Source: Oscillospiraceae bacterium | Lineage (GTDB): Bacteria; Bacillota; Clostridia; Oscillospirales; Oscillospiraceae | Assembly (NCBI GenBank): GCA_017552325.1 | Contig: JAFZQE010000049.1 | Span: 1-44,960 of the forward strand | Reading direction: 5' to 3' | DNA length: 44,960 nt | Shown: in pieces, positions 1-44,960 of the stretch | Layout of the letters: every line of letters begins with the position of its first letter | How positions within the stretch are numbered: the stretch's first letter is position 1 | Program-made: the position numbers and the translations under genes | Notes under the pieces: model-generated | Told to the model about the DNA's origin: nothing | The model's input: only the letters and a program-made list of their open reading frames with translations | The model's database searches: none

Positions 1-2
1 TC

Positions 3-134
3 GGCGACTTCGACCAGAACGACACGCTGGACTTCAACGACTATGCGGTCTGGTGGGCCCAGCACGGCTTCGGCGCCGATACCTGGAGCCAGTACAACCC
101 GACCGTCGCCTGGAACGACGAGTGGCTCAAGTAA
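3..134 (+). CDS. C-terminal end of a dockerin/EF-hand-like secreted protein (5' partial)
   Basis: Only the last 43 codons are in the window, read in frame from base 3 to the TAA at 132-134. The visible part contains a calcium-loop pattern, D-F-D-Q-N-D-T-L-D-F-N-D. It has acidic or amide residues at loop positions 1, 3, 5, 9 and 12, as in type I dockerin and other EF-hand-like repeats, and an aromatic-rich helix (YAVWWAQHGF) follows. Dockerins bind cohesins in cellulosome-type complexes, and single EF-hand-like loops also occur at the ends of other secreted clostridial proteins. The tail after the loop (ending NDEWLK) is short, so this would be the last module of a larger extracellular protein. 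The upstream domains and the first calcium loop, if any, are outside the window, so the assignment is tentative. A strong terminator follows directly, which separates it from the next operon. Confidence 0.55.
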   Translation, partial: GDFDQNDTLDFNDYAVWWAQHGFGADTWSQYNPTVAWNDEWLK

Positions 135-161
135 GCGAAAACCAGCAAAATCCATAAGCTC

Positions 162-200
162 AGACAGCGCGGAGCTCTCTCCGCGCTGTCTCTCTTTTCT
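162..200 (+). terminator. Rho-independent terminator after the dockerin-like gene
   Basis: A perfect 13-bp inverted repeat (left arm 162-174, CTCT loop, right arm 179-191) is followed by a pyrimidine tract rich in T. It lies 28 bases after the stop codon. Confidence 0.85.
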
Positions 201-254
201 GTCTCCTGTCCGTCCCGCCCGCTGCCGAGGGCCTGCCGTCCGGGCACTTTCCGG

Positions 255-284
255 TTGACACGGTGTTTTTGCTCGTTATATAAT
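255..284 (+). promoter_or_regulatory. Sigma-A promoter of the kinase/PqqD operon
   Basis: TTGACA (255-260) and TATAAT (279-284) both match the consensus, with an 18-bp spacer. The predicted start of transcription is near 291. This excludes the ATG at 288 as a start codon and argues against the GTG at 304, which would have almost no leader. Confidence 0.85.
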
Positions 285-351
285 AATATGAAACACCGGT
301 TTTGTGTTTACGGGCTGTTTGACCGCGGCCCCTTCCCGCTGCGAGGTGCTT

Positions 352-1080
352 ATGGACGACGTGTTTGAGGCGAGGCTGGCCGGCCACCCGGTGCGCTACG
401 CCTTTCGGTATCCGAAAACCAGGCTGTATTTTCGCTCCCAACTGAAAGCTTCCGACGGCGCGGCGGACATCCTGGCCTCGCCGGAGGACATCGCCCGCGC
501 CCACGCGCTGATCCCCGAACAGAACGCCGAGGACTACGCCGAATTCAAGGCGCTGTGCGCGCTGACCGGACGCTTCCTGCTGCGGCGCTACGGCTGCTGC
601 ATCTTCCACTCCGTGGCCCTGCTGTATCGCGGGAAGGCCTGGCTGCTGACCGCGCCGAGCGGGACGGGCAAGACGACCCAGTTCATGAACTGGCGGAAGC
701 TGCTGCCGTCGGAGATCACGATGATCTCCGGGGACATGCCGGTGCTGGAGCAGCTCGACGGCGAGATCACCGTGCACCCCAGCCCGTGGAACGGCAAGGA
801 GAGCATCGGCAGCTTCCTGTCCGCGCCGCTGGGCGGGATCGTGCTGCTGGAGCAGGGGCAGGAAAACCGCATCGAGCCGCTGCCGGTCCGGGAGGCCATC
901 GTGTCGCTGATCCCGCAGTTCGTCACCACGGCGGATACCGAAGCGGAGATCCTGACGCTCTGCGGCCTGCTGGAAGGGCTGCTACACAAACCGGTCTGGA
1001 AGCTGGTCAACAAAGGCGATCTGGCGTCGACGGAGCTGCTGCGCGAGACGCTGAGGGGAGGCTGCGATGAAACGGTATAA
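352..1080 (+). CDS. HPr-kinase/PEPCK-like P-loop protein (RiPP-type serine kinase family)
   Basis: The predicted protein has 242 residues. A phosphate-binding loop, PSGTGKTT, sits at about residues 102-109 after a hydrophobic strand (KAWLLTA). This is the Walker A arrangement of the HPr kinase/PEP-carboxykinase-like fold. Relatives in lasso-peptide clusters (for example the paeninodin kinase) phosphorylate the precursor, while many others have no assigned substrate. A second acidic segment after the loop (ISGDMPVLEQ) fits the metal-binding strand of this fold. The start at ATG 352 is chosen because a GAGGTG element lies at 343-348 and the promoter predicts transcription from about 291. An in-frame GTG at 304 would add 16 residues. 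The 3' end overlaps the PqqD-like gene by 14 bases, so the two are co-translated. The fold assignment is reasonably secure; the substrate is unknown. Confidence 0.75.
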   Translation: MDDVFEARLAGHPVRYAFRYPKTRLYFRSQLKASDGAADILASPEDIARAHALIPEQNAEDYAEFKALCALTGRFLLRRYGCCIFHSVALLYRGKAWLLTAPSGTGKTTQFMNWRKLLPSEITMISGDMPVLEQLDGEITVHPSPWNGKESIGSFLSAPLGGIVLLEQGQENRIEPLPVREAIVSLIPQFVTTADTEAEILTLCGLLEGLLHKPVWKLVNKGDLASTELLRETLRGGCDETV

Positions 1081-1372
1081 AGCGAGAGAGGGACTGGTGC
1101 TGACCCAGGTGTGCGGCGAGCGGCTGCTGGTGTCTGCCGGCGCGCTGAAAGAGCTCTGCCCCTTTGTGACCGTGCTCAACGAGACCTCGGCCTTTCTCTG
1201 GGAAAAGCTCAAAAACGGAGCGACGGCAGAGGAACTCGAACAGGCCGTCGCCGGAGAATACGAAGTGGACGACCCGGCCTCGGTCCGGGGCTTCATTGAG
1301 GACTTCCTGCGTCAGATGCAGGAACTGAATTATTTGCTCACGCAAGAGCAGGGAGACGAACATGAAAAATAA
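1067..1372 (+). CDS. PqqD-family peptide-binding protein
   Basis: This is a 101-residue single-domain protein. It has the PqqD pattern: a basic start, a short beta segment, then LNETSAFLWEKLKNGATAEE and a C-terminal helix ending in LNYL. In characterised systems PqqD-like domains (RiPP recognition elements) bind the leader of a precursor peptide and hand it to a modifying enzyme. The gene lies inside a four-gene operon, starting 14 bases before the end of the kinase gene (ribosome site around AGGGGAGG) and ending 11 bases inside the next gene. No radical SAM enzyme or lasso cyclase is adjacent. Its partner is therefore most likely the kinase, the nucleotidyltransferase or the membrane-anchored protein encoded around it. 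The family call is strong; the role is inferred from the family. Confidence 0.85.
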   Translation: MKRYKAREGLVLTQVCGERLLVSAGALKELCPFVTVLNETSAFLWEKLKNGATAEELEQAVAGEYEVDDPASVRGFIEDFLRQMQELNYLLTQEQGDEHEK

Positions 1373-1763
1373 CACGCTGAAATTCGTATTGCTGGCCGTA
1401 CTGCTGATCGTTGTCTTCATCGTGCTGGCCGTTCTCGGCCGCGGTTCTTCGATGAAACCGCAGACCCCGGCCGCGCCCGCCGCGGCGGAGACGCAGCAGA
1501 GCGAGGCGGCCGCCCCCGAGACCGGCAAAGAGCCCGAGGCCCCCGCCGAGGCCGCCGGCTCCGTCGAGCCCGAGGAGCCCAAGGAGCCCGAAGAGCCGAA
1601 GCCCGCGGAGGAGAGCGCCGCGCCCGAGGAGTCCGAGGCCGCGGAGGAACCTGTCGAGACGGCAGACCCCGAAGAGATCGAGGGCATCGTCATCGTCGAA
1701 GGTGAGGAAGGCTCGGTCGTGATTGAGATCCCCGGAGACATGGAGGTCGGCGGGGTCGAGTGA
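1362..1763 (+). CDS. Membrane-anchored Pro/Glu/Ala-rich protein of the kinase/PqqD operon
   Basis: The protein has 133 residues. Two lysines at the N-terminus precede one hydrophobic segment at about residues 7-27 (FVLLAVLLIVVFIVLAVLG), which predicts a single-pass protein with its tail outside. The rest is low-complexity, acidic and proline-rich (repeated PEEP/PAEE/EAAE patterns at about residues 38-103). It ends in a short ordered-looking segment rich in valine, isoleucine and glycine (IVIVEGEEG, VVIEIPGD). I do not recognise a family. Both ends overlap neighbouring genes (11 bases with the PqqD-like gene, TGATG with the nucleotidyltransferase), so it is an integral member of the operon. 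It could be the substrate, an anchor or a spacer protein of this system. No leader/core boundary can be identified. Confidence 0.7.
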   Translation: MKNNTLKFVLLAVLLIVVFIVLAVLGRGSSMKPQTPAAPAAAETQQSEAAAPETGKEPEAPAEAAGSVEPEEPKEPEEPKPAEESAAPEESEAAEEPVETADPEEIEGIVIVEGEEGSVVIEIPGDMEVGGVE

Positions 1764-2953
1764 TGGACGAGATCTACGGAAGCTTCCTGCGCGTTCTGCG
1801 CGCGGCGATCCGGGGAGATAAGATCCGGGCGGACGAGTCTCTGCGGCAGCAGTTTCCGAAGCTCTACCGTCTGGCGGCGGAGCACCACATCCTGCCGCTG
1901 ATCGCGGACTGTCTGTACGACGAAACGCAGAAGGGCGCCGCGCTGTACGCAAGGCAGGCGACGGTTTCGCAGGCGCGGCGGACGGCGGACTTCCTGCTGC
2001 TGATGCAGAAGTTCGCTTCGCACGGGCTGCGTCCCGTCATTGTCAAGGGTATCGTCTGCCGGAGCCTCTACCCGGAGCCGGAGCAGCGCCCCTCGGAGGA
2101 CGAGGATCTGCTGATCCGCCCGGCGGACTATCCGGCCTACAAGGCGATCCTGGAGGAAAACGGCCTGCACGCCTCCGGCAACGAGGACGACTACGAAGTC
2201 TCCTTTGCCACGGAGGACCGCTGCCTCCATCTGGAGCTGCACAGGAGCCTCTTTCCGCCCGAATCGGACGCCTACGGGGACTGCGCGCGCTTTTTCGACG
2301 GCGCGCTCGACCGCGCGGTCGAGTTACGCGTCATGGACGTCCCGCTCCTGACCCTGGCGCCGACGGATCATCTGCTTTTCCTTCTCTGCCACGCCTACAA
2401 GCACTTCCTGCACGGCGGCATCGGCATCCGTCAGCTCTGCGACATGGCGCTGATGGCGGAGCGCGACGATGCGCAGATCGACTGGGCGCAGATCCGCGGC
2501 TCCTGTGAGGAGCTTCGCATCGCGTTCTTTGCGGCGGCCCTGTTTCGGATCGCGGAGCGGCAGCTCGGCTTTGCGATGCCGGAGGCCTTCGCGGAACTCG
2601 AGGTCGACGAGAGCGACCTGCTGGACGACATGCTTAGCGGCGGGCTCTACGGCGGCGTGGACATCGACCGGGCGCACAGCAGCACGATGACGCTTGAGGC
2701 CGTCGTGGCTGCGCGCAGCGGCAGAAGGCGGCGCGGCGCGCTGCACTCGCTGTTCCTGCCCCTCTCCTCGATGCGGGGGCATTTCCCCTATCTGAAAAAG
2801 TACCCCTGGCTGCTGCCCTGGGCCTGGCTGCAGCGGATCTGGCGCTATCTGCGCCGAAAGAAGAACCCCTCCCCCGTCAGCCCAACGCGCAGCATCCGCA
2901 TCGCCCGTGAGCGCATCGAGCTGCTGCGGGAATATCATATCGTCGAATCATGA
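1763..2953 (+). CDS. Nucleotidyltransferase-family protein (NTP_transf_5-like)
   Basis: The protein has 396 residues. It matches the uncharacterised nucleotidyltransferase family often found beside PqqD and HPr-kinase-like genes. The pattern includes LPLIADCLYDE near residue 45, a strand KGIVCRSLYP, then the acidic metal site SEDEDLLIRP at about residues 112-121 (DxD-type), and a later helical half with HLLFLLCHAYKHFLHGG. In lasso-peptide clusters such proteins accompany the kinase and may act on the phosphorylated peptide; their chemistry is poorly known. The ATG at 1763 overlaps the previous stop as TGATG. The GTG three bases earlier is an alternative. The C-terminus is basic and tryptophan-rich (YPWLLPWAWLQRIWRYLRRKK), which suggests membrane association. 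The gene ends just before a strong terminator. Confidence 0.75.
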   Translation: MDEIYGSFLRVLRAAIRGDKIRADESLRQQFPKLYRLAAEHHILPLIADCLYDETQKGAALYARQATVSQARRTADFLLLMQKFASHGLRPVIVKGIVCRSLYPEPEQRPSEDEDLLIRPADYPAYKAILEENGLHASGNEDDYEVSFATEDRCLHLELHRSLFPPESDAYGDCARFFDGALDRAVELRVMDVPLLTLAPTDHLLFLLCHAYKHFLHGGIGIRQLCDMALMAERDDAQIDWAQIRGSCEELRIAFFAAALFRIAERQLGFAMPEAFAELEVDESDLLDDMLSGGLYGGVDIDRAHSSTMTLEAVVAARSGRRRRGALHSLFLPLSSMRGHFPYLKKYPWLLPWAWLQRIWRYLRRKKNPSPVSPTRSIRIARERIELLREYHIVES

Positions 2954-2954
2954 A

Positions 2955-2996
2955 AAAAGCAGCTCCGCACAGAGGTATCCGTGCGGAGCTGCTTTT
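2955..2996. terminator. Bidirectional terminator between convergent genes
   Basis: A 16-bp inverted repeat (2955-2970 and 2981-2996) with a 10-base loop has A-rich and T-rich flanks. It can stop the rightward nucleotidyltransferase transcript and the leftward FAH-family transcript. Confidence 0.85.
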
Positions 2997-3034
2997 ATAT
3001 TTTATATGTATATATCTGCGGCCGCCGGTCCCGC

Positions 3035-3892
3035 TCAGACGAAGCGGTTGACGAGCTCGCCGATGCCGTCGATCTCGACCGAGCAGAGGTCGCCCGGGCG
3101 GAGCCACTGCTTCTCCCCGTTCTGGCCGAGGGCCACGCCCTCCGGCGTGCCGGTGAAGATGATGTCGCCCGGTTTGAGCGTCATGTGCTCGGAGATGTAG
3201 CTGATGATCTTCCGGCAGGAGAAGATCATATGGCAGGTGTCGGAGTCCTGCCGGAGCTCGCCGTTGACGCGGGAGCGGATGCCGGTGTGGTCCGGGTCGA
3301 GCTCCTCCGCGGTCACGACGCAGGGGCCGACCGGGCCGAAGCCGTCCATGCTCTTGCCGAGCAGCCACTGGCTCCCCCGCTCGAGCTGCGTCTCGCGGTT
3401 GGAGACGTCGTTGCCGCAGGTATAGCCGAAGACGTAATCCATGGCCTCCTCCTCGGGGATCCAGGCGCCGGCCTTTCCGATGACGAGCACCAGCTCCGCC
3501 TCGTAGTCGTACCTGCTGTAGGCCGGGTCCAGCCGGATCTCCTCCCCGCTCGCCGCCAGCGCGTTTCCGAGCTTGGAAAAGACAACCGTGTAGGACGGCA
3601 GCACGTCGTTTGTCTCCTCGATGTGCTTGCGGTAGTTCAGGCCGATGCAGAGGATCTTCTCCCCGCCGGTCACGGCCGGGGCAAGCTGCGGCTCCTCGTG
3701 CAGGAGCTCCGCGCCATCCATGAGCGCGCGCAGCGCGGCGAGGGCCTCCTCCCCGCCCCGGATGCAGTCGAGCATCGTCTGCGGCGCGGGGATCCCGCGC
3801 CCGCGGCTCTCGGCCGCCGCGTCGATCCAGCCCGCGCCGGTCCGGATGCCGAGGGACGGCGCGCCGTCCTTGTAAAACTGAAACAGCTTCAT
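3035..3892 (-). CDS. Fumarylacetoacetate hydrolase (FAH) family protein
   Basis: The protein has 285 residues. An N-terminal cap-like region is followed by the FAH catalytic domain. Visible signatures are CIGLNYRKHIEE, the metal-binding YEAELVLVIG (two Glu), GYTCGNDVSNRE (metal-ligand Asp) and the C-terminal LKPGDIIFTGTPEGVA. Family members cleave or decarboxylate acylpyruvates, or hydrate, dehydrate or isomerise related oxo-acids, using Mg2+ or Mn2+. I choose ATG 3892 because an upstream GGGGA lies about nine bases away and the family's typical N-terminus (MKLFQFY) starts there; upstream codons cover the promoter. The gene diverges from an aconitase X pair and their promoters overlap, so the three genes probably serve one pathway for a small hydroxy- or oxo-acid. 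The exact substrate cannot be read from the sequence. Confidence 0.88.
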   Translation of the reverse strand: MKLFQFYKDGAPSLGIRTGAGWIDAAAESRGRGIPAPQTMLDCIRGGEEALAALRALMDGAELLHEEPQLAPAVTGGEKILCIGLNYRKHIEETNDVLPSYTVVFSKLGNALAASGEEIRLDPAYSRYDYEAELVLVIGKAGAWIPEEEAMDYVFGYTCGNDVSNRETQLERGSQWLLGKSMDGFGPVGPCVVTAEELDPDHTGIRSRVNGELRQDSDTCHMIFSCRKIISYISEHMTLKPGDIIFTGTPEGVALGQNGEKQWLRPGDLCSVEIDGIGELVNRFV

Positions 3893-3953
3893 GATTTTAT
3901 TCCCCATTTCTCTGGAATCGCTCATCCGCCGGGGCGGATCTCCGTATGAAACC

Positions 3954-3982
3954 ATGATACCATCCCTTTTGTCGATTGACAA
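3954..3982 (-). promoter_or_regulatory. Promoter of the FAH-family gene
   Basis: Read on the minus strand, TTGTCA (3982-3977) and TATCAT (3959-3954) are separated by 17 bp. The -35 element lies inside the palindrome shared with the opposite promoter. Confidence 0.65.
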
Positions 3983-4004
3983 GCGTCAACGCGGCTGATA
4001 GAAT
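3976..4004 (+). promoter_or_regulatory. Promoter of the aconitase X operon with embedded palindrome
   Basis: TTGACA (3976-3981) and TAGAAT (3999-4004) are separated by 17 bp. The -35 is the left half of the palindrome TTGAC-AAGC-GTCAA (3976-3989). The same bases serve as the -35 of the divergent FAH promoter, so a protein bound here would block both. Confidence 0.75.
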
Positions 4005-4054
4005 AATATTGAACAAAATCAATACAGAAAAAATGCGAAAAGGATGTGATTCCC

Positions 4055-5335
4055 ATGAAATTGAGTCCCGAGCAGCAGGCGATGCTGAACGGCGAAAAGG
4101 GCGAGATCATGGCCAAGATCGTCAAGACCCTCGTCATGTACGGCGAGGCCTTCGGCGCCGAGCGCATGGTCCCGGTCACGAGCCGCTACGGCCACACGGT
4201 CATCAGCTTCGGCCTGGAGGTCATGAAGCCGGTCTACGACCTTTATGACCAGCTCATCGCCGCCGGTCTCCCGGAAGGGCAGAAGTTCACCGCCGACCCC
4301 AAGCCTCTGGACAAGAAGGTCCCCTCCTCCCTGCTGGAGGACATTGTGTTCAAGAAGATCATGTACACGCAGCAGGAGCGCTATGAGGAGCAGCTGCGCA
4401 AGCTCGGCATCACGAGCGACGACGACTACACCTGCACCTGCTACCTCGACCAGGTCGGCAACAAGCCCAAAAAGGGCGACGTGCTGTCCTGGGCGGAATC
4501 CTCCGCCGTCGTCTACGCCAACTCCGTCCTCGGCGCGCGCTGCAACCGCAACTCCGGCATGCTGGAGCTGATGGGCTCCATCGCCGGCTTCGTGCCCGAA
4601 TTCGGCCTGTTGACCGACGAGGGCCGCAAGGCGACCTGGATCGTCGAGGTCCGCTGCGAGAAGAAGCCGGAGGCGCAGCTGCTGGGCTCGGCCGTCGGCA
4701 TGAAGGTCATGGAGGAGGTCCCCTACGTCAAGGGGCTCGACCGCTGGCTCGGCACCGAGCTGGACGACGACGCCTGCGCCTATCTCAAGGACTTCGGCGC
4801 CGCCACCGCCTCCAACGGCGCGGTCGGCCTGTACCACATCGACAATCTGACCCCGGAGGCCAAGGAGCTGGGCGAGAGCCTGATCGCCGAGGGCGCGCAG
4901 GTCTATGTGATCGACGACGAGGAGCTCGAGCGCGTCAAAGCCGCCTACCCGGTCATCTGGAAGAATCCCGAGGCAAAGCCGCAGCTCTGCTTTGTCGGCT
5001 GCCCGCACCTCACGCTCAAGCAGCTGCAGGACTGGACGGCGAGGATCGGCGACGGCCTGCGCGAAAACGGCCGCGACAAGGTCGCCGTGCCGACGGTGTT
5101 CACCGCCTCGACGCCCGTTCTCAAGGCCTTTGAGAACACAATGGACGCCTATCGGCTCAAGAAATACGGCGTGGTGCTCAGCTACATCTGCCCGCTGATG
5201 TACATGAACAATCCCCTCTGCAAGAAGAAGGCGGTCATCACCTGCTCGAACAAGCTGCGCACCTACACGAGCGCCCGCTATTACACCGAAGCGGACATTC
5301 TCAGGATCATCACCGGAGGGAGGGCTGAAGCATGA
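4055..5335 (+). CDS. Aconitase X catalytic (large) subunit
   Basis: The protein has 426 residues. Its N-terminus (KLSPEQQAMLNGEKGE) and the segments CTCYLDQVGNKP, WAESSAVVYANSVLGARCN and SYICPLMYMNNP are typical of the AcnX large subunit. Cysteines near residues 127, 129, 163 and 379 are candidate iron-sulfur ligands. Characterised AcnX proteins include bacterial cis-3-hydroxy-L-proline dehydratase and archaeal phosphomevalonate dehydratase, so this is a dehydratase of unknown substrate. The ATG at 4055 has AAAAGGA ten bases upstream; an in-frame GTG at 4046 is less likely. The gene overlaps the small-subunit gene by four bases, as expected for a two-subunit enzyme. The divergent FAH-family gene suggests a pathway for a hydroxy-acid or amino-acid derivative. 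Confidence 0.9.
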   Translation: MKLSPEQQAMLNGEKGEIMAKIVKTLVMYGEAFGAERMVPVTSRYGHTVISFGLEVMKPVYDLYDQLIAAGLPEGQKFTADPKPLDKKVPSSLLEDIVFKKIMYTQQERYEEQLRKLGITSDDDYTCTCYLDQVGNKPKKGDVLSWAESSAVVYANSVLGARCNRNSGMLELMGSIAGFVPEFGLLTDEGRKATWIVEVRCEKKPEAQLLGSAVGMKVMEEVPYVKGLDRWLGTELDDDACAYLKDFGAATASNGAVGLYHIDNLTPEAKELGESLIAEGAQVYVIDDEELERVKAAYPVIWKNPEAKPQLCFVGCPHLTLKQLQDWTARIGDGLRENGRDKVAVPTVFTASTPVLKAFENTMDAYRLKKYGVVLSYICPLMYMNNPLCKKKAVITCSNKLRTYTSARYYTEADILRIITGGRAEA

Positions 5336-5772
5336 AGCAGTTTCAGGGACGCGTGGTCGTACCCGGCGAATGCAGCGCGGAGGCGCTGGTCAGCCGCGGC
5401 GGTTTCAACACGCTCGCCAGCTACCAGATGGCGCTGATGTTCGGCGACAAGCAGGTCAAGTGCGGCGATCAGAACAACCCAGACCTCTATAAGAAGCCGA
5501 TGCTGGGCAAGGCGCTCTGCCTGCCGATGACGATCGGCTCCACCACCGGCGGCATGGTGCTCTATACCGCCTGCGCGCTGGGCAAGGCCCCGGCCTGCAT
5601 GCTCTTCTCCAAGCCGATCGACTCGCTGGCCGCCTCCGGCGCGATCCTCGGCGACGTCTGGACCGACAACCCCATGCCCGTGGTCGATTCGCTGGGCGAC
5701 GAATTCCTCGAGGCCGTGCAGACGGGCATGACCGTCACCATCGGCCCGAACGGTCTCGTCACGGTCGAATAG
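5332..5772 (+). CDS. Aconitase X swivel-domain (small) subunit, DUF126
   Basis: The protein has 146 residues, the usual length for the separate swivel subunit of AcnX. Recognisable segments are FQGRVVVPGECSAEALVS at the N-terminus, the glycine-rich active-site strand LPMTIGSTTGG (the Ser after MTIG is the expected catalytic-domain residue) and the C-terminal DGD-like substitute VVDSLGDEFLE. The start overlaps the large-subunit stop (ATGA-type overlap), so the subunits are translationally coupled. A perfect hairpin terminator follows. As with the large subunit, the reaction is predicted to be a dehydration, but the substrate is not determined by the sequence. Confidence 0.9.
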   Translation: MKQFQGRVVVPGECSAEALVSRGGFNTLASYQMALMFGDKQVKCGDQNNPDLYKKPMLGKALCLPMTIGSTTGGMVLYTACALGKAPACMLFSKPIDSLAASGAILGDVWTDNPMPVVDSLGDEFLEAVQTGMTVTIGPNGLVTVE

Positions 5773-5808
5773 AGCCCCCTTTTTCCATTTTCGATCCTTC
5801 ACTCTTCA

Positions 5809-5865
5809 AATTCCGGAAGCTTTTCCTGTGAAAAGCTTCCGGAATTGTATTTTTTTCTCTTTTTT
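5809..5865 (+). terminator. Terminator after the aconitase X operon
   Basis: A perfect 17-bp inverted repeat (5809-5825 and 5830-5846) with a CTGT loop is followed by long T-rich tracts. Confidence 0.9.
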
Positions 5866-5877
5866 GCAAACCAATTC

Positions 5878-5906
5878 TTGACATGTTTACATAAATATGG
5901 CAATAT
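5878..5906 (+). promoter_or_regulatory. Possible promoter of the surface adhesin gene
   Basis: TTGACA (5878-5883) is a perfect -35, but the best -10 at 17 bp (CAATAT, 5901-5906) is weak. A leader of about 95 bases would follow. The region is unusually AT-rich for this window. Confidence 0.35.
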
Positions 5907-6006
5907 TAGTTTGGTATTTTATGGGATTGCAGGAAATACCTGTGCGCCGTACCATAGATTACCTGGGAATAAGAGAACGCAAACAGCCGGAAAGGGGATC
6001 GGAATC

Positions 6007-9000
6007 ATGGTCCGTAACAAACTGAAATCTCTGCTTGCGCTGTGCCTCGTTTTGTGCATGGCGCTGTCTCTGATCGTTTTTACGCCGCGGGCAAGCGCTG
6101 CGGAAACCGCCGTACGCAACTCGGATTTTGAGGCGGCGACGGAAACGGGATCGGAGCCGGAGCCCGTGGAGACCGAGCCCGAGGAAACCGAGCCCGAGGA
6201 GACCGAGCCCGAGGAGGCCGAGGAGACCGAGGAGATCACGGACGAGGACGTTCTGGCTGTCATCGAGCTGCTGAAGGGCATCGATTCTCTTCAGGAGATG
6301 CAGAACAAGCGCGCCACGATCACCGTGAAAACGGTCTATGCCGAGGCCGAAGAGGAGCACCTGGCCGCTCAGCAGCAGTACAAGGAATATGTGGACGGCA
6401 TGTTTGAAAAGCGCGCCGCCGCAAAGGAAGCCTATGAAGCGCTGAGCGACGAACAGAAGGAGCAGGTCCAGAGCGACGAGGACGGCGCGGCCGGTCTCGC
6501 GAAGCTCGACCCCTACGACAGCCTCCCCAACATCTTCCCGATGATCGGCGACTTCCCTCTGAGCATCACGCCGAGCAGCAACGAGTATTGCTACGAGGTC
6601 GTCCGCGCTTATGAGCTCAGCCAGAACATCACCGCCGACAAGGACTTCCCCTGCACGATCGCCCTCGTCGACGTCTCCGGCGACGCCACGTCCTGGACGC
6701 CGAACGCGCCCTACCAGTACGGGCAGAGCAACTATGAGATCACCTACTGCATCGACCTGAGAATGCCGACGACCCACGGCTGGCACTACAAGCGCGTGAA
6801 TCTGGAGGACTGCGACTATTACACGGCTTCGGACGCCGCGCACATCCGCGCCATCATTCTGACTTCCTATCCCTACCTTACCATGGATCAGATGAAGAGC
6901 AGCCTGATCGCCGGCGGCTTCAATGCGAGCTATGCCAACGCGCTGACCCGCAGCGACATGATCGCTGCCGTCCAGCAGGCGATCTGGGCTTACGCCAACC
7001 GCTCGAACATGGACAACATCACCGCGTCCACGACCTACGGCGGCACGGCGGAGGTCATCGACTACCCCTATCCGAGCAGACGTCTGATCAAGACCATGAA
7101 CGACTACCGCGGCGAGCTGTGGGACTGGTACAACACCGGCTTCAACTATGCCGCGCGCTATCCGACCATTTATGCCGACACCGCGGAGCGCGTCAACGCG
7201 CTGACCCAGTATCTCTGCAATCTTCCGGGCGTGGAGGCCCAGGACGATCAGATCATCATCACCGAGGTCAGCGTCGCCCGCTCGGACTTCATCGAGGGCT
7301 CCGACGATACATACAGCGTCGATCTGCGCATCTTCCTGAATCACGGCACGGCGGAGGGTGACATCAGCATCGTGGTCACCAGCTCTTCCGTCAGCGAGAC
7401 CGGTCAGAACCAGACCAGCGCGAAAACCATCCAGGTGAACAACGCTTCCGTCTACGAGACGACCATCACCGCCAAATACGGCGACACGGTCACGGTCGTC
7501 GTCGACGGCACGCAGACGCTCCCCAAGGGCGTGTACTTCTACGAGCCCGAGGGCGGCTTCGACAAATCGCAGGCCCTGGTCGGCCTCAGCGAAGGCGAGA
7601 CGCGGGTCCACGCCGAGACCTCCTTTGTGTTCGACAAGGACATCGACATGGGTCTGCGCGTTTACAAGGTCGCCGAAGAGACCAAGATCCCCATTTCCGA
7701 CATCAGCTTTGACGTCTACCGCGCGGAACCGGAAGACGGCACGACCCTCAGCGGCAAGCCGACGGACGAAGAGATCGCCGCCTATGCCACGGAGGAGAAT
7801 CTGGTCGGCACCATCACCACCGATTCGACCGGCTACGGCTTCCTGGAGCTGACGCGCGGCACCTTCCTGGTGATCGAGAGGTCCAGCCCCAAGGTCAAGG
7901 CCCCGGCCGATCCCTTCTATGTCACGATCCCCAGCACCGTCGAGGTCGTCGGTGAGGACGGCAGCGTCACGGTCGTGCATCAGGATATCGTCGCTGTTGT
8001 TGTGGAGAACATCCCTTTCGACACGCCGGATCCTGCCGTCGCGACGCCGGAAGTGACCAAGGCCATCAGCGGCAGGGACTGGAACGACGATGACAGCTTC
8101 ACCTTCAAGCTCGAGGCCGTGACCGAAGGCGCGCCGATGCCCGAGGATCCCACCGCCGTCGCCACCAAAGCTTCGCCCCTCGCGGTCTTCGGGTCCATCA
8201 GCTTCAAGAAGGTCGGCACCTATGAATACCGCATCTCGGAGCTTTCCGGCACCATTCCCGGCATGAGCTACGACATCACGGCCCATCAGGTCGTCGTCAC
8301 CGTGAAAAAGGCCACGGACGGCAGCAACAAGCTCGTCGCCACGCTTTCCTATGACGGCGCTTCTTCCCTCACGGTGAGCAACAGCTTCGAGCCGGTCCTG
8401 GTCGCTCCGGAAGTGACCAAGGAGATCGAAGGCAGAGACTGGGGCGACAGGGACTCCTTCACCTTCCGGCTGCAGCCGGTCACCGAGGGCGCTCCCATGC
8501 CCGCGAACGAGACCGCCGTCGCCACCAGGGCGAATCCCGTCGCCGTATTCGGCAGCATCAGCTATGATAAGGTCGGCAGCTACGAATACTACATCACCGA
8601 AGACAAGGGCGAGCTGCCGGGCATGAGCTATGATATCGCTTATCACCAGCTCATGGTCACCGTCTCCGTGGCGGAGGACGGCAGCAACCGCCTCGTTGCT
8701 GAGCTGAGCTATGACGGGACCGGCGTTCTCCTGATCACCAACCGCTTCACCCCGGCCGAGGCGACCCCGGAGGTCACCAAGCTGCTCGACGGCAGAGACT
8801 GGAACGACGACGATACCTTCACCTTCCTGCTCGAGGCTGTCACCAAAGGCGCTCCCCTGCCCGAGGATCCCACGGCTGTCGCCACCAAGGCTTCGCCCGT
8901 CGCCGTCTTTGACACGCTCTCCTTCAGCGACGTCGGCGTCTATGTGTACCGCATCACCGAGGTCGACGGCGGCATCGAGGGCGTGACCTACGACATCAGC

Positions 9001-11043
9001 GCCCACCAGGTGATCGTTACCGTCGAGAAGGACGAATCCGGCAGCAAGCTTGTCGCATCCATCTCCTACGACGAGGCGGAAAGCCTGACGGTGACCAACA
9101 GCTTTGAGTACCCCACGCCCACAGAGGCGACGCCGGAAGTCACCAAGGCGCTCGTCGGCAGAGACTGGAATGACGACGATACCTTCACCTTCCGCCTTGA
9201 CGCCGTGACCGAGGGCGCTCCCCTGCCCGAGACCGTCACCGCCGTCGCGACCAAGGAAGCCAAGACCGCCGTCTTCTGCAGCATCCGCTTTGACGCCGAG
9301 GGTACCTACGAATACACCATCACCGAGATCGACGGCGGCATCGAAGGCGTCACCTACGACATCAGCGCTCACAAGGTGACCGTTACCGTCACGAAGGACG
9401 AGACCGAATACAAGCTCGTCGCTTCCGTTTCCTACGACGGCGCCGAAAGCCTGACCGTGACCAACCGCTTTGAGAATCCCACGCCCGCAGAGGCGACGCC
9501 CGAAGTCACCAAGGCCATCTCCGGCAGAGACTGGAACGATGACGACAGCTTCACCTTCAAGCTCGAGGCCGTCACCGAGGGCGCTCCCCTGCCCGAAAAG
9601 GACACCGCCGTCGCGACCAAGGACGCTAAGACCGCCGTCTTCGGCAGCATCCGCTTTGACACGGTCGGCACCTACGAATACACCATCACCGAGCTGGACG
9701 GCGGCATCGAGGGCGTCACCTACGACATCAGCGCCCACAAGGTGACCGTCACCGTCACGAAGGACGAGACCGAATACAAGCTCGTCGCCGCGCTCTCCTA
9801 CGACGGCGCCGCAAGCCTCACGGTCACCAACAGCTATGAGGCCCCCGCGCCTGCGAAGGCCGCTCCGGAAGTGACCAAGGCGCTCGTCGGCAGAGACTGG
9901 AACGACGACGACAGCTTCACCTTCCGCCTTGACGCCGTCACCGAGGGCGCTCCCCTGCCCGCGTCCGTCACCGCCACCGCGACCAAGGAAGCCAAGACCG
10001 CCGTCTTCGGCAGCATCCGCTTTGACGCCGAGGGTACCTATGAATACACCATCACCGAGATCGGCGGCGGCATCGAGGGCGTCACCTACGATATCAGCGC
10101 CCACAAGGTGACCGTTACCGTCACGAAGGACGAGACCGAATACAAGCTCGTCGCCGCGCTTTCCTACGACGGCGCCGAAAGCCTGACGGTGACCAACGTC
10201 TTTGAAAATCCCACGCCCGCAGAGGCGACGCCGGAAGTCACCAAGGCCATCTCCGGCAGAGACTGGAACGATGACGACAGCTTCACCTTCAAGCTCGAGG
10301 CCGTCACGGAAGGCGCGCCCATGCCCGAAAAGGACACCGCCGTCGCGACCAAGGAGGCCAAGACCGCCGTCTTCGGCAGCATCCGCTTTGACACGGTCGG
10401 CACCTATGTCTACCGCATCACCGAGGTCGCCGGCTCCGCGCCCGCCATGACCTACGATCTCACGGCGCATCAGCTTGTCATCACGGTTTCCCGCTCGACC
10501 GACGGAAGCAACAAGCTCGTCGCCTCCCTGCGCTACGACGGCGCCGAGAGCCTCACGGTCACCAACACCTATCAGCCGGTCCCGACCAGCGTCGAATTCA
10601 AGGGAACCAAGACCATCTCCGGCAAAACGTCCTCCAAGCCCACCTTCTCCTTTACGCTGGTGGAAACGACGCCCGGCGCAACCTACAAGGAAACCGTGAA
10701 TTTGAAGGGCAGCGGCAGCTTCCAGTTCAAGACCATCACCTATGACAAGCCGGGGATCCACACCTATGAGATCACCGAGGTCAGGGGCTCCGCGTCCGGG
10801 TGGATCTATGATACGAAGAAGTACACGGTCACCGTAACCGTCACCGCCGACGAGAAAGGGAATCTGAGCGCCGCCGTCACCGGTCTGGACAAGGACGGCA
10901 CGGTCACCTTCAAGAACACCTACGATCCCTCCAAGCCGCCCACGGGCGACGATATGCACCCGCTTGCCTGGGGTCTTTCCGCACTGGCTTCCCTCACGGC
11001 GCTTGTTTATCTCAGCATGCGCCTGAAGAAACGGCACGGATAA
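6007..11043 (+). CDS. Cell-wall-anchored thioester adhesin with tandem isopeptide pilin-like domains
   Basis: The protein has 1678 residues. In order it has: a signal peptide (residues 1-35, cleaved near ASA-AE); an acidic Glu/Thr/Pro stretch; a thioester domain with Cys near residue 248 (TYCIDLR) and the VQQAIW motif near 323, the expected Cys-Gln crosslink pair; and a Cna-B/SpaA-like domain (GLRVYKVAEE). Seven tandem modules of about 120 residues follow, then one diverged module. Each carries the isopeptide trio: Lys in EVTK, Glu at the end of Y-x-Y-x-I-[TS]-E, and Asn in the L-T-V-T-N strand. The C-terminus has KPPTGD near residue 1643, a hydrophobic helix and a KKRHG tail, which is a sortase signal of non-canonical type. 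Thioester adhesins bind host or plant surface amines covalently. No sortase or pilin partner is nearby. ATG 6007 has AAAGGGG upstream. Confidence 0.9.
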   Translation: MVRNKLKSLLALCLVLCMALSLIVFTPRASAAETAVRNSDFEAATETGSEPEPVETEPEETEPEETEPEEAEETEEITDEDVLAVIELLKGIDSLQEMQNKRATITVKTVYAEAEEEHLAAQQQYKEYVDGMFEKRAAAKEAYEALSDEQKEQVQSDEDGAAGLAKLDPYDSLPNIFPMIGDFPLSITPSSNEYCYEVVRAYELSQNITADKDFPCTIALVDVSGDATSWTPNAPYQYGQSNYEITYCIDLRMPTTHGWHYKRVNLEDCDYYTASDAAHIRAIILTSYPYLTMDQMKSSLIAGGFNASYANALTRSDMIAAVQQAIWAYANRSNMDNITASTTYGGTAEVIDYPYPSRRLIKTMNDYRGELWDWYNTGFNYAARYPTIYADTAERVNALTQYLCNLPGVEAQDDQIIITEVSVARSDFIEGSDDTYSVDLRIFLNHGTAEGDISIVVTSSSVSETGQNQTSAKTIQVNNASVYETTITAKYGDTVTVVVDGTQTLPKGVYFYEPEGGFDKSQALVGLSEGETRVHAETSFVFDKDIDMGLRVYKVAEETKIPISDISFDVYRAEPEDGTTLSGKPTDEEIAAYATEENLVGTITTDSTGYGFLELTRGTFLVIERSSPKVKAPADPFYVTIPSTVEVVGEDGSVTVVHQDIVAVVVENIPFDTPDPAVATPEVTKAISGRDWNDDDSFTFKLEAVTEGAPMPEDPTAVATKASPLAVFGSISFKKVGTYEYRISELSGTIPGMSYDITAHQVVVTVKKATDGSNKLVATLSYDGASSLTVSNSFEPVLVAPEVTKEIEGRDWGDRDSFTFRLQPVTEGAPMPANETAVATRANPVAVFGSISYDKVGSYEYYITEDKGELPGMSYDIAYHQLMVTVSVAEDGSNRLVAELSYDGTGVLLITNRFTPAEATPEVTKLLDGRDWNDDDTFTFLLEAVTKGAPLPEDPTAVATKASPVAVFDTLSFSDVGVYVYRITEVDGGIEGVTYDISAHQVIVTVEKDESGSKLVASISYDEAESLTVTNSFEYPTPTEATPEVTKALVGRDWNDDDTFTFRLDAVTEGAPLPETVTAVATKEAKTAVFCSIRFDAEGTYEYTITEIDGGIEGVTYDISAHKVTVTVTKDETEYKLVASVSYDGAESLTVTNRFENPTPAEATPEVTKAISGRDWNDDDSFTFKLEAVTEGAPLPEKDTAVATKDAKTAVFGSIRFDTVGTYEYTITELDGGIEGVTYDISAHKVTVTVTKDETEYKLVAALSYDGAASLTVTNSYEAPAPAKAAPEVTKALVGRDWNDDDSFTFRLDAVTEGAPLPASVTATATKEAKTAVFGSIRFDAEGTYEYTITEIGGGIEGVTYDISAHKVTVTVTKDETEYKLVAALSYDGAESLTVTNVFENPTPAEATPEVTKAISGRDWNDDDSFTFKLEAVTEGAPMPEKDTAVATKEAKTAVFGSIRFDTVGTYVYRITEVAGSAPAMTYDLTAHQLVITVSRSTDGSNKLVASLRYDGAESLTVTNTYQPVPTSVEFKGTKTISGKTSSKPTFSFTLVETTPGATYKETVNLKGSGSFQFKTITYDKPGIHTYEITEVRGSASGWIYDTKKYTVTVTVTADEKGNLSAAVTGLDKDGTVTFKNTYDPSKPPTGDDMHPLAWGLSALASLTALVYLSMRLKKRHG
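8038..10570 (+). repeat. Seven tandem coding repeats (360-366 bp) in the adhesin
   Basis: The conserved Lys codon of each EVTK falls at 8059, 8419, 8779, 9145, 9511, 9877 and 10243, giving spacings of 360, 360, 366, 366, 366 and 366 bp. Copies four to seven are very similar at the DNA level, so recombination could change the copy number. Confidence 0.9.
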
Positions 11044-11064
11044 GCGCCGGCAAACAAAAATATT

Positions 11065-11095
11065 TGAATAATACCTCCGTTTACGGGAAAGAATA
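11065..11095 (+). promoter_or_regulatory. Forespore-type (sigma-F/G-like) promoter of the SpoIIQ-like gene
   Basis: TGAATA (11065-11070) and GGAAAGAATA (11086-11095) are separated by 15 bp. By memory of the Bacillus consensus (wGywTA, 15 bp, GGnrAnAnTw) the -10 matches at every defined position and the -35 at five of six. Transcription would begin near 11102. In B. subtilis spoIIQ is under sigma-F, which agrees with the gene call. Confidence 0.6.
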
Positions 11096-11128
11096 GCCAT
11101 GCAACCCAATTCTCGTAAACGGAGGTAT
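11071..11128 (+). promoter_or_regulatory. 15-bp inverted repeat covering the SpoIIQ-like ribosome-binding site
   Basis: The left arm ATACCTCCGTTTACG (11071-11085) is perfectly complementary to the right arm (11114-11128), which contains the GGAGGT Shine-Dalgarno. The loop is 28 bases. The left arm is exactly the spacer of the predicted sporulation promoter, so only transcripts entering from upstream would contain both arms. Confidence 0.75.
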
Positions 11129-11132
11129 GTTT

Positions 11133-11870
11133 ATGAACAGCAGCAGCTCCGGCAAAGGGCTGGAGAGTTTTCTTTCCGGAAAGGGCTTCTACATAGTCCT
11201 TTTCCTGTGCGCCGCGGTGATCGGCGCGTCCGCCTGGATGATGGCGGCGGGGAATGAGACTATGAGCGACGACGCCCTGCAGACGATCGCCGACGGCAGC
11301 GGAGACCGCCGGGTCGAGACCGTGATCATTCCGGCGCGCCCCGAGCGGGAGAGCCTCGATCCCTCGCTGGATGCGGAGGCACCGGCCGTGTCCGAAGAAG
11401 AGCCCGCCGATCTGACCGTGCCAGCGGAAAACGACAACAGCCAGCCGGTGGAGGCCGCCGCGCCGGTGTTCACCTGGCCGGTCAGCGGCGAACCGGACCG
11501 CAGCTACAGCGGAGACCGTCTGGTTTTCGACGTGACGATGCAGGACTGGCGCAGCCATGAGGGCCTGGACATCCTGGCCGAGCGCGGCGCCGTCGTACAG
11601 GCTTCCTGCGCCGGAACCGTGGAGAGCGTCCGCGCCGACGACCTGTTCGGCGTGGTCGTCACGCTCCGCCATTCCGACGGCAGCCGGACCATCTACGCCA
11701 ATCTGGAGGACTCCCCCGCCGTCGCGGAGGGCGACTGGGTCGAGACCGGACAGGCGCTCGGCGCGGTCGGCCGCAGCGCGCTGTGCGAGGTCGGCCAGCC
11801 CTCCCATCTGCACTTTGCCATGCAGGTCAACGGGCGCTATGTTGACCCGATGGACTACCTGGCCGCCTGA
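11133..11870 (+). CDS. spoIIQ: SpoIIQ-like M23 (LytM) family membrane peptidase
   Basis: The protein has 245 residues. A cytoplasmic Ser/Gly/Lys-rich start is followed by a membrane segment at about residues 18-38, an acidic linker, and a C-terminal LytM/M23 domain. Both zinc motifs are present: HEGLD (HxxxD) and HLH near the C-terminus (SHLHFAM). As in clostridial SpoIIQ, the domain could therefore be active, whereas B. subtilis SpoIIQ has a degenerate site. SpoIIQ sits in the forespore membrane and pairs with SpoIIIAH in the engulfment channel. ATG 11133 lies six bases after GGAGGT; the ATG at 11127 abuts it and is too close. A sporulation-type promoter upstream supports the call. A general M23 endopeptidase remains the alternative. 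Confidence 0.75.
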   Translation: MNSSSSGKGLESFLSGKGFYIVLFLCAAVIGASAWMMAAGNETMSDDALQTIADGSGDRRVETVIIPARPERESLDPSLDAEAPAVSEEEPADLTVPAENDNSQPVEAAAPVFTWPVSGEPDRSYSGDRLVFDVTMQDWRSHEGLDILAERGAVVQASCAGTVESVRADDLFGVVVTLRHSDGSRTIYANLEDSPAVAEGDWVETGQALGAVGRSALCEVGQPSHLHFAMQVNGRYVDPMDYLAA

Positions 11871-11913
11871 GGCCGGAAGGCCGAAAAAACAGCCGAAAAC
11901 GCGAAAAAAACTG

Positions 11914-11942
11914 TTGACAACCGGGCTCTCTGCTGATATAAT
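11914..11942 (+). promoter_or_regulatory. Consensus promoter of the tRNA operon
   Basis: TTGACA (11914-11919) and TATAAT (11937-11942) with a 17-bp spacer give a perfect sigma-A promoter. It lies 25 bases before tRNA-Met. Confidence 0.92.
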
Positions 11943-11966
11943 TCCTATGCTGTTTCGGCAGCATAT

Positions 11967-12043
11967 GGCGGCATAGCTCAGTTGGCCAGAGCATTCGGTT
12001 CATACCCGAAGTGTCCCCGGTTCGAATCCAGGTGCCGCTACCA
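11967..12043 (+). tRNA. tRNA-Met (anticodon CAT, elongator type)
   Basis: The 77-nt cloverleaf has an acceptor stem of GGCGGCA with TGCCGCT, a D arm GCTC/GAGC, an anticodon stem TTCGG/CCGAA with loop TTCATAC, a T loop TTCGAAT and an encoded CCA. The G1-U72 wobble and the lack of the three G-C anticodon pairs argue for an elongator rather than the initiator. The T stem (CCCGG/CCAGG) contains one C-A mismatch at the central pair. Confidence 0.93.
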
Positions 12044-12074
12044 AAAGGCGCGACCGCAAGGCCGCGCCATATCC

Positions 12075-12149
12075 GGCCCGTTGGTCAAGTGGTTAAGACA
12101 CCGCCCTTTCACGGCGGTAACATGGGTTCGAGTCCCGTACGGGTCACCA
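12075..12149 (+). tRNA. tRNA-Glu (anticodon TTC)
   Basis: The 75-nt cloverleaf has an acceptor stem of GGCCCGT with ACGGGTC (one G-U), an anticodon stem CCGCC/GGCGG with loop CTTTCAC, a T arm GGGTTCGAGTCCC and an encoded CCA. It is 31 bases from tRNA-Met and shares its promoter and terminator. Confidence 0.95.
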
Positions 12150-12189
12150 AAAACGAGCAGCCCACCGCAAGGTGGGCTGCTTCGTTTTT
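12150..12189 (+). terminator. Terminator of the tRNA operon
   Basis: GCAGCCCACC-GCAA-GGTGGGCTGC with flanking A and T tracts directly follows the CCA end of tRNA-Glu. The next 290 bases, to 12480, contain no supported gene. They hold a partial tRNA-Glu copy, a GC-rich hairpin region (about 12233-12285), a 53-bp repeat and the promoter of the ATP-cone gene. Confidence 0.88.
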
Positions 12190-12284
12190 GATCATCTCCG
12201 TCCCTCGCGGGACTCGAAGGGAGCGGTGTAAGAAAACGTGCCGGTGGCACGTTTTCCCCGCGACCCAGCCCGCCCGCAGGCGGG

Positions 12285-12302
12285 GAGTCCCGTACGGGTC
12301 AC
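12285..12302 (+). repeat. Second copy of the tRNA-Glu 3' end (18 bp)
   Basis: GAGTCCCGTACGGGTCAC repeats tRNA-Glu positions 12130-12147 exactly, 155 bp downstream. It is followed by another A-rich, hairpin-containing stretch. It lacks the rest of the tRNA, so it is a scar, not a gene. A duplicated tRNA 3' end is the usual footprint of integrase-mediated insertion or of tRNA-array recombination. Confidence 0.75.
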
Positions 12303-12311
12303 AAAAATAAG

Positions 12312-12364
12312 ACAGTCCGCCTTGTGCGGGCTGTCTTTTTGCATCTCCTTCGCCGGGACTCGAA
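12312..12364. repeat. 53-bp direct repeat, copy A
   Basis: This matches 12856-12908 at 51 of 53 positions. It contains a terminator-like hairpin (CAGTCCGC, GCGGGCTG, T tract) followed by a segment that, on the minus strand, resembles a tRNA T-arm (TTCGAGTCCCGGCG). Confidence 0.85.
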
Positions 12365-12405
12365 GGCAATTGCGGCAAGGCGGAGCGGGAAAATCATCGA
12401 AGCAC

Positions 12406-12434
12406 TTGTTGCCCGTGCCCGTCTGTGTTATAAT
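12406..12434 (+). promoter_or_regulatory. Extended -10 promoter of the ATP-cone gene
   Basis: TGTTATAAT (12426-12434) is a perfect extended -10. A weak TTGTTG -35 (12406-12411) lies 17 bp from the TATAAT hexamer. Confidence 0.7.
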
Positions 12435-12480
12435 AGGAGCTGCCAAAGCATGATATTTTCACTGAAGGAGGAATTTCTCC

Positions 12481-12744
12481 GTGAAGATCACCAAGAAGAA
12501 CGGAAATGTCAGTCTGTATGACGACGAGAAGGTTGCCAGAAGTATTCTGAAGGCCAACGCGGACACACGGTCGGAGTCGATCACGCCCGCCGTGGCAGCC
12601 GCCCTGGCCGACACTGTGTTTCTTCGTCTGACGCAGCAGCATGAGATCATCAGCACCGCCGACGTGCGCAGCTGCGTCGTCGCCCTGCTGCGTGAGAGAG
12701 GGCTGTATCAGACGGCGGAAAGCTATGCCGAATACACGAAATAA
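12481..12744 (+). CDS. Stand-alone ATP-cone domain protein
   Basis: The protein has 87 residues, starting at GTG 12481 after AAGGAGG (12465-12471). MKITKKNGNVSLYDDEKVARS and the following helices match the ATP-cone, the nucleotide-sensing module at the N-terminus of ribonucleotide reductases (NrdA, NrdD) and in the repressor NrdR. Here it is the whole protein: no zinc ribbon precedes it and no reductase follows. Free-standing ATP-cones may act as regulators, but their partners are unknown. The ribosome site GGAG and a CTCC just before the start codon can pair locally (12467-12480), which may limit initiation. The gene has its own promoter and terminator and is flanked by 53-bp direct repeats, so it may have moved or be subject to deletion. 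Confidence 0.8.
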   Translation: MKITKKNGNVSLYDDEKVARSILKANADTRSESITPAVAAALADTVFLRLTQQHEIISTADVRSCVVALLRERGLYQTAESYAEYTK

Positions 12745-12766
12745 TCATTCCCTGTTAAAAAATCGG

Positions 12767-12799
12767 GAGACCGACGCAATGCGTCGGTCTCTCGTTTTT
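12767..12799 (+). terminator. Terminator after the ATP-cone gene
   Basis: GAGACCGACGC and GCGTCGGTCTC flank a three-base loop and are followed by TCGTTTTTT. Confidence 0.88.
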
Positions 12800-12855
12800 T
12801 ACGCGCTGAACCCTCCTGGACAGTTTGGATTCCAACCTCAATTTTTTACCAGAAA

Positions 12856-12908
12856 ACAGTCCGCCTTGCGCGGGCTGTTTTTTTGCATCTCCTTCGCCGG
12901 GACTCGAA
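12856..12908. repeat. 53-bp direct repeat, copy B
   Basis: This is the second copy of the 12312-12364 repeat, 544 bp downstream, with the same hairpin and T-arm-like part. After it the T-arm-like match continues (GAACCCG), so this copy preserves more of the presumed tRNA-derived sequence than copy A. Confidence 0.85.
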
Positions 12909-12943
12909 CCCGTGAGCTCTTCGCGAGGCGCCGTGGCGCTATT

Positions 12944-12962
12944 ATTGCAACAAAAATTGCAA
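12944..12962. promoter_or_regulatory. Candidate operator of the MATE-TetR operon
   Basis: Two ATTGCAA copies separated by CAAAA contain the self-complementary TTGCAA and so form a symmetric 19-bp site. It lies just upstream of the MATE promoter. The TetR gene in the same operon is the obvious candidate binder. Confidence 0.45.
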
Positions 12963-12971
12963 TATTGATGC

Positions 12972-13000
12972 TTGCTTTTCCGTTTTCAAGCCTATAAAAT
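12972..13000 (+). promoter_or_regulatory. Promoter of the MATE-TetR-GH43 operon
   Basis: TTGCTT (12972-12977) and TAAAAT (12995-13000) are separated by 17 bp, in an AT-rich stretch 32 bases before the start codon. Confidence 0.6.
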
Positions 13001-13031
13001 AAAAATAGAAATCGGGAAAGGAGGGCGCGAT

Positions 13032-14387
13032 ATGGACAACAAAACTGCGAAACACGAGCAATTGTTCCGGGAGGCTCCGGTCTGGAAGGCGATCGCGGCG
13101 CTGGCCGTCCCCTCGCTGCTCTCGATCCTGGTGATGATCTTCTACAATCTGGCCGACACCTTCTTCATCGCCCAGCTCGGCGATACGGCGAAAGTGGCCG
13201 CCGTCTCCATCGTCAGCCCCGTCTTTTCCATCATCATGGCTCTGGGCACGATGCTCGGCGTCGGCGCGGGGACGCTGCTCTCCATCGCCTTCGGCGCGGG
13301 AGAGACGGACAAGGCGAAGAACACCGCAAGCCTCTGCTTCTATTCCGGCGTCGTTCTGAGTGTTCTGCTCACCGTCCTGCTGCTGTGCTTCTCCGCGCCG
13401 CTGCTGCGCTTTCTCGGCACGCAGCCGGAGATGTGGGAGGACGCCGAAACCTATCTGCGCGTCCTCGCGCTCGGCACGGTCTTCATGATAGGATCTCATA
13501 CGCTCGCCTCGCTGATCCGCTCCGAGGGCGCGGTGCGTGAGGGCCTGCGCGGCTATATGGCCGGGACGGTCACGAATATCGTGCTCGATCCGGTTTTTAT
13601 CCTTGTCTTCCGCTGGGGCGTGGCCGGGGCGGCCGTCGCCACGGTGCTGGGCAACATCGTCTCCACGCTTCTGTATCTGCTGCATATCCGCCGCCATGCG
13701 ACGGTCGTCTCGCTCGATCCGAAGCGCGCGCTCTCTGGCGTCGCCGCGCTGGGACAGATCCTGGCGCTGGGCGTGCCGAACGCGGTCAGCACGCTGCTCA
13801 GCGGCTTTGCCTCCACCTTCTCCAACCAGCTGCTGTCCACCCACGGCACCGACGCGATCGCCGCCATGTCCGCTGCCGGCAAATCCAGCATGCTGATTTC
13901 GATGGTGCAGATGGGCATCTGCATGGGCATACAGCCGCTGCTGGCCTACAACTACGGCGCGCGGGATTATGGCCGCCTGAAAGAGGCGCTGCGGAAGACC
14001 GCGCTGCTGACGGTACTCGTCGGCCTCGGCGCGGCCGCGCTGTGCTTCGGCTTCCGCAGCTGGGTCATCGGCCTGTTTCTGAAGGAGGCGGGCGTCGCGG
14101 CCCTAGGCGAGAGGCTGATCCTATGGCTGATCGCGGGTTCGCCCTTCCTGGGCTTTGTGTACTTAAGCACCAACTATCTGCAGGCGACAAAGAAGGCGAG
14201 CGCGGCGATCCTTGTCTCGCTCCTGCGGCAGGGCCTGCTTCTGATCCCGCTGCTGTACGTATTCCACTGGCTTTTCGGCCTGACGGGCATCGCGTCCGCG
14301 CATCTCGCAACAGATATCGGCGCGGCGGCGCTGGCCATGATCGTCTTCGCCGTACACTATCAACGCATGAGGAGGGAGACCGTATGA
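13032..14387 (+). CDS. MATE-family multidrug/metabolite exporter
   Basis: The protein has 451 residues and about twelve hydrophobic segments in two similar halves. The N-terminal half has PVWKAIAALAVPSLLS and FYNLADTFFIAQLGD, typical of MATE transporters of the DinF/NorM-like type. These export cationic drugs or metabolites using Na+ or H+ gradients. ATG 13032 follows AAAGGAGGG with seven bases of spacing; in-frame codons further upstream cover the promoter and are unlikely. The stop overlaps the start of the downstream TetR gene (ATGA), so exporter and regulator are coupled. The substrate is unknown. The co-transcribed GH43 suggests a plant-derived compound or a sugar conjugate, but that is only inference. 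Confidence 0.9.
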   Translation: MDNKTAKHEQLFREAPVWKAIAALAVPSLLSILVMIFYNLADTFFIAQLGDTAKVAAVSIVSPVFSIIMALGTMLGVGAGTLLSIAFGAGETDKAKNTASLCFYSGVVLSVLLTVLLLCFSAPLLRFLGTQPEMWEDAETYLRVLALGTVFMIGSHTLASLIRSEGAVREGLRGYMAGTVTNIVLDPVFILVFRWGVAGAAVATVLGNIVSTLLYLLHIRRHATVVSLDPKRALSGVAALGQILALGVPNAVSTLLSGFASTFSNQLLSTHGTDAIAAMSAAGKSSMLISMVQMGICMGIQPLLAYNYGARDYGRLKEALRKTALLTVLVGLGAAALCFGFRSWVIGLFLKEAGVAALGERLILWLIAGSPFLGFVYLSTNYLQATKKASAAILVSLLRQGLLLIPLLYVFHWLFGLTGIASAHLATDIGAAALAMIVFAVHYQRMRRETV

Positions 14388-14935
14388 ACACCGCCAACAA
14401 CCAGCTCCGGCAGAGCACCGACCGCCGCCTGCGCGAGGCGCTGCTCTCGTGCATGGCCAGGGACAGGGAGCCGACCGTGGGCGAGCTCTGCGCGCTCGCG
14501 CAGGTCAATCGCTCCACCTTCTACCGCCATTACCTCGACGTCTACGATTTGATGGAGAAGACCGAGGCGGAGATCCAGAAGGGCCTGGCGGAGATCCTGA
14601 AAACCGCAGGCGAAGGGGACCCTCTGGAAGGTATGGTGCGCTATGTCGGGGCTTACGGCAGCTTCTACCGGATCTATCTGCAGAAGCATCTGAGCGATTC
14701 GATGGAGGCGGGCTTTCAAAGCTACTGGGAGTCGCATCTCAGGCCCGTGTTCCTGAAAGTGGGCGTGAAGGACGAGCGGCGGATGCTGTACTATTATCAG
14801 TTCGTGAAGGCGGGCGTGATGACCGTTCTGAAGCTGTGGCTGGAGAACGGCTGCCGGGAAAGCCCGGAGGAGATCGCCCGGATCCTGCGTGCCATGATGA
14901 GTTCGACGACGCGGAAAGGAGAGAAGACGACATGA
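14384..14935 (+). CDS. TetR/AcrR-family regulator of the MATE operon
   Basis: The protein has 183 residues. The N-terminal helix-turn-helix reads PTVGELCALAQVNRSTFYRHY, where NRSTFYRHY is the TetR recognition helix; LDVYDLMEKTE follows. The C-terminal ligand domain ends with FVKAGVMTVLKLWLENGC, similar to TetR proteins of the AcrR/DhaS type in Firmicutes. It overlaps the MATE gene by four bases and the GH43 gene by four bases (ATGA at both ends), so all three are translationally coupled. Genes of this kind usually repress their own exporter operon. A symmetric TTGCAA-N6-TTGCAA site upstream of the operon promoter is a candidate operator. Confidence 0.88.
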   Translation: MNTANNQLRQSTDRRLREALLSCMARDREPTVGELCALAQVNRSTFYRHYLDVYDLMEKTEAEIQKGLAEILKTAGEGDPLEGMVRYVGAYGSFYRIYLQKHLSDSMEAGFQSYWESHLRPVFLKVGVKDERRMLYYYQFVKAGVMTVLKLWLENGCRESPEEIARILRAMMSSTTRKGEKTT

Positions 14936-15966
14936 ACGATCGGATCTGTCCCGGCCGGGAGTGGCCGGACACAGAGGGAAAGCGCATCGAGGCCCACGGC
15001 GGCACGATGTTTTTTGAGAACGGCACATACTACTGGCTCGGCGAGGACAAGAGCCACACCCGCAAAAGGGGCAAGATCTGGACCTGGGGCATCAAGCTCT
15101 ATTCCAGCACGGACCTCTGTAACTGGAGGGACGAGGGCCACATCATCGAGCCTGTGCTCGACGACAAAAGCAGCCAGTTCTATCCGACCCGCCGGCTCGA
15201 CCGGCCGCACCTGCTGAAAAATCCGCACACCGGGAAATACATCCTGTGGGTCAAATACTGTGACGGGGCGCATTATTCCGTGCTGACCGCCGACGCGGTC
15301 CGCGGCCCGTACACGCTCGTTGAGCCTTTCCTGCAGCCCTTCGGGCACAGAGCCGGCGACTTCGATCTGGCGCTGGACGAGGAGAGCGGCACTGCTTATC
15401 TCTACTTTGAAGCCGACCACGACAAGCTGCTGGTGACCAAGCTGAACGAGACCTTCACCAACGTATGGGGAGAGCCGAAGGTCGTCTACGAAGGGCTCAG
15501 GCCGCCGCTGACCCGGGAGGCCCCGGCCCACTTCATGCGAAACGGCAGGCACTATCTCATTACCTCCGGCATGACCGGCTACGTCCCGAACCCGACCGAG
15601 ATCGCCGTCGCGGACGACTGGATGGGGCCTTTCACCGTGCTGGGCGACCCCTGCGTTGACGACGGCAGCTCTGCCAGCTTCAACAGCCAGCCCAGCCACG
15701 TCTTCCGGATCGCGGGAACGGATCGCCTCGTCATGATGGCCGACCGCTGGGTGCCGGATTTCGTGATGACGAAGGAACGCTACGAGAGCTTTTACCGCAC
15801 GATCTACACGAAAAAGCCCTCGCTGAAGGATATTCTGCTGCTGATGCGCGCCCCGCTGATGGGCTCCGCGGACACCTCGAAGGCCAGGTACGTCTGGCTG
15901 CCCTTCGACTGGGACGGAGACATGCCGCGGCTGTACCGGCGGGACGAATGGAGCGTTACAGAATAA
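14932..15966 (+). CDS. GH43-like glycosidase (exo-beta-1,3-galactanase-like type)
   Basis: The protein has 344 residues and no signal peptide, so it is cytosolic. The N-terminus, DTEGKRIEAHGGTMFFENG followed by TYYWLGEDK, is the five-bladed-propeller start of GH43 enzymes of the subfamily 24/34 kind. There the usual catalytic Asp is replaced by an AHGG motif, as in exo-beta-1,3-galactanases. Later blades show YSSTDLCNWRDEG, RLDRPHLLKN (the second acidic position) and HRAGDFDLALDE. Subfamily 24 enzymes remove galactose from the backbone of arabinogalactans. The gene is coupled to a TetR-MATE pair rather than to a transporter for sugar uptake, which is odd. Family-level confidence is good; subfamily and substrate are inferred. 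Confidence 0.75.
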   Translation: MNDRICPGREWPDTEGKRIEAHGGTMFFENGTYYWLGEDKSHTRKRGKIWTWGIKLYSSTDLCNWRDEGHIIEPVLDDKSSQFYPTRRLDRPHLLKNPHTGKYILWVKYCDGAHYSVLTADAVRGPYTLVEPFLQPFGHRAGDFDLALDEESGTAYLYFEADHDKLLVTKLNETFTNVWGEPKVVYEGLRPPLTREAPAHFMRNGRHYLITSGMTGYVPNPTEIAVADDWMGPFTVLGDPCVDDGSSASFNSQPSHVFRIAGTDRLVMMADRWVPDFVMTKERYESFYRTIYTKKPSLKDILLLMRAPLMGSADTSKARYVWLPFDWDGDMPRLYRRDEWSVTE

Positions 15967-16186
15967 AAAAGCGCAGGTCATCCTGACCCGCGCTGAAACA
16001 GTAGACTAAGCCCTGCAGCAAGGTTTCGACAAGCAAGGGGAGAGCGAAGAGAGGGGGCGGGGAGCCCCCTTTCTTCGTACAATCCCAGCAAAACGAGAAC
16101 TTTTTAAACAAGTTCTCGTTTTGCCGCTCAAGCTGTCGACAAAGTGTCGACAGCTTGAGCGCAGGTCAGGATGACCTGCGCTTTTT
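15966..16186. repeat. Nested palindromic element with 22-bp terminal inverted repeats
   Basis: The outer arms at 15966-15987 and 16165-16186 are perfect inverted repeats. Inside lie a GGGGGC/GCCCCC hairpin (about 16053-16069), a perfect 15-bp hairpin (16088-16102 with 16110-16124) and a perfect 16-bp hairpin (16126-16141 with 16145-16160). Each outer arm also folds on itself and is followed, facing outward, by A/T runs, so the ends act as terminators for the converging GH43 and AraC genes. It could be a MITE-like insertion or an elaborate bidirectional terminator. No target-site duplication is obvious. Confidence 0.8.
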
Positions 16187-16194
16187 GTGCTCGC

Positions 16195-17433
16195 TCAGCC
16201 TTTTCGTTTTTCCCTGCGGTACTCCGCGGGCGTATAGCCCGTGGTGTCGCGGAAGCTTTGAATGAAGTAATTGACCGTATTGAAGGCCAGCTTGTCGGCG
16301 ATCTCCCGCACGCTCATCTCGGTGGATTCGAGCAGGACCTTGGCCCGCTCGACCTTGGCGAAACGGATGTACTGGCTGACGGAAACGCCGGTCTCCTTTT
16401 TGAACTTCTCCGTCAGATAATACTCGGTATAGCCGCAGAGCGCCGCAAGATCGGAGACGCGGATCTTCCGCTCCGAGCCCAGCTCAATATAGTCGCAGCA
16501 CTTCTGCACGGCGTGGGAGTAGTTGGGATTGGCGCGCAGATGGTGGACGCGGTAGACGAAATCGTGATACATGGCGTGGGCCAGAGCGGTCAGCTCGCCG
16601 GAATCCCGGCAGTCCTCGGCGGACTGGATATAGGAATCGCCCAGCGCATAGGCCGCTTCGGGGCTGAGACCGCCCTCCATGGCAGCTCTTGTGACGAGCG
16701 TGGTGAACACCGTGATGCTGATCTTCATCTGCCGCAGCGGGTCGGCGCCCTGCACGGGAGTGCCTGGGCTGAGACGGATGCTGCCCTGCATCACGCTCTG
16801 ATAGTTGATGTCCCCGTTGCGCACCATCTGCAGCATGGCGCGTTCGGCGAGATAGACCTTGGTGCGGTCGCGCGGCGTCTCCGGGAGCGAGGTGCTGCGC
16901 GCCTGAGCGCTGAAGCTGTGATCGAGGACGTCGAGCCCGAGCTGCTGACCGGTCAGCGTGTTGTGCACCATCAGCACATAGCGGCTGAAAATGGCGTAGG
17001 ACATGACCGGCAGCTCCGCGAGGCGCCGGCAGAGCAGCGCCATCCAGCGGGCGGTCTCGCGCTCGTGGGTATAGGGCCGCAGCGCCGTGCGCAGCTGCCG
17101 TTCCACGGGAGCGGCATAAAAAACCGGGCCGATCACGAAGATCAGGCTGTTTTTTCGCTCGGTCTCGAAGGTGATCGCCCACTGCATCCCGATGGGCGAG
17201 CCCAGGATCAGCGGCCGGTCGTGCCCCTCGCTTTCGGCATGGGCGCGCGCCTTTGCCAGTCCCTCAAAAAGTGTAAACGGCGGCTCGAGCAGCTCCCTTT
17301 CGTTTTCCGGGCAGGAGCTGGCGACCAGATGCCCGTCGGGCTCGTAGCACCAGATGTACAGTTTTTCATTCTCCGGAAACAGGGAGTGAAGCAAAAACAG
17401 GTTCTGCTCCGCCCTGGTCATCCTCTCGTCCAT
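16195..17433 (-). CDS. AraC-family transcriptional regulator (YesN-like)
   Basis: The protein has 412 residues. The last 100 form an AraC/XylS double helix-turn-helix: KIRVSDLAALCGYTEYYLTE, then VSQYIRFAKVERAKVLLEST and VREIADKLAFNTVNYFIQSF with the closing GYTPAEYRREK. The N-terminal 300 residues resemble the sensor-like regions of Firmicute YesN-type regulators, with a PAS/GAF-like start (LYIWCYEPDGHLVAS). Such proteins usually activate adjacent glycan operons on sensing an oligosaccharide. The gene faces away from the GPH-GH2-GH78 operon, whose promoter region holds a pair of direct repeats suited to AraC binding. I choose ATG 17433, eight bases from GAGGAG; a TTG at 17439 is possible. Confidence 0.9.
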   Translation of the reverse strand: MDERMTRAEQNLFLLHSLFPENEKLYIWCYEPDGHLVASSCPENERELLEPPFTLFEGLAKARAHAESEGHDRPLILGSPIGMQWAITFETERKNSLIFVIGPVFYAAPVERQLRTALRPYTHERETARWMALLCRRLAELPVMSYAIFSRYVLMVHNTLTGQQLGLDVLDHSFSAQARSTSLPETPRDRTKVYLAERAMLQMVRNGDINYQSVMQGSIRLSPGTPVQGADPLRQMKISITVFTTLVTRAAMEGGLSPEAAYALGDSYIQSAEDCRDSGELTALAHAMYHDFVYRVHHLRANPNYSHAVQKCCDYIELGSERKIRVSDLAALCGYTEYYLTEKFKKETGVSVSQYIRFAKVERAKVLLESTEMSVREIADKLAFNTVNYFIQSFRDTTGYTPAEYRREKRKG

Positions 17434-17453
17434 CGTCAAAGCTCCTCTCTATG

Positions 17454-17579
17454 GCTTCCCCTCGAGGGGAAGCTGTAAGCCGCCGATCCCCCGCGAGGCG
17501 GATGACTGATGAGGTGTCGTTTTTTCCACCTCATCCGCCGCGTCGCGCGCACCGCGGCACCTTCCCCTCAAGGGGAAGG
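17454..17579. repeat. Intergenic MITE-like palindromic repeat
   Basis: The left end is a perfect 20-bp palindrome (17454-17473, GCTTCCCCTC and its complement). The right end is a near-identical one (17560-17579, CCTTCCCCT/AGGGGAAGG). Between them, GATGAGGTG (17508-17516) and CACCTCATC form a hairpin with a T-rich loop. Repeats of this general form are scattered in many gut Firmicute genomes (from memory). It occupies most of the gap between the AraC gene and the GPH operon. Confidence 0.75.
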
Positions 17580-17634
17580 CTTTGTCGTCTCACCGGCTGT
17601 AATCATCTTAACATGAGCCTTTACGCCTTTCAAG

Positions 17635-17661
17635 AACTTTCCGTAATTTTTGTAACTTTCC
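17635..17661 (+). promoter_or_regulatory. Candidate AraC-family binding sites (direct repeats)
   Basis: AACTTTCC occurs at 17635-17642 and 17654-17661, 19 bp apart (about two helical turns). The second copy ends 13 bp before the -35 of the operon promoter. This arrangement is typical for activation by a dimer of an AraC-family protein. Confidence 0.5.
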
Positions 17662-17674
17662 CCGGATTATTGGC

Positions 17675-17704
17675 TTTACCGGATGCCGGTCTCTCCTGTA
17701 AAAT
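17675..17704 (+). promoter_or_regulatory. Promoter of the GPH-GH2-GH78 operon
   Basis: TTTACC (17675-17680) and TAAAAT (17699-17704) are separated by 18 bp. The imperfect -35 is consistent with dependence on an activator. Confidence 0.6.
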
Positions 17705-17749
17705 GGGATCACAGCCAAAGAAACCTATCATTTTTCGGGAGGACTGACC

Positions 17750-19336
17750 ATGAACGAACAGATCACTTACAGAAGAGCCAAGACCTGGCACATCGCGCTG
17801 AGCCAGATGACCGGCGTCATGCAGATGGCCTTTTACGTGCTGCTGGGCTACGCCGCCTACATCGGCAACCTCGGCTTTGCCATCACCACCGCGCTCGTCG
17901 GCGTGCTCATCACGCTCTCCCGCGTGTTTGACAGCGTGACCGACCCGATCATCGCCCTGGCGATCGAAAAGTTCAATTCCAAATTCGGCAAGATGCGCTT
18001 CTTCCTGATCATCGGCTGGGCGTGCATGGCAGGCGCGACCACCCTGATGTGCAACGTCTTTGCCGGCAAGTTCAGCTTCGGCGCGAATGAGACCCTGTCC
18101 AATCCCAAGGGCGTTCTGGTCTTCATCCTGATCTACGCCCTGTACATCATCGGCTACACCTTCACGAGCTGCACCGGCGCGCTGTCCGGCAACATCCTGA
18201 CCAACGACCCGAAGCAGCGCCCGACCCTCGGCGTCTGGTCCACGATCTACTCCTATCTCTCCCCGATGATCGTCGCCGGTGTGATCACGACGGTCCTTCT
18301 GCCCAAGTTCGGCATCCCCTTTATCAATGAAGCCGGAAACACCGACTACAACTGGACGGTCGAGGTCTTCCAGAAGTCCAACCTCCTGGTCATCGGCGTG
18401 TCCTTCGTGGCCCTCGTGCTGACCTGCATCGGCCTCACGCCCTACGACAAGCCCGAAAACTTCGTCGGCCTCAAGAAGAACCAGTCTCCGAGCCTGAAGG
18501 AAATGTTCGCGCTCCTCAAGGAGAACAAGGAGCTCGGCCGCTACATCGTAGCCGCGAGCTCGGACAAGCTGGCGCAGACCGTCGGCGGTCAGTCCGTCAT
18601 CGTGACGCTCCTCTACGGCGTGCTGCTCGGCTCCATGGTCGGCTCGTCCATCGTTTCGATCATCGCCATGCTCCCCTCGATTATCTTTGCGATTCTCGGC
18701 GCCCGGATGGCCGGCAAGAAGGGCAACAAGGCCGTCATGGTCAAGTGGACCTGGGTCTGCATCTTCTGGAATATCGCCTTCTCCCTGTACCTCCTGTTCG
18801 TCCCGGCCAAGAGCGCCGGCGGCATCGGCCTGTCGCTGGGCCTGTTCTTCCTGCTGATGCTCGGCAACAACGCGCTGAAGATGATCGTCTCCACCGCCAC
18901 CAACGCCATGCGCATGGACGTCGTGGACTACGAGCTCTACCGCTCCGGCAACTATCTGCCCGCCACCGTCAGCGCGGTCTACTCCTTCGTCGACAAGATG
19001 ATCAGCGCCCTGGCCCCCATGATCGCGACCTTCCTGATCGGCTTTGTCGGCTACACCGGCTCCCGCATCCCGCAGGGCACCGACGCCCTGACGCCGGGCA
19101 TCCGCATCATCACCGTGGTGCTGTTCTGCGGCTTCCCGATCATCGGCTGGATCTGCACGATCCTGGCGATGAAGAACTTCTCGCTGACCCGCGAGAAGAT
19201 GGAGGAGATCCAGATCGAGATCGCTCACAAAAAGAACGCGGAAGCCGCGGCCGCTGAGGCTGTGGAAGAAGCCGCTGCCGGAGAGATCCTGCTCGAGCAG
19301 GAGATCGCCGAGGAGATCTCGGACGGAAACAAGTAA
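17750..19336 (+). CDS. GPH-family (MelB-type) glycoside:cation symporter
   Basis: The protein has 528 residues and about twelve membrane segments. The N-terminus has LSRVFDSVTDPIIALAIEK, the GPH/MelB signature containing the cation-site acidic residues, then SKFGKMRFFLIIGW. The family imports glycosides, pentosides or hexuronides with H+ or Na+. A long polar, Glu/Ala-rich C-terminal tail (about 45 residues, cytoplasmic) is present; in some relatives a regulatory PTS-like domain sits here, but no such domain is visible. It is the first gene of an eight-gene operon whose glycosidases lack signal peptides, so it should deliver intact oligosaccharides or plant glycosides for cytosolic cleavage. 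GGAGG lies seven to eight bases before the ATG. Confidence 0.9.
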   Translation: MNEQITYRRAKTWHIALSQMTGVMQMAFYVLLGYAAYIGNLGFAITTALVGVLITLSRVFDSVTDPIIALAIEKFNSKFGKMRFFLIIGWACMAGATTLMCNVFAGKFSFGANETLSNPKGVLVFILIYALYIIGYTFTSCTGALSGNILTNDPKQRPTLGVWSTIYSYLSPMIVAGVITTVLLPKFGIPFINEAGNTDYNWTVEVFQKSNLLVIGVSFVALVLTCIGLTPYDKPENFVGLKKNQSPSLKEMFALLKENKELGRYIVAASSDKLAQTVGGQSVIVTLLYGVLLGSMVGSSIVSIIAMLPSIIFAILGARMAGKKGNKAVMVKWTWVCIFWNIAFSLYLLFVPAKSAGGIGLSLGLFFLLMLGNNALKMIVSTATNAMRMDVVDYELYRSGNYLPATVSAVYSFVDKMISALAPMIATFLIGFVGYTGSRIPQGTDALTPGIRIITVVLFCGFPIIGWICTILAMKNFSLTREKMEEIQIEIAHKKNAEAAAAEAVEEAAAGEILLEQEIAEEISDGNK

Positions 19337-19350
19337 AGGAGTATCTTTCG

Positions 19351-21537
19351 ATGCGTAAGATCACCAACATCGACCGATGCTGGCGCTTCCTGAAGCACGA
19401 TATGCCGGTGGAGGCTGCCATGCAGTTTGCAGCCCGGGGGGAAGCGGTCTCGCTTCCCCACACCTGGAACGCTCTCGACGGCCAGGACGGCGGCAACGAC
19501 TATCACCGCGGTACCTGCTGGTACGTCCGCGAGCTGACTGCGGAAGAGACGCAGGGCGAACGGCTGTTCCTCGAAGTAAACGGCGCCGGCCATACGGCGG
19601 AGGTCTACCTCAACGGCAAAAAGCTCTGCCGTCACGAGGGCGGGTATTCGACCTTCCGCGTGGAGCTCACCGCAGAGCTGGCGGAAAAAAACGTCCTTGC
19701 CATTTCCGTGGACAACAGCGATAATACAAGCGTATACCCCCAGAAGGCGGACTTCACCTTCTACGGCGGCCTGTACCGCGGCGTGAAGCTGATCGCCGTG
19801 CCGGAGGAGCACTTCGAGCTGCTCCGCGACGGCACGCCCGGCATCAAGGTCACGCCCGTCGTCGATCTGGAAAAGAAGACGGCAACTGTCACGGTCGAGA
19901 CCTGGCACAACGCCGCCTCCGTGGACATCACAGTCAACGGCGAGACCAAAACGGTCGAGCGCAAGGCCGAATTCGTAATCAAGAACGTCCGTCTCTGGGA
20001 CGGCGTGGACGATCCCTTCCTCTACACCGCGACGGCGAAGCTCAAAAGCGGCGACGAGGTGTCGGCGCGCTTCGGCTGCCGCGTGTTTGCGGTCGACCCG
20101 GAAAAGGGCTTTTTCCTCAACGGACGGAGCTACCCCCTCCGGGGCGTGAGCCGCCACCAGGACCGCAAGGGCAAGGGCAACGCCCTCTCTTATGAGGACC
20201 ACAAGGCCGACATGGCCATCGTGAAGGAGATCGGCGCGAACACGCTGCGCCTGGCGCATTATCAGCACGCGCAGGAGTTCTACGACCTCTGCGACGAGAA
20301 CGGCATCGTGGTCTGGGCCGAGATCCCGTACATCACGATGCATATGAAGAACGCCCGTCAGAACACGCTCGATCAGATGCGCGAGCTGATCCGCCAGTGC
20401 TATAACCACCCCTGCATCGCCGTCTGGGGCCTCTCGAACGAGATCACGGCGGCCAGCGCGGTCGACGAGGATCTGCTGGAAAACCACCGGCTCTTAAACG
20501 AGCTCTGCCACCGCATGGATCCGACGCGCCCCACCACGATGGCCAACGTCTTCATGCTCGAGACCGACAGCCCGATCCTCGAGATCCCGGACATCAACAG
20601 CTACAACCTCTATTTCGGCTGGTACCTGGGCGAGCTGGAGCAGACCGACGAGTTCTTCGACGAATACCATGCCAAGTACCCCGAGCGCGTCATCGGCTTT
20701 TCGGAGTACGGCGCGGACGCCAACCCCGCCTTCCACAGCGCCCACCCCGAAAAGGGCGACTACACCGAGGAATACCAGGCGCTCTATCACGAGCACATGC
20801 TGGCGCTCATCGAGGCGAGGCCGTATCTCTGGGCCACGCACGTCTGGAATCTCTTCGACTTCGCCGCGGACGGCCGCGACGAGGGCGGCAAGCACGGCGA
20901 GAACCAGAAGGGTCTCGTCACCTTCGATAGGACGCTGCGCAAGGACGCCTTCTATCTCTACAAGGCCGCCTGGAACAAGAGCGAAAGCTTCGTCCACCTC
21001 TGCAGCAAGCGCTACGTGAATCGCTGCGAGACCGAGACCGAAATCAAGGTCTATTCGAACTGCGAGACCGTCAGCCTCTTCGTCGACGGCGCGCTGATCG
21101 GGACGCAGACGGGCAAGACTGTCTTCCGCTTTAGCATCCCCCTCGTGGGCGAGCACCTGATCCGCGCCGAAGGCAAAGACTGCGCGGACAGCATGGTCAT
21201 CCGCCGCGTGTCCGAGCCGGATGGGAGCTATATCTTCAACAAGGCTGCAGCTTCCGTCACCAACTGGTTCGACGCCGACGAGCTCGATCCGAGCTGCTTC
21301 TCCGTTTCCGACACGCTCGGTGAGATCCGGCAGCACCCGCAGGCCGGGCCGATTGTCGAGGCTATGATGGCGAAAAGCGCCGCCGAGCGCGGCGACGTGG
21401 CCGACGCAGTCAAGGACAACCCCGCGCTGCAGCGCATGATGGGCCGTATGACCATGCTGAGCCTGCTCAAGCAGGCCGGTGCGGACGAGCAGACCATCAA
21501 GCAGCTCAACCGTGTTTTGCAGGGGATCAAAAAATGA
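19351..21537 (+). CDS. GH2 family beta-glycosidase (beta-galactosidase-like)
   Basis: The protein has 728 residues and no signal peptide. A jelly-roll N-terminal domain (RGTCWYVRELTAEE, FLEVNGAGHTAEVYLNG) and an immunoglobulin-like domain precede the TIM barrel. The acid/base is Glu364 (WGLSNE) and the nucleophile Glu452 (GFSEYGAD). HVWNLFDFAADGRDEGG is typical of bacterial GH2 beta-galactosidases. After a further beta domain comes a helical C-terminal extension of about 100 residues (DTLGEIRQHPQAGPIVEAMM and onward) that is not part of the classical enzyme. It starts 14 bases after the symporter and its stop overlaps the SGNH gene (ATGA). Beta-galactosidase is the best guess; beta-glucuronidase and other GH2 activities cannot be excluded. 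Confidence 0.88.
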   Translation: MRKITNIDRCWRFLKHDMPVEAAMQFAARGEAVSLPHTWNALDGQDGGNDYHRGTCWYVRELTAEETQGERLFLEVNGAGHTAEVYLNGKKLCRHEGGYSTFRVELTAELAEKNVLAISVDNSDNTSVYPQKADFTFYGGLYRGVKLIAVPEEHFELLRDGTPGIKVTPVVDLEKKTATVTVETWHNAASVDITVNGETKTVERKAEFVIKNVRLWDGVDDPFLYTATAKLKSGDEVSARFGCRVFAVDPEKGFFLNGRSYPLRGVSRHQDRKGKGNALSYEDHKADMAIVKEIGANTLRLAHYQHAQEFYDLCDENGIVVWAEIPYITMHMKNARQNTLDQMRELIRQCYNHPCIAVWGLSNEITAASAVDEDLLENHRLLNELCHRMDPTRPTTMANVFMLETDSPILEIPDINSYNLYFGWYLGELEQTDEFFDEYHAKYPERVIGFSEYGADANPAFHSAHPEKGDYTEEYQALYHEHMLALIEARPYLWATHVWNLFDFAADGRDEGGKHGENQKGLVTFDRTLRKDAFYLYKAAWNKSESFVHLCSKRYVNRCETETEIKVYSNCETVSLFVDGALIGTQTGKTVFRFSIPLVGEHLIRAEGKDCADSMVIRRVSEPDGSYIFNKAAASVTNWFDADELDPSCFSVSDTLGEIRQHPQAGPIVEAMMAKSAAERGDVADAVKDNPALQRMMGRMTMLSLLKQAGADEQTIKQLNRVLQGIKK

Positions 21538-22346
21538 GTAAAAAGAAGAAAAAGACCATGATCATTATCCTGGCTGTTCTTGTTTTTCTGCTGTTGGAAT
21601 GGCTGTTCATCGGATACCGTTTCGACTTCGGCCCTTTCAAAAGCCTCGGCGATATCCGCATGGCAAAGCTTCCCGGCAACGCGGAGAGCTACGGTATGGA
21701 TACGCTTGAGGAACTGGAAAACAGCCCGCTGAAGGGAAAGAGAGTGCTCTTTCTCGGCTCTTCCGTAACCTACGGCTCCGCTTCTCTGCGCGAAGGCATC
21801 CCCGAGTACTTTGCCGTACGCCTTGGCTGCGAGGTCACAAAAGAGGCCGTCAGCGGCACGACGCTGACGGATGACAAGACCAGCTCCTACGTCCACCGTC
21901 TACAGACAAAGGTCGATCCCGCGGAGGATTACTCGCTTGTCGTCGTGCAACTGTCCACCAACGATGCCAGCAAGAGCAAGCCGTTGGGCGAGATTGCCGA
22001 GGGCTTCGCTCTGTCGGAGTTTGACACGCATACCGTGACGGGGGCGATGGAATATATCATTGCTTACTGCCGCGAGACCTGGGATTGCCCGGTCGTCTTT
22101 TTCACCGGCAGCCGCTACGACAGCGAAGCCTACGCCGTTATGGTGCAGCGCCTGACGGAGCTGCGTGACAAATGGGGGATCGGCGTGTTGGATCTGTGGC
22201 ATGACGACGCGTTCAATGCCATCTCCGACGCTGAGAGACAGCTCTATATGAACGACAACATTCATCCCACCAAGGCGGGCTACCGCGAATGGTGGTGCCC
22301 GGAGATGGAAGCGCAGCTTCTGGAATATCTCAGTAAGATCGGGTGA
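21534..22346 (+). CDS. SGNH/GDSL-family hydrolase with N-terminal membrane anchor
   Basis: The protein has 270 residues. A lysine-rich start (MSKKKKKT) and a hydrophobic segment at about residues 9-26 make it a signal-anchored protein. The SGNH blocks are present: FLGSSVTYGS (nucleophile Ser77 by alignment with GDS), the Gly of AVSGTTLTD, the Asn of QLSTND, and the Asp-His pair DNIHPTKAGY (Asp241, His244). Such enzymes are often carbohydrate esterases or acetyl-xylan esterases, so it may strip acetyl or acyl groups at the cell surface before uptake. The gene overlaps the GH2 stop by four bases and ends four bases before the TIM-barrel gene. It is the only member of this operon predicted to be outside the cytosol. 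Confidence 0.85.
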   Translation: MSKKKKKTMIIILAVLVFLLLEWLFIGYRFDFGPFKSLGDIRMAKLPGNAESYGMDTLEELENSPLKGKRVLFLGSSVTYGSASLREGIPEYFAVRLGCEVTKEAVSGTTLTDDKTSSYVHRLQTKVDPAEDYSLVVVQLSTNDASKSKPLGEIAEGFALSEFDTHTVTGAMEYIIAYCRETWDCPVVFFTGSRYDSEAYAVMVQRLTELRDKWGIGVLDLWHDDAFNAISDAERQLYMNDNIHPTKAGYREWWCPEMEAQLLEYLSKIG

Positions 22347-22350
22347 TCGA

Positions 22351-23196
22351 ATGAAAAGCTACGTACAGCAGATCATGCTGGGCTCCGTGACCTCGACCGA
22401 GGCGCAGGCCCGCACGACATTACAAAGGATCAAGGCCGCCGGTTACGACGGCCTTGAACTCAACCGCTTTATGATCCATCCGAGTTCTCTGATGGTGCGG
22501 CTCATGACCCGCGCCGCGGGCATGCCGACCGGGAAGGGAGGCAAGCTCGACTGGCACGCGCTGCTCAAAGACAGCGGCCTCGGCGTTGTCAGCCTGCACA
22601 GCGACCTCGGCTCGCTCGAGCGGGAGGGGGAGGCCGTTGCGGAAGAGGCGAAGAGCTTCGGTACGGACACGGTGGTCGTCACCGGCATGTACCGCTTCGA
22701 CTATGGCGACGAGAGCGCCGTCCGCGAACTGGCCGTGCGGCTGAACAAGGCGGGTGAGGCGCTGAAAGGCGGGGGCTTGAACCTACTCTACCACAACCAC
22801 AACGTGGAGCTGCTGCGCCTGCCCTCCGGAAGACGGGCCTATGATCTGCTGATCGAAGAGACCGACCCGGAAACCGTGAATTTCGAGTTCGACAGCTACT
22901 GGTTCACCGACGGCGGCGCGGACGCCAAAGCGTGGATGCAAAAGCTCGGCAGACGTATGAAGCTCTGGCACCTCACCGACCGCGGCAGCCGCCAAAGCGG
23001 CCCCGCCATGACGCCGATCCTCAAGGCCGACAGTGTGGAGCTCGGCACGGGGAACATGGACCTCGAGGGGCTGTGGGAGATCGCCGCATTGAACGGCGTG
23101 CAGTCCGTCGTACTGGAGAGCCACAAAAACTGGATCGACAGGGATCCCGTCAAGAGTCTGGAAACAAGCGCGGTGTGGCTGAACAGGAGGAAATAA
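22351..23196 (+). CDS. Sugar phosphate isomerase/epimerase-like TIM-barrel protein
   Basis: The protein has 281 residues and the pattern of the xylose-isomerase-like (AP-endonuclease-2) TIM-barrel family: TLQRIKAAGYDGLELNRFM at the N-terminus, then VVSLHSDLGSLE, LLYHNHNVELLRLPSGRRAY (metal-ligand His), NFEFDSYWF and KLWHLTDRG. The conserved Glu of LESHKNW near the C-terminus completes a plausible divalent-metal site. Many such proteins in glycosidase operons are annotated as sugar phosphate isomerases without a known reaction; some act on keto-sugars or on oxidised glycosides. It sits between the SGNH and GH78 genes with almost no spacing. It may act on a modified sugar released in the pathway, such as a 3-keto-glycoside or a rhamnose-linked product, but this is inference. 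Confidence 0.82.
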   Translation: MKSYVQQIMLGSVTSTEAQARTTLQRIKAAGYDGLELNRFMIHPSSLMVRLMTRAAGMPTGKGGKLDWHALLKDSGLGVVSLHSDLGSLEREGEAVAEEAKSFGTDTVVVTGMYRFDYGDESAVRELAVRLNKAGEALKGGGLNLLYHNHNVELLRLPSGRRAYDLLIEETDPETVNFEFDSYWFTDGGADAKAWMQKLGRRMKLWHLTDRGSRQSGPAMTPILKADSVELGTGNMDLEGLWEIAALNGVQSVVLESHKNWIDRDPVKSLETSAVWLNRRK

Positions 23197-23197
23197 G

Positions 23198-25459
23198 ATG
23201 AGTCTGATTCGCGGAAAAATGCCCGCCGTCTGGCAGGCCAAATGGATCGACCCGGAATTGAAGCATGACAAAAAGCAGCGCCAGCCCTCCTCCGTGCTGC
23301 GCAGGGCCTTTACCGCGAAAGCCGCGGAGGACGCCGTGCTGTACATCACCTGCCACGGCCTGTACACGGCCTGCCTCAACGGCGAGCGCGTGGGCGACTT
23401 CGTGCTTGCCCCCGGCGTGGACGACTATAAAAAGCGTTTGCAGGTGCAGGCTTATGATGTGAGCGCTCTGCTGCGCGAGGGTGAGAACGAGCTCACCGTC
23501 ACGCTGGGCGACGGCTGGTACCGCGGCAACAACGGAATCGACGGCAGCCATAACCTCTCCGGCGACGATCTGGCCCTGCTCTGCCAGCTGGAGGCGGACG
23601 GAGAAGTCCTCCTCTGCAGCGACGAAAGCTGGGAGGCCTCGCAGGAGGGGCCTGTCCGCCGGAACGACATGGAGCTGGGCGAGGTCTATGACGCACGGAT
23701 GGAGGAGATCGCAGGCTGGCACGGCGTGAGGGCGAAGAACTACGGCTTTGCCAAGCTCGTCCCCACCGGGAGCGTGCCGATCCGGGAAAAGGAGCGCTTT
23801 GAAGGAAAGCTTTTCACGACCCCGAACGGGGAGACGGTGATCGACTTCGGGCAGAATCTGGCCGGCTATACCGAGCTGCGCGTCACGGCGAAGGCCGGAC
23901 AGACGCTCACGCTGTGGCACGGCGAAACGCTGGACGAGAACGGGAACTTCACCCAGTCGAATTACGACCCCGGCACGCGCAACAAAAACGGCGGCATCCC
24001 GCAGAAACTCACTTACATCTGCAAGGACGGCCTCAACGTCTGGAAGCCGCAGTTTTGTATTTTCGGCTTCCGCTACGCGAAGCTCGAGACTGACGTCGAC
24101 CTGAGCGACGCGGTCTTCACCTCGATCGCGGTCTATTCCGACATGGCGCAGACCGGCTTTTTTGAATGCGGGAATGCGGACGTGAACCGCTTGTATGAAA
24201 ACAGCCTTTGGTCCATGCGCTCGAACTTCTGCGACATCCCCACCGATTGCCCCACCCGCGAGCGCGCGGGCTGGACCGGCGACGCGGCAGCCTTCGCCCC
24301 GACGGCGGTTTATCTGATGGACTGCTACCCGGTGCTGCGCAAATGGCTGGCCGAGTGCCGCCTGGCGCAGGGGAAGGACGGCAAGATCGCCAACATCGCG
24401 CCGGCGAACAACGTCACCGGGATCATCGGACGCATCATCAAGGGCTCCGCCGGCTGGGGCGACGCCTGCGTGATCGTCCCCTGGGTGCTGTACGAGACCT
24501 ACGGCGACAAAACGATCCTGGAAGAAAACTATGACATGATGCGCCGCTGGCTCGCCTTCTGCGAGAAGCGCGCGAAAAAGACCCGCCGGGAGAACCGGAA
24601 GAATCCTTACCGCAGCTATCTGGTCGACACGGGCTTTCACTTCGGCGAATGGCTGGAGCCGGACGTGTCCTCGATGGACGCGATGCGGCAGAACATGACC
24701 AAGGGCTCGCCCGAGGTCGCCACGGCCTATTATTACCGCTCCGCCTCGCTGCTCTCAAAGATCGCTGCGATCCTCGGCAAGGACGGGGACGCGGAGAAAT
24801 ACGCGCAGATCGCGGAGGGCGCGAAAAAGGCCTACCGCTTGGCGCTGACCAAAGACGGCGCGATCGAATCCGAGCGGCAGTGCGCCTACGTCCGTCCCGT
24901 CGCCTTCGGGCTGCTGGAGGGTAACGAGGCCAAGGCCGCGGCCGACGCGCTGGACGCGCTGGTACAAAAGAACGCGTATCATTTGAACACGGGCTTTCTC
25001 TCGACGCCCTTCCTCTGCTCCGTGCTGGCCGACCACGGTCATACGGACACGGCCTACAAACTGCTGCTGCAGGATACCTGCCCGAGCTGGCTCTACGCCG
25101 TGAAAAAAGGCGCGACCACGATCTGGGAAACCTGGGACGGCGTGCGCGAGGACGGCACGGTGCACGATTCGCTCAACCACTATTCCTACGGCGCGATTAC
25201 GGGCTGGCTCTTCTCAGGCGTCTGCGGCATCCGGTTCTCGGAAGGGAAACTGGAGATCTGTCCGAAGCCGGACCTCTCGCTGAGATTTGCCAAAGCCGAG
25301 TGGCGCTCGCCCGTCGGCACGATCAAAAGCGCATGGCGCTATGAGGACGACAGGCTGATCTTTGACTTCTCTTCTCCGATCCCGGCCACGGTCGAGCTGC
25401 CGAACGGAGAGAGCTTTACCATCGAAGCCGGGGAGGCGCACCATGAAGTACTTCTGTAA
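23198..25459 (+). CDS. GH78 alpha-L-rhamnosidase (cytosolic)
   Basis: The protein has 753 residues and no signal peptide. Beta-sandwich domains (AKWIDPE, VLYITCHGLYTACLNGERVG, LGDGWYRGNNG) precede the (alpha/alpha)6 barrel. The general acid is Glu355 in DCPTRERAGWTGD and the likely base is Glu644 in TTIWETWDG. A C-terminal beta domain follows. These are the standard GH78 inverting-enzyme signatures. Unlike the second GH78 in this window it lacks the extra N-terminal Fn3-like domain. ATG 23198 follows AGGAGGAAATAAG, one base after the previous stop, and the 3' end overlaps the GH43 gene by 17 bases. The expected product is free L-rhamnose, used by the rhamnulokinase encoded downstream. Confidence 0.92.
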   Translation: MSLIRGKMPAVWQAKWIDPELKHDKKQRQPSSVLRRAFTAKAAEDAVLYITCHGLYTACLNGERVGDFVLAPGVDDYKKRLQVQAYDVSALLREGENELTVTLGDGWYRGNNGIDGSHNLSGDDLALLCQLEADGEVLLCSDESWEASQEGPVRRNDMELGEVYDARMEEIAGWHGVRAKNYGFAKLVPTGSVPIREKERFEGKLFTTPNGETVIDFGQNLAGYTELRVTAKAGQTLTLWHGETLDENGNFTQSNYDPGTRNKNGGIPQKLTYICKDGLNVWKPQFCIFGFRYAKLETDVDLSDAVFTSIAVYSDMAQTGFFECGNADVNRLYENSLWSMRSNFCDIPTDCPTRERAGWTGDAAAFAPTAVYLMDCYPVLRKWLAECRLAQGKDGKIANIAPANNVTGIIGRIIKGSAGWGDACVIVPWVLYETYGDKTILEENYDMMRRWLAFCEKRAKKTRRENRKNPYRSYLVDTGFHFGEWLEPDVSSMDAMRQNMTKGSPEVATAYYYRSASLLSKIAAILGKDGDAEKYAQIAEGAKKAYRLALTKDGAIESERQCAYVRPVAFGLLEGNEAKAAADALDALVQKNAYHLNTGFLSTPFLCSVLADHGHTDTAYKLLLQDTCPSWLYAVKKGATTIWETWDGVREDGTVHDSLNHYSYGAITGWLFSGVCGIRFSEGKLEICPKPDLSLRFAKAEWRSPVGTIKSAWRYEDDRLIFDFSSPIPATVELPNGESFTIEAGEAHHEVLL

Positions 25460-27233
25460 TCCCGTCAACGTCAATTACCGTTATCAGTTCAATCAGGATC
25501 CGCGCAGGGGCGGCGCGCTGCAGATCTGCCGCGAGGCGGCCGATCCCTCGATGATCCTCTTTCAGGGGCGCTATTACATCTTCGCCTCGATGACCCTGGG
25601 CGTGTGGGTCTCGGACGATCTGGTGAGCTGGGAGAACCGCCGCCTGCCGGACGAGCTGCCGCTCTACGACTACGCGCCGGACGTGCGCGTGATCGGGGAC
25701 TGGGTGTATTTCTGCGCCTCCAACCGCGAGCACAACTGCGACCGCTGGCGTACGAAGGACGTTCTGAACGGACCTTACGAGAAGATCGAAGGCAGCTTTC
25801 CGTACTGGGACCCCAACCTCTTTCTCGACGACGACGGACGGGTATATTTCTACTGGGGCTGCTCCAACGCGACGCCGATCTGGGGCGTAGAGCTCAATCC
25901 CGACACGATGCAGCCGTTGGGCGAAAAGACCGCCGTTATCGACGGCCATCCCTATGAGATCGGCTACGAGCGCGTCGGAGAGGACAATTCGACGCTCCCG
26001 GCTTCCGAGGCGGAGGTCGAGGCGAAATATCAGGCCTTTATCAAGGCCCGCGGCGTGCCCGAGGCGGCCATCCCCGCGGACGTCAAACCGATGATCCGCG
26101 GAATGTTCTCGAACCGCCCCTTTATCGAGGGCGCATGGATGGACAAGTTTGAGGGCCGCTATTATCTCCAGTACGCCGCGCCCGGCACGCAGTACAACAC
26201 CTATTCCGACGGTGTGTACGTCTCCGACAGTCCGCTCGGCCCCTTCACGCTCGCGGCGAACAACCCCTATTCCTACAAGCCCGGCGGCTTCCTGCCAGGC
26301 GCCGGCCACGGCTCGACGATGCAGGATAAAACGGGCAATTGGTGGCATGTTTCGACCATGCGCATCTCCGTCAACCACGATTTCGAGCGCCGCGTGGGAC
26401 TCTGGCCCGCGGGATTTGACAAAGACGGCGAGCTCTTCTGCAACCAGCGCTACGGTGACTGGCCCATGGCGGCAGAGGGCGATCCCTGGCGGGATCCTGA
26501 GTGGATGCTGCTGAGCGTGGGCAAGGCGGCGACGGCTTCGTCTTTCCTTCCCGGTCATGAGCCGGACAAGGCGACGGAGGAGAACGTACAGAGCTGGTGG
26601 CGCGCGGCGTCGAAGGGCCGGGATGAATGGCTCTGCGTCAATCTCGGAGAGGTCTTCGACGTGCACGCCGTACAGGTGAACTTCGCCGACGACAGGATCG
26701 ACGTTCCCTGTCCGGGCGAGATCCGCCCCGGCAGCCAGGCGCGCTATATCGACGAGGCCGAGCAGCTGACCCAATGGAAGCTCGAGGGCAGCGTGGACGG
26801 CGAGAATTGGTTCGTCATCGAGGATAAGTCCGACGCCCGGACCGATCTCAGCCACGACCTGGTCGTGCGCGAGGAGGGCTTCAACGCCCGCTATCTGCGG
26901 CTGTCGGATATGGCCGTGCCCTTTGAACAGAATCCCTGCGTCTCCGGCCTGCGCGTCTTCGGGCTCGGCAGCGGCGAAAGGGCGGCCGCAAGCGTGTTCA
27001 CCGCGACGCGGATGGGCGATCTGGACATGGTCGTCCAAATCAAGGAGCAGGGAAACGCGCTCGGGTACAACATCCTCTTCGGCTCGTCGCCGGAGAAACT
27101 CTACCACAGCAGCATGGTCTTCGCCGCCGGCTCTCACCGCGTCGGCGCGCTGATCAAGGACAGAGAGTATTTCGTCCGCGTGGACGCCTTCAACGAAAAC
27201 GGCATCACAGAGGGTATTTGCGTAAAACTATAA
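25443..27233 (+). CDS. GH43-family glycosidase with C-terminal F5/8 (discoidin-like) and Fn3-like domains
   Basis: The protein has 596 residues and no signal peptide. The five-bladed propeller (residues 1-360) has the GH43 trio: Asp34 (EAADPSMILFQG), Asp123 (YWDPNLFLDDDG) and Glu229 (FIEGAWMDK). A discoidin/F5-8 type C domain follows at about residues 370-520 (DEWLCVNLGEVFDVHAVQVN, then WKLEGSVDGENW and ARYLRLSD). The last 75 residues look like an Fn3 domain. GH43 enzymes of this architecture remove arabinose, xylose or galactose side chains. The start codon lies inside the GH78 coding end, with AGGCGC before it, so translation is coupled. The substrate cannot be fixed from the sequence; arabinofuranosidase or beta-xylosidase activity is most common. 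Confidence 0.88.
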   Translation: MKYFCNPVNVNYRYQFNQDPRRGGALQICREAADPSMILFQGRYYIFASMTLGVWVSDDLVSWENRRLPDELPLYDYAPDVRVIGDWVYFCASNREHNCDRWRTKDVLNGPYEKIEGSFPYWDPNLFLDDDGRVYFYWGCSNATPIWGVELNPDTMQPLGEKTAVIDGHPYEIGYERVGEDNSTLPASEAEVEAKYQAFIKARGVPEAAIPADVKPMIRGMFSNRPFIEGAWMDKFEGRYYLQYAAPGTQYNTYSDGVYVSDSPLGPFTLAANNPYSYKPGGFLPGAGHGSTMQDKTGNWWHVSTMRISVNHDFERRVGLWPAGFDKDGELFCNQRYGDWPMAAEGDPWRDPEWMLLSVGKAATASSFLPGHEPDKATEENVQSWWRAASKGRDEWLCVNLGEVFDVHAVQVNFADDRIDVPCPGEIRPGSQARYIDEAEQLTQWKLEGSVDGENWFVIEDKSDARTDLSHDLVVREEGFNARYLRLSDMAVPFEQNPCVSGLRVFGLGSGERAAASVFTATRMGDLDMVVQIKEQGNALGYNILFGSSPEKLYHSSMVFAAGSHRVGALIKDREYFVRVDAFNENGITEGICVKL

Positions 27234-27245
27234 GGAGGCGGCAAC

Positions 27246-28541
27246 ATGGCTTTCCCAAAAAACTTTTTCATCGGCGCGGCGACCGCCGCCCATCAGGTCG
27301 AGGGCAACAACGTTCACAGCGACTACTGGCTGCAGGAGCATCTGCCGCACTCGAGCTTCACCGAGCCGAGCGGCGCGGCCTGCGATCACTACAATCGCTA
27401 CGAGGAAGATATCCGGCTCCTGGCCGGGGCCGGGCTGAACGCCTACCGTTTCTCGATCGAGTGGGCGCGTATCGAGCCGGAGGAGGGGCAGTTTGACGAG
27501 GCGGAGATCGAGCACTACCGCAGCGTGATCCGCTGCTGCCGCGAAAACGGCGTGGAGCCGATCGTCACGCTGATGCATTTCACCTCTCCCGCGTGGCTGA
27601 TCCGCAAGGGCGGCTGGGAAGCCGAGAGCACAGTCGAGTATTTCCGCCGTTACGCCTCCTGTGTGACCGAAAAGCTCGGCAGCGAAATCAACTATATCTG
27701 CACCATCAACGAGGCCAACATGGGCCTGCAGCTCGCGGCGATCTCGAAGCGCTTCATGCTCATGGCCGAGCAGGCCAAAAAGGCCGCGGCCTCCGGCGCG
27801 AAAAAAGCCGAGGGCACGGTGCAGGTGGGCATGAACTTCGAGAAAATGATGGAGAACATGAAGTTCGCTGCCATGGAGAACGCGCAGGCCTTCGGCACGC
27901 CGCAGCCGCAGATCTTCGTCTCTGCCCGCACGCCGGAGGGCGACAAGCTCGTCATGCGCGCGCATCAGGCGGCCAAGGCCGCGATCAAGGCAATCCGGCC
28001 GGAGATCAAGGTCGGCCTGACGCTCTCTCTGCATGATCTGCAGGCGCTGCCCAGCGGCGAGGGCTTCGCGGAGGCTGCATGGGACGAGGAGTTCCGGCAC
28101 TATCTGCCCTATATCGAGGGCGACGATTTCCTCGGCGTGCAGAACTACACCCGCACGCAGTACGGCCCGCAGGGACAGCTGCCTTGCCCGGAGGGCGCGG
28201 AGCTGACGCAGATGGACTACGAGTTCTATCCCGAGGCGTTGGAGCACGTGATACGCAAAGTGCGCGAGGACTTCAAGGGCGATCTGATCGTCACGGAGAA
28301 CGGCGTCGCGATCTCGGACGATGCGCGCCGCGTCGAATTCATCCGCCGCGCGCTTGCGGGCGTGGAGAACTGCGTGAACGACGGCATCCCGGTCAAGGGC
28401 TACTGCTACTGGAGCCTGATGGACAATTTCGAGTGGCAGAAGGGCTTTTCGATGACCTTCGGCCTCATCGCCGTCGACCGCGCGACCCAGCAGCGCACGC
28501 CGAAGGAGAGCCTCGCTTTTCTCGGCAGCTTTGCAAAATAA
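27246..28541 (+). CDS. GH1 family beta-glucosidase-like enzyme
   Basis: The protein has 431 residues, slightly shorter than usual, and cytosolic. The N-terminus FPKNFFIGAATAAHQVEG is the GH1 signature. The acid/base is Glu156 (CTINEANM, where Ala replaces the usual Pro after NE) and the nucleophile is Glu351 (IVTENGVAI). YCYWSLMDNFEWQKGF closes the barrel. A helical insertion of about 60 residues after the acid/base (KRFMLMAEQAKKAAASG onward) is unusual and may shape the aglycone site. GH1 enzymes cleave beta-glucosides or beta-galactosides. With GH78 in the same operon, a rhamnosyl-glucoside such as a rutinoside is an attractive but unproven substrate. AAGGAGG precedes the start; a terminator follows the gene and ends the operon. 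Confidence 0.9.
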   Translation: MAFPKNFFIGAATAAHQVEGNNVHSDYWLQEHLPHSSFTEPSGAACDHYNRYEEDIRLLAGAGLNAYRFSIEWARIEPEEGQFDEAEIEHYRSVIRCCRENGVEPIVTLMHFTSPAWLIRKGGWEAESTVEYFRRYASCVTEKLGSEINYICTINEANMGLQLAAISKRFMLMAEQAKKAAASGAKKAEGTVQVGMNFEKMMENMKFAAMENAQAFGTPQPQIFVSARTPEGDKLVMRAHQAAKAAIKAIRPEIKVGLTLSLHDLQALPSGEGFAEAAWDEEFRHYLPYIEGDDFLGVQNYTRTQYGPQGQLPCPEGAELTQMDYEFYPEALEHVIRKVREDFKGDLIVTENGVAISDDARRVEFIRRALAGVENCVNDGIPVKGYCYWSLMDNFEWQKGFSMTFGLIAVDRATQQRTPKESLAFLGSFAK

Positions 28542-28575
28542 AATGCGATTGACGAGATAGTTGCTCTGCCCACTG

Positions 28576-28612
28576 AAAAAGACCGATTTCTTAACGAAAT
28601 CGGTCTTTTTTT
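28576..28612. terminator. Bidirectional terminator ending the first glycosidase operon
   Basis: AAAAAGACCGATTTC, loop TTAAC, GAAATCGGTCTTTTTTT. It also lies just beyond the 3' end of the convergent TetR gene. Confidence 0.9.
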
Positions 28613-28645
28613 GCCTGTTCACGATACTGCTGGGGCATATACCCT

Positions 28646-29188
28646 TCACCATTTCACGCTGCTGTTGATATTGAATAGAAATCTCGCCAGCTCTCGCGCG
28701 CTGCGCTCGTAGTTTGTCTTCATCCACTCGATGATGACGCTGAGGCTGCCGGCCATCATATAGGCGAGGATGAAGGCGTCGTTCTGCGGATCGTCGGTGA
28801 CCGGCAGAAACTGCAGCAGCTCTCTGGCGACCGCGTCCATCAGGGAAAAGCGGAAGCTGTCCCCTTCGTCGTGCATGAACAGGATGCGGAACTGCTTGTC
28901 GTTATCCTTGATATAGTTCAGAAAACGCTCGACGAAAACCGTGGGGTCGGAGAGGTCCGCCTCGCTGATCATGGCCACGGTCTGACGGCATACGGTATCC
29001 TTCACGTCGTTGAACACGCTGCGCTGGTCGGAGTAGTGCAGATAGAAGGTCGTGCGGTTCACGTCCGCCCGCTCGCAGAGCTCCTTGATCGTGATACGCT
29101 CAAAGGTCTTCTCCTCCATCAGCTCCACGAGGGCGGAGCGGATCAGGGCCTTTGTCATCTGGATGCGTCTGGACTCGGTTTTTTCCAT
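28646..29188 (-). CDS. TetR/AcrR-family regulator
   Basis: The protein has 180 residues. The DNA-binding domain is clear: KTFERITIKELCERADVNRT with TFYLHYSDQRSVF, the TetR recognition helix. The C-terminal domain is of the Firmicute TetR_C type seen in DhaS-like proteins (FLNYIKDNDKQFRILFM; the end has IIEWMKTNYERSARELARFL). It is divergent from the giant GH3 gene across 184 bases and is the likely local repressor of that operon. An inverted pair AAAACGTC (29213-29220) / GACGTTTT (29259-29266) lies in the shared region. The start at 29188 has GAGGAAACAAC upstream. The two TetR regulators of the window are only distantly similar outside the recognition helix. Confidence 0.9.
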   Translation of the reverse strand: MEKTESRRIQMTKALIRSALVELMEEKTFERITIKELCERADVNRTTFYLHYSDQRSVFNDVKDTVCRQTVAMISEADLSDPTVFVERFLNYIKDNDKQFRILFMHDEGDSFRFSLMDAVARELLQFLPVTDDPQNDAFILAYMMAGSLSVIIEWMKTNYERSARELARFLFNINSSVKW

Positions 29189-29212
29189 GTTGTTTCCTCA
29201 ATTCTTTTTCTC

Positions 29213-29266
29213 AAAACGTCGCGATTTCAACATTTACATGGTATTTTGTTGTTTACAAGACGTTTT
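29213..29266. promoter_or_regulatory. Candidate operator pair between TetR and the giant GH3 gene
   Basis: AAAACGTC and its complement GACGTTTT are separated by 38 bp. Inside are two TTTACA copies and, on the minus strand, a plausible TTGTAA/TAAATG promoter for the TetR gene. Confidence 0.35.
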
Positions 29267-29281
29267 AAAATCATCTGTCGG

Positions 29282-29310
29282 TTGCAATTTCAACACTATG
29301 TCGATATTAT
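29282..29310 (+). promoter_or_regulatory. Promoter of the GH3-GH3-GPH-GH78 operon
   Basis: TTGCAA (29282-29287) and TATTAT (29305-29310) are separated by 17 bp. The start codon at 29373 leaves a leader of about 55 bases. Confidence 0.65.
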
Positions 29311-29372
29311 CATATTGCAAAGACATTTGTCAAGCCCGAAACACCGACAAATTTGGAAGAGAGGTCACAGCA

Positions 29373-32300
29373 ATGAAAAAACGCAGCATCATTTTCCTTG
29401 CCATCCTTTTGATCCTCACGCTGGCGGTCAACATCGCCTGCGGTTCGCTCAAAACCATGATCACATCCTGGATGGGCGTCAATCTGAATCCCCTGATCAC
29501 CGGCTCCAAGGCCACCGAGAGCGCGGAGATCCTCAGCGTCGCGGACGCGACGGCGCAGAGTCTCGCTATGGCAGAACAACTGGAGGCGGAGGGCATCGTG
29601 CTGCTCCGCAACGAGAATAACGCGCTGCCTCTTGCAAGCGGCAGCAAGGTCAATCTCTTCGGCTACGGCTCGGTCGATCCGATCTACGGCGGCACGGGCA
29701 GCGGCTCCGGCGACACCTCCGCGAACGTGGACGTCGTCAAGGGCCTGCAGAACGCCGGCCTCGTCGTCAACGAAGAGCTCGTGAAGTTCTATCAGAGCTC
29801 CGGCGTCGAGCGCGCCAAGCAGGGCGGCTACACCGGCTCGAACTTCACCCCGGCCGAGGTGCCCGCCTCCGCCTACACCGACGCGGTGCTGCAGCAGGCG
29901 AAGGACTTCTCCGACACCGCGATCATCGTCCTCTCCCGCATCGGCGGCGAGGGCGGCGACCTGCCGCAGGACATGTTTGCTGCCGGCTACAGCCAGACCG
30001 ACGACGGGCGGCACTATCTGGAGCTGACGCAGGATGAGGAAGACCTGTTCGCGATCGTGAAGGCGCAGGGCTTCGCGAAGATCATCGTGCTCGTCAACGC
30101 CTCCAACGCGATGGAGCTCGGCTTCCTCGAGGACGGCGTCGACGCCTGCCTCTGGGTCGGCAGCCCCGGCGCGGTGGGCTTCAACGCGGTCGGCCGCGCG
30201 CTGACCGGCGAGGTCAATCCCTCCGGCCGCCTGGTCGACACCTACGCCTACGACCTCTCCACCGCCCCCGCCTACTGGAACGCGGGCGACTTTACTTACG
30301 GCAATCTCAGCACCCGCCACTACGTCGAGTACGCCGAGGGCATCTACGTCGGCTATCGCTACTATGAGACGGCGGCCGCGGACGGCTTCATCGACTACGA
30401 CAGCACCGTGCAGTACCCCTTCGGCTACGGCCTGAGCTACACGAGCTTTGAGCAGAGCATCGAGGGCTACACCGACGGCAACGGTACCATCGCCATGCAG
30501 GTGAAGGTCACGAACACCGGCGACGTTGCCGGCAAGGACGTGGTGCAGGTCTATTACACCGCCCCCTACACGCAGGGCGGTATCGAAAAGGCGCACGTCG
30601 TGCTCGCTGGCTTCGGCAAGACCGGCCTGCTTGAGCCCGGCGCCTCCGAGACCGTGACCGTCGCCTTCAAGGCGGAGGACATGGCCTCCTTCGACAGCTT
30701 CGGCGCGGGCTGCTATGTGCTCGAGGCCGGCGACTATGAGATCAAGCTGATGAAGAATGCGCATGAGCTGATCGACAGCCGCACCTACACCGTCGCGGAG
30801 ACCGTCGTCTTCGGCGAGGGCAACCCGCGCTCCACCGATCAGACCGCCGCCGTCGCGCATTTCGCCGACGTGCAGGACGGCCAGATCACGGTCTACGTCT
30901 CCCGCTCCGACTGGGCGGGCACGACCCCGTCCGCGCGCGTCGACGGCAAGACTGCCTCCGACGCGGTGGTGCTGGCCTTCTCCGAGAAGGCGCCCTATGA
31001 GGTCAATGACAGCGATCCCGCTATCGTCTACGCCGACAACGGCCTCACGCTGGAGGACATGGCCGGTCTTGACTGGGACGATCCCAAGTGGGAGCTGCTG
31101 CTGCAGCAGCTCAGCGATGAGGACATGGCGACCATGATCCTCAACGGCGGCTGGTCCACGCCCGCCGTCGCCTCCGTCGGCAAGCCCGCGACCTCCGACC
31201 TCGACGGCCCTGCCGGCATCAACTCCCTGGTCAGCTCCCTGCGCGGCGTCTCCTTCCCGAGCGAGGTCGTCATCGGTTCGACCTGGAATGAAGCGCTGGT
31301 CGAGGAATTCGGCCGCGTCTTCGGCGCGGAGGCGCTGGCCAACGGCGTCGTCGGCCTGTACGCGCCGGGCATGAACATCCACCGCACCCCCTTCTCCGGC
31401 CGCAACTTTGAGTATTATTCCGAGGACGGCCTCCTGTCCGGCAAGCTGGGCGCGGCCCAGGTGAAGGGCGCGGCCTCCCAGGGCGTCTATATGTACGCCA
31501 AGCACTTCGCACTGAACGATCAGGAATCCAACCGCCTGTCCCTCTCCGTCTGGTGCAGCGAGCAGGCGATGCGCGAGCTCTATCTCAAGCCCTTTGAGAT
31601 CACGGTCAAGGAGGGCAGGACCACCGCGATCATGTCCAGCTACTCCTACCTCGGCACCACCTGGGCCGGCGGCAGCAGGGCGCTGCTGAGCGACGTGCTC
31701 CGCGGCGAGTGGGGCTTCGTCGGCATGGTCGTCACCGACTCCGCGATGGCGAACACCTCCTGGATGGATCCGAACCTCGCGGTACGCGCGGGCAACGACA
31801 TGATGCTTTGCCTGATGGGCGCGAGCATCGACAGCTCGAACAACACGGCCCGCCAGGCGATGCGCGCGGCCTGCCACAACATCCTCTACACGCAGGCCAA
31901 CTCAGCCGCCGTGCAGGTCGAGGCCGACAACACCCCGTACTGGTACGGTCTGGTGGCGCTGCTCAACGCCATCGTCCTCAGCGTCGTGCTGCTGGTGATC
32001 CTGAAGAACACCGCCTTCAAACAGAAGAAGCTCGGCTGGTTCGGCGTGCTGACGGTCGTCGCGGTGCTCGCCCTGTCCGCGCTGCTCTGCTGGTTCTGCG
32101 CGATCAAGCCCGCAATGACAAAGAAGGCAGAGAGCGCCGCCGAGCCGACCGGCACGGTAGAGCCTGCCGAGGCGCAGGCCGAAGCCGAGCCGCAGCCCGA
32201 AGCCGAGCCGCAGCCCGCGGCCGCCGATACGGTCTCGCCCGAGGACGGCATGGAGCTTTACGACCTGGCCGACTTCTGGCTGGGCTGCCATGTGTATATC

Positions 32301-34751
32301 AACTCTGACAGCACCTTCTCCGTTGCCTATGACTTCGGCGGCGGGAACGACGGCATCGTCGAGGACAGCGGCAAATGGGAGCGCGTCTCCGACACCGAGC
32401 TTACGCTGAAGTCTGACTCCGGCGCTGAGATCCCCGTGACTCTCGCCGAGGGCAAGTGGAGCTGCGAGGTCACCGAGCCCAACACCTCCACCGTCTGCCA
32501 TCCCTCTGTTGAGGTAAATACCGCTCCCGCGGCCGCCGATGCGGTCTCGCCCGAGAACGGCATGGAGCTTTACGACCTGGCCGACTTCTGGCTGGGCTGC
32601 CATGTGTATATCAACTCTGACAATACGTTTACCGTTGCCTATGACTTCGGCGGAGGGAACGACGGTATCGAGATGGACAGCGGCTCCTGGGAGCGCGTGT
32701 CCGACACGGAGCTCGTGCTCAAATCCGACAGCGGCGCGGAGATCCCCGTGATCCTCGCGGATAACAAGTGGAGCTGCGAGGTCACCGAGCCCAACACCTC
32801 CACCGTCTGCCATCCCTCCGTCGAAGTGGGCGCCCCCCCAGCGGCCGCCGAAAGCGTCAGCCCCGAGGCCGGCATGGAGCTTTACGACCTGGCCGACTTC
32901 TGGCTGGGCTGCCATGTGTATATCAATTCCGACAGCACCTTCTCCGTGGCCTATGACTTCGGCGGCGGGAACGACGGCATCGAGATGGACAGCGGCTCCT
33001 GGGAGCGCGTGTCCGACACGGAGCTTGTCCTCAAATCCGTCAGCGGCGCAGAGATCCCCGTGATTCTGGCCGACGGCTCGTGGACCTGTGAGGTCACCGA
33101 GCCCAACACCGGCACCGTGTGCCATCCGACCATCGCCGGGGCCGCGGCGGAAGAACCCGCCCAGCCCGAGGCCGTCACCTACATGGTGGTCTTCACCGAC
33201 GCGGAGGGCACAGTGTACGACGTGATCGAGACCACGGACGCCTCTGCCGTGCCCGAGACGGCCATCCCCACCAAGGAAGGCTACCTCTTCGCCGGTTGGC
33301 AGACGCAGCCCGTCGTGACGAAGGAGGATCTGATCCTCGGCGTGTCCCCCTATGAAGTCCCCACCGGCGCCAGCAGTCTCTACGGCGGCGCGGGCACGAC
33401 CATCACCGATCTCGAGAGCCTGAGCGGCACGATGCTGCTCCTGTATGCCCGCTGGGTCGAGCCGACCGAAATCCACAATGCCGAGGAACTCAAGGGCATG
33501 GCGGAGGACCTCTGCGGCTGGTATGTGCTGGCTGAGGATATCGACCTGGTCGGCGAGAACTGGCAACCCGTCGGCATCTACTTCTCCAACTATGAGACGG
33601 TCAACGCCCCCTACTGGACCTACGCCTTCCGCGGCACCTTCGACGGCGCCGGCCACACGATCCGGAATCTTACGATCACGATGGACGGCTGCGCGGCCGA
33701 TCTCTCGGCCTTCGCGGGCGTGACTCCCGTCTGGCGCAACGACGGCGAGGCCCTCGGCAGCGAGGCTGCCTTCTTCGGCGCGACGGCCAAGGCGACCATT
33801 CAGAATGTGACCTTTGAAAACGCCGCCGTGACCGTGACTTCCGACAACGACGCGACGCCCTACGCGGCCGTCGTCAACGGCTTCGACCTCGCGAGCACGA
33901 TGAAGGATATCACGGTCAGCGGCGCCACGGTGGCCGTGACCGCCAACGACGCGAATATGGACGCCCGACAGAGCACCTGGGCCGCCGCCTCCGCCCTCAC
34001 CGCGGGCGGCTGGAGCACCGTGATCGAAAACTGCGCGGTCGTCGATGCGAGCGTCACGCTCAACGGCACCCTGACGAAGTCCCACGGCGCGGAATACTAC
34101 GTCGGCGGCATGCTCGGCGAGGGCTATGCCTTTATGGACGGCAACACGGCGACGGCTGCGATCTCCGTCAATATTCAGGACAAGAGCGAAGCGGAGACCG
34201 ACGCCGAGCTGATCGTCAACGTCGGCGGCATGGGCGGCACGAACACCACCCAGACGAACGGCTGCTTCGACACGACGATCGACGTCAGAGTGAGCAAGCC
34301 CGTCGGCGCGGCCACCGTTTCGATCGGCGGTCTGACCGGTTCCCAGCGCTACCAGGTGGCCGAGGACAACAGCATCAAGGCGGCCATCACGACCGATCTC
34401 ACGCTGGACGAGGCCAACAGCAAGGTCTACGTCGGCCAGGTCATCGGCAGCACCAACGTGCCCTACTGCATCGTGCAGCTGATCTTTGCCGACCCCGGTT
34501 CCGTGGCTTACTCCGGCTGCCGGAACAACACCTGTGACGTTACGCTCAACGGCGAGCCCGTCACCGCCGCGAAGGGTCAGACCCTCACGGCGGGCGGCGA
34601 GAAGCTCCTGTACATCGCCAACGGCGACCTGACCGACGAAGAGAGCGGCGAGTCCTACGCGAGCAACATCGACGCGGTCATCGCCGAGTACGGCTCCGCC
34701 GTCCCGTCCTCCTTCCTGCAGCAGGCCGTCATCGTTCTGGTAGACGAATAA
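29373..34751 (+). CDS. Giant membrane-bound GH3 glycosidase with reversed domain order and repeat/beta-helix tail
   Basis: The protein has 1792 residues. An N-terminal membrane anchor (about residues 4-25) is followed by the GH3 C-type alpha/beta domain (GIVLLRNENNALPL near 73), an Fn3-like domain (to about 560), and only then the TIM-barrel domain (DLDGPAGIN near 607; NIHRTPFSGRNFEYYSEDG; KHFALND; nucleophile Asp789 in MVVTDSAM). This is the swapped order known from some Ruminococcus and Butyrivibrio GH3 enzymes. Two more membrane segments lie at about 857-878 and 890-911, with a positively charged turn (KNTAFKQKK). Three repeats of 104 residues, an InlB/Flg_new-like repeat and a long GLUG-like beta-helix follow. 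The predicted topology puts both the enzyme and the tail outside the cell. ATG 29373 has GAGAGG upstream. The whole frame is intact. Confidence 0.88.
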   Translation: MKKRSIIFLAILLILTLAVNIACGSLKTMITSWMGVNLNPLITGSKATESAEILSVADATAQSLAMAEQLEAEGIVLLRNENNALPLASGSKVNLFGYGSVDPIYGGTGSGSGDTSANVDVVKGLQNAGLVVNEELVKFYQSSGVERAKQGGYTGSNFTPAEVPASAYTDAVLQQAKDFSDTAIIVLSRIGGEGGDLPQDMFAAGYSQTDDGRHYLELTQDEEDLFAIVKAQGFAKIIVLVNASNAMELGFLEDGVDACLWVGSPGAVGFNAVGRALTGEVNPSGRLVDTYAYDLSTAPAYWNAGDFTYGNLSTRHYVEYAEGIYVGYRYYETAAADGFIDYDSTVQYPFGYGLSYTSFEQSIEGYTDGNGTIAMQVKVTNTGDVAGKDVVQVYYTAPYTQGGIEKAHVVLAGFGKTGLLEPGASETVTVAFKAEDMASFDSFGAGCYVLEAGDYEIKLMKNAHELIDSRTYTVAETVVFGEGNPRSTDQTAAVAHFADVQDGQITVYVSRSDWAGTTPSARVDGKTASDAVVLAFSEKAPYEVNDSDPAIVYADNGLTLEDMAGLDWDDPKWELLLQQLSDEDMATMILNGGWSTPAVASVGKPATSDLDGPAGINSLVSSLRGVSFPSEVVIGSTWNEALVEEFGRVFGAEALANGVVGLYAPGMNIHRTPFSGRNFEYYSEDGLLSGKLGAAQVKGAASQGVYMYAKHFALNDQESNRLSLSVWCSEQAMRELYLKPFEITVKEGRTTAIMSSYSYLGTTWAGGSRALLSDVLRGEWGFVGMVVTDSAMANTSWMDPNLAVRAGNDMMLCLMGASIDSSNNTARQAMRAACHNILYTQANSAAVQVEADNTPYWYGLVALLNAIVLSVVLLVILKNTAFKQKKLGWFGVLTVVAVLALSALLCWFCAIKPAMTKKAESAAEPTGTVEPAEAQAEAEPQPEAEPQPAAADTVSPEDGMELYDLADFWLGCHVYINSDSTFSVAYDFGGGNDGIVEDSGKWERVSDTELTLKSDSGAEIPVTLAEGKWSCEVTEPNTSTVCHPSVEVNTAPAAADAVSPENGMELYDLADFWLGCHVYINSDNTFTVAYDFGGGNDGIEMDSGSWERVSDTELVLKSDSGAEIPVILADNKWSCEVTEPNTSTVCHPSVEVGAPPAAAESVSPEAGMELYDLADFWLGCHVYINSDSTFSVAYDFGGGNDGIEMDSGSWERVSDTELVLKSVSGAEIPVILADGSWTCEVTEPNTGTVCHPTIAGAAAEEPAQPEAVTYMVVFTDAEGTVYDVIETTDASAVPETAIPTKEGYLFAGWQTQPVVTKEDLILGVSPYEVPTGASSLYGGAGTTITDLESLSGTMLLLYARWVEPTEIHNAEELKGMAEDLCGWYVLAEDIDLVGENWQPVGIYFSNYETVNAPYWTYAFRGTFDGAGHTIRNLTITMDGCAADLSAFAGVTPVWRNDGEALGSEAAFFGATAKATIQNVTFENAAVTVTSDNDATPYAAVVNGFDLASTMKDITVSGATVAVTANDANMDARQSTWAAASALTAGGWSTVIENCAVVDASVTLNGTLTKSHGAEYYVGGMLGEGYAFMDGNTATAAISVNIQDKSEAETDAELIVNVGGMGGTNTTQTNGCFDTTIDVRVSKPVGAATVSIGGLTGSQRYQVAEDNSIKAAITTDLTLDEANSKVYVGQVIGSTNVPYCIVQLIFADPGSVAYSGCRNNTCDVTLNGEPVTAAKGQTLTAGGEKLLYIANGDLTDEESGESYASNIDAVIAEYGSAVPSSFLQQAVIVLVDE
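32222..33145 (+). repeat. Three tandem 312-bp coding repeats in the giant GH3
   Basis: Units begin near 32222, 32534 and 32846. Each encodes about 104 residues, with GMELYDLADFWLGCHVYINS, YDFGGGNDGI and WSCEVTEPNT as fixed points. The DNA is nearly identical over long stretches, so copy number may vary. I recognise no family. Each unit has two conserved cysteines that could pair, plus a third near VCHP. Confidence 0.88.
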
Positions 34752-34789
34752 ACAAACGAATCGAAAAAACAACAAAGGGGTGCCGTCCG

Positions 34790-36919
34790 ATGGACATTGA
34801 AAAACTGATGAGCCGGCTGACCGTGGAAGAGAAAGCGGCCCTGGTCTCCGGCACGGATTTCATGTATACCAATCCGATCCCGCGGCTGGGCGTTCCCTCG
34901 CTGTGCATGTCGGACGGCCCCCACGGCCTGCGCAAGCAGCTCGAGGGCGGCGACAACGGCGTATCCCGCTCGGAGCCGGCCACGGCCTTTCCCACGGCGG
35001 CCGCCCTCGCCTCGGGCTGGAACCCGGACAACGCCCGGAAAATGGGCGAGGCCATCGCGGAGGAATGCCGGCACTACGGCGTCCACGTGCTGCTCGGCCC
35101 CGGCGTGAACATCAAGCGCAACCCGCTCTGCGGGCGAAACTTCGAGTACTTCAGCGAAGACCCGCTGCTCGCCGGCGTCATGGGCGCGGCCGAGGTCGAG
35201 GGTTTGCAGTCCAGGGGCGTGGGCGCCTCGCTCAAGCACTTCGCGCTCAACAACAGCGAGAATTACCGCTTCATGGGCAATTCCGCCGCCTCCGAGAAGA
35301 CCATGCGGGAGCTTTACCTCAAGCCCTTCGAGTATGTGGTGAAGAAGGCGAAGCCCGCCACCGTTATGTGCGCCTACAACCAGATCAACGGCGTTTTCTG
35401 CAGCGAGAACAAGTGGCTGCTGACCGAGGTGCTCCGCAAGGACTGGGGCTTCGACGGCCTGGTGATGACCGACTGGGGCGCGATCAAGGACCGTGTCGCC
35501 GCCCTGAAGGCGGGGCTGGATCTGGAGATGCCCGGCGACGCTGCGATCTGCCGGAAATGGATCCTGGACGGGATCCAGGACGGTTCGCTGCCGATGGAGG
35601 ATCTGGACAAGGCTGCGCGGAACGTCCTGCGGCTCGCGGACGCCTGGGTGCGACCCGCGGACGGGACGCCGATCGACTTTGACGCGCACCACGCGCTTGC
35701 GGCCGAGCTCGCCGAGGACTGCGCGGTGCTGATGAAAAACGACGGCGCGCTGCCGCTGAAGTCCGGCGCGAAGCTGCATATCGCGGGCGAGCTGTTCGAG
35801 AACATGCGCTATCAGGGAGCGGGAAGCTCGATGATCCATCCCGCCCTCCTCACCACAGCGAAGGACGCCTTCGCGGCGCGGGGAATCGCTTCCGTCCCCG
35901 TGGAGGACTGCGATACGATCCTCGTTTTTGCCGGGCTGACCGACGAGTACGAGAGCGAGGGCGGCGACCGGGAGAACATGAATCTGCCCGGCCGCCAGCT
36001 CCGGGAGATCGACGCGCTGTGCGAAAGCGGAAAGCCCGTCGTGGTCGTGCTCTTCGGCGGCTCACCGGTCGAGCTGCCCTTTGCCGACAAGGTCGATGCC
36101 ATCCTCAACATGTACCTGCCCGGACAGAACGGCGGCACGGCCGTCGCCCGGCTGCTCTTCGGCGAGGCGAACCCCTCCGGCAGGCTGGCCGAGACCTGGC
36201 CGCTGCGCTATGAGGACGTGCCAAGCGCCGCGAGCTTCGGCAAAGGGATCAACGAGATCTACGCCGAAGGCACGGAGGTCGGATATCGCTATTACAACAA
36301 ACACAAGATCCCCGTCCGCTACCCCTTCGGGCACGGACTGAGCTATACCACGTTCGAAAAAACCGACTGGGTCAAAGACGGCGACGCCTACACCCAGACG
36401 ATCACCAACACCGGCGGGCGCTTCGGCGCCGAGGTGGCGATGCTGTTTCTGGACGGCGAGCTGGCGGGCTTTCAAAAGGTCCGGCTGCAGCCGGGCGAGA
36501 GCGCGACCGTGACGATCACGCCCGAGCCGAAGGACGGCACAGAGTATTCCGACGAGATGACAGTCCCGTCCGAGCCGCCGCGCTTCCCGATCACGCTGGA
36601 ATCCCGCTTCTCCGACCTGACGCAGAGCTTCATGGGCCGCATCCTGCACGCCGCCGTCCTCTCTGTGGCGGCGAAGCAGGAAAAGGAGGCGGCGAAGCTG
36701 CCGGACGGCCCCGACAGGGACAACAAGCGCAAGGGCGCGCTGTTCCTGCGGCGCATTCTGGAGAGCAACTCCCTGCGCAGCATGTCCATGTGCGCCGGGA
36801 AATCCTTCCCCTATAACTTTGCCCTCGGCTTTATGGAGCTTGCCAACGGGCATATGCTCCGCGGCGCGAAAGCCTTCCTGACGCCGATCAAGGTCCCCAA
36901 ACTTCCGAAGGAGGAATAA
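34790..36919 (+). CDS. GH3 family beta-glycosidase (cytosolic, normal domain order)
   Basis: The protein has 709 residues and no signal peptide. The TIM barrel has [39 protein letters not shown] and the nucleophile Asp228 (LVMTDWGA). The alpha/beta sandwich has [15 protein letters not shown] and [15 protein letters not shown], typical of beta-glucosidase-type GH3, where the acid/base lies in this domain. A short Fn3-like region follows, then about 120 residues of helical, Met-rich sequence ([17 protein letters not shown] onward) that is not part of classical GH3. AAAGGGG lies nine bases before the ATG. The gene starts 38 bases after the giant GH3 and ends four bases before the symporter. Beta-glucosidase or beta-xylosidase activity is likely. 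Confidence 0.9.
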
Positions 36920-36923
36920 GAAC

Positions 36924-38471
36924 ATGAGACTTCCCGCGAGTTTGATCCGATCCCCGGAGGTCACCAAAAAGGAAAAGTGGCTGGGCTATCTGCTCGGCCC
37001 TGCCGGCGCGCTGCTGCTGAACGCGGTGCTCGCGACCTATCTGAACGTCTACTACACGGACGTGCTGAATCTGACCCCGCTGTGGGGCGGCGCGTTTCTG
37101 ACGGTCTTCCCGATCGTCTCCAAGATCATCGACGCCATCACCAACATCATCATGGGTCAGGTCATCGACCGCACGAAGACCAAAGAAGGCAAGGCCCGAC
37201 CCTGGCTCTTCCTGTCGGCCTTCCTGGTGCCGGTCACGGGTATCCTGCTCTTCACCGTGCCCGAGTCGAGCGACACGGTCAAGGCCCTGTGGGTCATGAT
37301 CTCCTATAACCTCTTCTACTCCTTCGCCTACACGATCTTCAACATGAGCCACAACCTGATGGTGCCGCTGTCCACCCGCGACGGCACGGCCCGCGGCGGG
37401 CTCTCGGTCTTCAACCAGATCACCACGATCATGATGTCCGGCATTCTGGTCGCGCTCGTGTTCCCGATGGTCATCATGCCGGCCATCGGCGTGGACAAGT
37501 CCAAGTGGATCACGCTGATGAGCGTGCTGTCCATCATCGCCCTGCCGCTGACCCTGCTGGAATACTTCTTCACCAAGGAACGCGTCACGGAGGAGAAGGG
37601 CGAGGACGCGGATCACGGGCTGGACTTCGGGGCCCAGCTCAAGCTCCTGTTTACGGACAAGTACATGGTGCTGATGTATGTGTACTTCTTCGTGTACACC
37701 GTCGGCACGACGCTGAAAAACCTCGGCCTCGTCTATTACTGCAACTATGTCCTCGGCACCTACAACGACGGCCATACCCAGACGCTTGTTTCGGTGATCG
37801 GCGGCATCCCGATGGGCATCGGCATCTTCGCCGTATGGCCGCTGGCCAAGCGCTTCGGCAAGCGGAACGTGACGATGGTCGGCTTCATCCTCTACGCCGT
37901 CGGCTCGCTGATCTGCTGGCTGTTCCCGCACACGATGTGGATCGTGCTGACCGGGCAGTTCATCAAAAACATCGGCGGTCTGCCCTGCGCCTATGTGTTC
38001 ATGGCGCTCTTTGCCGACTGCCTCGACCATCTGGAATGGAAGTCCAACATCCGTCTGGACGGCGCGGCCATGTCCATCTACAACATCATCGCCGTGGCGA
38101 TGGTCGGCATCATGACGGGCGTTTTCAACTGGATGCTGGCCAAGGCCGGCTATCTTGCGCCGGTCGAGTTCCGGGAGGTTGCGGAAAAGGCCGGGCAGCT
38201 CCCATGGTCGGAGGCTTCTTCCTGGCTGACCGGCAGCGGCCTTACGCCGCAGGTCGCTCTGGATTTGCTGGAAGCAAAGGACGGCGTTTATACCGTCGCT
38301 TTGGCGCAGCCGCAAAGTGTGACCTGGGTCATTTCCTTCGCCTTTGTGGGAATAGAGGTCTTCACCGGTATCGCGCTGATCGCTATCCTCTTCTTCCTGA
38401 ACGTGGAGAAAAAGCTCCCCGAGGAGCAGGCCGAGATCCAGGCCCGCCGCGAGGCAAAGAACGCGGATTAA
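36924..38471 (+). CDS. GPH-family glycoside:cation symporter
   Basis: The protein has 515 residues and about twelve membrane segments. [33 protein letters not shown] is split here only to note its parts: the segment I-D-A-I-T-N (cation-site acidic residue) and [13 protein letters not shown] are the GPH loop signature. [19 protein letters not shown] is also typical of the family's second half. It differs clearly from the other GPH protein in the window, so the two operons probably import different substrates. It begins four bases after the GH3 gene and ends 16 bases before the second GH78 gene. No PTS-IIA-like regulatory domain follows the last membrane segment. Confidence 0.9.
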
Positions 38472-38487
38472 GGCGGGAGGGAGCAAA

Positions 38488-41031
38488 ATGAAAGCGATCC
38501 GACTGAGAACGGAATACCTGAAAAACCCGCTGGGCATTGATATCCGCCAGCCCCGCCTGATGTGGAACTGCGAGGGCGGCGTTACGCAGACCGCATACCA
38601 GATCGTCACAGAGAGCTGGGACAGCGGCAGGGTGGAGAGCGCCTCCATGCAGGCGGTCTGGCCGAAGGAGCTGCACAGCCGCGAGCGCGTGGACTGGAAT
38701 CTCCGCCTCTGGGACGAGAACGGCGAACCGGGCGAGTGGAGCGAATCCTTTTTTGAGATGGGTCTGCTCTCCCCTGCCGACTGGCGCGCCAAATGGATCA
38801 CCGGCGATTACACACCGAACAAAAAAGAGCGCTGTCCGGTGGACTGCTTCCGCAAAGCCTTCGCGCTGAACAAACCCGTCGCCGCGGCGCGGCTCTATAT
38901 CACCGCCTGCGGCCTGTACGAGGCGAGCCTGGGCGGGAAAAAGGTCGGCGAGTTCTGCTTCGCCCCGGGCTACACCGACTACCGCAAGCGGGTGCAGTAC
39001 CAGACCTGCGACGTGACCGAGCTGCTGCGCGAGGGCGAAAACGAGCTGACGGTAGAGCTGGCCGACGGCTGGTACCGCGGCTCCTGCGGCGCCTGGGGCA
39101 TCAAAAACCAGTACGGAACGGAGACGAAGCTGCTGGCCCAGCTGGAGATCCGCTATGCCGACGGCACGGCTGAGCGCATCGTCAGCGACAGCAGCTGGGA
39201 CTGGTCGAACGACGGCTCGATCCGCTTCGCCGACAACAAGGACGGCGAGATCGTCGACGCCCGGCGCACGCCGTCCTGGTCCGGCAAGGCGAAGAAGACG
39301 AAGCATCCCATTGTCCCGAGCGCGTCGAACAACGTGCCGGTCACGGAGCACGAGCGCTTTCATCCCGTCATCACCACAGCGCCCAACGGGAAAAAGCTGC
39401 TGGACTTCGGGCAGAACATCGCGGGCTACGTGGCCTTCCGCGTCAGCGCCCGCGCCGGGCAGAGGATGCTCTGGCGTTTCGGCGAGATGCTGGACGACGA
39501 GGGCAATCTGACGCTGAAAAACATCCAGCTCTCGACGAAGAAAAAGACCACGCCGCTGCAGCAGATCGACTATACCTGCCGCGAGGGCCTGAACGAGTAC
39601 AAGACCCGCTTTGCCGTCTTCGGCTTCCGCTACGCGGAGGTGGAGGGCGACGTGGAGCTGCGTCCGGAAGACGTGGAATCCGTTGCCGTCTACTCCGACT
39701 TAGAACAGACCGGCTTCTTTGAAAGCTCCAACGAGCTGCTCAACCGCTTTTTCGCCGCCACCGTCTGGTCGGCCAAGAGTAATCATCTGGACATCCCCAC
39801 CGACTGCCCGACCCGCGAGCGCCACGGCTGGACCGGCGACGCACAGATTTTCTTTGAGACCGCGGGCTATCTCTTCGACTTCGCGGCCTTTTCCCGGAAG
39901 TGGCTGAACGACGTCTATGACTGGCAACGGAAAAACGGCCGCCTGCCGCATATCGTGCCGGACGGGGGCGCGGACTTCTATATGTGGACCATGAACGGCT
40001 CGGTCGGCTGGTCGGACGTGGGCGTCCTGATGCCTTACCGCTTCCGGAAGCTTTTCGGCGACGAGAGCATCCTGCGCGAGCACTACGAGGGCATGGCAAA
40101 ATACGCCCGTTTCATGGAACGGCGCTGCGGCAAAAACGCGCCGATCTTCGGCGAGCGCTTCAAGCTCTCCCCGGAGGCGAAGAAGTATCTGGTCAACGCC
40201 GGGCAGAGCTACGGCGAATGGGCGGAGCCCGCCGAGGTCTGCGCCTTCAAGTGGACCGATTTCGCCGCGCCGCATCCGGAGGTCTCCACGGCCTATACCG
40301 CTTATGTCCTCTCGGTCATGGCGGAGATCGCGGAAAAGCTGGGGCACGAGAAGGACGCGGAAGAGTTCAAAGCATACAGCGAGGGCTGCCGCAGGGCCTA
40401 TCAGGAGCTGGTATCCGGCGGCAAATACGGCCTCGATACCGACCGGCAGGCGCAGCTCGTCCGGCCGCTGGCCCTGGGCCTGCTGAACGAAGAACAGACG
40501 GAATATGCCAAAAAGCGCCTGCTGGAAGCGCTGGAGCACTACGGCTGGCGGCTGGGCACCGGCTTCCTCTCCACGCCGCTGATTCTCGGCGTGCTGGAGG
40601 AGATCGACGTGGAGGCGGCCTACCGGCTGCTGGAAAACGAGGAGCTGCCCGGCTGGCTGTCCATGCCGAAGGCCGGGGCCACCACGATCTGGGAGGCCTG
40701 GGAGGGCCCGAACTCCAACCAGGGCGGCATCGGCTCGCTCAACCACTACTCCAAGGGCGCGGTCTGCGAGTGGCTGTTCAAGTCCATGTGCGGCATCCGC
40801 GTGACGGGCGAGAACCGCTTCACCGTCGCGCCGCTGCCCGGCGGGCAGTTCACCCACGCCGAGGCGAGCTACAACAGCGTCTACGGCGAGATCAAGAGCA
40901 GCTGGAAGCGCGAGGGCGGAAAAACCGTGTATTCGATCCGCATCCCGGCCAACTGCACGGCCGAGATCGCCCTGCCCGGCGGCACGCGCGAAACCGTCTC
41001 CGCGGGGGAATACGTGTTCACGGAGGAATAA
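38488..41031 (+). CDS. GH78 alpha-L-rhamnosidase (second copy, with N-terminal Fn3-like domain)
   Basis: The protein has 847 residues and no signal peptide. An N-terminal Fn3-like domain (LRTEYLKNPLGIDIRQPRLM, WSESFFEMGLL) is present, as in most Firmicute GH78 enzymes. Beta-sandwich domains follow (WRAKWITGDY, LYITACGLYEASLGGKKVGE, LADGWYRGSCG), then the catalytic barrel with Glu444 (DCPTRERHGWTGD) and Glu736 (TTIWEAWEG), and a C-terminal beta domain. Both catalytic motifs are intact. It shares the core motifs with the 753-residue GH78 of the first operon but differs in domain content and sequence, so the two may prefer different linkages or aglycones. GGGAGGG lies before the ATG. It is the last gene of its operon. 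Confidence 0.92.
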   Translation: MKAIRLRTEYLKNPLGIDIRQPRLMWNCEGGVTQTAYQIVTESWDSGRVESASMQAVWPKELHSRERVDWNLRLWDENGEPGEWSESFFEMGLLSPADWRAKWITGDYTPNKKERCPVDCFRKAFALNKPVAAARLYITACGLYEASLGGKKVGEFCFAPGYTDYRKRVQYQTCDVTELLREGENELTVELADGWYRGSCGAWGIKNQYGTETKLLAQLEIRYADGTAERIVSDSSWDWSNDGSIRFADNKDGEIVDARRTPSWSGKAKKTKHPIVPSASNNVPVTEHERFHPVITTAPNGKKLLDFGQNIAGYVAFRVSARAGQRMLWRFGEMLDDEGNLTLKNIQLSTKKKTTPLQQIDYTCREGLNEYKTRFAVFGFRYAEVEGDVELRPEDVESVAVYSDLEQTGFFESSNELLNRFFAATVWSAKSNHLDIPTDCPTRERHGWTGDAQIFFETAGYLFDFAAFSRKWLNDVYDWQRKNGRLPHIVPDGGADFYMWTMNGSVGWSDVGVLMPYRFRKLFGDESILREHYEGMAKYARFMERRCGKNAPIFGERFKLSPEAKKYLVNAGQSYGEWAEPAEVCAFKWTDFAAPHPEVSTAYTAYVLSVMAEIAEKLGHEKDAEEFKAYSEGCRRAYQELVSGGKYGLDTDRQAQLVRPLALGLLNEEQTEYAKKRLLEALEHYGWRLGTGFLSTPLILGVLEEIDVEAAYRLLENEELPGWLSMPKAGATTIWEAWEGPNSNQGGIGSLNHYSKGAVCEWLFKSMCGIRVTGENRFTVAPLPGGQFTHAEASYNSVYGEIKSSWKREGGKTVYSIRIPANCTAEIALPGGTRETVSAGEYVFTEE

Positions 41032-41043
41032 GACCCGCAAGTC

Positions 41044-41072
41044 TTGAATACGGCAGAAAAAAGGAGTATGAT
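41044..41072 (+). promoter_or_regulatory. Promoter of the AraC regulator gene
   Basis: TTGAAT (41044-41049) and TATGAT (41067-41072) are separated by 17 bp, with the predicted start near 41079. The -10 lies inside the terminator-like hairpin that follows the GH78 gene. Confidence 0.6.
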
Positions 41073-41097
41073 TTACACAAATCATGTTCCTTTTTTC
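41056..41097. terminator. Terminator-like hairpin after the second GH78
   Basis: GAAAAAAGGA-GTATGATTT and its complement (with two G-U pairs) flank an ACAC loop and end in a T run. Because it contains the downstream promoter's -10, termination of the GH78 operon and initiation of the AraC gene share the same bases. Confidence 0.75.
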
Positions 41098-41099
41098 TT

Positions 41100-41122
41100 G
41101 TAAACGACGATCAGTCGTTTAC
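41100..41122. promoter_or_regulatory. Palindrome in the AraC gene leader, possible autoregulatory site
   Basis: GTAAACGAC-GATCA-GTCGTTTAC is a perfect 9-bp inverted repeat, about 20 bases downstream of the predicted transcription start and four bases before GGAGG. It could be an operator or an RNA hairpin next to the ribosome site. Confidence 0.55.
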
Positions 41123-41138
41123 CCTGGAGGTGAAACTC

Positions 41139-42098
41139 ATGAATGCGGCGCTGCTGGAAAAGCTCTCGGCGATCACGGCCGAAGAGCAGAGAATCCTTCG
41201 CGGCGAGAGGACGATCGACCGCAGCATCTATATGGACGGCAGCCGGGACGTCATCTCCGGCGACAAGCTGCTCGAGCCGGGCAAGACCATCACGATCCGG
41301 CCGCACACGCGATTCATCGCCTTCCCGGAGCACAGCCACGACTATGTGGAAATGGTCTACATGTGCCGGGGGAAAACGACCCACCGCATCAACGGCGCGG
41401 AGCTTGTGCTGAACGAAGGGGAGCTGCTGATGCTCGGCCAGCACGCGCGGCAGTCGATCGCCCCCGCGGGCGAGGGGGACGTGGCCGTGAACTTCATCGT
41501 GCGCCCGGCCTTTTTCTCCGGCACGCTGTCCTATCTCGGCGAGGAGGAGACGCCCCTGCGCCGCTTTCTCGTCAGCTGTCTGATGGGGCAGAGCGAGAAT
41601 GGGTATCTTCTCTTTCACGTCGCGGAGATCCTGCCGATCCAGAACCTGATCGAGAACCTGCTCTACACGCTGACCGAGGCGATCCCCAACCGCCGCGGCA
41701 TCCTGCAGAGCACGATGGGCCTTCTCTTCGCGCAGCTTCTCAATCACACCGACGCTCTGCGCTTCGAGACGGCGGAGCAGAACGCCGTGCTCTCCGTGCT
41801 GCGCGCGATCGAGGAGCATTATGCCGACGGCAGCCTCACAGAAATCTCCGCGAAGCTGCACTACGATCTCCCCTATCTCTCCCGGCTGATCCGGCAGAGC
41901 ACCGGGAAGAACTACACCGAGCTGCTGCAGGAAAAGCGGCTGAGCCAGGCGGCCTGGCTGCTGCGCAACACCGACCGGCGCGTGGACGAGATCGCCCGCG
42001 TCGTGGGCTATGAGAACGTCAGCTATTTCCACCGCCTCTTTGCCGCCCGTTTCGGGCAGTCGCCGAAGAAATACCGCGACGGGCAGGAATGCAAATAA
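41139..42098 (+). CDS. AraC-family regulator with cupin sensor (RhaS/RhaR-like role)
   Basis: The protein has 319 residues. The N-terminal cupin domain has HSHDYVEMVYMCRGKTTHRI and LNEGELLMLGQHARQSI, the sugar-binding part of AraC-type regulators. The C-terminal double helix-turn-helix has YDLPYLSRLIRQSTGKNYTE with LLQEKRLSQAAWLLRNTDR, VDEIARVVGYENVSYFHRLF and the closing GQSPKKYR. ATG 41139 lies eight bases after GGAGG. The position between the GH78 operon and the rhamnulokinase suggests an L-rhamnose sensor that activates the kinase/isomerase operon, as RhaS/RhaR do in enterobacteria; this is inference from context. The gene has its own promoter and a palindrome in its leader, so autoregulation is plausible. 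Confidence 0.9.
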   Translation: MNAALLEKLSAITAEEQRILRGERTIDRSIYMDGSRDVISGDKLLEPGKTITIRPHTRFIAFPEHSHDYVEMVYMCRGKTTHRINGAELVLNEGELLMLGQHARQSIAPAGEGDVAVNFIVRPAFFSGTLSYLGEEETPLRRFLVSCLMGQSENGYLLFHVAEILPIQNLIENLLYTLTEAIPNRRGILQSTMGLLFAQLLNHTDALRFETAEQNAVLSVLRAIEEHYADGSLTEISAKLHYDLPYLSRLIRQSTGKNYTELLQEKRLSQAAWLLRNTDRRVDEIARVVGYENVSYFHRLFAARFGQSPKKYRDGQECK

Positions 42099-42131
42099 GG
42101 ACACTTTTTTGCACAAGTCCCGACATGGAAT

Positions 42132-42179
42132 AATCCCCCTTCGTTCTGTATGATAGATTCATCAGGATAAAGGGGGATT
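42132..42179 (+). promoter_or_regulatory. Promoter region of the rhamnulokinase gene with a complement to its ribosome site
   Basis: TATGAT (42149-42154) is the likely -10; the -35 position is poor (TGGAAT, 42126-42131), as expected for an activator-dependent promoter. AATCCCCCTT (42132-42141) is perfectly complementary to AAGGGGGATT (42170-42179), which contains the Shine-Dalgarno. The predicted start near 42161 falls in the 28-base loop. Confidence 0.6.
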
Positions 42180-42184
42180 TCCCT

Positions 42185-43477
42185 ATGCGCAGATTTCTTG
42201 CCATCGACATCGGCGCGTCCAGCGGACGGCACATCGTCGGCTGGTCGGAGGGCGGCGAGCTCAGGACCGAAGAGCTCTACCGCTTTCCCAACGGCGTGAC
42301 CGAGCTGAACGGACATCTGACCTGGGACATCGACGCGCTGCTGGGCCATGTCAAGGCCGGCATTGCGATCGCGAGAGAAAAATACCCGGAGATCGAAAGC
42401 CTGTCCGTCGACACCTGGGGCGTGGATTACGTTTTGATGAAGGGTGACGAAGCGGTCTACCCCTGCTTCGCCTATCGGGACGGCCGCACCGAGGCCGTTA
42501 TCCCTGCGGTGCATGAGAAGATGGCTTTTTCCGAGCTCTATCGCCGCACGGGCATCCAGTTCCAGCCCTTCAACACGATCTATCAGCTCTATGAGGACAA
42601 GCTCGCAGGGCGGCTCGAGGGCGTGACGGACTTTCTGATGATCCCGGAGTATCTGATGTACAAGCTTTGCGGCGTCAAGTCCCACGAGTACACCAACGCC
42701 ACCACCGGCGGCATGGTCAGTGCCGAGACAGGGGAGTTCGACCCCGTTATCATCGAAGCGCTGGGCCTCCCGAAGCAGCTGTTCTGCAAATTGCAGCAGC
42801 CCGGAACGGTCATCGGCGAGTACGAGGGGATCAAGGTCGTCCTCTGCGCCACGCATGACACCGGCAGCGCGGTCGAGGGCATCCCGATGGAGGGCGACGC
42901 GCCCTACATCTCCTCCGGCACCTGGTCGCTGCTGGGCGTCAAGACCAAAAAACCCATCACCAACGCGGCGTCGGAGCTCGCCAACTGGTCGAACGAGGGC
43001 GGCGTGGACTACAACCGCTATCAGAAAAACATCATGGGCATGTGGCTCGTCAACCGCCTGCGCGACGAGCTCTGCCCGGGCAAGCCCTTCGGCGAGATCG
43101 TCGCCGAAGCGGAGAAAAGCCGCTTCGAGGAGACCGTGGACGCCAACGCGCAGATCTTCCTCGCCCCCGAGAGCATGAAGGCGGCCTTTGACGCGGCGCT
43201 CGCGATGCAGCCCCAGAGCGTGGGCGACTACTTCCGCTGCGCCTACCGCAGCCTCGCGCTGAGCTACCGGGACGCCTTGAACGAGTTGGAGCGCAACACC
43301 GGCAGGCACTATGACAGCATCTGCATCGTGGGCGGCGGCGCTAAGAACGCCTTTCTCAACCGCCTCACCGAAGAAGCCACAGGCAAAAAAGTGATCGCCC
43401 TGCCCATTGAGGCTACGGCGATCGGAAATCTGAAAATTCAAATCCAATGTCATTCTGAGCGCAGCGAAGAATCTTAA
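42185..43477 (+). CDS. rhaB: Rhamnulokinase (FGGY family), C-terminus replaced by a repeat
   Basis: The protein has 430 residues. The ATP-grasp start FLAIDIGASSGRHIVG, SVDTWGVDYVLM, the substrate-region RDGRTEAVIPAVHEKM, ATHDTGSAVEG, ISSGTWSLLGV and the adenosine motif IVGGGAKNAFLNRLTEEATG identify rhamnulokinase, which phosphorylates L-rhamnulose. Typical RhaB proteins have about 470-490 residues (from memory). This one follows the family to IEATAIGNL near residue 414. It then reads into a dispersed palindromic repeat that encodes the last nine residues (CHSERSEES), so about 40-60 C-terminal residues are missing. The lost part is helical and packs against the nucleotide-binding domain. The enzyme may be impaired or a pseudogene. 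ATG 42185 follows AAGGGGGA. Confidence 0.85.
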   Translation: MRRFLAIDIGASSGRHIVGWSEGGELRTEELYRFPNGVTELNGHLTWDIDALLGHVKAGIAIAREKYPEIESLSVDTWGVDYVLMKGDEAVYPCFAYRDGRTEAVIPAVHEKMAFSELYRRTGIQFQPFNTIYQLYEDKLAGRLEGVTDFLMIPEYLMYKLCGVKSHEYTNATTGGMVSAETGEFDPVIIEALGLPKQLFCKLQQPGTVIGEYEGIKVVLCATHDTGSAVEGIPMEGDAPYISSGTWSLLGVKTKKPITNAASELANWSNEGGVDYNRYQKNIMGMWLVNRLRDELCPGKPFGEIVAEAEKSRFEETVDANAQIFLAPESMKAAFDAALAMQPQSVGDYFRCAYRSLALSYRDALNELERNTGRHYDSICIVGGGAKNAFLNRLTEEATGKKVIALPIEATAIGNLKIQIQCHSERSEES

Positions 43478-43514
43478 GATCCTTCGACTACGCTGCGCTC
43501 CGCTCAGGATGACA
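43448..43514. repeat. Dispersed palindromic repeat inserted at the rhamnulokinase 3' end
   Basis: The ends TGTCATTCTGAGCG (43448-43461) and CGCTCAGGATGACA (43501-43514) are inverted repeats with one mismatch. Inner parts (AGCGCAGCG, GAAG-ATCTT) are also mirrored. From memory, repeats of this type, yielding SERSEES tails in reading frames, are common in gut bacterial genomes. Confidence 0.85.
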
Positions 43515-43516
43515 GC

Positions 43517-43584
43517 GTAGGGGCGGCAATCTGCCGCCCGCAGATTTCGAATAATGAACATTGGCGGCTGGTAGCCGCCCCTAC
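43517..43584. repeat. Second palindromic repeat next to the first
   Basis: GTAGGGGCGGC (43517-43527) and GCCGCCCCTAC (43574-43584) form perfect terminal inverted repeats. GGGCGGC-AATCT-GCCGCCC (43521-43539) and GGCGGC-TGGTA-GCCGCC (about 43563-43579) are internal hairpins. With the first repeat it fills the space between the kinase and the isomerase genes. Confidence 0.82.
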
Positions 43585-43612
43585 GATAACAAACCAACAG
43601 GGAGGTCTCACC

Positions 43613-44960
43613 ATGTTAGTCAACACCAAAGCACGCATCGGCGTTTTCTCCATCGCGCTGGGCGCGTATCTGCCCCAGTTTCCGAGTCTCGTTCCCGAGT
43701 TCGAGGCCCAGTACGCGGACTTCAAAAAGCGCATCCCCGATTCCGTCGAGCTCATCGACGGCGGCATCGTCACCACGAAGGAAAAGGCGGCGGCGGCGGG
43801 CGACAGTTTCCGTGCTGCGGATGTCGACCTTGTGATTCTCCAGCTGCTGACCTACGCGACGAGCTACAACATGCTGCCCGCCGTGCGCGATCTGGACGTG
43901 CCGGTGGTGCTGGTCAATCTCCAGAAGAAGCTGGCCCCGGACTACGCCAACACCGACACGGCCACCTGGCTGGGCGAGCTCTACGCCTGCGGCGCCATGG
44001 GCGAGATGGTGGCAGACCTCGAGCGCGCGGGCAAGCGCCACGCGGTCATCACCGGCGTCGTCGAGGGCGGCGATCCGGAGGCGGACCGCGAGATCGCCGA
44101 CTGGTGCCGCGCCGCGCAGGTGCGCCGCCGCTTCCGCGACACGAACCTCGCGCAGATCGGCCGCCCCTATCCCGGCATGATGGACCTCTACATCGACGAG
44201 ACCAATCTCTACCACCGGATGTTCCTCTACACCAAGCAGTTCGACTGGGAAAAGATGTGGGCCATCGCCGACGATATCACCGACGAGGACACGATCCGCG
44301 CCAAGGCGCAGGACATCCTCGACACCTTCGACATTGAGGGCGGCGGCACGGTCGAAAAGGTCTGGGATATGGCCAGGTACGTTGTGGCCTTCGAGCGCTG
44401 GGTCAGGGACGAGCAGCTCGGCTTTGTCGCGAGCCACTACGACGGCTTCGCGCAGGGCGTGGCGGGCAAGCTCGACTCCATGCTGATCCCTGCCTTCTCC
44501 ATGCTGATCAAGCAGGGCACCGCCTGCGCCGTCGAGGGCGACATCAAGGTCGCGATGGCGATGTCGATCCTCAAGACCATCTCCGGCATGGGGCAGCTCT
44601 CCGAGATGTACTCCATCGACTTTAACGAGGACATCTGCATCATCGGCCACAGCGGCTCCGGCGACGCGGACATCTCCAAGGCGAAGAAGCCGACGATGAA
44701 GATCGTCCCCGTCTTCCACGGCAAGACCGGCGGCGGCTATCTGACGCAGTTCTACCCCGCGGAGGGCCCCGTGACCTACCTGGGCATTACGCAGGACCGT
44801 GACGGGCACTTCAAGTTTGTCGCGGCAGAGGGCGTGAACGAGCCCGGCCCCATCTTCACTTTCGGCGACACCAACATGCGCACCCGCTTCACCTGCGGCG
44901 CGCGGGACTTCTGCAACCGCTGGAGCGAGGCCGGCCCCACCCACCACATGGCGGCGGCCA
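43613..44960 (+). CDS. L-arabinose/L-fucose isomerase-family protein (3' partial)
   Basis: The window holds 449 codons without a stop. The protein has the arabinose-isomerase-like layout: an N-terminal Rossmann-like domain (RIGVFSIALGAYLPQFPSL, VVLVNLQKKLAPDY), a middle domain (ASHYDGFAQGVAGKLDSML) and the metal-binding part ACAVEGDIKVAMAMSIL (first Glu), IDFNEDICIIGHSGSGDADI (second acidic residue and His), then SEAGPTHHM (last His). Such enzymes interconvert aldoses and ketoses with Mn2+. Beside a rhamnulokinase it may act as the L-rhamnose isomerase of this organism, although classical RhaA belongs to another family. GGGAGG lies eight bases before ATG 43613. It would follow the kinase in one operon, but the repeats between them may affect transcription. 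Confidence 0.85.
   Translation, partial: MLVNTKARIGVFSIALGAYLPQFPSLVPEFEAQYADFKKRIPDSVELIDGGIVTTKEKAAAAGDSFRAADVDLVILQLLTYATSYNMLPAVRDLDVPVVLVNLQKKLAPDYANTDTATWLGELYACGAMGEMVADLERAGKRHAVITGVVEGGDPEADREIADWCRAAQVRRRFRDTNLAQIGRPYPGMMDLYIDETNLYHRMFLYTKQFDWEKMWAIADDITDEDTIRAKAQDILDTFDIEGGGTVEKVWDMARYVVAFERWVRDEQLGFVASHYDGFAQGVAGKLDSMLIPAFSMLIKQGTACAVEGDIKVAMAMSILKTISGMGQLSEMYSIDFNEDICIIGHSGSGDADISKAKKPTMKIVPVFHGKTGGGYLTQFYPAEGPVTYLGITQDRDGHFKFVAAEGVNEPGPIFTFGDTNMRTRFTCGARDFCNRWSEAGPTHHMAAA

Follow-up and report, generated by a model that had tools for sequence, protein, structure and literature searches.

The window (the whole 44,960-nucleotide stretch of DNA analyzed here) encodes a 1792-residue protein that apparently represents a real and so far undescribed family of arm-bearing enzymes within the permuted glycoside hydrolase 3 (GH3) proteins. 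Its gene (29373..34751, + strand) is a single ORF in which an N-terminal anchor, a GH3_C domain, an Fn3-like domain, a GH3_N domain, a transmembrane hairpin, three 104-residue repeats, an InlB-like segment and a GLUG-like tail follow one another. On balance, we favor the reading that the product would act as a surface exo-glycosidase with a permuted GH3 core and an adjustable outward arm, encoded in a plant-rhamnoside locus. The ORF listing begins this frame at a GTG at 29052. We place the start at the ATG at 29373 because this codon is closely preceded by AGAGG and because the orthologue in genome G063 has MKKRS at the equivalent position.

A permuted GH3 core between membrane segments

GH3_C (alpha/beta sandwich; residues 75-328, 29595..30356, PF01915, 96.7 bits), the Fn3-like domain (residues 389-459, 30537..30749, PF14310, 43.9 bits) and the GH3_N barrel (residues 607-813, 31191..31811, PF00933, 99.3 bits), all on the + strand, score above their Pfam cut-offs and lie in reversed order, which upholds the swap of catalytic domains proposed in an earlier note on this DNA. 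Compared over the core only, residues 71-826 align as one continuous stretch with 5wug, which shares the permuted order and which we take to be the P. barengoltzii enzyme. Residues 66-828 align in the same uninterrupted way with 5k6l, one of the structures (PDB 5k6l-5k6o) of the permuted rumen GH3 GlyA1 (PMC5104943). With the active-site residues given in the available part of that paper as reference, Glu193 aligns with GlyA1 Glu143 as the acid/base, Asp789 is the nucleophile by alignment, and Asp611, Arg677, Lys710, His711, Arg721 and Tyr757 match the -1 subsite; residue letters were checked in the sequence, and their placement against GlyA1 was counted by hand from the alignment. Judged from this alignment, the core is a permuted GH3 of the GlyA1 type with its catalytic residues kept.

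One position departs from GlyA1, in which, according to the part of the paper at hand, Trp710 follows the nucleophile and stacks on the -1 sugar, the glycon (PMC5104943). The window protein has Ser790 there, and Ser is found in all 11 readable members. The surrounding motif VVTDSAM is kept in the same 11 (window included) and also in G667 and G564. Because Ser replaces the stacking Trp, the specificity of GlyA1 is not transferable and activity could be weak. The Trp is a feature of GlyA1 that is not stated as defining for the permuted GH3 subfamily; among the GlyA1-type characters, the domain order, the nucleophile Asp and the acid/base Glu are present and the Trp is absent. The best NCBIfam model, exo-alpha-1,6-L-arabinopyranosidase, reached 281.8 bits against a cut-off of 1300.

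Three hydrophobic segments, called by KD over 19 residues, bear out the anchor and hairpin described earlier. The anchor occupies residues 6-24 (29388..29444, +, KD 2.73) after MKKRS; the hairpin consists of TM2 at residues 859-877 (31947..32003, +, KD 2.92) and TM3 at residues 893-911 (32049..32105, +, KD 2.56), joined by the positive loop KNTAFKQKKLGW. The charged flanks (MKKR ahead of TM1, KNTAFKQKK between the two hairpin segments) agree with an inferred topology in which the turn of the hairpin is cytoplasmic and core and tail both lie outside; the flank after TM3, outside in this arrangement, also has three Lys. Anchor and hairpin are present in 8 of the 11 readable members. The remaining three (L078, L080 and L081), one clade in a 37-row tree, have no hairpin and only a weaker N-terminal segment that resembles a signal peptide by eye. 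Their sequences make them look secreted, in which case core and arm would still share one side, and their existence shows that a membrane tether is dispensable. The description of the enzyme as surface-tethered therefore fits the majority of the family, but not these three members.

Swapped GH3 order as such has been published, for GlyA1 (PMC5104943) and for BrGH3A (PMC11233000), as the available parts of both papers state. GlyA1 shares with the window protein the GH3_C - FnIII - GH3_N order, the catalytic residues and the possession of an extra C-terminal domain, but its own C-terminal part is a 120-residue segment predicted to be CBM6/35-like, and the available text describes no counterpart of the repeats, the InlB-like segment or the tail (PMC5104943). 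The word "transmembrane" is absent from the text of that paper, whereas the window protein has three hydrophobic segments. According to the sections at hand, no binding of the GlyA1 C-terminal domain to xylan, cellulose or barley glucan was observed (data not shown by the authors), and cell attachment is proposed as one of its roles (PMC5104943). BrGH3A, although permuted, is described in the accessible part of its report as an 814-aa protein with no signal peptide and a proposed intracellular action (PMC11233000). In L118 of genome G058, a permuted GH3 core is likewise followed by a long C-terminal part, there with CBM6 and FIVAR modules, and G058 has no match to the repeat or to the window arm. 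That genome encodes two giant GH3s, L117 (2219 aa) and L118 (1748 aa), the former of which contains FIVAR as well as two GH3_N and two GH3_C stretches. For the complete anchor-hairpin-repeat-tail layout, no description was found in the titles and abstract openings of the mostly open-access papers searched, in line with the earlier note, which knew of no described protein with the full layout; the swapped order alone is not new.

The arm: repeats, InlB-like segment and tail

An Ala/Glu/Pro-rich linker with an 18-nt tandem repeat (32118..32213, +) leads from TM3 into three 104-residue repeats with a period of 312 nt (32214..32525, 32526..32837 and 32838..33149, all +). Repeats 2 and 3 are 88% and 84% identical to the first over 300 nt. 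Our repeat alignment (A3) has 34 rows, namely 31 tandem repeats, two nested copies and one domain borne by an SDF symporter. Trp18, Cys21, His22, Trp51, Trp78, Cys80, Cys91 and His92, numbered as in window repeat 2, are invariant in all 31 tandem repeats; the divergent repeats of G667 and G564, outside A3, lack part of this set by eye. Cys21 and Cys91 occur together in the 31 repeats, in the four repeats of G667 and G564 (by eye) and in the nested copy of L076. A disulfide between the two may form, but the nested copy of L082 keeps Cys21 and has no Cys91.

The repeats had been assigned to no known family. They do weakly resemble NlpE_N/lipocalin-like domains, mostly below cut-off. NlpE_N (PF04170) was their most frequent Pfam match, found for 29 of the 34 rows at E<=0.1. 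Scored singly, 10 of 10 repeats stayed below the cut-off of 22 bits (best 21.4, in L082; none in L078), and window repeats 1, 2 and 3 gave 16.9 bits, 14.3 bits and no match at E<=0.1. Together the three window repeats scored 34.7 bits, and the best of the 34 rows reached an E value of 8.7e-05, which should exceed the cut-off. In a single hhalign comparison, the repeat and E. coli NlpE gave a probability of 29.8% (E 0.00056), versus 0.2% and 0.9% for two unrelated partners. The alignment covers the GTWxR-xxxxLxL core of the repeat; NlpE has a CxxC motif, whereas the repeats have none and are arranged in tandem. A distant NlpE/lipocalin-like fold may be taken as a lead, not a result.

Other searches with the repeat returned little. 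DUF1366 (PF07104, cut-off 23) scored 24.2 bits summed over the three repeats with no stretch passing alone, and it was absent among the Pfam matches of single repeats. PF04170 had no match at E<=0.001 in the window's own genome, repeat 1 had none at E<=0.001 in phage records, and no kinship of the repeat with the tail or the GH3 core was found. PDB sequences gave no convincing match to the repeats (best E 0.026) or to the tail. At E<=0.001, the repeat domain was detected in 3 of 149 relatives' genomes, 4 of 102 genomes of the genus, 4 of 400 of the family, 2 of 394 of the order and 1 of 398 of the phylum, the last being the window's own; the samples overlap, each includes the own genome, and two of the genus hits (G006 and G489) are an SDF sodium:dicarboxylate symporter. 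This symporter (L084:9917-11551 and L093:1423-2967) carries one repeat-like domain following the first of its hydrophobic segments. Across a sample of 51 genomes of the genus, 23 SDF matches (80-85% identity) begin only at query residue 126-132, so these proteins seem to be without the domain, as far as local matches tell. A functional parallel to the repeats may be the DUF1735 proteins of Bacteroidota PULs, which the available text presents as proposed membrane-bound spacers with carbohydrate modules, but these have a reported Ig-like fold, are N-terminal lipoproteins and belong to another phylum (PMC11216935).

The InlB/Flg_new-like segment (residues 1270-1316, 33180..33320, +) matched PF09479 at 24.6-26.0 bits, and all nine tails match this family at E<=0.1. 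The InlB-like repeat reported earlier is thus present, but its best score falls narrowly short of the 27 bits needed for membership. It is followed by a tail of about 430 residues (1364-1792; 33462..34748, +), which is probably beta-rich, has partial matches to other ORFs and, as the earlier note had it, lies in one continuous ORF with the core. No stretch of the tail passes any Pfam family, GLUG included; the GLUG motif (PF07581) matched none of nine tails at E<=0.1, no carbohydrate-binding family in Pfam matched, and none of the known wall-binding or sorting families was detected. DUF6278 (PF19794, cut-off 26.4) gave 27.4 bits with a 907-aa C-terminal piece and 23.7 with the whole protein, without a passing stretch. 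Among plasmid records, the sole one found was a Virgibacillus "GLUG motif-containing protein" with 26.9% identity over 43% of the tail. A G188 protein matched the tail at 68.7 bits, and the best Glug stretch of that protein is located elsewhere in it. Helical periodicity peaked at z 2.2, versus 2.3 for a control stretch of the GH3 core. What remains of the GLUG-like beta-helix first proposed is a weak similarity to GLUG-motif proteins; the periodicity test was negative and the Pfam motif unmatched. A foreign origin of the tail was rejected, as GC (0.642-0.670) and GC3 (0.85-0.91) are uniform over the whole gene.

Recurrence, origin and variants of the family

A scan of genome contigs with a repeat profile (A2) found 13 loci, 12 of which, from 11 MAGs, carry the arm-bearing GH3 family, the 13th being the SDF symporter. 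A continuous core-to-tail ORF is present in six other MAGs, with anchor and hairpin in L073, L074, L075 and L076 and without the hairpin in L078 and L080. Five further MAGs show parts of the gene only. The G063 gene is split over two contigs (L072 and L083) whose ends overlap exactly by 71 nt, the L077 copy holds a run of N, L079 retains repeats and tail only, and L081 and L082 run off their contigs. The G063 copy, 90.4% identical to the window in the core and 76.2% in the tail, has its reading frame broken between repeats 1 and 2 (L066:360-760), through either an assembly error or slippage in a GC-rich spacer. Over the 12 family genomes (window included), the tail is whole in 10 and partial in L082, and the L081 contig ends before it. 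For 5 of the 11 MAGs a ruminant gut site is stated, namely the rumen of roe deer (two MAGs) or water buffalo (one) and the abomasum or reticulum of goat (one each); three others have RUG codes, which presumably denote rumen, and three have no stated host.

We built a tree of 37 permuted cores, leaving out L077 (masked), L079 and L083 (no core) and L005 (a fragment of the window). With support of 100/100, the 10 rows that bear a tail group together, and their sister is a set of six tail-less rows, both together being supported by 95/91. One own-genome paralogue (contig C51) is among the six sister rows, and another (C76) lies further out. In this tree, the sequences place the tail family at a single origin. 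In the sister rows, two hydrophobic segments are N-terminal and one is C-terminal; in armed members with the hairpin the numbers are one and two, which amounts to one more crossing after the core. G667 and G564, from another genus of the family, have the anchor, the hairpin and two divergent repeats; the G667 ORF, with a core 67.5% identical, ends by a stop after the two repeats, and that of G564 stops at the contig edge.

Repeat numbers, which come from draft MAGs and may be affected by assembly, are two in L073 and L075, three in the window, L074 and L080, and four in L078. In L076 and L082, which have four and three, one further copy sits inside the InlB-like segment. Both of these nested copies are circularly permuted: when rotated, each gave one hit (103.0 and 100.5 bits), versus two pieces each when unrotated (best 75.6 and 81.8 bits). 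Mean repeat similarity is 0.79 within proteins (30 pairs) and 0.67 between proteins (435 pairs), and the between-protein mean is not reached by most pairs from L080 and from L081 or by the pairs involving the first L078 repeat. These values suggest at most a partial turnover of the array.

Locus context and possible roles of the arm

The gene is flanked by a divergent TetR-like regulator (28646..29188, -; named by reading the sequence, with no family call), which has relatives beside the gene in G063 (77.8%), G667 (29.7%) and G564 (28.2%). Downstream, all on the + strand, are a GH3 of ordinary domain order (34790..36919), a GPH-type sugar symporter (MFS_2; 36924..38471; 203.6 bits with the gph model, below the cut-off of 231), a GH78 alpha-L-rhamnosidase (38488..41031) and a rhamnulokinase-like FGGY kinase (42185..43477; TIGR02627, 408.6 bits, below the cut-off of 528). 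In all, the surroundings comprise two GH78, two GH43, a GH2, a GH3, a GH1-type gene, two GPH-type symporters, the rhamnulokinase-like kinase and a probable sugar isomerase. The use of plant rhamnosides is the best-supported context that these genes suggest, because relatives of the symporter (75-81% identical) and of the GH78 (60-73% identical) recur in the fetched stretches of 9 of the 11 MAGs; in the other two, L081 and L082, the contigs end too soon. Neither relative was present in the 12-kb stretch of G667 or the 8-kb stretch of G564. It is a guess that flavonoid or saponin glycosides serve as substrates.

Other features of the window include a 449-aa ORF at 43613-44959, open at the window end, which matches no Pfam family, is 93% identical in G063, where it also lies beside the rhamnulokinase-like gene, and weakly matches L-arabinose and sulfoquinovose isomerases, making it a probable sugar isomerase. 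At 5845-11040, a 1732-aa ORF combines a thioester domain, eight FctA/Spy0128-like isopeptide stretches and a hydrophobic C-terminal segment; a simple pattern search found no LPXTG-type motif in it. Toward the left end, 4046-5332 and 1760-2950 encode aconitase X and an uncharacterized nucleotidyltransferase (NTP_transf_5). The RNA elements at gathering threshold are two tRNAs only.

For the favored surface exo-glycosidase, the domain order, catalytic residues, anchor and hairpin, repeats, InlB-like piece, tail, single origin and locus partners are all grounded in the sequence. Both ends of the core would lie at the membrane, so cutting would take place next to the GPH-type symporter, and the hairpin would return the chain outward, placing the arm on the outer side. 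The repeats could then bridge the cell wall as a spacer of adjustable length, in support of which we count the presence of two versus three repeats in proteins that are 96-97% identical (L073 and L074). The tail would touch an external target, which is most likely plant material. The enzyme, GH78 and the other glycosidases would jointly strip rhamnose-containing plant glycosides, and the released sugars would then be imported and phosphorylated.

It is possible, though we hold it rather unlikely, that the arm is instead a retention or assembly module that binds the cell's own wall or tail-like surface proteins and not substrate. In the three members without the hairpin, nothing but the arm could hold the protein on the cell, and other ORFs of the order contain tail-like pieces, in some cases with a start that resembles a signal peptide by eye. 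The GlyA1 authors' suggestion of cell attachment, for a different C-terminal domain in the part of the paper at hand, points the same way (PMC5104943). However, the search for wall-binding or sorting families in the tail found no known one, and with three membrane segments in 8 of the 11 readable members extra retention seems redundant.

More doubtful is the reading of the repeat as a hitherto undescribed mobile ectodomain found in gut Clostridia, namely a small lipocalin/NlpE-like module for ligand or metal binding that might be an antenna for the aglycone or phenolic part of plant rhamnosides. The Cys3His2 set is invariant in the GH3 arrays, and the domain occurs arrayed, circularly permuted, placed within the InlB-like segment and carried inside an SDF transporter; such an antenna would work beside the membrane-held enzyme and its symporter. 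We regard as quite improbable that the core is a GH3-derived surface sensor or binder that is no longer mainly an enzyme. The change from the glycon-stacking Trp to Ser throughout the readable members would agree with this, but the other active-site residues aligned with the published GlyA1 positions at hand, both catalytic ones included, are kept, and core dN/dS is 0.060/0.476 = 0.13 in one pair (window versus G063).

Still less credible is that the protein is simply a normal permuted GH3 whose C-terminal extension is neutral in evolution. In favor of this, the genus has many permuted relatives that lack a tail, permuted GH3s elsewhere have other tails, for example CBM6/FIVAR, and the repeat-only relative in G667 has no tail. 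Against this, the tails of eight other members are 63-76% identical to that of the window with many invariant columns, the tail is seen whole in 10 of the 12 family genomes, and it is under purifying selection in the one pair compared (window and G063; dN/dS 0.157/0.550 = 0.29). Finally, an assembly or sequencing artefact joining two genes, which could be read into the split and frame-broken G063 gene and the run of N in L077, has a negligible chance of being correct, given the exact 71-nt overlap of the G063 contig ends, the uniform GC and GC3 along the gene and the core-to-tail ORFs of six other MAGs, which exclude the earlier note's concern that the tail might be a separate gene.

If the product is the surface exo-glycosidase that we favor, the family adds to the permuted GH3s a membrane-held, predicted exo-glycosidase whose arm varies in length between near-identical proteins, and it ties an arm-bearing GH3 to a conserved rhamnosidase-symporter neighborhood in gut Clostridia. 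The natural series of members with no tail, with repeats only, with the full arm, with a nested repeat and with the hairpin lost allows direct tests of what each part does, and bears on how such a cell may position exo-enzymes beside their importer.
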